The notes beneath the pieces were generated by a model. That model was not told the origin of the DNA. It worked only from the letters and a program-made list of their open reading frames with translations, and did no database searches. A DNA stretch of 64,000 nucleotides, from the NCBI RefSeq assembly GCF_905475395.1, contig NC_058338.1, forward strand, positions 7,020,935 to 7,084,934. The letters are read 5' to 3'. Position numbers and translations under genes: made by a program. Every line of letters starts with the position of its first letter. The stretch's first letter is position 1. Source of the stretch: Chrysoperla carnea (Eukaryota > Arthropoda > Insecta > Neuroptera > Chrysopidae). Of the stretch, positions 1 to 64,000 are shown piece by piece.

Positions 1-2679
1 TTAATTTGTCGGATACGTTGCGGATTCTCAACAAATGTATTACATACAGTTTTTGTAATTTTTCGAAAATCGATTAAAAAACTCGGTACAAGCGACATCT
101 TATACTTACCCGTACCGTTTGCGACTTAAAACTTGCGGTAAATCTTTAATTATCTCACTTTAGAAAAATTGATGAACGCAATGATTAAAAAATCCACTGA
201 CTAGTGCTAATTTAACCCCATAAAGGCATAGCCAACCCGTGGATCAAAGGGCGTACACCATTAAAGGTGGAATCGAATTAGTACCAGTCTGCGGGTTTTT
301 TTTGGCCTTTGCATTCACAAACTTTTTGTAAAAGTGAGATAGCCAACATTTCCCACACTACTTGGAATCCGTTGATTTTCAATTTTTTTCTGAACCAATC
401 ATTTTCTTATTATAATTATGGCGATATGTCATAATAATTTTCGTGAAAAACTAATCGAAAATGATAAGTAAAAGAAACTAATACTGTAGTAAGTAATTTC
501 GTAAAAATTAAGTTCTTGGCGGGCTAAGTAAGCCTAATGAAATATAGCGGGTTATCTCGGATTTCCGGGAATTGCCTCTTAGAAAAACTTTTTGGGTAAC
601 AAACCCTTTGAAATTCAGATTTTATCCGAAAAGTTTGACACAAATTGCAATATGATTAAGTTAAGGCGTCCTAAGCTCCGTCATTACCCGGATCGTCAAC
701 ACCGTTTTCCTTTCAACAATTACGTAATTTAACATACTAATGGTAGCCAAACTTGTATGTAATAAACGACTGGTAATTTTATATCTGAATCGTCCAAAAT
801 TGAACACTACTACAAAACTCCTGAAACATTTTACCTTCTAAAAATATTACCATAAATTGTCGAATCGGAAAATTTGTCTATTGATAGCCGTTCAAAACGA
901 AAATCAAGTTTTCCATTTGATTTGTGTTGGATTCCAATGTTTGGGTGACATATTTTTATAGGCTTTGGATCTTTTAAGCCGAGATTCCACTAAATCGAAC
1001 GGAGCGATATAATATGATGTGAAATATATGTTTGTAAATTAAGGCGCTTACACCCTAGCAGAATCTCAGCTTAAGATCCGAGCCTCTAAAATTGTTAGTA
1101 ATTCAGACGATTTTTTATACAAATTCGAGCCTCAAAAACTAAATGATTTTCGTATTAAGAAATTATTATACTTTTTTCGCGATTTTTCATTAAATGAATT
1201 AATTTTAAGAGTTTAACTTCTAAAATATCGAGATAAGCGAAAATAATATTGATTTTAGTTTAAAACTTGGCAACCAATTGGTAAATTCCATAAAACTGTA
1301 TAAAAAAACGTCTGTAGTCCCCTGAAATAAATGATTCAATACCCTTTTTTCTAACTACCCATAAAGATAAAATATGAAAACTTAAGATTATGGAAATGAA
1401 AGTCTTGGACAAATTATGCAGTCACATCGCATGGCAAAAATTGTTAAAATTGTTTTGAGTACATTTTAAAGGGGCCCTTTTTAAATCGAAATTGTTCATA
1501 TAACGCGATTAGATAATTTTTGCGATGCGATGCAATCTCACAAACCATCAAGAATTTATTTACATTACGTGTCCCTAACTTTTGTAATACCTTGTATTAC
1601 AAACTTATCAAAAAAATATGCATATTTTTTTTTTTTTTTCAAAATTAAAATAAAATATTTTTAATAACTCACACAACTTAAAATTAATAAAACAGTTTAT
1701 CGAAAACTTTTTTGGTAAACACTAAATTAACAACTTTTCACACCCGTACTGAAAATATTGATGAAATTTCCAGTACGAAAAGGTTAACAAACAGATCTCA
1801 TGTCAACAAGAAAATAAAAAAAAAACAATATTCAAGTAAAATTTTTACTTAGAAAAACCTTAATTTTACATATAAAAAAAAATCAGTTTTCACAAGTTCT
1901 TTTTGCACAAATTTAATATTTTTAGGAACATTGATGCATGAAAGTCTGCGCTTTGTTTTAAATTGACACAATATTAAAATATCTTCTTCACAGATTTAAT
2001 GGCGTAAACGTTGTAAAAACAAAAGGTATAAAAATTAATTTTTAAATTTTTTTAATATCTGAAATCAATACAAAAAACTGAACTTTAAAAATCACATATT
2101 CAATTCACACTTTTAAAATGGTTGATTTTGATTATAAATTCGGGGAATGGGAGTACTTTCGTATACTAATTGAAGCTATGAAAAAAAACAAAATAGAACA
2201 AAAACACTAAAAACAAACTTTAACACTTTATTTCTATGAAAAACGTCATTTTTCCTACAATTTAGTATGAAAATTATTACAAACAAAATAGATTCCACAA
2301 GATTTCACAATTAATGAAATGCTCACAAATTGAGACCTTGGGGAATGGGTAGTTTAGTTTATATATTATTAGCGATGCAACGGTCAACTTGAAACAGAAG
2401 CTAGACTCTTGTGAACGCGGGAAAACTTAGCAAACCTCTCAAACTATACATAAAAATAGCTCAATTCGTATAAAAATTGACTCAAATACAACACATAAAT
2501 TTGTAAATGAAAGCAAATATTGAATTTTCTGCTAGCTTTCATACAACATGGCGGTTTTACAATCTTAGACGAGATGCAACATTTTGACATTTTTTTTACA
2601 ATCAAACAGACTCTCATGCAGTCAATGTATATAATTTTCAAGTAATTTATGCTCCCAAAAATTTGAGAGACACATTACC
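1..2679. other. AT-rich stretch without recognised gene
   Basis: No ORF here shows a recognisable domain or usable splice frame. The stretch consists of AT-rich sequence with homopolymer runs. It could be an intron of a gene entering from the left. Confidence 0.5.
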
Positions 2680-2810
2680 TGTGATTTTTGAGTAGAAATC
2701 CGCATGAGAAACGTAAAAAACACGGGAGCAACACTGCACACAGCACTTATGTGAGACTGGCTTGCTAAGCTTGGTCAAGGTACCACGATGGCCGACCTGT
2801 GCGCTATCAT
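2680..2810 (-). promoter_or_regulatory. Possible first non-coding exon/promoter of a minus-strand gene
   Basis: A short, distinctly GC-richer patch sits in very AT-rich DNA. On the minus strand it ends in CAAAAATCACAG followed by a GTAATG donor-like site at about 2680. It contains GCAGTGTTG, loosely initiator-like, and GGCCATCGTGG, the reverse complement of an ATGGC-rich motif common near insect start sites. No coding exon was found between it and base 1, so the rest would lie left of the window. Confidence 0.25.
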
Positions 2811-4371
2811 ACAAATTAATTCTGTCTTATAATTATTATTTAAACATTGTCTTTCATTATTTTTGTAGTAAATATCATTAAAATTTCATCTGTGATTGAT
2901 TTATTTTAATTAAAATTTTATAAATGTCCTGTGATGTATTTTATAATTACAGATTTTATTTTTATTCGTTTACTATTTATCAAGTTCATTTACACATAAA
3001 TGGCGACTGTTTGGTCATCCTCTATGACTAACTCATCGATCAATAGAAAGTGGTAGTTTTAAAATTATATAAAATTCATCGAAAAATATATTAAATCCAT
3101 TGTAATTCATTTTAAAATTGTTAAAATCATTTTAAAAATGCTTTTTGTGTTTTATTTATAATATTTTAAGCCAAACTAAAATTATTATATTTACGAGTCA
3201 AATCAGTGTCTACATTCATTATTTATAAATTTACTGTTTTTCAATATTTATCATTGTTAGTTTTTTGAATCAATTTTAAAAATGCTTTTCATTTGAAAAT
3301 TACTTCAATTTAGGATAATTTTTTTATTAATAATTGATTGAATTCAATTTTTTAAAATAATGCTGATTTTAGATTATAAGCGCCATCTAATCAATGTTCA
3401 AGATGGATTGTTCTAGAAAAATTTTTTGTAAAATTTGGTAGCATTTTTTAATGCAAAAGTGTTCAGTTTTTTTTTGGAAATTCCCTACCAGTTAATTTAA
3501 ATTAAGAATTTTAATTAGCGAAAATTTGTTTTGTTTTGTATTATAAAAATCAGCTTGTCTTTTGGCGCCAAATTTAAATATGGAATTGCATTACTTAAAA
3601 ATTATATAGAAGTATATAAACTCGAAAGTTAATATCCCCTTAATTGGTGTATTCTCAAGTTTCATATCACATTTTATTTAAGAAACACCGCATTTCCTTT
3701 AAGATTTTAACGAGATTATTTTATATTATCAAAGAATTTGAAATTTTATCAGCCCAAACTTTGTATATTTGGAGTATAACATATTGCCCGCGTCTGGATA
3801 TAAAAGAACAGATTAAAAATTCTTATTAGAGGAAAGATGATAACCCGAATATTTATAATTATATATTTTTTGGGGGTTTACAAAAGACGGAAAATGAATC
3901 CTTGAAACTAACTATAGCGAAGGTGAAGCTGCGATGAGCTTGAATTAAGAATTCGCAAGAATTGACAATCTAATTTTTGAAATACGCAGCCTTACCCCAT
4001 TAGCCAGAGTAAAAAAGTAGGTTCATAATGTAATTTAATGCAGAATTTTTTTGTTGGAATATATTCAGGGATATCCTGCAAATGCAAATCCAAGTTGGCG
4101 GGGCAAGGGGGCACAAGTTTCAGTCGTTTTTATAACTTTTTTCTGTTTAATGACAATAATAATATTGCAGAAAGTTTGGGGAGCTAAATCGAAGAAAGAA
4201 GAAGATAAATCAGTAGTGTTACGAATAATTTACTTTTGGATCCAATCAAAATAATGCTTTAAACAAAAACTAATTTTCATGAAAATACCTATTTACAGTT
4301 TAATTTATTTTATCAGATAAATACAACATTTCGAGTTTCTAAAAAATACATTTTACAAAAATTATATTAAC
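2811..4371. other. Intergenic stretch with a dispersed-repeat fragment
   Basis: No gene is supported. The part at about 4040-4140 (GTTGGAATATATTCAGG and onward) resembles 34625-34720 downstream of Toll A, so it is a copy of some dispersed repeat. The rest is plain AT-rich DNA. Confidence 0.5.
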
Positions 4372-6049
4372 CTATAGAACTCCCCATGCTTCCTCAAAAG
4401 CCGAACACAATTTCGAACATGTTAATGCCCCTGAAAGGGGATAATTACTGATTGAAACATTATCTTCTGTGTAATCAACATTGATTTGTCCATGAGCGAA
4501 TGCACCAATTACAATTGCAATTGGACTCTCAGAATCTGGAACTAATTCAGATGGTTTTTTTACCTGCAATTGAAAAGATAAGAAAATTTAAACGTTTGAG
4601 TTTTGAACGGAACTGATGAGATGATTATGACAAACCTTTGTGGATGAATAACTCATTCCAAGTTTTGATATTCCAACTGGCAAATGACTGGTTATTGGAT
4701 TTTTAATAACTTTCAATAATTTTAAGTTTCCATCGTTAGCTCGTACCGAAAATTTATGAAGTAATTGTACTGTAAAAGATTGATAAATGTAGAGAACGTA
4801 AAGAGAGAAGATAAGAGGGGTACTGCAACTGGGTCCCTAGCAACTAGACCAAGAAATCCTTTCCGGATAAATATGTCTTATTAGAGTGATACCCACCCGC
4901 TTCGCTGGGTTTAAAAGTAAAGATTGCTCTCGCTTATCCCCTTTCTATAACACTCGAAATAATGATTACACAGGTAAAATATATGTATTGTTTTCTATTT
5001 TTTTAAATGTATAATAGTCGTAATTATTCATTGAGTATATCAGAAAAGATGGCTGTGGAATATTTTATATTGACTATTTTTATAGAAATCTGTAATTTAT
5101 GGTAATGTCAAATGACTACTTTCTACAGAAAACTGTAATTTATGGTAATGTCAAATGACTACTTTTACAGAAATCTGTAATTTATGGTAATGTCAAATTA
5201 AATTAATTTTTTTTTATTAATACATCTTTATAAATTATATCTCATGTGTTATTCTGATATATCAGCTATATTGCTGTACAGTTTCATTAAAAACCATTCG
5301 CCAGTTTTAGCGTGAAAGCGTGACAAACAAACATTCTTACTTTCGCATTTATAATATATAGAGATTTTAAGCAGATGAAGCTATAGGATTTTGTCGAGGC
5401 CAGACGCCATGTAGAAAGTACAAAGCTTCTCCGTCGAGATTGATGCCAAGATTTATGGATCAAAGATTTCGCATCCAATCATTAAAACCTGACAAACTTA
5501 AATTTCCCTAATTTCAATAATAATTCGGGATATGTCATATATTTCGACTTTCTCGGTTTGTGACCACTCTAAACAATAAAAAAAAACATACCCATAAGTC
5601 CAGCGAATCGTTTAAAAGTCCGAGGTATTCGAGTTTGTGGATTAATTTCAATTAAAACATTATTTTGTGTATGTACGTAAACTTGAAGAAATCCAGCCCT
5701 GTTGAGTGGACTATCCAATAACATTAACAAACATTGATGTGTAATATCTGGTCGACAGGACTTTGTATCCCGATTTTGTTTCCTTAAAATATGGGCATGA
5801 TCATCACAATTTAATAGTTCAAAATTATTTCCAACCTAAAAATAGATAATTTTTTTTAAAATATAATAACAACGTAGCATAAATTCGAATAAGATGAATA
5901 TTAAAAGAATATACCTTAACACTTTCTAACTGAGCCCCTTCTAAAATTACAATTAAACGTTTTTCATTAAATTTTTCGTGTACAGGCACTAAATGTTTTG
6001 GTGTTGGATCATATTCATCTTCTAAGGGTAATTTTCTCTTTTTTCCCAT
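4372..6049 (-). CDS. Emg1: Ribosomal RNA small subunit methyltransferase NEP1 (Emg1)
   Basis: Four coding exons, 6049-5915, 5835-5592, 4769-4636 and 4563-4372, join with agreeing phases into about 234 residues, close to the usual size of the family. The protein is a SPOUT-class methyltransferase that N1-methylates a pseudouridine of 18S rRNA and acts in 40S subunit assembly in the nucleolus. Visible family signatures are a lysine-rich N-terminus, [12 protein letters not shown] near residue 34, [18 protein letters not shown] near 72-90, [13 protein letters not shown] near 110-123, the cofactor-loop sequence IGAFAHG near 190 and [20 protein letters not shown] near the C-terminus. The start is the first ATG of the basic leader. 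TTTATT at 4304-4309, read on the minus strand as AATAAA, lies about 65 bp past the stop. The second intron (4770-5591) holds a threefold 45-bp repeat and a LINE scrap. Nothing looks broken. Identity comes from remembered family motifs, not a search. Confidence 0.93.
5073..5200 (+). repeat. Three-copy 45-bp tandem repeat in Emg1 intron 2
   Basis: The phrase GAAATCTGTAATTTATGG and the following GTAATGTCAAATGAC recur three times at about 45-bp spacing with few differences. It lies wholly inside the intron. Confidence 0.75.
5340..5485 (-). mobile_element. LINE 3' fragment in Emg1 intron 2
   Basis: Read on the minus strand it matches the LINE tails at 49070-49190 and 38690-38810, sharing TTTTAAGCAGATGAAGC and CTTCTCCGTCG-type blocks. 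It is a short decayed piece of the C-terminal ORF2 end. Confidence 0.55.
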
Positions 6050-6169
6050 TATTTATGTTATATTTTCTATTATTTTTAACTATATTTAGAATACAATTAC
6101 AAATTGTTATTAAATTCTGTTTTGATTTTAAAACACGTGTTATGACTGATAAACTTTATGTATGTGACA

Positions 6170-6496
6170 TGAAGGTTATAGAACAGGAGAAAGATCGCTA
6201 TGTACCATGAAGGTTATAGAACAGGAGAAAGATCGCTATGTACTAAAGCATTAGCGTACCTGCCCCTAAAAAATTTGTAGAATTTATAATTCATTTTTAA
6301 GCCACCAGCCGCGCTGTCATCAAGAAGTAGTATCTGTGAAGTTAGCTGTTGTTGTAAGCATAATGTACAAATGGATATATCATTTGAAATTAGCGCACAA
6401 CAACTACGTATTGATCGCAGCGCCTCACTTATTTTATCCATATTTCGGGGACAATATTTTCTATAGCGATCGTTCTCCTGCCTATATGCTTCATGG
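6170..6496. mobile_element. Small inverted-repeat element beside the satellite
   Basis: ACCATGAAGGTTATAGAACA with the following GGAGAAAGATCGCTATG stands at 6206-6240, and most of it is also tandemly repeated at 6170-6205. Its imperfect reverse complement ends the element at 6459-6496. About 215 bp lie between. No transposase frame is present, so it is MITE-like. Confidence 0.6.
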
Positions 6497-7209
6497 TATT
6501 TTACTATGACTTGTGGAGTGGAGCACAAGTCATAGTATTTTACTATGACTTGTGGAGTGGAGCACAAGTCATAGTATTTTACTATGACTTGTGGTATGGA
6601 GCACAAGTCATAGTATTTTACTATGACTTGTGGAGTGGAGCACAAGTCATAGTATTTTACTATGACTTGTGGAGTGGAGCACAAGTCATAGTATTTTACT
6701 ATGACTTGTGGAGTGGAGCACAAGTCATAGTATTTTACTATGACTTGTGGTATGGAGCACAAGTCATAGTATTTTACTATGACTTGTGGAGTGGAGCACA
6801 AGTCATAGTATTTTACTATGACTTGTGGAGTGGAGCACAAGTCATAGTATTTTACTATGACTTGTGGTATGGAGCACAAGTCATAGTATTTTACTATGAC
6901 TTGTGGAGTGGAGCACAAGTCATAGTATTTTACTATGACTTGTGGTATGGAGCACAAGTCATAGTAATTTACTATGACTTGTGGAGTGGAGCACAAGTTA
7001 TAGTATTTTACTATGACTTGTGGAGTGGAGCACAAGTCATAGTATTTTACTATGACTTATGGAGTGGAGCACAAAACATAGTATTTTACTATGACTTGTG
7101 GAGTGGAGCACAAGTCATAGTATTTTACTATGACTTGTGGAGTGGAGCACAAGTCATAGTATTTTACTATGACTTGTGGAGTGGAGCACAAGTCATAGTA
7201 TTTTACTAG
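6497..7209. repeat. 39-bp palindromic satellite, about 18 copies
   Basis: The unit is 39 bp. Each unit is a hairpin with 14-bp arms, TACTATGACTTGTG and CACAAGTCATAGTA, around an 8-bp centre GAGTGGAG or GTATGGAG, plus a TTT spacer. Copies are almost identical and differ mainly in the centre. Because 39 is divisible by three, long reading frames run through on both strands (13-residue periodic peptides). These are by-products of the repeat, not genes. Confidence 0.95.
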
Positions 7210-7370
7210 TATATTGGAATTCAACGAAACGAAATTCTTTACAGTAAGAGCACCGTACAGTGCTCGCAGTGTATAATAGAACGCACATTTAAATAGTTAT
7301 AACAGTGCATAGAAATATATATAACCATATAGATACGGGATGCCATGTTTTGAAATTGAGTTATTTGAAT

Positions 7371-7643
7371 TATGGAGGGTAGAGATAAGGAGAACTATCT
7401 TAAATAGGAGTTAAAGTAAAAAAGTGTCCATCTAAAAACAGCAAATAACAGTTACAAATGTTTGATGTGAAATTCTTTATCCTTCTCGAACAACTTGTTT
7501 AGATCTTTATCTTACTCTTATTACTTTGAGCACTTCTTTTAAAACTTATACACTTTTGCTACAGCAGCGCTACCCTTATTTGCTCCTTTTCGATGGACAC
7601 TTTTTATATAAAGAGATGGTTCTCCTTATCTCTACCCTTCATA
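7371..7643. mobile_element. 273-bp MITE with 8-bp target duplication
   Basis: Ends TATGGAGGGTAGAGATAAGG and its near-perfect reverse complement, extending inwards for about 50 bp, are bracketed by ATTTGAAT at 7363-7370 and 7644-7651. An 8-bp duplication fits hAT- or P-type insertion. It has no coding capacity. A second copy begins at 63893. Confidence 0.85.
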
Positions 7644-7894
7644 ATTTGAATGGAATTAGAGATATATTTGAGATGTATACTATGTTGTCTGACAGTTGCC
7701 AGATAGACTCTTTCCACTTTCCCCTAAATCACCTGAACGGCCACTTAAAATTCTCTAAATAAAATGACATTGAAACACCAAAAAAACGTTGATCACAGGA
7801 CGTCATCGCCATCTTACTTTATGGTCCTGACGTCAGTCTGCTATGTAAATAAATGTACTGATATTTTGTATGACATTTTATAATTTAATTAAAA

Positions 7895-8812
7895 ATGAGC
7901 TATTATTCTACTTATCGTTGGTGTGCTGTTCCTGAATGTAAGAATACTAGTGTAAAAACACCGGAAAAATTGTGGATGCAAGTTCCAAATGACATAAATA
8001 TGAGAAAAACTTGGTTCAAAGTTGCCAGAAGGGATCTGGAACTATTATTTAAAAAAAGTCGTTTGTACTTTTGTGAAGATCATTTTGATGTAAGTTCACC
8101 GATCTAAAATATCTTTCATAATGGGATACATAAAAAAAATACATATTTTTTGGAATGTAGTTCGTATTTGGAGATTATAGGAAGCTAGTCAAATAAGTTG
8201 CTAATATTTATATCGTGTTTCAGTTGGAACACGACATGGAAAACTATATACAGTATAAGATCATGGGTTCAGTAAAAAGAATTCGATTGAAACCACATTG
8301 CATACCTTCCAGATTCGATTTGAATAGAAAACAGAAGTCTGCTTCAAATGAATCTGATCTTGATGAAGCTAAACGACAAAGAACTGTCCAAGATCAGATA
8401 AAAGAGAATAATATGAAAGCATCATCATCTTGCATTGAAGGTACTTTTACATTTATATCATCACCATAAGGCTTAATGTTTGTTGCCAAACTTTATGGAC
8501 ACTCACTGTTCGGTGCTCACCTTCTTCACTAATACTTATTTATCACTTAATGTAGTATTCATTTTTGATTATTATTCACTTACAGATTCACAAACAGCAT
8601 TGGATCATGCCCCTTCTCTGCAAAATAAATGTAACAAAGCTGTTATTAATTATTTAAATAAACATTCATTTATCAAAGATGAAATATTTGAAGAAAATTA
8701 CAAAATAGATCAAGTATACATTAAAGAAGAAATATTTGATGAAAACGAACAAGTCAAACTTGAAGAACAATTAAATACAGAATTTATAATTAAAAACGAA
8801 AATGATTTTTGA
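7895..8812 (+). CDS. THAP-domain DNA-binding protein
   Basis: Three exons, 7895-8089, 8224-8440 and 8586-8812, give about 212 residues with phases 0 and 1 at the junctions. The N-terminus is a C2CH THAP zinc finger: WCAVPEC near residues 9-15, a tryptophan near 37, and CEDHF near 60. The second exon continues with the end of the THAP fold (LEHDMENY, then KPHCIPSRF) followed by a lysine-rich segment suited to nuclear import. The last exon is acidic, with two related repeats (IKDEIFEENYK and IKEEIFDENEQ), and has no recognised domain. THAP proteins are sequence-specific DNA binders related to P-element transposases. No transposase catalytic part follows here, so this is a host-type regulator or chromatin protein. 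AATAAA at 8989-8994 fits its 3' end. A 273-bp MITE ends about 250 bp upstream. The exact subfamily is not recognised. Confidence 0.82.
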
Positions 8813-9451
8813 AAATTGACAAATTGATACTAGAAAGAAACTTTGGTGCGATATTTATGGTAGAATATTTAATCATCAAAGTGTTCATATGAAAAACTTA
8901 TACTGGAGAATGGATCAATTCATGGACCTGTGGTAATATAGGATTTGAAGTTTGTTTTTTGGGTGTCATATTTGTTTTAATTATCTAAAATAAAAAATTT
9001 TGTAAACAATTTAAATTAAATAATAAAATTTGTCTAGAAACGTTTTTGGGATTTATTTTTTGGACTATTCCTTTAATATCGCACCTCACATGAGTTTTAT
9101 ACTCTCATAACTTTGTGTGTAAGAGTGGCTATATACAGGGCGTTCTGTTATTGACTGCAGATCGTCATCCTGCAGAATAAGCTCATAACCACTTTTGGAT
9201 CCGAAGCCTACTTAAAATTGTTGCTGATTTGACTAAACTGTTTCGCTGCTGTACTAAAACGGTAAAAGTGATTGGCAAAAAAGCATGAAATATAGCTTTA
9301 AAAAATGAGATTTGACAACGTTGCACATGTTTAGGATAGATACGCAAATAATAAAACGTAAATTTTATGAAAGAATGATTTATTTACAGCTTAAAAAACT
9401 ATTCAATAATTAGTTTGAATTCATATTTTTATAAATATTTGAATGAGAATT

Positions 9452-13162
<3,711 letters not shown>

Positions 13163-14728
13163 TCTATTTAGGTATTTATTTCAATCCGAATAACTGCAAA
13201 CAAAATTGACTACATGAAGTGCGCTTGTAGAAATGTAGTAAGATAAATTTACTTACTATAATTAAGTCTAATATAAATTCTTTTATTTAAAAAATTTATT
13301 AATCTCTGCCTTATGGTTACAAAATTACCTACATATTGAAATGCAAACTAATTTAAATTTTGAAAATTATTAATTCTTACATTATCGATTTTAAATCTTG
13401 TGGGCTACAAAATAGAATATACTGGAAATTATTTGGCCTTGCTTGTTAATTAATATACCTAAATATTATCAAAGATAATAAATGAGAACTCTAGGATACT
13501 TCGAATTAAATTTCGTTAATGCCATCAATTTTTCAATTATATAAAAACGTATTTCGACTACCATGTAGTCATCATCAGTATGGACTCTTATACTGTTTTT
13601 TAAGCTTCCAAATCTTCGCTTTGCATCGAGTTCTCAGGCTTTCGAAGCGTTTCTCCGGTATCCGGTTTTTAAAGTATAATCTCATTATACCATCGAATTG
13701 GGATGATAACTAAATTTTGTTTTATGACTTCTGTTAGTACAGTAAGGAGAAATTCTCAATTTACGGACAGAAAAGTGAAGTTGCTTTTTAAAAATCTTTA
13801 AAAGTTTGCAAAATATGAACGTTTAAACTCCTAATTAAACAAAGAGGAAGATACTTTGTTTAATTATTGATACTTTTGAGTATCGCCATAGACATTAAAT
13901 ATAAAACTCGAGACAGGCAACAATCTTTTATTTTCCACGTCGACGTCCGATCTATTTTAATGAGTTAGCTTTAAACGAACAACAGGCGTTAAATAACAAA
14001 ATCTAGGCCATCGTTTTATAAGAAACGTAATAAGAGTTGCCTATTTAGTAATTTCTTAAATCAACTTTTACATTAACCATTTCATTTAATTAAAAATTTA
14101 TTGTTTACTAACAAATAGAAATAATTGCGCAATTAAAACAAGGTTTACGTATGATATTTGACACCTGAAAAAACACATTTCACTAGGTTTAAGCGAAAAG
14201 TGATCCGTCCGATCTATTTTCACGAGTTAGCTTAACAAGATCTAGGCCATCGTTTTATAAGAAACGTAATAAGAGTTGCCTATTTAGTAATTTCTTAAAT
14301 CAACTTTTACATTAACCATTTCATTTAATTAAAAATTTATTGTTTACTAACAAATAGAAGTATTTGCGCAATTAACTCAAGCTTTACGTATGCTATTTTG
14401 ACACCAAAATAACACATTTCACCAGGTTTAAGCGAAAAGTGATCGCTTTATTTCATTTTCTTTAATACGTTACATCTTTTACTCTACTACAAGTTGTAAC
14501 AATTAGTTATAGATGTAACAAAATGATTTCATAACAGTTTTTCATAAAATCTATACAATCTTTTTCATTTACATTCGTTACACTAATTTTCTTCAAATTT
14601 TCTGCATACCTACGCCTACAATATCTAGGATAATTGATTATTGATCGTTGAATATCTTTGTATTCAAATTTTTCAGTATATAAATGTGTCTGAAATGATT
14701 TTTAAGTTCAATTTATTATTTGTTCAAA
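13163..14728. repeat. Intergenic region with a 239-bp tandem duplication
   Basis: Two nearly identical copies at about 13950-14190 and 14191-14450 share CTAGGCCATCGTTTTATAAG and over 100 bp around it, offset by 239 bp. The block ends about 280 bp before the protease start codon, so it could be part of that gene's promoter region. No gene is seen in the rest. Confidence 0.75.
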
Positions 14729-17700
14729 ATGTTGCTTCATATATATTTAATATCGTTTGTGGTTTTCATTCTTGGTAAGTTTTAATATATTTTTAATTAA
14801 CATTTAATTTAATTAAGCAATATAAATTCCAAGTGTTTATGAGTGTAATTGACTAATTACGGATATGTAAATATCAATTTATGATGCATATCATAAACGT
14901 GTGAATAATGTCATCCCTAAAAATTTGTGCGTCTTATTATAAATAAATTTTAGCTTATCATGTTGGCCTCTAGACAGTTGCCTACTCTGCTTATTGATTA
15001 TTCCGGGTCTTTCGGCAAAAAAGCGGTAGTTGGTGATAAAATTAATATTTTCAGTTTTGCATTACCAAAGCCAAAAAATACAATCTTTCGACTGAGTTGT
15101 AGATGATGTCAATTAGTCCATTTTATTCGGAGATACTGCTCTACGAAATTTCGCAAATATCTTCCTTTTTTTTTTTTAAATCCGGTGATTGTTCTAATGG
15201 CAAGTGTAGTTTCTCGTTTAACCAAGAGAGTAGTCTCTCTGGCATAAAACAACTTCACAACCAATCCTCTAATTAGTGAAGAGAGCATTACGTCACTAGG
15301 AGAGTACTTTCTGGATTAAACACAACTTTATAACCAGTCCATCATTTTTTTGCCAGGAAAGTACTTCCTGGAATAAATACGATTTTACAAGTCATGCCAC
15401 TATTTAACAAGAAGAATACTTCTTGATATAACTATTCAACTTGAAAATTTATTCGTTCAATTGTATTATAGCGGTTGTCACATCGCAGGAAGCGAATGAT
15501 GTTGAAGAATTTTGGAAACCTTCATCAGCGAAAAATTGGGAAAATCTTTCCAAGGAAGATTCTAGAACGCCATTTGTTGGGGATTTGAGAAGATTATCTA
15601 TGAAAGATAAGGAATCGTTATCTGAGGAATATTGGCCGTCATATGAGGAAGATAGAAAATCGTCATATGAAGAAGATAGGAAATCGTCATTCGAGGAATA
15701 TGATGAGCCGTCATCTGACGAGATCACTACATCGATTCCTCCTCAAGGTTCAAATGAACATGATCCAAACCACGAACCAATATTTAATAGAAATCCAGGA
15801 TCTTTGGAAGAAGTTCCATATATAGTAACGTATTTTTTTTGTATACAGGTTGCTTTTTGGGACTATAACCAATTTTACCCAAGAGTTGTGTAGGCATAAC
15901 AACAAACTAGCATAGATAATTATTATCAGAGTATACTCCAGTCAAATTCTACGTTAAAATCGTAAAACGCGATGTAAAGCTGCTTTTTTGGTTTATTATT
16001 TGATCCTCTTACGGAAGTGAGAAACTATACGTATTCCAAGAAAAAAAAGTTGTGCTCCAAATGTGTGGAATTTTTCCAGTTTTCACCTATTTCGCAGTCA
16101 ACACAACTTTCTTTTTGCTTGCAAAACGTAGTTTTACACTCCCCTAAGTGGGCCCCATTTTCAAAATTTTTCATTTAAAGTATTTTTCGATATTTAAAGG
16201 TAAAAAATTAAATTTTACAAAAACTTGCTTGTAGTAAGAAATTGAAAGACTTACGTTCTTACTTCCCGGGACATGGATATAGTCTTGACAGAGCGCCCAG
16301 ACAGCATAAAAATATTTACATAATCAAAATTTTAGGTATCTATCCGAGATGTATATCAAAATCATACTTGTAATGGAATTCTAATTTCTAAATTTTGGGT
16401 ATTAACTGCAGCTCACTGTTTGGATAAGTAAGTTTTAAGAATTTTGTGCTTTTTTTCAGTTTTTAACTCATCATCGAGTAGGCTGAGTGTATAAAGTTCT
16501 GATTTCGACTTAGTATCTTAAAAAATGTGACGATCATCAGATCGATATCCCCATGAATAACGAAAATATGAGGGTCTTCATCTTAAATGTGATACATTGT
16601 ATAATTATTTTTTGATCACCCAATACTATTAATTTTAGATCAAATTATCCCCTGCAGACAATTCAATATGGAGTGGAAGATATTTCTGGTGGAGAAAATA
16701 TCGATTTAGCGTCTGAAAATATTGAATTTATTATTCAACAATTCCAATATCGAAACTATAAAAAATATTCGAATAAAAGAAAACAGAACGTATTATTGAA
16801 TGACATTGCTTTATTACGGGTAAGAAATAACTTAAAAACAGTAGAAACATTGCGTCTTGTCAAACTGAGCGATCGGCAGTGATTTTTATCAGCCCGCCAG
16901 CACTCGTGTCAACCGTTCGGCAATCTTTAATCTTGTGATGATTTGCTTACGCGTTCTGAACATGCGTCAAATATTTGATAGTGAAAATTAATTTTAACTA
17001 ATTTCACAATATATCACAAGTTTTTTTTTTTTAATTTACTGAGTACGACTTATATTAAACTGACGAAAGTCACGGGCCTGTGACCTAACATAATTAACAA
17101 AAGTTTGAACCACCCACCTTCCCCCTGGATGATTCCTATGCACGGTCCTGCACTATGTATTATTAAAATTATGTTTTACAGTTGGCTGGACCAGCAAATA
17201 TTAAGGAATTCGCAAAATTAGCGAATCCAATGGAGCCAACTCCAGAAAATGGGGATGCAAGTTTGTTTGGATTTATATCGACGGAAGTAAGTTTATATAG
17301 TTCAAATTTATATACTCTTCGAACAAATTGTTGTTTAAGTAGTGACCATGAAAATTACTATCTCTTACCTTTTAGGATCTAAATTAACTATTATAGAAAC
17401 TCGAAGAACTAGGTCCAAGCTTATGCCAGAACATGATGTCCCCTATTAAACTCGGCAACTTTTGTTTAAGTTATTTTTTGTTAGTTAGCTACAAAACGAG
17501 CTATTAGCCATAAGAAATTAAGTTTTGTGCCATTACTACTTTTGCTCTTTTGCTTAACCTTCAAGTTTTATGTACATACATCTCTGCTATAACTATAATT
17601 AAACATTTTAGGAGGGTATTCAATCAACAAAATTACTAGAATCAAATCTTAATATTATTGATTTGAAAGATTGTGAAAAAAAATTCAAAGGCCATTGGTT

Positions 17701-18374
17701 AAATCCATTACTTTCAAAACCTGATCATATATGTGCAAGTGCAGATAAAGCGCCAGAACAATGCAAGGTAAGTGATAGCACCACAGCTTGTTGCACATAG
17801 TCGCGGAGATAAAACACTAAAAACAGTCAGAGTTCGAAAAATTTGAACATTAAGACGGATTTGAATGAAGTTTTCAGCCATTCGATTCGTTACTGTGTCA
17901 GGAAATTATGTGATCTAAATTGATTGATAAGAAATTAAAAATTTAAATATTATGTAGGGTCGGATTAAACATTTGAGAGGTCCTGGACCGAAAATCATAG
18001 GGGTCCAGGTCCAGGTCCAACCCAACGCAACCCATGTAAGGCTGTCCGTATGTAAGACTGTAAATTTCTTTAATTATTTTGAATATCTGATTCGTTCCTT
18101 ATGCTTGTTATTCAATAATACATAATTTATAATAAAAGGAACATAGTTCCTACCGGGTGACTCACGACATCTGTGATTCTTTTTTATCAAGTAAATAAAA
18201 AAATAATTTTAGGATGATTCTGGAAGTCCATTAATAATTAATGGGAAAGTTTTTGGTATAGCATCAGGAAGTGTATATTTTCATGGAAATGAACCTTGCT
18301 CTGTTGAAACACCCGGTATATATACACGTATTGCAACTTTCAGACCTTGGATAAAACAACTGTCTGGCGTTTAA
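14729..18374 (+). CDS. Secreted trypsin-like serine protease (S1) with unusual active-site surroundings
   Basis: Seven exons (14729-14774, 15472-15824, 16336-16427, 16639-16819, 17182-17286, 17612-17767, 18213-18374) join in phase into about 364 residues. A hydrophobic signal peptide ([15 protein letters not shown]) is followed by a roughly 110-residue acidic, serine-rich extension with a decayed 8-residue repeat (SYEEDRKS). The protease domain has the histidine in VLTAAHC, the aspartate in NDIALLR and the serine in CKDDSGSPL. Two features depart from active trypsins. The residue equivalent to the oxyanion-hole Gly193 is Asp, and the expected IVGG start of the mature chain reads IFNR after a proline rather than after Arg/Lys. 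The S1-pocket position equivalent to 189 is Glu. It may be a weak protease, one of altered specificity, or a pseudo-protease. A 239-bp tandem duplication lies just upstream. The fold assignment is strong; activity and role are open. Confidence 0.82.
15215..15435 (+). repeat. Decayed tandem repeat in protease intron 1
   Basis: Related phrases AGGAGAGTACTTTCTGG and AGGAAAGTACTTCCTGG, followed by AACAC/ATACG-type middles, recur about four times at 55-74 bp spacing between 15224 and 15410. Confidence 0.5.
15955..16150. mobile_element. Inverted-repeat element in protease intron 2
   Basis: AAAACGCGATGTAAA near the left and CTTGCAAAACGTAGTTTTACA near the right occur again at 19715-19810 in a shorter arrangement, showing a dispersed small element. 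Confidence 0.5.
17796..18010 (+). repeat. Dispersed element fragment in protease intron 6
   Basis: GAGTTCGAAAAATTTGAACA and the following AAGACGGATTTGAATG match the ends of the inverted-repeat element at 35655-35990. Confidence 0.55.
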
Positions 18375-18606
18375 AATGGGCGGCTTCTATAATATCCATG
18401 TTATTTTCAATTTATCAAAAGAATGTAAATTACTTATCCTTAATCTGAAATAATTATTATGAAATATATCTTGATACCTATTGACTAATCATTTGTTTTA
18501 TTATAATCCAGTACCTGGTTTCAATTCGATTAATAGTTTTCTAAATACAACGTTTGAGTACAGTTTCTAACAAATCAAACAATTTTCGCCGCCTTATAAC
18601 TAAATT

Positions 18607-18700
18607 AGTCGTCCTATTAGCTCAGTTGGTTAAGGCGTAACCAATTCCGTCCGCGGTATACTTAGGGTAGCGGGTTCGATTCCCGCCGTCGCTACAAAAT
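18607..18700 (+). mobile_element. tRNA-derived SINE fragment
   Basis: It has an A-box-like TAGCTCAGTTGGTTAAGG and a B-box GGGTTCGATTCCC. The 5' and 3' ends do not form an acceptor stem and no anticodon arm folds, so it is a SINE head or pseudo-tRNA. A reverse fragment with the same B-box lies at 32127-32165. Confidence 0.6.
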
Positions 18701-20450
18701 TAATTTAAATAGCAAAGTATTAAAATTTTTTTAAACTCTTTTGACGACCAGTATTTCGATATTTCACCAATTTGAACTTGTTGACTACACTGTAGGTGAA
18801 AATAATAATTTTCACCTATTTCTATAGGTGAAGCTGCTATAAATAATTTAAAATTAAAATTATTTTTGTTACGGAATACCAAGAGTTTTTTTTACATCAA
18901 GTCTTTGTTCAACTTTTGCAATACTTTTAAAAGCCGGTTTTGCAGACTCTTTTTTTTAACGTGCAGTTACTTCAGCCGCTATCAAGGCCATGAATAGATT
19001 TTGATGGTTTTCGATTCTTTGAAATGAAAAAAAAAATGAAATGATCTGAATTTCTGGTTAATAGACCTTTTCATTTTAAACAGTTTAAACAGTGATTACC
19101 TGTTATTTCGGACAGTTTGTTAAAAAACTAATATGATAAAATGAATAACAAATATATTGTGCCTTTGTCCAACTTATTACTGAGTGCCAAAACAATCATA
19201 ATTGAAATGAAATCCTTTGAAATCCTCTATGACCTTGCTGACGCCTGGAGTAACTGCACGTTAATAAAAGACCGGTTTTTGCCAATATTACGACCAATGT
19301 TATTACAATTAAAAAAAGATTTTTTTCAGTTAATACCAACGAAATGAAAGTATTAAAAATACTAAAATTTGTCATTTGATAATTTTTTTTGGATTAAATT
19401 TAATATTTACATAATTATCATTTGCATTTTTAATGTTACACTACCCATAGAGGCGTTAGCTACAGCCGTATCGGTGGTGGAAATAATATGGACAATGTTT
19501 TTCGGTTTGTTTCAAAAACATATTTTAATTTATTATTATCAAATCAAACATATGCTACTTCTCTAACAGCTAGCTACGGCACTGCTTATACATACTTAAA
19601 CATTCAAAATATTTAAATTTTTACAGTGCTTGGACCGTGCAAGCAATAAATTATAATGTAACATCCTGATAATGATCATACGCCGGTAAAATCTTACAAA
19701 AAAAGGACAACTAAACTCGTAAAACGCGATGTAAAACTGCTTTTGTGGTATTTGAACCCCAACTCTTAGGGGAGTGTGAAACTACGTTTTGCAAGCAAAA
19801 GAAAGTTGTGCTATCTATTAAGCAGATAGGATGCTTCTTTACCGACCGCGTATGGCTTTTTCGAAGCATATATTTTTGAATTTTCGAAAAATTATACTAT
19901 TTTGCGATAAAAAGATATTATTAACAGCTACAATTAGAGCCTTAAACGGATCTTGCGATTTATACAAGTCGAGAAATGGTGATTTGACTTCAGCAAGCCT
20001 CACTTTTTCATATTTTTAGTGCTATACACTTCAAAGTATCTATTTTTGATTAAAAACTAGTATTTTTGAAAAGCGTTGAAAAGCCGGATGGTTTTTTTTT
20101 TTTTTTGAAAATTCTGATCCGTACTATATTTATTATTAAATTATGTATATTTTTACTTGAATAAGCAAAAAAAAGCGTATGTGAAGTATTATTATGGATA
20201 CCGTGAGACCCACAAAAATAAGGTGTACGATTAGGCCAGTAAAGGTCAAAGACCCAGAGTTTTTTTTTTTAACAATTTTTAAAAATGCACAAATTGCCAG
20301 AATTTTAAACATGTCCATACAGAAAATTTTAAAATTAAGATCATGTTATCATTAATAAATATATCAGCAAATTTTAAAAATGATATTAAGGTTGTTGAGT
20401 CACTACAGAACAAAACACCATTAACTTAAAATTTTAACAATTCCCATATA
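18701..20450. other. Intergenic stretch, no gene recognised
   Basis: Short open frames at 19141-19347 and 19369-19566 show no known domain or splice partners. A small inverted-repeat element copy lies at 19715-19810. The remainder is AT-rich. Confidence 0.5.
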
Positions 20451-20454
20451 ATAC

Positions 20455-20835
20455 CTATTATACAATTTGCGTATAATTTGCGCTCTCACGGTTAACTAGT
20501 GATGTTTACGAAAAAATGTTTCAAACAAAAGTTGTTTATTTTTTTATAAGGAACATTTTTTATATTTAAACTTGTATTCTATCTCTAACGGTTTTCAAGA
20601 TGTGTCCTACGACCCAATTGACTTATGTTCCTCATTTACGAACTTGACCTCACTTTTTACTTCCTAAGCGCGCTATAAAAATTTCAGCTTGATATCTCTT
20701 TTCGTTTTTGAGTAATCGTGATGACAGACAGACAGACAGTCAGTCAACTTGAAATGAACTAATTAGGTGATTTTATGAACACCTATTCCAAAATTTGTTT
20801 CATAGTATCAATATTTTTAAGCGTTACAAACTTGG
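20455..20835 (+). repeat. Copy of the abundant CTGT-containing dispersed repeat
   Basis: Marker phrases are GTGATGTTTACGAAAAAATG, TATCTCTAACGG, TCATTTACGAAC, GATATCTCTTTTCG, a GACA microsatellite, and TTAGGTGATTTTATGAACAC. Other copies: 23100-23640, 36225-36400, 41212-41640, and reversed at 44548-44830, 51325-51535, 59975-60162, 61615-61760 and 62205-62790. No coding capacity is seen. Confidence 0.85.
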
Positions 20836-21352
20836 GAAAATGTTCAAAAACAAAATAGCCTCAGTCAATTTGATTTCACTGGTTTTGGATGTGGTTGATT
20901 AAAGTGGACTCATTTTGTATATCATCACAAGTGAATCTGCCAGTGCTTGCACTAATCGCTAATAATAATAAATTATGTTATTTGTAAGCAAAAGTGGGGG
21001 TTAATAATTATTAACAGTGCAATATCAAATATTAAATTTCATTTTTTGTCAATAAAGTGTTTATACTACACACATGTGAACACAAGCTTTGCAAATATTG
21101 TTCTATTTCGAAATTAATGAGGGAAAAAAATTTCGTAAAAAAACAAATAATTTCTAAACTAGAAATATGTTAATTTCGATATCAGTTATCAATTTAATTT
21201 TGTATTTGGAAGAAATTTTTAAAAAATTTTTAAAACAATAACAAAAAGTGCGTTTTGCGGCAATACGATTTTGCTTATTGTATAATTATGTGAAAATTTA
21301 AATAATTGTGTTATTAAGTTCGGTTTATTAATACCTTGAAATCGAACAGATA

Positions 21353-21457
21353 ACAGTGTGTTTCAGTGATTGTTTGATGTGAATAAAACTTAGATATTTT
21401 GTAAAATGTGTGAAAAAGTATTGAAGATAATTTAAGGACTTATAAAATTCATCAAAT
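21353..21457 (+). promoter_or_regulatory. Putative promoter and 5' non-coding exon of Toll A
   Basis: The sequence around 21353-21368 reads ACAGTGTGTTTCAGTGA, containing an arthropod initiator-like TCAGT, and the exon ends at a GTAAGT donor at 21458. The whole block, and parts of the 350 bp before it, match the block before Toll B at 42137-42266. Conservation of exon, donor and initiator between two paralogues while surrounding sequence has decayed is the main support. It contains a short upstream ORF beginning MCEK. The exon start is inferred; no TATA box is evident. Confidence 0.6.
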
Positions 21458-21941
21458 GTAAGTATTTGTAAAAATTTTGCTTCAAAAATTATGAGTCATT
21501 TTTGTATGTACCTACACTCACTGTCAGAAAAAGTGCCACAGTTAAAACCATTCTAAGCGTACGCATCATATGTTATGTTATAATAGTAACACTTAGAATG
21601 TTTTAAAACGAGCATTTTTTGTGACATTGAGTATACATAATTTCGTAACATTCCCTCGGACAAACAATGCGAATACTTTGTGATCTCACCCCGCAAGTTG
21701 ACAGAACAGCGTTGCGTTTTATTATTGAAAAAAAATTGAGAGGTTTTCGACAAAGGTCGCATTGTGATCCAAAAAAGGCTCGATTTAGGTTTGCAAAAAA
21801 ATTTGACAATGGATTCTTAATAAAACTCGACGAGATTGGTATTTATGTTCTCTTTTATAAACATCGCCTGGAGTATACCCATATCGGTTTTATAAACTTT
21901 TGAATAGTTTTTAAAGTCCTGTATTTTTTCGGAAGCTTGTA

Positions 21942-22459
21942 CAGGGTGTTCCATGACTCGATGGACATGGCTTAAGAGCGTATTCTTTGTACAATTTTAA
22001 GTCAAAAGTTTCTTTTAACCTTTTGCCCAAAACCAAATGGTTAATGAGTTATGGACACTATTGAATTTAACTAATAAAGTAACGACATCGTACACTGCTA
22101 AAGGAACTATTTTCGACCATGTTAAGAATAGCTTCTTCCTCGGAAAGATTTTGCTGTACATTTTGTTCTGCATTTGCTTTAAGAAAATTACCTTTTTCTG
22201 GCAAATGACAATGGACATTTAAGAATATTTGTTTATTAGGAATGCTTCGATCCGGAAATCTTCCCGCTAATATTCCCGCACTGACGCACGTGCACCCAAC
22301 ATTTTTTAATTGAAGCATTTTCATCGATAAAAGTTATTTATCGAGTTTCAAGCATATATAAACTTAAAAAAGACACTCGACGTATAAAAGAACTTTGGAC
22401 TTAAAAATTCTTCAAAGAATACGCTGTTAAGCTATGTCCATCGAATCATAATCACCCTG
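21942..22459. mobile_element. Mariner-type non-autonomous element with TA duplication
   Basis: Ends CAGGGTGTTCCATGACTCGA and the reverse complement of ATGTCCATCGAATCATAATC-type sequence pair over about 50 bp, flanked by TA on both sides (21940-21941, 22460-22461). A minus-strand frame at 22067-22324 (AGRFPDRSIPNKQIFLNVH) resembles the helix-turn-helix N-terminus found with Tc1/mariner-like transposases. It lies in the long 5' intron of Toll A. Confidence 0.75.
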
Positions 22460-23099
22460 TATATCTAAATGACTCAATGCTTTATCTCTTGGCTCAAATC
22501 TTTTAAATGTGCGTCTGATTACTTAATTATGGAATGTGAGGTGTTCCCAAACTATCGCTTTAGAAGGTTTGAGTGACATAGCGGATAAAGGAGAAAGATG
22601 CTTTTCTTGACTATTGTAAAAGCTTGAGACGCTCCGAATATCATCCTTGATATTTTAAATTGAGCAAATCCAGTTTTAAAAATACTCATGTATGAGTGGC
22701 TCATAAAAAAAAATTATTTTTTACTTTTTATTACAATAAAAGTATCTTTTATTTATATAATTTTTATAGCATTAACATTATTTTAAAAATTTAAATTTAT
22801 TTAAATTAATTTTTTTTATTTAATTTTCAAAATTTAAATTATTTGATCTTGATTTATTGGTCATAAAATATAAAATATTACCTAGGTATATGTTGAACGA
22901 TTGACATTTTCTGAAAATTTATTTCGATAAACCTGCTTTTTTTGCAAGAGTAAGATAAAACGGACAAATATATTTATTTATTTTGGAAACAACTTGTGTC
23001 CCGAAAAATTCTAAAAAAGAAACAGAACAAATGATTTATAGGTATTAATTAAAAGGTTTAGTCGATGTATTTTTATACGCCAGTATAAAAAAAAGAAGT

Positions 23100-23640
23100 G
23101 AAAACAGAACAATTGACTGAGTTAACTGTTGAAATATAATGTATAGCCAGTGTTGATTACTCTGTTACATTACACATGCATACATGTTACACATATATAA
23201 CTGATATTCTCATATAATACATGCTATACAATTTTGGCATAATTTCGCTCTCACGGATAAACAGTGATGTTTACGAAAAAATGTTACAAACAAAAGTTGT
23301 TTATTTTTTATAAGAAACATTTTTTACATTTAAACTTTTGTTCTATCTCTAACGGTATACAAGATGGGTCCTACGGACCCAAGATCCAATTGACCTGTGT
23401 TGCTCATTTACGAACTCGACCTCACTTTTTCCGTCCTAAGTACGGCTATATTTCAGCTTGATATCTCTTTTCGTTTTTGAGTTATCATGATGACAGACGG
23501 GCAGACAGGCAGACAGACAGAAACCAGAAATGGACTAATTAGGTGATTTTATAAACACCTATACCAAAATTTTGTTCATAGCATCAATATTTTTAAGCGT
23601 TACTTTGGAACTAAACTCAATATACTTTGGTATATTTCAT
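23100..23640 (+). repeat. Copy of the abundant CTGT-containing dispersed repeat
   Basis: It carries the same marker blocks as 20455-20835, including GTGATGTTTACGAAAAAATG and a GACA-type microsatellite at 23490-23520. It also has an upstream part (GTTGATTACTCTGTTACATT) seen reversed at 62695-62730. Confidence 0.8.
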
Positions 23641-23762
23641 ATATACATGGTATAAAAAGTTGTGTGTGTGTAAAAAAAATTTTTACAAGATTTTCTGACA
23701 AATAGTGCATACTATCAAAGTTTATGGAAGAAGATACAAATACCCACACATCCTACCATTTA

Positions 23763-24071
23763 CAGGGTGTCCCAAAAGTATGGAAACTCTCAGTTAATTT
23801 AGCCATAATATCTCTTTGCCTTTATTGGCCAAGATTGTCCCTCTTGCCTTATAGAGTTTGCTATGAAATAAGATCATTGACTTTGGAATGACCTTGAAGG
23901 TCATGGACATATTCTGTTCTTTCCAAATCCGTAATAAAAAATTGGGGTTATTTGAAACATCGATTTTTTGTTCTTCGAAGTAATGTTCAAAAATTACGTC
24001 GTATATGGTATTTTTTATTTCTTTCTCCGCTACGAGATATCCAGCAGTTTCCATACTTTTGAAACACCATG
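23763..24071. mobile_element. 309-bp MITE with TA duplication
   Basis: CAGGGTGTCCCAAAAGTATG at the left and the reverse complement CATGGTGTTTCAAAAGTATG at the right are flanked by TA at 23761-23762 and 24072-24073. The minus-strand ORF across it is a repeat by-product. Confidence 0.8.
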
Positions 24072-24681
24072 TAGGTATTAAAGATGCATAATAACAGTTC
24101 CTTGTTATTTTATTTAGTAAACAAATAAATTCTTTCACATAAATAAACACATATGTTTGTTTTTGCGATTCTGAATGATTTTTTTGTTGTTGTTGATAAA
24201 ATCTGTTTAATTTGGATAAATAAACTCAATTACAAAAAAAAAAAATCAATGGCTGATTCCATACGTGACTGACACTACATTCTGAACTCGTTTCGTTCAT
24301 ACTAGAAACAACATTATCTTACTTCCGAGTGCGTTGTGTGTGATAAATAAAAGTTGTTTTTGATAAGACTTGATTAGTTTTAATTTTAACTTGTTAAAAA
24401 TGATTTAGAATGTTGCGCAAATGTGTGCAAAATTATTATTCTAATTTATGTGGTTTTATTATTCTATAGACTAGATGCTTATTTTTAAGCACGTGTAGCT
24501 AAAATAATATATGAAAAACTCCTAATAATACACCGAAAATTTAGTATTTGAACGTAATTTATTATGTCCATTAACTCAGTTAATTGTTTGTTTTCACTTG
24601 TTTTGCTTAGTATTTAGTAGACACTGTTGAAAATTATTTCGAAAATTATAAATATATTTTTGTTTGTTATTTATTTTCAAG

Positions 24682-24784
24682 TATACCACTAGTTCGATTT
24701 ACACTTAGGCATATAAATATCACGAGTGTGACAAAATACATATACTCTGTCATACTCGTGATATTTAAATCGAACTATTGGTAT
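24682..24784. repeat. Perfect-looking hairpin of about 45-bp arms
   Basis: TATACCACTAGTTCGATTT with ATATCACGAGTGTGACA forms the left arm, and TGTCATACTCGTGATAT with AAATCGAACTATTGGTATA the right, around a short centre. It is probably a tiny foldback element. Confidence 0.75.
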
Positions 24785-25003
24785 ATTCTATGTATAACTA
24801 TGAATTTGTTAAAAGGTCGTGGTACAGACGTGTAGGTAGAATTTTTACAAAAATATTTTGAAAACTTATTATAAATAGCATCGAATTGGAATGATAAGAA
24901 ACAGGTTGTATGAGATTGTTGCACTTTAATTATTTTTTTTTGTAGGTATAGCTTTTTTTTGGTATTTAAATTACTTAAATGACTGCATATGTTAGTTAAT
25001 TAA

Positions 25004-26202
25004 GGTGACTATACACGTTCATAAAATTTGACATGCATACTTGATCAATCTTTTTATGCAAGTAAGGTAAATGTACCATATTACGGGATGTTTATGCATA
25101 ACGCACTTTGAGACTGATTATAAAAATAAATACAAATATTTCCACAATGAAAATTGGTTTGTCGTTCAAAATGATTATAGACTATTAATTTTATGAGTGA
25201 TTCCATATGTAACTGACCCTACATTAGACAGGCGCGGATTCAGCCCTCAAAACAGATGATGGGCACGGCGCAGCCACCCGAAAATCGGCCAAATGCAAGT
25301 CATAATATAAACTCACCCATGATCGATTTAGTGCATTCCTACAAAGGAGGTGTTTACAAAATATATGGCGCTCTGGCCAAGATTTTGTACAGTATATTTC
25401 TCCTCGTGGGAAAAGCCGTGAGGCGGCACTAGCAAACTAATAAACCTGTAAGATGTTAGTTTGTTCGCCCACAAATTAAATTAAACGGTAGTATACATTT
25501 TACATTAAATAATTCAAGCTTTCGTTTTTTTTTTCGCAAGGAGGAGAACTAAACTTTCGAAACAAATTAACTTTCCTGTCCCATTGAGGCAGGCAACCAA
25601 GATTTTACCCCGCGAAGAGTTGTTAATATTTGTAAGAACATTTTTATATTATAGGGTACAAACCTTGGTCGCCTGCTTCGATGAGATGAGCTACCGACTC
25701 TGGTATGGCGGAAGTATTTTCACATTCAGTTTTTCATTTGACCATCTAGAGTCGATATTCATTTATAATGGTTGATTCACCATCATTAATGAGTGGCCGG
25801 TACATCTGAACCACTTTTTTCACTGCCTGGGTATCGAGATTCAAGTTTTTGACACCAACATTTATTTGGTTCAGGTAATAAAACTCCCAACTGAAATTTT
25901 TCGATCTTTTTTACATGTCACCCTCAAAAATTATCAGATGGGGGTTTAGTATAAAAATTAGGAACAAAAAACAAGTCAGATTTTGTACAAGTCTGTAAGT
26001 CTTTAATTGAACGTTCAGTTTGACTTGTGTATTCCAAGCTTGTACAAAATTGGCATGATTCAAATTCAATAAATTCACAAGTGACATGTACAGTTAAAAT
26101 GTTTGCGTAAAATTATCCTACAGACTTTCGCCTTATTACTTTTACATAAAATTGAATCATGCAAACTTGACATGTTTGTTGTTTTAAACGTGTATAGTCA
26201 CC
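25004..26202. mobile_element. 1.2-kb non-autonomous transposon with TTAA ends
   Basis: GGTGACTATACACGTT and its reverse complement AACGTGTATAGTCACC end the element and are flanked by TTAA (25000-25003, 26203-26206). The TTAA duplication is typical of piggyBac or Kolobok elements. Internal sequence has no transposase frame and includes a GC-richer unrelated insert near 25230-25440. Confidence 0.75.
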
Positions 26203-26512
26203 TTAATTAATAATTAATGTGTAGTAGATATAAAAATGATTATAGCCAATTTTTTTAATATATGTATAACTCTTATTCTATAAAAAATGTAAGAAAAACA
26301 TCTAATTTTTTTGGAAATATAACATCATCAATTTGAAATGGTGATCATTAATTAAAACCAAAATTACTTGATATACGAGGTCTTCTCATTTCTGTGGTTA
26401 ATTACAATGAGTAGTTGAAGAGACGATTTTTAAACAAACATCAAATTATTTGTATATAATGCCACAAGTTACAAGTGCAGTTATTAAAAGTTGGTTTTAT
26501 ACTTGTGGGTAG

Positions 26513-26913
26513 TATTCGCACCGTGCGTGAGTTTTATTGTAGGCGTTTCCATGGTAACGATACACTACTTTAATTATAGAATTGTATGAATGCATATATA
26601 ATTGTATGGATTGCATTTATGACTTACATTGAAAATTTAATATTATTGTCTTACAAATTTAAATAAATAATTATGATAATTTACATTTGAAAAATAATAT
26701 TTGTGCAATTTGATTTCTTATTTTCACAATTTTTAATGCATTAAGTTTAATTAATTCGTGTTTTTCAATAATTTTAATTTGACATTTTCTATAACATTAA
26801 CATGTAAAGAATTGCAAATTAGTCATAACAGTCTCCTTTATCGCCAAAATTTTTCACTGGAAGCGCTGGCATCGAATTTATTGTCCCTACCATGACTACG
26901 CACACAACGAATA
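26513..26913. mobile_element. 400-bp MITE in Toll A 5' intron
   Basis: The ends TATTCGCACCGTGCGT and (reversed) TATTCGTTGTGTGCGT form a short inverted repeat. An inverted, longer-diverged copy lies at 43118-43507 in the Toll B 5' intron. Confidence 0.7.
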
Positions 26914-27713
26914 CATTTAAAAAGTATGCTAGTGTAACGCCGCTTTCTCATAAATTGACAGTGAGACTTTCAGGCTTCCGTAACTATGTCCATATAGAAC
27001 AACAACTTAAATCAAGATGTATTCAAATGTAAAATAAACATATTTATGAAGGTACCTCCATTGTCTACGCTATCAAACAATCGAACCAAAATAAATGAAA
27101 ATAAAGACATAAAAAATTTGTTGATTATCTGCCCTACATATACATTTGATTTAAATATCTATCAAATTCGGAAAAATCAACAATATTCATTTTGATAATT
27201 TTTTGAATAGCTGAGAATTTTGTTTTGTTGTTAAAAACTTCAAAATGATTGATCATCACTGAATTAATTTTGATTATGCTGTAGTTTACAGAGGGCAAAG
27301 AGCAAAAAAATTTGTTTACTATTGCCATACGATTAAGTTTCAATTTGTTATTTGTTTTATCGGTAAAATCCGAGTCCCCTTTTATTCAGAAGGAAAGGGT
27401 TGTCCATAAAGGACGTCATGCTTTTTCTGGCAACTTTTGACCCTCCAAAAAAAAAAAATTATTTTTCAATTATTAATGCATTTGTAAAGAAAACTAAAAA
27501 AAAAGGGAATAAATGTTATTTTATTTATCATTTGGGTCAAGAATAAATTAAATTAAATTATTTTATGACAGTTAATTGAAAAAATATTTTATTTTAATTA
27601 CTTATCATTTGATAATATAAATTTTTTTGTCAGGAAGATCATTTTAAATCAATCTCTTCTAATATTATATTATAAATATATATAAATGGATTTTAATGGA
27701 AAATTTTATGAAT

Positions 27714-27977
27714 GACCTCGCACAAATTAGATCTAATCTGTATTTCGGTCAAACTTTTTCAAATTTTGGCAAATGATAGCTAAATTAAAGTTGGAAAATG
27801 TACTTATTTGTATAATGTATGCCTATGTGTGTATAGGCAAATACATATACAGATATGTATAACTACATGCATACGTGTGTTTTTTAATGTAAGGGTGTTG
27901 TTTTTTAATTCTTGTTTTTTTTTTTTAAGAATATGTTACGAAATTCAAAGAAGAAGCAGTGTTAAATGTTCAGTGGA
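27714..27977 (+). mobile_element. Partial copy of the GGACCTCGCAC element
   Basis: GACCTCGCACAAATTAGATC and a nearly identical body (ATACATATACAGATATGTAT and neighbours) match the left half of 39916-40473. The right half is missing. Confidence 0.7.
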
Positions 27978-28292
27978 TGATAAACATAAACGTTATCAGA
28001 TCGAAACGTTCTAAAAAGCTTTGTCACGATCAATTATAGAACATTCTGTATATATTAAGATAACCTGATTGATATTAAGATATATGTATATCATAAGCAG
28101 AGTTAGAGAAAAAATTAAACGGCGGATACATTTGATTTGCTGCGAATTAAATTTTATCAATCTGACCTCTAACATATCTACCGCTGTTTGTTTGAAATAA
28201 CTGTGGAAATTTTATTATTTCAAAGATCGAAATAACACACAAAATCATAGATTCTAAGAAAGAAAATTTGATATGGAATTCAGATGATTGCC

Positions 28293-28315
28293 CATACACA
28301 CACACACACACACAG
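28293..28315 (+). repeat. CA dinucleotide microsatellite
   Basis: About ten CA units stand about 100 bp before the splice acceptor of the first Toll A coding exon. Confidence 0.9.
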
Positions 28316-28448
28316 CATATCTCACACTGTTACGTGACGGTTTGTTCCAGTTAGCTCACCTAGGCAAGACGCGTTAACGAATTCTAAAATAAAACGTTTT
28401 TTATTTGTTTCAGAATGCGATGTTGAGTCGTGGAAACACCAACAAAAA

Positions 28449-31400
28449 ATGTACAAACAAATTTCCATATTTTTAATCGTGGTCACATTTTTTGTTCAAA
28501 ACATGGCAGGTGTATGTATACAGGGACACGTGGAATATGGAAAATTTAGTTATACTTGTGGACAATTGGACACTATGAACAATTTACTTCTACCAATAAA
28601 ATTAACCGCCGATGAGATTGACGCAACAGAATCGAATAAGCTTCGACTTGATTGCCACGAACATAATAAAATTAACGATTATCAAGACTTCAAAACCATC
28701 AACAAATTTTCAGTTCAAAATTTGACGACATTACACATTGTGTATTGTCCAGTTAATGCGAATTTCACATTTACAAATTTTCTAAATATATTTAATGTTT
28801 CTACAGTTAGCAAAATTTTTTATGAAAGTACTAAAGCTACAAATGTGACCTTGATAAATGGTGATTTCTTCGAATCGATGGAAAATTTAACCGAACTTAC
28901 AATCAAAGTAACTTCAGATACATACATCCATTCAGACTTATTAAAAAATTTGAAAAATTTACGGGTATTAATTGTACATGACGGTCATATAAAATTTACA
29001 ACAAATTTTTTCGAAAATACACCCCATCTTCAAGTTATTGAATTTTCATCAAGTAATGGCCAATATTTACCCCAAAATTTATTCGAGAATCTCCATAATT
29101 TGATAAATCTTCAATTATTTAGTATGAACATATCAATTTTAAATGAATCGATATTCGATTCGCTAGAAAATTTAAAAACTTTAAATTTAAATGATAATAA
29201 ATTACAAACGTTACCTGCAAAGATATTCGAACGATTACGAAATTTACAGAAAATATATTTAAGACTTAATCGATTTGTATCGTTACCAAGTCAAATATTT
29301 CAAAATAATCAAAATTTAACGGAAATTTATTTAACTGATAATAACAACGTTTGGAGTCTATCGAATGAATTATTCTCGAATTTAACAAAATTAAAAACAA
29401 TTTTTTTAAATAATAGTAAAATTAAAAATGTATCAGAAGATATATTTTTCAATTCATCAAATATTTTAAATATATCGCTGAAAAATAATCATATCGAATA
29501 TTTACCAGATTTATTATTTCGAGATGCAAAGAATTTATTGAAGTTGAATTTAAGTGGTAATCGAATTAGAAATATTTCAGAAAATTTATTTAAATCGTTG
29601 GGTAAATTAGAAGGTCTTGATTTAAGTGGGAATCAAATTTCATCCATTTCGTAAGTATTTTTATTTAATCGCACATGTTTATCGCTGATCTGAATACGAA
29701 GGATCGAGTTAATAATTAATGATAAACAATATGAAGAGAGGTAATGAAGTCGATTCCCTAATATATTCCTCAGGTCCGTAACTAGAATGTGGCAAAGGAA
29801 GAAATTGGATAAAATTTGGATGCGATAGAGCAAAATTAAACTATTTTGGATTCTGAATACGTCAGAAAGTTAAAAAATTCGATTTTTTTGATAACACACG
29901 CAAATTTGGTCCGATCTTATTGGAATTTTTTTTGAAACCCACTAATTTTGGGTCATTCTTTTCACCTGTGATGTCAATTTTTCCCTAGCCATCACTGATG
30001 TGCTTAATTCCGTGACCAGGCCTCCAAATTCTTGAAACCTATTGGAGCTAGCTTAATTATGATCACAAATTTGAAAAGTATGACCCAAATTTAGTAGAAT
30101 TACATACTTGATTTATCAAAATCGGATAAAATTTGGATGTGATAGAGCAAAATTAAATTTTTTGGATTCTGATGACGTCATAAAGTTAAAAATTCGAATT
30201 TTTTGATAAAACAGGCAAATTTGATCGGATCTTATTGGAATTTTTTTTAAAACCCACAAATTTTGGGTCATTCTTTTCAGCTGTGATGTCAATTTTACGC
30301 TAGCTATCACTTATTTGCTTATTTCCGGGACCGAGACTCCACGTTCTTGAAACCAATTAGAGCTAGGTTAATTTTGATCACAAATTTGAAATGTATGGCC
30401 CAATTATAATTTTTTTTTCAGCGATATTTTTGTGAATCAAAAGAATTTAAAAATCTTATATATAACACATAATTCATTAACAACATTAAAAAGTGACGTA
30501 TTCAAACGATTAACGCATTTGGAAACATTGGCTTTAGAATATAATCAATTGTCATTTGAATACTCGAATCCATTCAACCATGTACGGGACCTTAGAGTTT
30601 TGGATCTGTCACACAATAATATTACGTCGATTTTACATACTTGGAAAATCGTATTGACAAAATTAACAAAACTTAATTTAGCTTACAACCAAATTAAATC
30701 CGTTGGGGTAAGTCAAAATATACATTTGTAATTTTAAAACACTTAGAATTTACCCTAAAATGTCTATAAAAATGATCCTTTTGAAGTTTTGGTTCATCTT
30801 TAGCTATGGCCAAATTTTGACCAAAAACGCCAAAATATGGACGAAGTTAAAGAAGGCCCAAAAATTAAATATTAAACAAATTTCAAGTTGCCTGAAACAT
30901 ATTTTTTTGATTGTTTTTTTCGCAAATATCGTAGGTTGCGCAGTAGCGAAATAACCGCAAGCCCTCTGCCCGACTCACAATTCTGGATTCACTAATTAAT
31001 AAAAAAAATTTTTTTTTTTTTCAAATTTTAACTCTTGGGATATATATTAAGAACCCAAAAAAAACGAAAATCCAATTTATTTGCCTCTTAGACAAATATT
31101 TTCTAACAAATTACCTGAAATGGGTTCGAGAAACTGCTTTTTGTATAATCGTATTAGATTTTGAACGATTTCTACGCTCCTGTATATCGGAAATTAAATT
31201 TTCTTATCAATAAAAATATTTTTTTTATTAGAATTCTAATCAAAAACATTACTCATAAAGAATTGACCACAATGTGTAAACCAGGAAATAGAAAATGTGT
31301 TGAGCAGAAAAAAATAATTACATTTTTATTTTTTAAGATTTTCTATTTCGAAAACTAATCGTTTAGAGAAAAAATCTCCTTCCTTTTTTGCTCCACAAAA

Positions 31401-34400
31401 CCAAAAAGTCCATGCACAATGCCAATGTCATTATTAATACTTTAATTAATAATTAAAAATTTACATCGAATTAAATTAAATTTTTCTTTATAAAAAAACT
31501 AATTTTTGAATTATTCGACTTGCAAGGTACGATATTTCACGACTTTAAAATGCTTTCTCTACACAATTCATACAACTATGTAATGTGTATTGCCTATAAT
31601 CGATTGATATTAAAAAATCAAATAAATAAAAGTATGCATTTTTAGTCATAGGCCATTCAATTGAAGCAAACAGATATAATTTTATTGAACTTTTTAAGGC
31701 TTTCGGCGCAATTGTACATTCCCTAGAGCTTGAGTCTTTTGAGGGTGTCACCACCTCTGCAGGATGTCAACACCAAAGGACATTACCCATTATTGCAATT
31801 GTTTTATCAAAGTCTCAGGCAATACTGTTAATTTTTCAACGGGTGCCGTTTGATTTATTTATCGCTATAATGTTATTTGTTTTAGTTTCGAGATATATTT
31901 TTTGGTCGTCAATCGCATTCAACTAAACTCGATTTATCGAATAATTTAATCGAAGTTATTGACTTTTCTGAATCTGATATTGAAAGTAAAAGCTTGTATA
32001 TTGATGAAATAGAAATATCGAATAATCCAATAAATTGTAACTGCAAGATTCATAATTTAGTACGATATTTCAAAAAAGATGAAAAAATAGCCGAGGTAAG
32101 TGTTAAATACATAGACAGTGTGTCTCCGGATAGAAGCAACGGCGGGAATCGAACCCGCTACCCTTTCCATTATCCCAATTTGATCACCAAATAGAAGCAA
32201 ATAATATTTTTAAAAATTTTATTACAGGTACACAACGTGTTTAAATTAATAGCCAGCGATTTAAAGTGTGCCGGACCAAAAAAATTCCAAGATCATGATG
32301 TAAGAGAATTAGAAGTGAAAGATCTTTCTTGTCCCATCTCATCTAAAGATAATTGCCCACAAAAATGCAACTGTCATGTTACAAAATTTGATCACTCAAC
32401 AATTGTGAACTGTTCAAATAGTAATTTAACAAGAATCCCATCAAAATTACCCCAAAATAATTTTTATCCAAACATCAAATTATATCTTGACAATAATAAT
32501 TTGGGTAGCTTTGATATCAACGAAACTTTCGCCAATCATAGTGGTTATCAAAATGTTCGAGAATTGTACATCCAAAATAATCGATTATCTGAGATAACAT
32601 GGCTTCCAAATCAGCTACGTGTTATCAAATTACATTCCAATCGTTTAGAGCAAATTAATATCACGATACTGCAAAATTTACCAAATTTAACAAATTTAAC
32701 GTTGCATCAAAATCCATGGATGTGTGAATGCAACGACTTCACGACGAATCTAAAGAATTATATCCAGGAAAATTATACCATTTTCGAAAAAAAACACCTC
32801 ACACAAATTTTATGTGATACGACACCATTTACAGCGATTAATGATTTATGCGCAAGGCAGAAACTTTGGATTACCATGGCCATTTCAATTTTAACGGCAA
32901 CGGCTACCACGGCACTACTTATTGTTGTGTTTTATAAATATGAGATTGCAATTCGAGTTTGGTGTTACAAGCATAAAGTACTATTATGGTGGGTTTACGA
33001 AAAAGAAAATGATAACGATAAGAATAAAAAATATGATGCGTTTGTGTGTCATGCGCATCAAGATGAAGACTTTGTGACGCAACAATTAATACCAAATTTA
33101 GAAGAATGTGAAAGTCCATTTAAATTGTGCGTACATTCGAGAGATTGGTTAGCAGGACGGACGATACCTGATCAAATTGCACGAACTATTTTGGAATCAA
33201 GACGGGTGTTAGTTTTGTTGTCACCGCATTTATTGGAAAGTTCTTGGGGTAAGAATCTAAGTTTAACATATCAATATTTCGCTAGCTATCACTTACCTGC
33301 TTAATTCCGGGACCAGGACTCCACATTCTTGATATCAATTAGAGCTAGGTTAATTTTGATCACAAATTTGAAAAGTATGACCCAAATTTAGTAGAATTAC
33401 ATACTTGATTTATCAAAATCGGATAAAATTTGGATGTGATAGAGTAAAATTAAATTTTTTGGATTCTGATGACGTCATAAAGTTAAAAATTTCAATTTTT
33501 TGATAACTCAGGCAAATTTGGTCCGATCTTATTGGAATTTTTTTTGAAACCCACTAATTTTGGGTCATTCTTTTCACCTGTGATGTCAATTTTTCCCTAG
33601 CCATCACTGATGTGCTTAATTCCGTGACCAGGCCTCCAAATTCTTGAAACCTATTGGAGCTAGCTTAATTATGATCACAAATTTGAAAAGTATGACCCAA
33701 ATTTAGTAGAATTACATACTTGATTTATCAAAATCGGATAAAATTTGGATGTGATAGAGCAAAATTAAATTTTTTGGATTCTGATGACGTCATAAAGTTA
33801 AAAATTTCAATTTTTTGATAACTCAGGCAAATTTGGTCCGATCTTATTGGAATTTTTTTTGAAACCCACTAATTTTGGGTCATTCTTTTCACCTGTGATG
33901 TCAATTTTTCGCTAGCCATCACTGTTGTGCTTAATTCCGTGACCAGGCCTCCAAATTCTTGAAACCTATTGTAGCTAGATTAATTATGATCACAAATTTG
34001 AAAAGTATGACCCAAATTTAGTAGAATTACATACTTGATTTATCAAAATCGGATAAAATTTGGATGTGATAAAGCAAAATTAAATTTTAAAAACTCCACT
34101 CTGAAATCGATTAGTAATTCGTTTTTTTTAACAGCACTACAGGAATTTCGTGTTGCTCACAAGAATGCATTAGACGAACGTCGATCACGTGTCATCGTTA
34201 TAAAATTAGCCGAAGTGGATGAAAAGAAACTTGATCCAGAATTAAAAGATTATTTAAAATTAAATACGTACATTGAATGGGGCCATAGCCGTTTTTGGGA
34301 TAATTTACGTTATGCGTTACCGCATCAAAAACCGCTAAGTAGACGTGAGGAAATACTTTCACAACAGATAACACAAGCGCTACTCAAAGATACCACTAAC

Positions 34401-34571
34401 GATAGTAATCAATTCGAATTACCAACAACACAACCAATTTCGGTGAATCAACAGACTTCTGGGATACCACAAGTAACGGCAAGGGATAATACTAAAGATC
34501 CGTTAATGCATGACTTGTTAGATAATTTGCAGATTGTTCAGAACAAAAATTCAAATAGAAATATTGCTTGA
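28449..34571 (+). CDS. Toll: Toll receptor, copy A (Toll-1 type)
   Basis: Five coding exons (28449-29650, 30422-30707, 31886-32095, 32228-33248, 34135-34571) join in phase into about 1051 residues. Order: signal peptide, many N-glycosylated leucine-rich repeats, a first cysteine-capped LRR end ([12 protein letters not shown]), an LRRNT cap (CPQKCNC near 609), a short second LRR block, an LRRCT cap (NPWMCEC), a membrane helix near 779-804, and a TIR domain from about 834. TIR landmarks are [26 protein letters not shown] and [11 protein letters not shown]. The TIR end ([20 protein letters not shown]) closely follows the Toll-1 pattern known from flies. Such receptors bind Spaetzle-type cytokines and signal through MyD88 to NF-kB factors. 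Translation begins in the exon at 28414, which is spliced from a distant non-coding exon near 21.4 kb. Introns 1 and 4 hold a 315-bp tandem repeat. No break is seen. Confidence 0.92.
29805..30410 (+). repeat. 315-bp tandem repeat, two copies, Toll A intron 1
   Basis: GGATAAAATTTGGATGTGAT starts units at about 29807 and 30124. The body includes TTTTGGGTCATTCTTTTCA and ATGATCACAAATTTGAAAAG. The same family fills intron 4 of this gene at 33270-34090. Confidence 0.85.
32127..32165 (-). mobile_element. SINE B-box fragment in Toll A intron 3
   Basis: It is the reverse complement of GGGTAGCGGGTTCGATTCCC followed by GCCG, as in the SINE at 18607-18700. It lies about 60 bp before the next acceptor. 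Confidence 0.55.
33270..34090 (+). repeat. 315-bp tandem repeat, about 2.6 copies, Toll A intron 4
   Basis: Units start at 33421, 33736 and 34051, giving an exact 315-bp period with very few differences between neighbours. The array begins about 20 bp after the donor and ends about 45 bp before the acceptor, so it fills almost the whole intron. Toll B has no such array in its 163-bp counterpart intron. Confidence 0.9.
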
Positions 34572-35140
34572 CGTTAATCGGAAAATATTAGGTCAATAAG
34601 CGGGTACTTTTTTCCAACATTGCAGAAATTTTTGTTGTTGTTGGAATATGTTCAGGTGTTTTCCCCGAATGTAAACCCAAGTAAGCAGGAGGGACGGTGC
34701 ACGAGCTTCGTTTTATCAAATATCTCGTGAACCGTGATCGTAAGATAAAAATAGTAGAAGGAATATTTTTCTGTGTATAAAAATTCTAGCAAAAATTGTA
34801 TAAATAATTTGGGTTTCAAAATGTTTGGAGTCATGAGCGTATTTAGCTTATATTCTAAGGGGGGGGAACATGAGTTTTTGGTGTATATGAAGGCAAATCT
34901 GAAAATTTTTAGCGAAAGTTTTATAAATCTAACAGTAAAATCGCATAAACATTTAACCAAATTAATCTATCATCCCCTCTCGGTTTGCCGCTGGTTGGGG
35001 TCACTGGAAACTTGCGCATTTAATCTTAACACATGTATTTCGCCTCGTTTTCCTCCTTTTATCCGTTTGCTCTAGTCCCCTGCATATGTAGACAGTACGT
35101 AAAAATTCGATGAATTCGACAAAATATACAATATTCTCTA
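34572..35140. other. Region 3' of Toll A, no gene recognised
   Basis: It contains a repeat fragment at 34625-34720 related to 4040-4140. The short frames at 34652-35075 on both strands show no domain. Confidence 0.5.
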
Positions 35141-35146
35141 AATGGC

Positions 35147-35440
35147 CGAGTGGCCTAAGGCGTAAGTCTTAGAACGTTGGACTATTTAAACTTAGGTTGC
35201 GGGTTCGAATCCAGGCAGCGGTAGTGTGAACAATTTGTAATTAATGGGAATGCAGAATTGATCACATTGTCGTCGCTTGGATAAGAACGAAGTAACCGAC
35301 TCCATCCACATCAAAAATGTAATTGTCAATGTTTGTAATTGAATAAATAAAGATTAACAAATAATGATGTGGGTGGTCTCTGTGATAAGGCGTATGCCAT
35401 AAAAACGGAGGTTAAACCCCCATTATTATTATAACGAATT
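35147..35440 (+). mobile_element. tRNA-derived SINE
   Basis: The head TGGCCGAGTGGCCTAAGGCG resembles a leucine- or serine-tRNA A-box, and GGGTTCGAATCC is the B-box. A 200-bp unrelated body follows and the element ends in an ATT-rich tail (CCCCCATTATTATTATA). Confidence 0.75.
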
Positions 35441-35654
35441 AATATGTTTTTCTAAAAATTAATGAAAATAGTTCAAATTTTATAGAAATAATATTAGAAT
35501 AAGTTATTTTTTAAGAGATAAAAATATCTAGTCTAATTTAGAAAAAGGCTGTGTGTACAAAGTTACTGCGAAAGCAATTGTTAATTTTGTATTGTGTGAC
35601 TTTTGTTATTTCGACAATTTGACGCCACATACAAAAGAACACAGCTCAGATCTG

Positions 35655-35990
35655 AATAGCCGCGGAAACGAAACACTAAAAACAATTAGAGTTCGAAAAA
35701 TTTAAACAGCAAAACGAATCAAGTAATTTTGTGACCTAAATTGATGACCTAAATGTTTCCAAACTCGTTACTCCCGGGTTTTTGGGGTCGCTGAACACAA
35801 ATATCGCGATAGAATCGGGCACAAGGTTCCTCGGAGTAAAATTATGTCGTAATATTCACTTGTTTTTAAATTTCTAATAAATTTCCTGGCGCTCTAACAA
35901 ATCGAATGCCGAAAACCGCATTCAAATCCGTCTTACTGTTCAAATTTTCGAACTTCAGTGCAGCTTCGTTTCCGCAACTATAAGTAAACA
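35655..35990. mobile_element. Inverted-repeat MITE
   Basis: GCGGAAACGAA with GAGTTCGAAAAATTTAAACA on the left has reversed counterparts (TGTTCAAATTTTCGAACTTC, TTCGTTTCCGCAAC) on the right. A one-ended copy sits at 17796. Confidence 0.65.
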
Positions 35991-38549
35991 GTTTTTAAAG
36001 TGATTTTAAAGATATTTAAGTGCCAAATATTTAATAAATTATATATTTTAGTTATTTTATGTTAACAAACAAAAATAAATTGTATATATTTTGTTTAGTG
36101 CTGAATTAAATGAATTAATTGTTCATATATCCTGTACAAAAGTGTTGAATGTCAATAATTGCATTATTTATTTGGTTTACTAAAATTTTTTTTATTTTTT
36201 CCGAGAATGTTTTACAAAACCTTTAGTTGAAGCTACCTGTAAATTTTCAACTCCCTTGCTTTTATAGTTTTGGAGAAAATGGTCACCCAAATTTTTTTCT
36301 AATTTGCGCCCTCACGGGTGAGCAGTGATATTTACAAAAAAAATATTTCAAACAAGTTAACCTCGGGTTATTAAGAACAAAGGTAATTTTTTAATCAAAA
36401 AATTTTATTTAAGAAAAAAACATTAATAATAAATTCGTTTTAGGAACTATGAAATGATATTAGCTTCGTTTATTAATGGCTTCCAAAATTACAACTTAAT
36501 GGCTACGTTTTTCCAAACTAAAACTTAAAGACTGTTTGTCAAAAACCATGCTGGAAATACCTTAAAGTTGTGAAATACCTTGAAGTAAAAACTCAATAAA
36601 GTAACTGAGCGTTCAGTTCTGCAAAACGCAGCCATCAATAATATAAGAAAACGGTCAATTAAGCAATAAATAAATAATATTTCTTTGTACATAGCTTAAA
36701 TTTTGACAGAAATCATTTTTTAAATCATTGTTAATTTAAGGAAGGCATGAAGAAACGAAGATATCCAAATGCATGTCACAATAGAGGACGGTGAGGCACA
36801 GTAAAACACGTGGCAGGACCGCAATATTTGTATCTTATTTCAAGAGACATTTCGGACCGAATTACACAAGTTTATCTTCACGTTTATTTTTTTTTATTAT
36901 TAAATGCTCGTATTTTCTTAATTTTTGGTACATATTTCTCATAATAATTGACATCGGAAAATACCGTTATCCAAAGTAGAAAACTATTCGAGCCTGGTTT
37001 CACATCAAACGTCCCCAATAGGGTATAGTGAAATATAACGGAATATTATATTCCATTTCTAAATTCTATTTATTAGTAGACTTATTACAACTATTGAGCG
37101 AGGCAGAAAATTTTTAATAAATAATACTGTTCCTCTGTGTCTCACCTTCCCCTACCGATCAAAAGATGGGACGTATTTATAAAATAGAAAAATTATTAAA
37201 AAAAAAAAACAATTCTTTTAAATATACATTGAATAGTCTGCGGGACAGTACTGAATGATTAATACATACTTCGTGAGTGATTTCCTTTTGACGAGTCTAT
37301 CAAACTTTCTCTCTACGACATTTTTTCAAAGGTGCTGCGTTTTCAAATGGGCATGATAACATAATTTTTAAGCTATCGGTTAGAAAAAATGCAATAGGGA
37401 ATTTGTCGTTCACTATTATCACTTGATAACATTAATAATTATTAAACAATTTAGCCAAAGTGACGAAAAGTGAAGTAAGTACTGCATGTTCGAGGTGGTA
37501 TACAAGCACATCGGTGCAGTATTTTTGTCGCGCCTAATTTTTTATTTGTTAATAATTATTAATGCTATCAAGAGGTCATAGTGTCCATATAGCTTAAATA
37601 TGACGTTATAATTTTCATTTAAAAATGAAACACTTTCGAAAAAAAATTTTAGAGAGAAAGTTTTGTAGAATCGTAAAAAAGGAAGCCACTTACGAAGTTT
37701 CAAGTTTTGTCCTGCGGACTAGAAAGTTCGACCATAAAACACATTTTATCTCATTTTATTTTAAATTTCATGCCTTCAAGACAGTATACTTGTGGAAAAT
37801 GTGATGTTTTTTTTTTAAATACTACCATTTGATGCGTATTTTATGGACGGACTCTTTCTGAAATTATTAAAGCATAACGAAATAGTCATTTTTTAGGGTG
37901 AAAAAATTTCCACAAATGAAAGCGTCGATTATCCAAAAAAAAAAAAAAATTAACATTGTGGGTAATTCCAAAAAAATAAAATTTATAAACATGAAAACAA
38001 AAACAAAATAATTTTCTTTGGGTATACTTTTGGGATAACAAGATTTTGCAGAAATTGGACTAATCTCTCCATTCCCATTTAAATCAAATGAAAAAAGTAT
38101 CTAAAATAATTTAAGAGACGGTGTAAGATTTTCATCCATCTGATAACCAGATGAGACAAATTCGATCGATCTCCTACCGTCTCCTGTATCAAAAGGAATG
38201 TACTTCTTGGTGATTGTGATGTGTGACAGTAAATTTAAATGCTAGGTATTAGTTTATCCTTAACTTCGCTTGTTTTTCGCGAGTCAAGGAAATTTAACCT
38301 TCTTATGAATATTTCCGATAATAAAACATAAAATTTTGAAAGCGAAATTCGCGCTTCTTGATATTTTATCATTTAATAATCATATCAAAAATTACTTTTC
38401 TAATAAACTTCGTTCGTATCCTTAAATCAATCTTACTCTTTCTGGAAAATAATTTAATAAAAATTTGTATAAAAATAATTTTTCTCATCAAAAAAGCACT
38501 CTTAAAGATTCTTCATATATCACAAATAAATTCTCTTCTTTTTCTCGAA
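35991..38549. other. Intergenic stretch between Toll A and Lerp 3' end
   Basis: No gene is supported. It holds a partial dispersed repeat (36225-36400) and a hairpin at 37408-37575 whose arms share ATTAATAATTATTAA. Frames at 36791-36979 and 38358-38555 look like chance ORFs. Confidence 0.5.
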
Positions 38550-41500
38550 TTATAAAGTTGATTCATTTTCCTGAAAAAGAAAATTGTTGTTAAGAATAAT
38601 AATAACATAAATGGGTACCCAACACCTTAAATGTGCCCTTCTTAAGAACCACCTACCACACGAAGGTGGGACGCCTTCGGGAGCTATTTTAAGCAGATGA
38701 AGCTATAGGATTCTGTCGAAGCCATGCGCCACGCAGAAAACCCACAGCTTCTCCGCCGAGTTTGGTCCCAGGTTTGATGAATCCAAGATTCCGAGATCGA
38801 GGATTTGGACTTAACGAGGTTAAAATTATGGAGATTCTACTGTAATAACTTTAGAAATTTTGTTTTGAATATTCTCATTCCTTGTGAATTATTTCTACTA
38901 AAATTTAGAGTTTTCAAAAAACCCATTATTTAAAAAAAAAACAAAAAAAAAAACCCTACAAATGTGCTAACATTCTTTTTCAGCATTTTGGGTTTTTTTT
39001 AATCCTTTAAAATCTACCCTTAACTCGTAAGTTGAATAGGTAATTGGAAATAACGTTAAAATTATTACATATTTGTAAACATGTTTGTGGGTTTTTAAAA
39101 AAAAATTCCATATTAAAAAAAGTCTTACAGTAAGGAAATCCCGAAATTACACTAGAAATTAAAAAAATTGAGTTAATAGTTGAAATACCCTGTACAGAAA
39201 GTGGTGATTATCAATGCTTGCCATATTGATATCTTTTTTTGTTTTTGAGTTACCGTCTATAAATCAATTATGTAATTATATTGCCTATAATGATTTAAAA
39301 GTAGTTTTTTAAGTTTTCTTACAAAAATGAGAGTGCAAAGTTTCCAAAATATTTCTATATTGTGCGTTAAACATTGTTGAAATACAAATTTGTGTACATA
39401 CCCATCTTACCTGAACATAGCCGCCATTTGCCGTTCTAGTAAATATTAAATGATAACGTTTTTTATAAATATAAAAACATAGCGGAAATAATAATATTAA
39501 AAATATTGCAATACAAATTTTTAATATTATTGAAATTGATGACGACGCTGAATGTATGATAACGTTATTATCAGTGTCAAAAATTGGTAGATTTTTAGCA
39601 TGAATTAAAGTAGATTCTAATCCCAAGAAATAACATGCATCACGAACATACCAATCGAATTCAGTCAAGCAATTCGTTTCCTGCAAAAAAAATAAATAAA
39701 TTATTCAATTTTGTATAATTATGGTAAAACAAAATTTATATTTTGAGAATACGTATTTGTTTTCTTATAGGCAACTTGTATTGCATATCTGTTATACAGA
39801 TGTCCTAAAATTAAAGCAAGAAGTAATTTTGATTTAAACTACTTTCTTATAAAACTTATTTTTCGAAAATAAATAATTCATTCTGATGGTCCTTTCTAAC
39901 ACCCTATATATATAAAGGACCTCGCACAAATGAGATGTAATCTGCATTTCGCTCAAACTTTTTCAAATTTTGGGGAATGAGTTTAAGTCATTCTAAAGAA
40001 AAGTTCCCATGGTTACAAGTCATGAAAATGACAGAATTTCATGTTATAGCTAAATTAAAGTTGGAAAATGTACTTATTTGTATAATATATGCCTATGTGT
40101 GTATAGGCAAATACATATACAGATATGTATAACTACATGCATACATGTATTTTTTAATGTAAGGGTGTTGTTTTTTAATTCTTGTTTTTTTGAAGAATAT
40201 GTTACGAAATTCAAAGAAGCAGTGTTAAATGTTCAGTGGAACAATAATATGAATTGTTAAGATCAATATTTTCATCTACATATAATACGTACATGATTTT
40301 TGACAATTAAATTACAATAATTTTTTTATACAAATGAGTACATTTTCCAATTTTAATTTAGCGATGACTTGTGACCATGGGAACTGTTATTCAAAATGAC
40401 TCAAACTATCATTTGTCAAAATTTGAAAAAGGTTGACCGAAATGCAGATTACATATAATTTGTGCGAGGTCCTATATAATTAATTATCAAAAAAAATGTC
40501 AACTCAACGCAAGGGAAGGGGTAATTTATTTCATGACCTAATTGTTTAATAATTGTAAAACAATCCGGGCCTGGTTAAAACTTACAAAATATCTACATGC
40601 AAATGTTTAGGACATTTTATGAACGTGAATATAATTTTAATGAATATTTACAGTTCAATAACTACAAATAAATAATATTTTATTCATATGCGTTCTAGAA
40701 AAATGATGTATTGTCATTGGTTTATTCAATTGAAACACGTTGAAAAACAAACTATTCAAATTAACAATAAATTATCTCGTTAATAAAACAATAGATCGAT
40801 AAACTTCTAAGAAATTTTCTACTTCACAAACATTCGTTTTAAAATAAGAAATTAAATTGAGTTAACCTAATTTTATACGAAAATGTCTATCAAGTTGCCT
40901 ATATTTTTTTTTTAATTTCTTGAATTTGTTGAATTTTGTATGAACAGATTTAACAAAATACGAAAATGTGATTAGATAGAATTAATTTTGCAATATTGTT
41001 TATTTATTTATCTAAAAATTGACTCATTTTGATAAGCAATATATGTGATAGTTTTCAAATAAATTGAACATTTAATTTAGTCAAAGAACCCTTATTAAGA
41101 TCAAATTATTGTCTACAATTTTAGTTTTTACTCCCATTTTTTTTTTAAATGACAGAAAAGAAGCTATTGAATCAAAGAATGGATTTTAAAAATGAGACAC
41201 ATTCACAAGACTATTAAAGCCACCTACAAATTTACAACTCCCTATGTTTTATAGTTTTTGAGAAAATGGAAACTTAAGATTTGCCCTAATTTGGACCCTC
41301 TCGGGAAAACAGTAATGTTAACGAAAAAATGTTTCAAACAAAAGTTGTTTATTTTTTTATAAGGAACAGTTTTTACATTTAAACTTTTGCTCTATCTCTA
41401 ACGGTCTAAAAGATGTATCCTACGTCCAACCTACTCAAGACCTATTGTTGACCTAAGTTGTTCATTTACGAACTCTGTGCTGATAGACGAATGGGCGAAT

Positions 41501-44500
41501 CGACAAAGGAAAATGACTTAATTAGGTTTATGAACATCTATGCCAAAATTCAATTTGTAGCATTAATGTTTCTAAGCGTTACATTCTGATAAATTTCCTA
41601 TACTGGGTATAATAAAAATTTTGAAAAAGGGACACTTATATTTTTATTAGTATCTCATTGGTCATTTGTAAAATTCCAAATTAATCGAAAAAAATAACAA
41701 AAACCATCAAACATTACTTAATATTTTCTTTCAAAAATAAGATACATTAAACTTATAACAACAACGCATGCGTAATAAATATTACTTAACCAACCATACA
41801 AATCTCATTCCACAACAACAATATTAAAATATTATTAATATTTTAAAAGTGTAGAGTGGGAGAATCATAATTATTAACAGTGTAATCAAATCAACTTATT
41901 TATTGTAACTAAAGTTAATACTACAAAGTTTATTCACCAATAATTTTACTTCGAAATCATATATTTATTAGGTGGTGGCGAAAAAAAAATCGAGCAACAT
42001 TCTAAACGAGAAATATGTGATCGTTAACAAGGATTAATAAAATTTTAATGACACGTAGTTATTAAACTCAAAATAGTGTGGTTTTGTTATAACCAAAAAC
42101 AAGTTTCTCATATTACCTTGAAATCACAAACGGAATACAGTGTGTTTCAGTGAAGTGTTTGTTAGTGTGACCAAAAAAAAAACTTTGGTATCATGTAAAT
42201 AAACATTAAATGTGTGAAAAAATGTGTTTGAAGTGAATTTTCAGGGTGTATTAAATTCATTAAAATGTAGGTATTTGCAAAATATTTGGTTAAAATTCAA
42301 TAAAGACAACATGAATCATATTTATATATATAATTTTCTTAAATATCCTCTGTCAATTTTAATGAACAGTGTTGATACAAATAAATTTATTTCTTGAATT
42401 AATATGTGATAATTTATCAAATTTTTGATAAATTCATGATTTTAAGTCGTGCTATCTCGAAAACGGTGAGATGAAGTGAAAAATAACAAGCCAAAAAAAG
42501 TTTTTAGAATAATTTGGCCAGAATATAAATTTCAATCGTTTTTAAATCAAATATTTGGTCATAATCATACGATAATCGCCCTATTTTGTTGATGAAGAAA
42601 CTTTAGCTTAAATATGCGATTTTTTTTACAACGCTTATATCTCAAAAACGATGGGTAAAAAGAAATAAAAATTGTTTCAAATCTTCCAAAACATGAAAAA
42701 CAATAAGTTTCAAGTTAAATATTTGATAGAAACCGCACAATAATCGTTAATTTCAACTATCAAATTTTCATAAAAATTAGGTTTTTTTTTCAATCACTTG
42801 TATCTCAAAAATGATGAGTTTTAGGAAAATATGTCACAAGCCAAAAAATGCTTAAAATAGCCCAAAATATAACATCCAATGGCTGAAATTTCAAGATTTT
42901 TCAGCAGAATTAGCTTGTGCGAACTTTTACGAGCGCGCATGATAAAAGCACTTTTTCTAATCAATACGACTTTGTCCTACACATGCATACGAATATTTTG
43001 AACCGCGTCGCATAATTGCAAAATTTTGGCCTTTATCCAGCTTCATTTCTTAGATTATATGTCTATTTTTCGAGATGTATGGATCTTAGGAGAAAAAACA
43101 AAATTTTAACATTGACCTATTCGTTGTGTGCGTAGTCATGGTAGGGATAATAAAATCGATGCCAGCGCTTTAAGTGAAAAATTTTGGAGATAAAGTGGGC
43201 TGTTATGACTAATTTGCAATTATTTACATGTTAATGATATAGAAACTGTCAAATTAAAATGATTGAAAAACACTAATTAATTAAACTTAATGCATTAAAA
43301 ATTGTGAAAATAAGAAATCAAATTGTACAAATATTATTTTTCAAATGTTAATTATCGTAATTATTTATTTAAATTTGTGAAACAAGAATATTAAATTTTA
43401 AATGTAAGTTTTCAATGCAATCCACACAATTATATATGCATCCATTAATTCTATAATTAAAGTAGTGTATCGTTGTCATGGAAACGAAATTCACGCTCAG
43501 AGCGAATTAAGTCAATTTGAATTTTATTTCTATAGCAACGTTTATAGTAATTATATGCGACTATAATTTTATTGATCAATGAATACAACAAAGAAACTCA
43601 ATCAGAAAGTTATTAATCTGATTCTTAAGGGATTGATTTAGGTTTCAAAAAAAGTGGGCGTGAAAAATAAACTTTTTTATTTAAAATAGTATTTTCCCAG
43701 AACATTGTTTTTGAAATGAAATGGGAGCTGTGTAGTATTTAGTAGTGAAATATAAAAACACGTGATATATTCATTATAAAGCCGTGTATCTCTGTACAAT
43801 ATTGTAAAAATGTTTCGGACTTTATGCACGGTAATAGAATATACGCGTTTATAGTCAAATAAAGTGTTATTTTTAACTCTAATGTACCACGCGACTATTT
43901 GTCATAATAAATATTGTATACCAAGTGCTATGTTAACATAGATATCTCTCTTCAACCACCAATACTATAATTATAGTCGTTTCTGTTCAACAATAAAAGA
44001 TTCTCGCTTTAATATTTACGAAAATTTTGATCATCAAGAGGCAGTAAATATATCTTGAAAAAAAAGTGCCCTTCTTTCGTGGCGCTCTGATCGTAAGGAT
44101 TTTACATACTTTTTGTCTGTTTTTGAACTGACTGATATGTTATGTCACCAAAATAGCTGATAGCGTTTTTGCGAAAATAAAAAATGAAAATCAACATTTT
44201 GAAGTACTTTTTCAAACATAGTAGAATACCCTATTGTAACACTTTTTGATAGTAAATAAACACGTGATGATAGTAAATTATCTGTTAACGGGTTTCATTA
44301 AATTTTTATATTAGATTACTAAGTAAAGTTGGTAACGTTTAAACAGTTTCTTGGTATTTTAGTAAACAAATATAAATTATTTAATATAAACACATGTTTT
44401 CGCGTTTCAAAATTTAATGATTTTTTTGATAGAATCTATTTCATTTGGATAAATAATTTATTTATAAAACGTAGTAAGACAGATTAACAGTTAATTTTTT

Positions 44501-47500
44501 GTATAAATAACTACGCCTACTTTATTTCGTACTATTAAATTAGTGTATGTAACGCTTAGAAATTTTGATGCTACACACACAATTTTGGTATAGATTTTTA
44601 TAAAATCACCTAATTAATCCATTTCCACCCGTTTGTGAGCACGATAACACAAAACCGAAAAATATATTGAGCTGAAACTTTTATAACATATTCAGAACAT
44701 AAAAACGAACTTTGAGTTCGTTAATGAGCAACAAAGTTCAATTGGGTCTTGGGTCAGTAGGATCCATCTTGTAAACCGTTATAGGTAGAACAAAAAAAGT
44801 TTCTTAATTAAAAATAAATAAATTTTGTTTAAAAGAGTTTCTATTTTTGAGATGAATACATGAATTTTATTAATAATCTAAGCACAGAAGTAATTACATA
44901 TGTAACAGTAACTTTCCCAAGATGTAATAAGGATTCATTCGAAAAGGGTTTCTTATGATAAGATTTTTCTACGTAACACAGCATAAATTTTAATTAACTT
45001 GTTAAATTGATTCAAATTATAATAAGTACATGCGTCAATATATGAAAAATTACGAATTTATTGTGGTTTGTAAATCATAGATGTTTATACTTAAGCCTAG
45101 ATCGCAAGCAAGCTAATAATCATTGAAAATTACAATCGGTGATTGAGCTTCAAAACAGTTTTCATCATTTAAGAAAAATTTATCACAGATTTTTTTCATG
45201 CAAAAAGACATTACTTTAAAGCGCTACCCAAAAAGAAAACATAAAAAAACTTTGGTTTTTAAAACATTTACGTGATACAAATATTATTTTTATTCATAAC
45301 ATTAACTTTGTTCATAACTTGGACTTAAATTCAATGAATATAAATTACTTGCTAACTTGACGATTGGCGGCCGAACTAATTTAAGATTACTTAATACCCC
45401 AAAAGCAAGAATCTGACTATTTTCTTGTACAATTTTGTACACATCGCCTGAAATTCTTTGGTAAAAAATAGAAAAATCAAGTTTATTTAGCTAATATTTT
45501 GACACCTTTTAATAACTAACGCCAATATAGCTTAAATCTATTGAAAGTTAAGAATTAATCTATAAGATAAATCCTGTGTAAGCTATCTAATTTTAATTTA
45601 AAACATTTATGGCTCATAATAATAAAATAATTATTTCATACACTAATTAATAAGGTTGTAGTTTCCATGCAGACTAGCTTGAGGCAAGAATTTTTTTTTT
45701 GAGGCAATTTTTTTTGAGTTTTGGATAAATTTTTTGTACTTTTCCAAAAAAAAAAAAAAAAAACTTGTATCTTTTTTTAGTAAGTTTGTTAACCACAATT
45801 TTAATTTATTCAAATAACCGGTTAAGTTTATCCAGCTAAGCTACACTTTAATACAATTCGCTTTAAGTTTACCTATATGTATGCTTTTTTTATTAAACAT
45901 ACTTAATTAAAACTGAATTTAATGAATGACGTCTTAGGAGATTAAAAGTAGTTCCTGTGTGGTAATAGGAAATCACTGATTACATGGATGGAAATTCCAA
46001 AAGAAAGGAAAAGTTAGTGAATTTTATCAATTTTTCAAAAACAAAACCTGATTATTTAAAGTTCGACATTATAATGTCTCCTGTACTATTAAGCCTAAAA
46101 ATTAGGGCTTTCCCAGACGAAATTATGTTAATTTACGGTTACTTAAAAAATTTGAGCCTGTGACCTTCCATGCTTAAGAATAATTTCTCAAAATTTTATA
46201 TAAATATTTTTTTTTTTATCAAGCGCTTCAATAATCATAATCTAATTTTTTTTATAAAATAATTAATCGGTCTGATTTTATAAAAGATTATAAAAATTTA
46301 TTGTTTCCGGTAGTTAAGTAAAAAGGGATTTTCGTTATTTAGTAATATTGAGAAAAAAATATATATTTCATACCTGGGTAGTAAATCCCTAAATTTTTAT
46401 TGCTATAAAAGTTTAACGGTTTAACCCCTAAATGTATGGGTTTTTCCTAATTTGTTTATAATATTACGGTATGTGTAATAAATCATTCGATATTTGCAAT
46501 AAGTAATACAAAAATTTTTACTTGACCCTTATATTTGTAACATAAAATTGATAACCCTACTAACGAAAGCAAAAATAATTTTTTGGAAACCCAGAAAAGA
46601 ACTTTCATTCTCATTTAACATGTTTTTTTCCTTAAAAATTTTATAATTAACAGAGAAAACCATAAGGTATAAATATCTCAAAATTTCGGAATTCAGGGAA
46701 GCACCTCAAGCTTTTACAAACATGGCGTCTGGTGATGGCCGTATTGAATTTTCATTACTGCCATATCTTCTATGACCCTCGCAAGATTAAGATAATTCGA
46801 TTGACGTAAGAATCATCAAAATCGGTCCACGCGTTTGTTCTCTAGTATGCCACATAGGAACATACATATCACTCCTTTGAAACGGGTAGTCGGGTAAAAG
46901 TGTTAATCAACGTAAAAGATTTGAGGTTGTAACCTTTGAAGATAATAATTTTGTAAATAAATTTTGTATTGTACAAATTGTTTTCTGATAGAAAGTCGTT
47001 GTTTTTACTCCGAAAATTGAAATAAAAGGGCTAGGGCTCCATTTTTTAAAATAACGTATAGACTCTTCGTAGTCAAATTAGGAAATATTGATCGTTAGTT
47101 ATTGAAATTCAATATAACTAGAATTTATTATTTAACCATTTCTACTGTAAGTCTAAAATTTGTTGGTCTGACCTTTGAATGTCATTATCTACCATGGCTT
47201 GTTTGAGAAATTTTTTTGGGAAATTTCAATGCTAATTATCTACGCAATTAATTATTGACAAATTGAAATATTATTAGTTAAAAATGATAATTACACAATT
47301 CGAAAAAAATCATATATTCTTAAAAAACCGGTTTTTAACCACAAAGGAAATTTTATTAGCCAATATCTTCGAATTTTAGTATCAAAAGCATCTTAAGACA
47401 CCAAAATCGTATACCTATATGATATTTTTCGATGGTGTGTTACAAATTGAACACAAAGAGAAATTGAATTGATAAGGAATCAACAATCATTGTCATTTAA

Positions 47501-50500
47501 TGTGTTTTTTATTAAAAAAATAAAGTTTTTTTTTTGTCTGACTAAAGAATATTAACCACAAAATACGATAAACATATATAAAGTGGATGTCCTTGAAATG
47601 AATGCAATAAGATTTTTATAAACAAAAAAACTCTCTATAAATTCTATCAAATAAACAGCCGATCAAGTGCGAATTTCACTTACACACGACAGTGGTTCCA
47701 CAACAAGGCTAATCATGAACCTTTAACTGACCCCCAACATATTATCATTTTGTTGTTAAGGACGTTCCCACAAAAATGAGTGTATGAAAATATTTATTTA
47801 AGTTTCAAATTTTGATGGTGGATTCTGTTAAAATTTGGGAAAATTAAGACGAAAATTAACAGTAAAAATGTTAAGATTCTAAAACTATTATATATATTTA
47901 TATTTATATCCTATGATCCCGAGGGGGGCGTAGGGCCTCAACAAATGCTCGCCAACGAACTCGATTCTGTTCTTGCTCCAGGGACTATTATAAAACTATT
48001 ATAATAGCTAAAAATTTTCAAATGAGCTATAACGTCCCAAATTCGACTATTTTTCACTGAGATAAAGCTGTTTCAAATTTTGTGTTTTTAAAATTTGTCT
48101 TTAATAATTTTGATGAGTATAAAATATTACAAAAATTCTTTATCAGAATTTGCAAACCTAATCGTAAATACTCTTAGAAAATTATTGTTTTAGAACTACC
48201 AAGATTACCTCTAAATATTAAAATATCATGAGTGTCTAATTAAATAACCTTGTGACAATCTCTTTGCCACTATCTCTAAAATTTCGTTAGGCACTTTTAG
48301 TTTAATGTAATAACAACAGACAAGATATAAGATGTAATAACATTTACTTTCTCTTAATTCTCATGTAATTTGAAGAAGTGAAAGTTATTTACTTATTTCA
48401 TAATATATCACTCGTAATAATTTAAAAACAATTAAGGATGTATAAGCACGGTAGTAGCCGCACAAATTTATAAAATATATTTTTTTAATTTTGATAATAA
48501 ATTATATTATAACTTGACAAATTAAGACGAAAAGTAAGAATAAAATTTGTCGATATCTGGCGTAATTTTCAAAAAATGGAAAATTTTGTTTAATTAAGGC
48601 ACATATCGAAAAATTTTATTCTTATTTTTCGTCTACATTCATGAAATTATAACAAAATTCATCATCAAAGTTAAAAATAAGATAAAAATAATTTCAACCC
48701 TAAATCTACCCTACTCTTACATCCCTTATATGTATGGAGACACTTGGTTTTTTTTCTTTTCTATACCATTGCTTACATGTTTACTTTTTTTAAAATTTGT
48801 TTTCATTCATTCCAAGTGCAAATTATCAAAAACTCAAAATATGTCTTATTTTTGAGATTCCTCCATAAGAGCCAATGTATTTTATATCGACTCCGTATAA
48901 CCACAGCTAGGCCATTCGACTGTGCTCAGCAGAAACTCACAAGAGCGCAATTGAGAAGGTTGGCACGACTCCTTTCAGGACACTGTCACTATTAAGGCCA
49001 TTTAAGCTAGGCGATGAAGTCTCCATAAATGTTGTTTGAACCTACTGAAACCTGCGGAATGTCAGTTTAGAATGTTTGGGTCCGAAACCTTAGATCCAGC
49101 AATCTTGGGAAAAATCCCGACGGAGAAGCTGTGGGCTTTTTGCGTGGCGTCTGACCTCCACAAAATCTATCGCTTAAAATAACATCTTTTATCAGTATTC
49201 CTTGATCTAAGCTCGAAATTCCATTTGCGGTACCCCTCTTATATATTATTATTATTAACCTTTTTCCAGAAAGAAGCGCAAGAAAACTCTCTATAATTTT
49301 ATAATAAACAAAATAATTTTTTTATTTTTTTCAGAATGTGGTATTGACTTAAGAAAATACAAAGAAAAATGTTGAAACAAATTTCCATAATTTGTATCGT
49401 GATCACATTTTTCGTACAAAAAATCCACAGTGAAAAATGTGAAATCGAGAGTCCATTTTGTGATTGTCAATATGAGGACAGATATTTTAAATATCAATGT
49501 ATATCAGATCGTAAAGATGAAAGCTCCCGTCAAATATCAAGCCCTATATATCTTCATGTCGATCCAAGTAAAGCTGATGCACAAGTTCAATGTGCAATAA
49601 ATAGTGAAATTGAGGATTATGATGCATTACCAGAATTTTCAATTCAATATTTAGAGAAATTTACCATTTATTATTGCCCGATTAATGAAAATTTCACATT
49701 TGAAAATTTTCTAAGAAAACTCAATGTTCATACAGTTAAGGAAATTGTTTATATAATGTCTCCAAGTATAGGTGGCACCTTTATAAATGGTGATTTTTTC
49801 GAATCAATGGGAAATTTAACGACCCTAACTCTCAAAGTAAATCCAGATACAATTATTCATTCCGACTTACTGAAAAATTTGGAAAAATTAGTGATGTTAA
49901 CCGTCCGAAAAGGTCATATTAAGTTTACACCAAATTTTTTCGAAACTACATCCCAAATTCAATGGATTGAATTTTCTGAAAGTAATGGCCAAGATTTACC
50001 TGGAAATATATTCCAGAATTTGTATAATTTAAAAAAAATTGGATTATGGAATATGAACATATCAACTTTAAATGAATCGATATTTCATTCGTTGGAAAAT
50101 TTAAACATTTTAGATCTAACTTCGAATAAATTAGAAACATTACCGGAAACGATATTCCAGCGCTTACAAAATCTAGAGATAATAAATTTAAATTTTAATC
50201 GATTTGTATCGTTACCAAGCCAAATATTTCAAAACAATAAAAATTTAACGGAAATTAAGTTAAGCAATAATGCGAACAGTTTAACTTTATCGAATGGATT
50301 ATTCTCGAATTTACCAAATTTGAAAGGTATATTTTTGAAGCAAAGTAAAATTGAAAATGTATCAGAAGATATTTTTTGGAATTCATCAAATATTATAAAT
50401 ATATCGTTGAAAGAAAATCAACTCGAATATTTACCAGAAATGTTATTTCGAGATGCAAAGAATTTATTGAATTTGGATTTAAGTCGAAATAAAATTACAA

Positions 50501-53500
50501 GTATTCCCGAAAAGTTATTTAAATCGTTGGATAAATTAGAAGAACTTGATTTAAGTGTGAATCAAATTTCATCTATTTCGTAAGTATTAATTCTTTTTTT
50601 TCTATTTGACCGAAGGCAGATTAAAATGGAGCTTGGTTAGGTTACGTGACTTCAGTTTCATATAGATGGAGGTCAGTGGGTAACGCAGCTTCTGTATAGT
50701 TGAGGAGGTAACGCAATTTGTATGTTTCCAAGAGTTTTCATGCAGTCACGGCGTTACAAACAGAGTCAACTTTCAGCAAACTGTACAGAGTCCGTTCTTT
50801 ATTCATTGACCTCCATCTCTTATGAAACTGGAAAGGGATATCATTATCTCTCTAACTCTGTTCTATGGAAAGAAAAAAAATCCATGATCCCTAACTTTCT
50901 GCCGCGTGATAAATAAACTCCTGAATCAATGTTGAGCATGTATTTAGCATTATTGAAAATTTTAAAGATTAATTTTGATTTAATTTTTTTTTTCAGCGAT
51001 AATTTTAAGTACCAAGTGAATTTACTGAACTTAAATTTAGGAAATAATTCATTAACAAGATTAGAACATAATGCATTTCCACGTTCAAAGAGTTTGATAT
51101 CATTAATTTTAAGGCATAATCAATTATCATTTGATGAATACTCGGATCCATTCAATAATTTACTGAGCCTACAATATTTGGATCTGTCACATAATAATAT
51201 TACGTCAATTTTATATTCTTGGCGAAACGTATTGACATCAATGAGAAATCTTAATTTAGCATATAATCAAATTAAAGGAATTGAGGTAAGTTCAAATATA
51301 CTTTAATGTCTAGAATTATTTAATACCCATCACAGAACGTGAAGTTTAAATCTAAAAAATGTTCCTTATTAAAAATTAAACAACTTTTGTTTGAAACATT
51401 TGTTCGTAAACATAACTGTTTACCCGTGAGAGCACAAATTATATACGTGGGACATGTATGTATGTGTTGTAATGTGACAGAGTAATCAACACTGTCTACT
51501 GTTTACTGTTACTGTTTGTTTTCACTTGTTTTAATAAGAAAAATTGATTAAATTCGCCCCTGTATATCGGAAATTAAACTTTGTTATCATTAAAATATAA
51601 ACTAACCAAAATTCTAATCAAAAATATTTTTAATGAACAATTGACCACTCTATAATATAATAAACAGGAAATAATAAATGTGGTTACAAAATGGCTGAAT
51701 TGTTTTTCTAAAATGAACGAAAGCTGATTATAGTACAGTGTGTTTCGGCGAAAAATATTAACTCATCCGAGTTTTCGACACGATCTAATTTATTAATACT
51801 TATATGTGATTTGTTTCAGTTTGACGATATATTTTTTGGTCGTCAATCGCATTCAACAACACTCGATTTAAGGAATAATTTAATCCATACCATTAATTTA
51901 CAATCAGCTGAATATACAATTTCAACTCGAACGTTGGGTAATACGGGCGGTATTTATGATGCAAGATCCGGACGGAAAAGTGATCAAATAATAATATCAA
52001 ATAATCCGTTAAATTGTAATTGCAATATTCATAATTTAGTACGATATTTCAAAAGAGATGGAAGAATGATTGAGGTAAGTGTTTTTCAAGTTCTTCATAA
52101 ATTGTGAGACTTTTTCTCATCACGGGAGTAAAGATGTAAGCAAGAAATTGTGAACTTAAGCAGGAAATTTTTGGGCATGTTCGTTCACTAACTTTCGGAC
52201 TCTTTCTCATGTTGAAAAATGAAAAAATCTTCCAATTCTTCCTTTATTGTGAGGTGAAGAAGCTTTTGTCTTCAAAAATTAAACTTCAGTTTTACATATG
52301 TTTTATAAAATTCTGTTACAGGTACGGGGTGCAGTTGAATTAATAGCAACCGATTTAAAGTGTGCCGGACCAAAAGAATTACAAGATCATGATGTAAAAG
52401 ATTTAGAACTGACAGATCTTTTCTGTCCCATTTCACCTAAAGATTGTCCACAAAAATGCAACTGTAAAGCCAGAAAATTGGATCGCTCAACATTTGTGGA
52501 TTGTTCAAATAATAATTTAACAACAATTCCATCAAAATTACCCCAAATATTTTCTTATCCAAACATTAAATTATATATCAACAATAACAATTTAAGTAAT
52601 TTTGATATAAATCAAACTTTCGCAAATCATAGTGGTTATCAAAATGTTCGAGAATTGTACATCCAAAATAATCGATTATCTGAGATAACTTGGCTTCCAA
52701 ATCAGCTACGTGTTATCAAATTACATTCCAATCGTTTTGAACGAATTAATATCACTTTACTGCAAAATTTATCAAATTTGAAAAACATAACATTACATAA
52801 TAATCCATGGATGTGTACATGCAAAAATGTGGATTTCATGAGCTATATCCAAAAACAAGCCGCGATTATCGATAATATATCAAATATTTTATGCGATCAA
52901 ACCGCGTTTTACAATATTACCAAGAATGATTTGTGTGAAAATTCAACGGTAGCACTGGTTGGGATTACCAGTTTCTTTATAATTTTTACGTTAACGACGA
53001 CAACTTTGTTAATTGCGTTCTATCATAATCAGGACGCAATTCGAGTTTGGTGTTACAAGCATAAAGTATTCTTATGGTGGGTTTACAAAAAAGAAAATGA
53101 TATGGACAAGGATAAAAAGTATGATGCGTTTGTGTGTCATGCGCATCAAGACGAAGACTTTGTAACGCAACAGTTAATACCAAATTTGGAAGAATGTGAA
53201 AGTCCATTTAAGTTGTGCATACATTCAAGAGATTGGTTAGCTGGGGATATGATACCTGATCAAATTGCACGAGCTGTGTCGGATTCGAGACGAACTTTGG
53301 TTTTGTTATCACCCCATTTTTTGGAAAGTTCTTGGGGTAAGTTGTACTTTCTTATTTTATGAGTATTAGGTTACAGAGAATTCCAGAAATTGTGAAGCCG
53401 ACGAGCTTGTTAGAAATGACATAAAACTGTCGCATTCTTATCAAATTGAAAACTTCCTTCTTTTCGAAATCGATTAATAATTCATTATTTTCTTTGCAGC

Positions 53501-56500
53501 AAAAATGGAATTTCGTGCTGCTCACAAGAATGCATTAGACGAAGGCCGATCACGTGTCATCGTTATAAAATTAGGCGATGTGGATGAAGATAAACTTGAC
53601 GACGAATTAAAAGCGTATCTAAAATTAAATACGTACATTGAATGGGGCCATAAAACATTTTGGGATAATTTACGTTATGCGTTACCACATCAACAACCGT
53701 TGAGTAAACGTGCTAAACTGTTATCACAACATATTAAAAAAGCGATAGGTGATAAACAATTTGAATTGCAAACAGTCGCTTCGAATATACCACAAATTAC
53801 GACATCCGATAACAATAAAAATCCGTTAATATTACGTGAACTGTTAAATAATTTACAAAAACAGATTGTCCAGGAAAATAATGTAAATAGAAATATTGCG
53901 TAAGGAAATTAATTTTTGTTATTGTGAAAATTCTAGTGAGATTATTTTTATAAATTTTTATATAAATGAGAAAAAAAAAAGTTTGATTTGCATTTATTTT
54001 GGAGGGAATAGTTTGTAAGTTTTTTTCATAAGGTTTGAGTCACAGTGAAATAAAAATGATATGCTATTTTCAAGCAGAAAAATATCTAGTCTAAATGAGA
54101 AAAATCGACGTAAAATCTACCGATTTATTAATTATAATGGCGATCTACTTATTTGGCTATGTGGATTCTAGTTTTAAAAATAAGCCGACTTTAAGGTAGT
54201 ATGACATTATCGATGGTCACAGTTAACTATTAATAATAATAGCTCGTTTTATATATAACCAATCAAAAAATGGCTTAAACAAAAGTAGATAGTTTGATGG
54301 AGGATAGTTCTCAAGGTTGCTTTAATACTCATTTAGATCCTAAAAGGTAAAACATAAAATAACACTTTAAATTAGAAAGTTGATCCTCATAAAAAACCTA
54401 ACATTTTTTTATTTAACATTTTTTCGAAAATCGTTAGCTCTCGGGGAGAAAATGCAACTTAAAAATATGTCACTATTGCATTTAAACGAAAGAAAATACG
54501 CTAGCTTTAGAAAAATTTTTTAGACAAAAGTTATCAAGGACAATAAAGGTCATTCGTCTGTGTTAATAACTTTTAAATTAGGTAAATTTTCAAGAAAACT
54601 AGAATATCTGGTCAAAGTCATTGACACAGGCGAATGTCCTCTGTAGCTAGAGTGTTTTCTTTCGATTAAATATAATAATGACATATTTTTCCGAAAGCTA
54701 TTGATTTTCAAAAGAACGTAAGTTTTTTTTATAAGTATCAACTTATTTAAAGTGTTACTCTATCTCTTACCTTTAAGGATTTTAATTGACTATGACCCGA
54801 AAAACTAGGTCCAAACTGATATCAGACCATGATGTCCTCCATCAAACTCGGAAATTTTTCTTTATTTTTTAAATTGGTTTACTACAAAACGAGTTATTAG
54901 CCATAACAGATTAAAATGGTCTGCCTTGTATGTAAAAGCAATAGTGATGCTTTCAGCGAAAATATGATGTAATTAACCGTTGAATGTACCGTAACCGTAA
55001 CCGTTTAATGTAATCCAGAAGTGAATTGTACAAGCGACAACTTTGTTCAATTTACTTCGGTTCTGTGACCATGGGTGCTTGTTATACCCTGTGCACAGAT
55101 GAGCCATAATACAACTGCTGTTCAGAGAACTATATTTTGTCTTTTTCTAAGATATACGAGAATTATTACCGATATTTTTACCACAAATACGTAATTATAC
55201 AACGTAATTAATTTTTTAATTTTCCAAAATAAATGTAAATCAATAGTTTAAAAACTACGTGCAATAAAACAAAATGAAGTAATCTTGAACGTCAATGACA
55301 GACATTGTCTTGCAAATGATTTTTTATTAAAGTGATAAATGACAAATTTAAAGTGATTTAAGTGACACTAAATTAAATATGTGTTGTTATATTATATTTT
55401 GTTAAAAATAAATTTTATATTTTTTTTATTGCCGAATTGAATGATTCTAATTCGCATGCAAAAAATTCCTTTGATTCGATGTAACGAGGGTATTAAAGAA
55501 TCAAAGAAATTGTTTGTTTTATAAAAAATTGATTCAATTCGAGTTAGAGTTATTCAATTCAAGCATTAATGTTTTATAAGAAAAAAAAAAGAAATGGTCT
55601 CTTTTTTGTATGATTTATTTTATATTAAAACTTTAAAACGTATCCAAATAAATTAATTTAAATATTTTGGAATTTTCGAGTATCATTTTTATCCAAATCG
55701 AAAACAATAACTTTTGTGATTTTTACGATTTTACTTGTACCCTAGTTTTTCGATCTTTGTATAGGATTTTGGACGATATCTCAAAAAATAAGCTTCCAAT
55801 CATCAAATGAAGCAGCTGATTTCTATGTACTGATAACTTATGTACTAAGATTTAATAGGTTTCAAGAATGTAGGGATTTGAAGTCCCAACATCGAGCACA
55901 AAGATTAATTAAGTGGGATTAGATGTCGCATCCTTTCTTTGACGACCTCTCCGGTTTGAAGTTCGTTGACGTCAAAGCATTCTTGCTGTTCTTTAACAAC
56001 TCTAAATGGTTCATGGAGTAGTGGCCGTGGATGGGCCAACACTCTTTTCGGTATAACAACGGGCCTTATGGTCTAAATGTGTTCCACGCCAGGACAACTA
56101 CCCTAATAACTTAATCTAACCTAACCTACATATAAAAAAAAATTACTCACTTGCTTGACTTGGAATGTTGTTTTCTCCAGATCGCATATTAAGTTGAATC
56201 TCGTAGTGGAATTTTCTAGAGCAAATATTTTAATATCAATAAATTAATAGCAGCAAAAAGAAACCGAAGTATCAAAGGCGATATTTTAAAGCGAATTTAA
56301 AAATGTTACTTACGATTGAGACATGCATCGTTTGACTGATAGACAATAAATTCGACAACGTTTTCTTGATAATTCAATATGGAATTGTATTTAGCTGCTC
56401 TAAAATTCACAGTTGATTCAGTCTTTGAAGTTTTCACCTACAAAAAAAAAAAGAATGAAAATATTAAAAGTAAATCCACTTGGAATAAAACTAATGAACG

Positions 56501-59500
56501 TACTTTAATAATTTCCTTTGATGAATCCAATCCCAACAATTGTCTGAAATCTAATTCTCGAAACAGAATAGGATTTTTCAATATCAATGTACTCGGAATA
56601 TAAATCGCTTTTGATTTTGGACAAAATATTGTACTATACCAATGGTAAATATAATCATAATTTACGGATTCCATTAATTTTGGATTACCAATTCCAGTTG
56701 TGTAATTACAATATAATTTCAATTCTATATTCATGTCCTGGAAATTAAAATTAACATCTTTTTAAACAATTCACAGCCAAATTATAAAAGACCTTGCATA
56801 AAACTAATGGGTAATAACTAATTTGTGCAGGATTCGTTATGGGCACAAAACCATGCGTATTGTTTGACCATATTCCATCGTCAAATCGTGGCATCACAGT
56901 TATCGTACTCTCCCCCTTTTTTTTAACATGATTCCTGGTGAGTCATTTCACCCGGAAATTTTCAAAATGGCCTTGTAGACTAAAGGTATCAATAATAAGC
57001 CTAGCCTTGGGACCAATAGATAAAAGAACTGGTCATTTTAACTATTACATACCTGTTGTTTAGTATTAAATTCGTGGATATTATTGAATCCTAAATGTTG
57101 AGTTGTATTCAATATTAATTTATTACAATAATTTCTTAAATTTTTGAATATATTCTCAACTTTTGAGTCATTTTCAATGTCAAATGTCAATTGTTGTGTT
57201 TCATTATATGAATAATTCATTAATAATGTTTTTATTGTGTAATTATTCATCTCTGACACAATGGAACAGTTTATCTGAAACAAAATCATAATTTTATACA
57301 GGATGTATCATAAGTCACATCGAATCTCTGAAGACAAATTCGTCTAGCCAAAAAAGGGAGGTTCTAGTAACTGATTTTAGTACAAGTCTGATAGTTATGT
57401 GCACAGATTATAGTTTTTAATTAATAGATGCCCTTTTCCAGGTAGCTCTACACGTTATATTCGGGTAGGGCCATCTATTAGTTTAGATAATAATTTATCC
57501 ATTTCAATGATTGTTGGGGAAACAATATTTTATATATTTTTAAATAAATAAACAATACGTCTTTCAAAAATCGTTTGCATGTAATTAAAATTCGTTAAAT
57601 TTCTTTGTGTATATTCTCAATTGATTGTCTTTATTAACACTTTGTGGATTATTTGAATAGTGACATTATTTAAGTATTTTGGCCGTTTTCATTGTGCCTC
57701 TGTTCATTAACTAATTAGTGTAATTTAGTCGTTTTACAATCGAGCGTGAGCAAAATGTTCCTAACGCGAGTATTGATGGGTTAAACAACCAAATGTATCA
57801 TTTACTTAGACTACACATAATCTTACCTTATGTGCTGATATTTCGTCTGCTTTCGGAGGTACTTCAATGACATGATCAGCAATTGAATCATTAAAATTAT
57901 TTAGAATTGAATTCAGATCGACATCTTCATCATTTTCCATACAAGTTTCGTTTGTAAATATTAAAAAATTATAAATATTTGTATTAATTTTCACCTGTAT
58001 GTCTGGCACCTAGAATTTTTATTTCATATTAGAAATGATTAAAGAGAATTGAAAAAAAAATTGAAACTCGAATAGCCTCCTAATTTTTAGGGCGCTTGAC
58101 ATGAATCCTAGAAGTCCGGGTTCGAGTGTATTTTTTTCAATTCTCAAATAATGTATTTTTATATAAATTACAAACCTTATAATTTCGATTACAATAAAAA
58201 TATAAAATACTTTTTCTCTCCGGGAAACTGTTCTTGATCGTATATTCCATTTTAATTGTTTTCGAATTTGAATCATAGCTTGGTTCATTTACAACATTAC
58301 CCAAATTTGTTACCCTAAAATTATCATAAATACATTTTTTTTTCTGCTTTACAAAACGTATCACGCCAAAACTCGACAACTTGTTTTTCATTTCGATCTT
58401 ACTTTGTTTGCAAATTCGCATTTGTATTATCGACCATAATAACACCCGGATTTTGACCGGAATAAAAAGCATTTTCGTTAAAGATCACTGGTTTACAAAT
58501 ATTTAAAATAAAAACACTATTTTTATATGGAATTTCATAATTTACTTCAGTCCGTATTAATTGATGTAAAGTTAAATTTGCACCCCCTTGTACATTACAC
58601 TTTATTTGATCGTGTGGTCGATAGCATGCTAAATTCGTACGCCATTCTAAATTTATTTCACAATTATTATTCTGTTTCATCTAAAACAAAGATTATTAAT
58701 ACACAAGTGAAATTTACAAAAGAAAATCGATTCTTAAAGAATAAACTCCGAATACCAAATTTGGTTCATCCGTTAAGGAGCTACGATGCCACAGACAGTC
58801 AGATACACACATATAGTAGTCAAACTTATAACACCTCTCCTTTTGCGCCGGGGGTTAAAAATAGCTAACGAAATCATTGTTTCTGATTTATTTTCTATGA
58901 AAAATTTATACATACCTCTTTTACAACAATTAAAGAATCATTTCGAGTTTCGTTTAAATTGCATACCATATGCAAGCGTACTGTATATTTCAAATTCGAG
59001 TTACCATTTTGATCATTCGAATACAAAAATTCGATTTTACCATCTTTAAAAATTGGAGTTTTGTTGACAGGACCTAAATATATATCAACAAATTTTAAAC
59101 AAGTCTCGAATTTTCTAAAATATCGCTTACAGCAACCAACGTGAAATATTCCTTGCAACATCGATGGTGTAATTAATATTCGTGGAATCAAAATTGCTGT
59201 GGTAACACAGTCTGACTGATCCGAGTACCGGACTACTCTGATGTTCAAGGAAATGAAGCAGCAAACTCTTTGGCACGAGAGGGTTCGTCTCAAACGACTC
59301 TTTCACTTTAGCCTGTCTTTCCCAGAGCAAGATGTTCCGCAATGTACCGAATCAAAAAATGGCTACGACAAGCCCATCTTCATTACTAGGATTTTGCGCA
59401 GGGTATGCGACAGGTCAAACTGTGAATAATCACAACTAAGCCAGTCGATTATAGTCGCCAGAAACTCGATAAAGTACAGTTGAAAAGGGTGGTGAGACTC

Positions 59501-62120
59501 TTGACAGGATACTGTCGATTGAATTACCACCGTCATAACATGGGGATCTCGTATGATTCCATTTATAGGGCCTGTTCGGAGGACGACTGAATAACTCAAG
59601 ATTCGATACATTCGCAATGAATATTTTCAAGTTCTTGCAAAGTTTTCGAAATACGTACCAAACGGTATTGCCAGACCGTCAGCTGTTTCTAAGCACAAAC
59701 TTGTATTAACTGTTTGTCCACAAGATGACATTAATTGATCACATAAATTTATTCGTAAATATCCATTCGATAATTCGAGGTCATAATCTACATTCCGATT
59801 TTTTAACGATGTAAAATTATATGGATACAAACTTGCCACATTATCATAAACGGTACAATCTCCTGGAACCCCAATCTGAAATCAATAGTGACTTTTTCGA
59901 GCACTTTTTAATTTTAGCGATTTAACCCTTCAGAATGATCGCGTAGAGAGATTCTCTCACGCTTATTTTGAAACTTTTTATACCATGTATATTTGTAATA
60001 TATATCAAGTATGTAATATATATCCGGTTGTCTGTCTGTCTATCGTCCGTCCGTCTGTCTTCACGATAACTCAAAAACGAAAAGAGATATCAAACTGAAA
60101 TTTTTATAGCGTGCTGAGGACGTAAAAAAAGTGAGGTCGAGTTCGTAAATGAGCAACAAAACTCACCGCATGTGGGCAGCCAAAAGAAGTCTTCCAAATG
60201 ATATCGTAGGAACAATTCTTATCGATATTTAAAATCTGTGGTTGATTTTGTTTATTGAAACATAAAAATTGTATTCGTAAACTTGCAAGTTCACCATTTT
60301 GGCACATATCACCATTTGTATATAATATTTGAGAGTTATTTTCATTAACCGTGAGACCTGTTGTCACTGACCCAAGGCTGATACATTTATTAGTTGTGTT
60401 ACGACAAGCAAAAATATTACGATCTAAAAAAATATTTGAAATACCTTTTACCAAAAAAAAAAATGGAAGGTAATTGTAAATTTACATTATCAGTTATCAA
60501 AGAAATCTGAGGATATGGAATCGGTTGGGAGGATATGGAACGTTTTGAGTGATTTCTTTTAGTATAATCACAGATTTTTGAATTGCTTAGAGCCTCCAAC
60601 TTTTTCCGTATTCTTCAACTTTGAACACATTTTATTGCAGGATAGAAAGATTTAATTCCAGGAGATTATTATTATTCCCCCGAATTATTAACTGCATAGC
60701 TCAACAGTTTTGGATAAAACCTTGGAATGTCACTACTGGATTGAAGAAAGGGATAATGATTTGTATATTTTTGGACTTACCTCCAAAATTTAAATATTTA
60801 TCATCCTGAATACTGTCACCAATCGTGAAAATTATAACTGTTCGATCAGGTAAAGGAACTTCCCAATTTCGACCCTGTAATTCACTGATATCATATACGA
60901 AATTCCTTTCGTTTTGTACGCGTGTATTATATTTTATAGGTAGTCTTAAACATAATTCATTCGAAACCAGATTAAAAAAATAATGTTTTCCTTGTTTTCG
61001 TAAAAAAGAAAATGAATGTAAAACATTTTGATCACAATTTATTTGGATTATCATTTTTACTTTTTCTGAAAAAAAGAAAGTTGATAAATATATTGCCCCG
61101 CAATATATTTATTTCAAGCCTTTCGATACTTACTTGGTGCATGTAAAATCAACTGCAATCCCTTTTCAACCCCATAATAAAATACCGCCCAATTATTATC
61201 ACCCAAAGATGTTGTTATATTTTTCTGATCAATTTTACACGATATCGGAGAATTTCCACAAATATTGGGTACATTAATTTTACAAATTTGAAAATAATAT
61301 TGTATTCCATCGACTTGTGACGACAAAGATCGAATACTCGTTAAATTTATTCGTAAATTATTCTGTGAATTATCTGTAATATCAAATAAACAGTATTTTT
61401 TGGCACAGTTTGTTGATGGAACTTTGAGGAAAACTGTATTTTCTGATTTATTGAAAACCGCATTTCTCTAAAAATAGAATTATTTAGTTAATTTTTGGCA
61501 TCCTGACCTTGGGGCAAAATGCTATAATTATTTGTGGACTGAAAATGCGGTAAGGATAATTCACCCTAAAAATCGAGGAGCTGGTATAGGGAAGGTAGGA
61601 TCTATGTGGCGAATTTTTTTATACTTTGTATATATGAAACATATATCAAGGTATACTAATTTTAGTCCGAAGTTAAAAATTTTGATGATGCGAACAAAAT
61701 TTTGGTATAGGTGTTCATAAAATCACTTAATTAGCCCATTTCCGGTTGTCTGTCTGGTCTTGTGCAAGATATTGTCGTGTAAGTTATTCAATTCAACGCG
61801 GGTATCTTCTGATCACCTAAATAAGATCAGATCTTAAAAGTGAGAAAAAGGACAGGTTAGGTTTAGGTTCTACGGCTAAAAGGGATATACCTCGAAATTG
61901 CAATGGAATCCAACATTTATGGTATAATTTCTACCATCAGGTTGAATAGAAATCGGGTATCCATCTAAAAAATAATAAAGCTTTATTCAACGAAAAGTGT
62001 TTTAAACACAAGCTTTTACCCTTACCAATATCTGGATCGATCCATTCCTCACAATGTTTATGCTGTTCACGACATAAATTTACACTGACTTTCTTATCGA
62101 ATGGGACGGTCCATGAAATA
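38550..62120 (-). CDS. Lerp: Lerp / cation-independent mannose-6-phosphate receptor-like protein (5' end missing)
   Basis: Fifteen phase-matched exons are read on the minus strand: 62120-62026, 61964-61891, 61467-61134, 61065-60781, 60423-60167, 59875-59659, 59196-58916, 58680-58403, 58314-58176, 58009-57827, 57274-57053, 56737-56504, 56437-56314, 56215-56151 and 39680-39411. A possible last exon is 38570-38550. They encode about 1020 residues of tandem MRH-type repeats, one membrane helix and a short tail. Repeat ends show the family pattern with an aromatic-rich run before AC or [28 protein letters not shown] and [14 protein letters not shown] typical NGDMC loop is in the fifth exon. Relatives sort lysosomal enzymes between Golgi and endosomes. 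Six or seven repeats seem present, several strongly diverged. The first exon starts inside a codon, and no signal-peptide exon was found up to 64 kb. Toll B lies in the intron 39681-56150. LINE and dispersed-repeat insertions crowd several introns. Confidence 0.75.
38690..38815 (-). mobile_element. LINE 3' fragment
   Basis: The reverse complement reads GGAGAAGCTGTGGGTTTTCT and GCGTGGCGCATGG, matching 49120-49160. It is the ORF2 C-terminal end of the same LINE type. Confidence 0.6.
39411..39680 (-). CDS. Lerp: Membrane-spanning exon of the Lerp-like receptor
   Basis: This 90-codon exon follows a TTTTTTGCAG acceptor. It opens with [16 protein letters not shown], which completes the MRH repeat left unfinished by exon 56215-56151 (ending [16 protein letters not shown]). 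Both sides of the junction are phase 0. After a short juxtamembrane stretch comes one hydrophobic helix ([20 protein letters not shown]), a basic stop-transfer (KKRYH) and [11 protein letters not shown] good GTAAGA donor follows at 39410. If spliced to 38570-38550, the tail ends ENESTL. That last step is weak, because no clear polyadenylation signal was seen beyond it and known family tails carry an acidic-dileucine motif. Reading on past the donor would instead give 33 more residues of no recognised character. Confidence 0.7.
39916..40473. mobile_element. 558-bp DNA element with AGGACCTCGCAC ends
   Basis: AGGACCTCGCACAAA and its reverse complement close the element, and imperfect inverted repeats extend inwards for over 100 bp. 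Flanks share ATATAA, a likely target duplication. No transposase frame is seen. A partial copy is at 27714. Confidence 0.75.
41212..41640 (+). repeat. Copy of the abundant CTGT-containing dispersed repeat
   Basis: It shares AAACAAAAGTTGTTTATTTT, TATCTCTAACGG and TTACGAACTC blocks with 20455-20835. It ends about 500 bp before the Toll B 5' exon. Confidence 0.75.
42137..42266 (+). promoter_or_regulatory. Putative promoter and 5' non-coding exon of Toll B
   Basis: This block is the paralogue of 21353-21457. It has the same ACAGTGTGTTTCAGTGA core with initiator-like TCAGT at about 42147 and a donor GTAGGT at 42267. It also has a short upstream ORF beginning MCEK. The distance to the first coding exon (about 7.1 kb) is close to that in copy A (about 7.0 kb). 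The start is inferred from the initiator only. Confidence 0.6.
43118..43507. mobile_element. Inverted copy of the 26.5-kb MITE
   Basis: CTATTCGTTGTGTGCGTAGTC and ATAATAAAATCGATGCCAGC open it, and AGTAGTGTATCGTTGTCATG lies near the other end. These are the reverse of the features at 26513-26913. Confidence 0.7.
43508..48434. other. Long 5' intron of Toll B, mostly featureless
   Basis: Lying in both the Toll B 5' intron and the Lerp intron, this part shows no coding exon. It holds a reversed dispersed-repeat copy at 44548-44830 and a fragment at 47915-47990 (GAGGGGGGCGTAGGGCCTCA), which looks like part of another dispersed repeat. Confidence 0.5.
48435..48728. mobile_element. Foldback element in Toll B 5' intron
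   Basis: AAGGATGTATAAG at the left and CTTACATCCCTT at the right are inverted partners. Inner parts with AAGACGAAAAGTAAGAATAA and its reverse (TTATTCTTATTTTTCGTC) pair as well. Confidence 0.6.
48880..49190 (+). mobile_element. LINE ORF2 C-terminal fragment
   Basis: One frame reads [20 protein letters not shown] then HC, and later frames give [25 protein letters not shown]-like text. This matches the C-terminal part of RNase-H-type LINEs. It is broken into several frames, an old copy. Confidence 0.65.
49369..53903 (+). CDS. Toll: Toll receptor, copy B (Toll-1 type), nested in a Lerp intron
   Basis: Five coding exons (49369-50579, 50997-51285, 51820-52074, 52322-53336, 53500-53903) give about 1057 residues, with the same intron positions and phases as copy A. 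Architecture: signal peptide, LRR block, cysteine cap, LRRNT, short LRR block, LRRCT, membrane helix ([20 protein letters not shown] region) and TIR. The TIR end ([20 protein letters not shown]) is even closer to the Toll-1 consensus than copy A. The third coding exon is 15 codons longer than in A, with a changed middle ([17 protein letters not shown]). The N-terminal cysteines ([21 protein letters not shown]) also differ, so ligand preference may have shifted. The coding exon starts at 49335, spliced from a non-coding exon near 42.2 kb. AATAAA at 54049-54054 fits the 3' end. The last intron holds a LINE scrap at 53391-53434. Confidence 0.92.
51325..51535 (-). repeat. Partial dispersed-repeat copy in Toll B intron 2
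   Basis: TAAACAACTTTTGTTTGAAA and ACAGAGTAATCAACACTGTC match the reversed copies at 62570-62730. Confidence 0.7.
53391..53434 (+). mobile_element. 44-bp LINE scrap in Toll B intron 4
   Basis: GAAATTGTGAAGCCGACGAG is identical to 11420-11439 in the LINE of the ZAD gene. It stops about 65 bp before the last-exon acceptor. Confidence 0.65.
53904..55904. other. Region 3' of Toll B inside the Lerp intron
   Basis: No gene. A foldback element spans about 54455-54705, with inner arms sharing CGAAAGAAAA. The block at 54775-54920 (ACGAGTTATTAGCCATAA and neighbours) is also found at 17370-17515 in a protease intron. Confidence 0.5.
55905..56125 (+). mobile_element. LINE 3' end fragment
   Basis: It matches the last 200 bp of the LINE at 11325-12021, including AAATGGTTCATGGAGTAGTGG and the CTAACCTAACCTA tail. 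It ends just beside the Lerp exon at 56151. Confidence 0.8.
59205..59600 (+). mobile_element. LINE RNase H/C-terminal fragment in a Lerp intron
   Basis: In one frame it reads [18 protein letters not shown], an RNase H end. Further on, [20 protein letters not shown] parallels 48900-48995. Stops and frame changes show age. It starts about 10 bp upstream of the acceptor of exon 59196-58916. Confidence 0.7.
59975..60162 (-). repeat. Dispersed-repeat copy touching a Lerp splice donor
   Basis: Reversed marker blocks (ACTCAAAAACGAAAAGAGAT, GAGTTCGTAAATGAGCAACA) end about five bases from the donor of exon 60423-60167. Confidence 0.75.
61615..61760 (-). repeat. Partial dispersed-repeat copy
   Basis: ATATCAAGGTATACTAATTT, TTTTGGTATAGGTGTTCATA and the TCTGTCTGTC block are shared with 62230-62360. 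It lies in the intron between Lerp exons 61964-61891 and 61467-61134. Confidence 0.7.
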
Positions 62121-64000
62121 CTAAAAATTAACAGATCTTTAAGTTTGAGCATGTAAATTTACTAAAATAACTAAGAAATAATAGTTTATTGTTTAATTTC
62201 TGTATACAGGGTGTTTTTATACCATGCATATATGTAATATACAAGGTATACTAAGTTTAGTCCCAAGTTTGTAACGCTTAAAAATATTGATGCTATGGAC
62301 AAAATTTTGGTATAGGTGTTCATAAAATCACCTAATTAGTCCATTTCCGGTAGTCGGTCCGTCCGACCGCCCGTCTGTGGATACGATAACTCAAAAACGA
62401 AAAAAGATGTAAGCTGAAATTTTTACAGCGTACTCAGGACGTAAAAAGTGAGGTCGAGTTCGTAAATGAGCAACATAGGTCAATTGAGTCCTGGATCCGT
62501 AGGACCCATCTTGTAATCCGTTAGAGATAGAAAAAAAGTTTAAATGTAAAAAATATTCCTTATAAAAAAATAAACAACTTTTGTTTGAAACATTTCTTCG
62601 TAAACATCACTGTTTAGCCGTGGGGGCGCAAATTAGGCGTAAATTTTATGGTCTGTATTAATGGAAATATTGTATGTGTGACATGTATGTATGTGTAATG
62701 TGATAGAGTAATCAACACTGTCTATGCATGGTATTTTAACAATTAACTCAGTGAATTGTTTATTTTCACTTATATATAAATTACGCAAAATTACAAGAAA
62801 TATGCGCGAAATAATTGTAAATTGTTTACAAAATTTCAAATTACAGAAATTTTCGAAATTTAAGCATGCGCATTAAACAAAATTTATTGTAAAAATTTAA
62901 AATTTTATTGTAAAATAAACAATACTTATTGTAAACATTTAAAATTTGTGTAAAAGAATTAATAAAATTTGAGCAATTGAGACAAAAAACAATGGCGATT
63001 AATCCAATTAATTTGCCGGTATCGGTAAAAAAACTTGTTATTACGTATTTATAATTAATTGTAATTATATGTTAGAATAGGTATACTAACTTGTAAACTA
63101 CAATACATTTTTGTACACTATTTAAATAAATATCGCATTTTGTTAAACATAAATTATTAGTAATAAACGTTGATAAATAAATAATTATTAAAGGAAATAT
63201 ATTATAAATATGCATTTTACTTTATTTATGTAAAAACATTATTTAGAAATATAACCTAAATCAACACACACACGATGTTCAAAGTTTCAAACCATTTTTT
63301 TAAATGATAGTTTATGCAGTGTAAGCAACTACATAACTTTAAGTACCATAGACAAAAAAATATTTTTGAATTAAAGGAAGATGAAGATGTTATTGGTTTT
63401 CCCCTTCTAATTTGTAGCTAGAATTCATCATAGGCGTCTATAGTCAAATAAATTAGAAACTAGAATAAAAAAGTTTAACTATCATCGTTCGATTCGAAAA
63501 CTACGACGATGAACTTCAATTTATTGATGCGCTTCAAATATTCTTGGAAGCTCAAATAATAATTGTGTCCTTGAAAAACAAAATCGAAGAATTAATTCCT
63601 CTTCCACCTCCTTCTCACTTTCCACTCTCAGATAAAATGAAATCTTGTCATCTTAATCCGTTATTTAACTCACTTCCAGCCTCTTTATTCTCATGCAACC
63701 TACCGTACCCTTCACTAGAATTCTTCCATCGGATGAAATGTAGTTTTTTTTATTATCAAGTCAAGAAGGCATTTTATATTTTCTGAAACACTGACATTAC
63801 GTAAAAATTTCGCATTTTTAAGGGGACACCCAGTATATTTAATGCAACACTGAAGTAAAATAGAAAAACTTAGCCATATTTCATTATACGGATATGGAGG
63901 GTAGAGATAAGGAGAACTATCTCAAATAGGGGTTAAAGTAAAAGTGTCCAAAATAACAGTCCTAAACTTGAATGGCACTTGTGTAGCAAAATATATTTGA
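62121..64000. other. Right end: long dispersed repeat, no gene found
   Basis: A nearly full reversed copy of the dispersed repeat occupies 62205-62790. No signal-peptide exon for Lerp was found. The plus frame at 63544-63786 has no known domain. Confidence 0.5.
63893..64000 (+). mobile_element. Left end of a second copy of the 7.4-kb MITE
   Basis: TATGGAGGGTAGAGATAAGG and onward match 7371-7440 closely. The element is cut by the window end or truncated. Confidence 0.75.

Follow-up and report, generated by a model that had tools for sequence, protein, structure and literature searches.

Nested genes are a common feature of insect genomes. In Drosophila, they make up about 6% of all genes and are often found on the strand opposite, according to the accessible portion of a report that also places 2mit, the gene of a putative LRR membrane receptor, on the opposite strand in intron 11 of tim2 (PMC3786989). 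A duplicated family of membrane-protein genes is likewise described, in the excerpt available, from the last intron of a host to which it is unrelated; that nesting is conserved across insects and was lost in silk moth and Tribolium. As to the two families considered here, Drosophila LERP is described, in the accessible text, as having five luminal repeats and as carrying sorting signals of the tyrosine and acidic-dileucine types in its cytosolic tail (PMC4610224). The six-gene Toll region falls under the deficiency Df(3R)BSC524 (PMC4632500), which also served to make Lerp hemizygotes (PMC4610224). Because one deficiency uncovers both in Drosophila, Toll and Lerp were probably neighbours before the arrangement described below arose.

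A 64,000-nt stretch of Chrysoperla carnea DNA (the window) was analyzed. Judged from the sequence, a Toll gene (Toll B) very probably lies on the opposite strand within an intron of a Lerp-type gene; this reading is well supported by splice phase, repeat logic, the uniqueness of Lerp exon 15, and the good splice sites of that exon. As a phenomenon, the nested arrangement is ordinary.

Gene models

The minus-strand Lerp/CI-MPR-like gene was modeled as 15 exons with 978 codons using hand-fitted splice sites (Table 1). The spliced model contained 0 stops in 978 codons, whereas the two alternative frames contained 108 and 70; because the sites were picked by eye for frame, the open frame is partly a product of construction. 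The model begins inside the first recognised exon, and a 5' end or N-terminal exon was not found. Splice sites were scored with general consensus matrices, and the acceptors of exons 10 (-5.0) and 14 (-2.1) were weak. The joined protein matched Pfam CIMR with an E-value of 8.1e-26 (91.3 bits vs. a cut-off of 22.5), and CIMR (MRH-type) luminal repeats are thus present. Three CIMR stretches were individually detected at E ≤ 1 in the 978 residues, further repeats being recognised by eye; the last repeat received no CIMR call from Pfam, whether joined or unjoined. The best PDB match was the CI-MPR structure 6um1 (E 7.1e-43). A CIMR search of the genome listed one match, within the Lerp gene; as only one of the gene's repeats was listed, that search was not exhaustive.

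Toll B encodes LRR_8, LRRNT, and TIR domains, with a membrane helix recognised by eye, and its best PDB match was Drosophila Toll (4lxr, E 4.2e-71), collinear over residues 42-774. Toll A was assigned to the family by its alignment to Toll B alone, to which it is 64.5% identical (dS 0.42); each gene has five coding exons, with borders in the same phase.

Table 1. Positions of the modeled genes, their flanks, and the intervening spacer in the window.
Feature	Positions	Strand	Remarks
Lerp exons 1-14	56151..62120	-	open in one frame; AG and GT at every border
Lerp exons 1-5	62120-62026, 61964-61891, 61467-61134, 61065-60781, 60423-60167	-	
Lerp exons 6-10	59875-59659, 59073-58916, 58680-58403, 58314-58176, 58009-57827	-	
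Lerp exons 11-14	57274-57053, 56737-56504, 56437-56314, 56215-56151	-	
Lerp intron 14 (predicted)	39681..56150	-	16,470 bp; holds Toll B and repeat elements
Lerp exon 15 (predicted)	39411..39680	-	completes last MRH repeat; membrane helix; cytosolic tail begins
Lerp tail exon (weak, provisional candidate)	38550..38570	-	ENESTL-stop; good acceptor; ATTAAA at 38458
Toll A 5' end	21329..21486	+	initiator-like TTTCAGTG at 21361; presumed noncoding exon, donor GTAAGT at 21458
Toll A coding exons	28449-29650, 30422-30707, 31886-32095, 32228-33248, 34135-34571	+	intact, 1051 aa
Toll A 3' flank, aligned to Toll B flank	35437..36120	+	35437-35505, 35485-35546, 35994-36120
Spacer between outermost non-repeat similarities of the Toll blocks	36121..41819		about 5.7 kb; contains Lerp exon 15
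Toll B 5' end	42111..42295	+	initiator-like TTTCAGTG at 42145; presumed noncoding exon, possible donor GTAGGT at 42267
Toll B coding exons	49369-50579, 50997-51285, 51820-52074, 52322-53336, 53500-53903	+	intact, 1057 aa
Toll B 3' flank	53907..55452	+	53907-53983, 54047-54104, 55347-55452 align to Toll A flank

Proposed joining of Lerp exons 14 and 15

Exon 14 (56215-56151) stops within an MRH repeat (...FQVKQ, CAA/gtgagt; slashes mark splice borders), and exon 15 (39680-39411) opens at ...ttttttttgcag/GAAACG in a phase that agrees with the end of exon 14. A first-pass annotation had proposed that the latter exon continues the former, and both the phase and the completion of the repeat agree with it. 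The phase in which exon 15 enters its repeat is that of Lerp exon 8, at a position within three residues (ETNC..., MKQNNNC...). The membrane helix of exon 15, whose assignment to Lerp is conditional on the 14-15 splice, has a mean hydropathy of 2.93 over 19 residues. By the consensus matrices, the acceptor of exon 15 (8.5) was the best of the 15 exons, and its donor (7.7) was tied for second.

The same annotation had taken 39680-39411 to be the sole continuing exon, and a motif scan agreed. The scan, for AG followed by an in-phase MRH-end motif, covered both strands of 104 kb (the window and 20 kb beyond either end) and returned 15 matches at 13 places, and a membrane helix followed only that at 39680. 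When one strand was shuffled twenty times in 3-base blocks, 146 matches arose, 1 of them with a helix, so that about 0.1 would be expected per both-strand scan. On neither strand did the motif match between 54 and 56 kb, where an alternative membrane exon had been proposed for checking. When the exon 15 protein was compared to the 559-Mb genome, the only match at E ≤ 1 was to itself (3 candidates scored).

Splicing of exon 14 to exon 15 would span a 16.5-kb intron, and the Lerp pre-mRNA would discard the Toll B region as intron. Conditional on this splice, the intact Toll B coding span (49369-53903, +) lies entirely within 39681-56150 (-), as the first-pass annotation predicted. Its estimate of about 42.14-54.05 kb for the Toll B unit fits the initiator-like element at 42145 and a candidate poly(A) signal, AATAAA, at 54049; Toll B would accordingly have its own start and polyadenylation near these positions, both inside Lerp intron 14. 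Any interference between the genes would be of the ordinary opposite-strand host/guest kind.

The intron is exceptional in length: the remaining 13 Lerp introns measure 61-585 bp, and intron 14 is about 28 times as long as the next longest. Such a jump, unusual within this gene, would be accounted for if Lerp ended just past 56151 by intron read-through, yielding a truncated or soluble product, and 39411-39680 were a relic or a small separate gene. The failure to find a tail exon beyond exon 15 also favors this explanation. However, exon 15 is free of stops, stands in the right phase, and supplies both the missing half-repeat and a membrane helix, its splice sites are among the best in the gene, and decay would be expected of a relic. 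We therefore regard an unused exon 15 as improbable.

A strong donor (CAG/gtaaga) closes exon 15, which thus is not the last Lerp exon; the 3' end at 39411 implied by the first-pass annotation is consequently incomplete. The tail start reads ...GGYVQ, followed by the donor. Acidic-dileucine motif searches, and searches for Y-x-x-V starts with acidic tails, gave no convincing tail exon, and a scan for phase-0 acceptors between 39.4 and 20 kb gave weak candidates at most. Combined codon-usage and splice scoring produced only weak ones among its top 45 (38570, ENESTL; 25826; 22456). This scoring, for which 12,426 bases in Toll-type frames served as the training set together with amino-acid frequencies, was insensitive, giving exon 15 itself just 3.4 bits. 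High-scoring candidates to the left were rejected, as by eye they resembled bromodomain-protein, Emg1-like, and zinc-finger genes rather than Lerp. No convincing Lerp tail exon was found between Toll A and exon 15, nor to the left of Toll A.

Duplicated Toll blocks and repeats

Between the 5' region of Toll B (42111-42295) and the segment 21329-21486, which precedes Toll A, identity was 70% (E 4.5e-19). Downstream, the three 3' flank pieces were collinear between the genes and scored 48.3, 42.5, and 32.6 bits. In 150 shuffles, the best score was 41.1 bits and the highest second-best was 34.0; thus the first two pieces are distinct from the shuffled background, unlike the third. Three of 19 other noncoding control pieces scored higher (62.5 bits), all overlapping one place near 17.6 kb; this score was taken to be caused by a repeat (17797-17860 with 35656-35719; 17907-17831 with 35880-35954). 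Among the 12 of 19 control pieces listed, the others reached 31.1 bits at most. As judged from these alignments, one block, comprising the 5' exon, the coding exons, and some 1.5 kb of flank on the 3' side, is present in two direct copies, those of Toll A and Toll B.

Repeats are frequent in the region. The spacer includes a repetitive palindromic element (39911-40478) and a repeat (41279-41619) with a relative in the corresponding position of the Toll A block; a further repetitive palindrome occupies 54223-54914 in the Toll B 3' flank. The similarity of 27.6-28.0 kb to 39.8-40.5 kb was rejected as a shared flank because it is repetitive (at least 125 matches, including itself, with 40 of 381 candidates scored). 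Upstream Toll similarities at 20752-20828, 23528-23634, 24093-24237, and 27509-27683 were dropped as repeats or untested. In a separate observation, TTAGG telomere repeat arrays gave 196 forward and 262 reverse matches, and TCAGG arrays gave none. A repeat-rich region could invite a wrong order of assembled segments between 34 and 62 kb; however, the window is devoid of Ns and lies within a 100.7-Mb contig, and such an artefact is hardly credible.

Possible origins of the predicted nesting

Since the two Toll genes are direct copies with shared flanks, and their blocks lie on either side of exon 15, an origin of Toll B from afar need not be assumed. The first-pass annotation had asked how the duplicate "landed" in an unrelated gene; given the shared flanks and the single Drosophila deficiency that, in the accessible accounts, uncovers both genes, landing is not the best reading. 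Instead, the best reading is that a local duplication beside the Lerp 3' end produced the nested gene. Toll and Lerp were probably ancestral neighbours; a local tandem duplication of the Toll block would also have carried Lerp exon 15, and later loss of one exon 15 copy would have left one Toll within the Lerp intron. We consider this duplication-and-loss route, in either of two forms, to be evenly poised between right and wrong.

In the first form, which we consider less likely than not, Toll and the 3' end of Lerp were convergent neighbours of ancient standing, and a tandem duplication spanning them rewired the host gene, with the near membrane exon lost and the far one kept; both Toll genes could then possibly lie inside Lerp. 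In the second, Toll was nested first, exon 15 and the Toll block were duplicated, and the far exon 15 was lost, so that the Lerp tail exon would lie to the left of Toll A and both Toll genes would be nested. That order requires no new splice and is favored by the strong donor at the end of exon 15 and by the lack of a convincing tail exon between Toll A and exon 15. The stretch left of Toll A likewise yielded no convincing tail exon, however. Toll is not known to be nested in Drosophila Lerp, which also counts against this form, and we deem it unlikely, although it is compatible with nesting of Toll B.

Duplication and loss predicts a remnant of the second exon 15, and the missing remnant therefore counts against it. 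None was found on either side by genome protein search, blastn, tblastn, or motif scan. The best tblastn match besides exon 15 itself had an E-value of 0.11. AT-rich noise reached blastn E-values of 6.7e-5 (34.6-39.4 kb), 8.5e-4 (20-28.4 kb), and 0.004 (53.9-56.15 kb), and such matches were accordingly not counted as remnants. The Smith-Waterman comparison was uninformative, its gap costs being too mild for AT-rich DNA. With a threshold of E < 1e-6, simulated remnants were recovered in all 60 cases at a divergence of 0.42, in 39 at 0.6, and in 1 at 0.8 (60 cases each); at E ≤ 1e-3, the counts were 58 and 41 of 60 at divergences of 0.42 and 0.6, respectively.

The missing remnant would suit a dispersed, transposition-like segmental duplication that inserted a Toll copy into Lerp intron 14, exon 15 never having been duplicated. 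Intron 14 is also dense in repeats, and 55914-56117, beside exon 14, resembles the repeat at 11820-12024. By contrast, the Toll copies are in direct orientation, lie a few kb apart, and have common 5' and 3' flanks, as from unequal crossing-over. Insertion, which would leave the nesting of Toll B intact, thus appears rather doubtful.

Comparison with known systems

The locus offers a natural case in which two origins of a nested gene, insertion and neighbour duplication with loss of a host exon, can be set against each other, and it would physically tie an immune receptor to a lysosomal sorting receptor. If duplication and exon loss were the true course, an immune receptor would have become locked in a housekeeping gene without insertion. 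If relatives share the nesting, the number of Toll copies and the splicing of Lerp may constrain one another.

In Drosophila, the same two gene families fall under one deficiency (PMC4632500, PMC4610224). The likeness to 2mit lies in an opposite-strand gene for an LRR membrane receptor in a host intron; it differs in that 2mit is described as a putative LRR receptor, not a Toll, and the available portion of that report mentions neither a TIR domain nor an exon-flanking tandem pair (PMC3786989). With the last-intron family, as described in the excerpt available, the locus shares a duplicated membrane-protein family inside an unrelated host; there, several paralogues occupy one intron together and the nesting is old, whereas here, as modeled, one of two Toll genes is nested.

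Lerp gene model

Genome searches covered 559 Mb, in which the window is G000:C2:7020935-7084934. The minus-strand gene was modeled by hand, exon by exon, giving 15 exons and 978 codons with no stop and with AG and GT at all borders; this openness is partly by construction, because splice sites were picked to preserve the frame. Splice scoring returned poor acceptor scores at exons 10 and 14, and the 5' end was not found in this modeling. The joined protein matched Pfam CIMR (the luminal repeat, also called MRH) at E 8.1e-26, with three stretches passing E<=1, and 12 distinct sequences of mammalian CI-MPR structures at E<=1 (best 7.1e-43). Lerp is a fair name for the gene at the family level. 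A CIMR genome search gave one match above the cut-off, Lerp exon 8 (three candidates scored), and was not exhaustive, since the other repeats of Lerp were missing from its matches. Right of the window, at about 65980-68046 in window positions, what looks by eye like a gene for ribosomal protein L5 lies upstream of Lerp and on its strand. Repeats open on both strands, with VIVKYYDLCSTPQ and VIVFYYDLWSGAQ units, occupy 6214-7209.

Junction of exons 14 and 15

The first-pass annotation had continued the exon ending at 56151 (exon 14) in phase with that starting at 39680 (exon 15), and this predicted join is supported on sequence by the open model, the strong acceptor and the single-copy state of exon 15. 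Exon 14 ends in CAA followed by gtgagt, exon 15 starts behind a strong polypyrimidine acceptor, and the phases agree; the only genome match of exon 15 at E<=1 was itself (three candidates scored). Two earlier repeats share the ending type of the repeat divided between these exons, and exon 8 starts in the codon phase of exon 15, at most three residues from the equivalent place in its repeat. In a scan of 104 kb on both strands, an AG with an in-phase MRH-end motif behind it occurred 15 times, spread over 13 places, of which solely that at 39680 was followed by a membrane helix. Shuffling in 3-base blocks produced one motif-plus-helix case in 20 single-strand trials. Since the last repeat was not recognized by Pfam, the case for the predicted join rests on motif, phase and uniqueness.

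Exon 15 itself ends in a strong donor (score 7.7, tied second of the 15 Lerp donors), and at least one further exon is therefore expected. All candidates for this tail were weak, whether in the stretch from Toll A to exon 15 or farther left, beyond Toll A; were the tail to lie left of Toll A, both Toll genes would be nested.

Toll B within the predicted intron 14

Thirteen Lerp introns measure 61-585 bp, whereas intron 14 measures 16,470 bp. Within it, on the opposite strand, lies Toll B (five coding exons, 1057 aa, LRR and TIR domains), which matches Drosophila Toll collinearly. The unit limits proposed at first pass (about 42.14-54.05 kb) agree with two candidate signals, the AATAAA and TTTCAGTG, which we take to resemble the arthropod initiator.

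Coordinates of features of the Toll and Lerp genes
Feature	Position	Strand	Remarks
Toll A	28449-34571	+	intact, 1051 aa
Toll B coding exons	49369-53903	+	
Lerp exon 14	56215-56151	-	
Lerp intron 14	39681-56150	-	
Lerp exon 15	39680-39411	-	
Initiator-like TTTCAGTG	42145		Toll B 5' end; candidate
AATAAA poly(A) signal	54049		Toll B 3' end; candidate
Common 5' exon and start region	21329-21486 (A), 42111-42295 (B)		70%, E 4.5e-19
Common upstream piece	20961-21223 (A), 41820-42066 (B)		63%, E 9e-12

Intron 14 also contains a palindromic MITE-like element (39911-40478) with at least 125 genome match rows, itself included, among the best 40 of 381 candidates. Beside exon 14, 55914-56117 matches 11820-12024 at 78.6%; the latter lies at the end of an ORF within 11310-12024, by eye retroelement RNase H-like.

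Duplication of the Toll block

Toll A and Toll B, neighboring direct copies, are 64.5% identical, with exon borders in matching phase. Overall dS was 0.42 and dN 0.24 (Nei-Gojobori). Across windows along the gene dS ranged from 0.22 to 1.42, a spread that hints at gene conversion, uneven constraint or possibly diversification; divergence was highest at the N terminus and before the membrane helix. A genome search with 338 residues from Toll B exon 5, in which 27 candidates were scored, found seven places that reached E<=1e-5. Two are the copies described here; the other five are more distant, and the best of them is 33% identical.

A unit of about 315 bp occurs in two separate Toll A introns (29802-30408 and 33268-34088; longer matches 88-96% identical), with no Toll B match listed in the window self-comparison. 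In an equivalent intron of the two genes, 31175-31299 and 51555-51682 are 75% identical with no open frame; the self-comparison gave no further match between Toll A and Toll B in the rest of that intron.

As judged from the alignments, the duplication reaches past the coding region, into the 5' exon and start region and the 3' flank. The 3' flank contains collinear pieces at 48.3, 42.5 and 32.6 bits; in 150 shuffles the best score was 41.1 and the highest second-best 34.0, placing the third piece inside the shuffle range. In a control, 3/19 other noncoding pieces scored 62.5 bits, all at one repeat-bearing place. Genome searches with 41820-42295, 55347-55452 and 35437-36103 showed no further copy among the matches listed (40 candidates scored each); because they also missed the twin copy, they exclude closely similar repeats only. 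This repeat check left out 53907-53983, 54047-54099 and 20961-21486, and 35994-36120 runs into a repeat over its final 17 bases. Palindromic elements lie beside the Toll copies at 54223-54914 (repetitive genome-wide) and 37268-37698.

Origin of the arrangement and known nested genes

Exon 15 lies in the spacer of about 5.7 kb separating the two Toll blocks. A simple tandem duplication would require that exon 15 once existed in two copies, and searches for a remnant of the second copy found none. Simulated remnants were recovered at E<1e-6 in 60/60 cases at a divergence of 0.42, 39/60 at 0.6 and 1/60 at 0.8. Little of the noncoding flank can still be aligned, so the true divergence may be high and the missing remnant is weak evidence.

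Toll and Lerp are linked in Drosophila at the level of deficiencies, because Df(3R)BSC524 uncovers both: it is described as one of three deficiencies uncovering a six-gene region that includes Toll (PMC4632500) and has served as a Lerp deficiency (PMC4610224). We infer that the linkage, as distinct from order or orientation, is ancestral. The interest of the arrangement would lie in its route, a neighbor duplicated locally around a host exon.

A literature search, judged on titles and the starts of abstracts, found no description of this Toll-Lerp pair among the papers listed. Nesting as such is already known: nested genes are reported to make up about 6% of the Drosophila complement, frequently on opposite strands (PMC3786989), and the TipE locus, as described in PMC3240667, offers a precedent of a duplicated family inside the last intron of its host.
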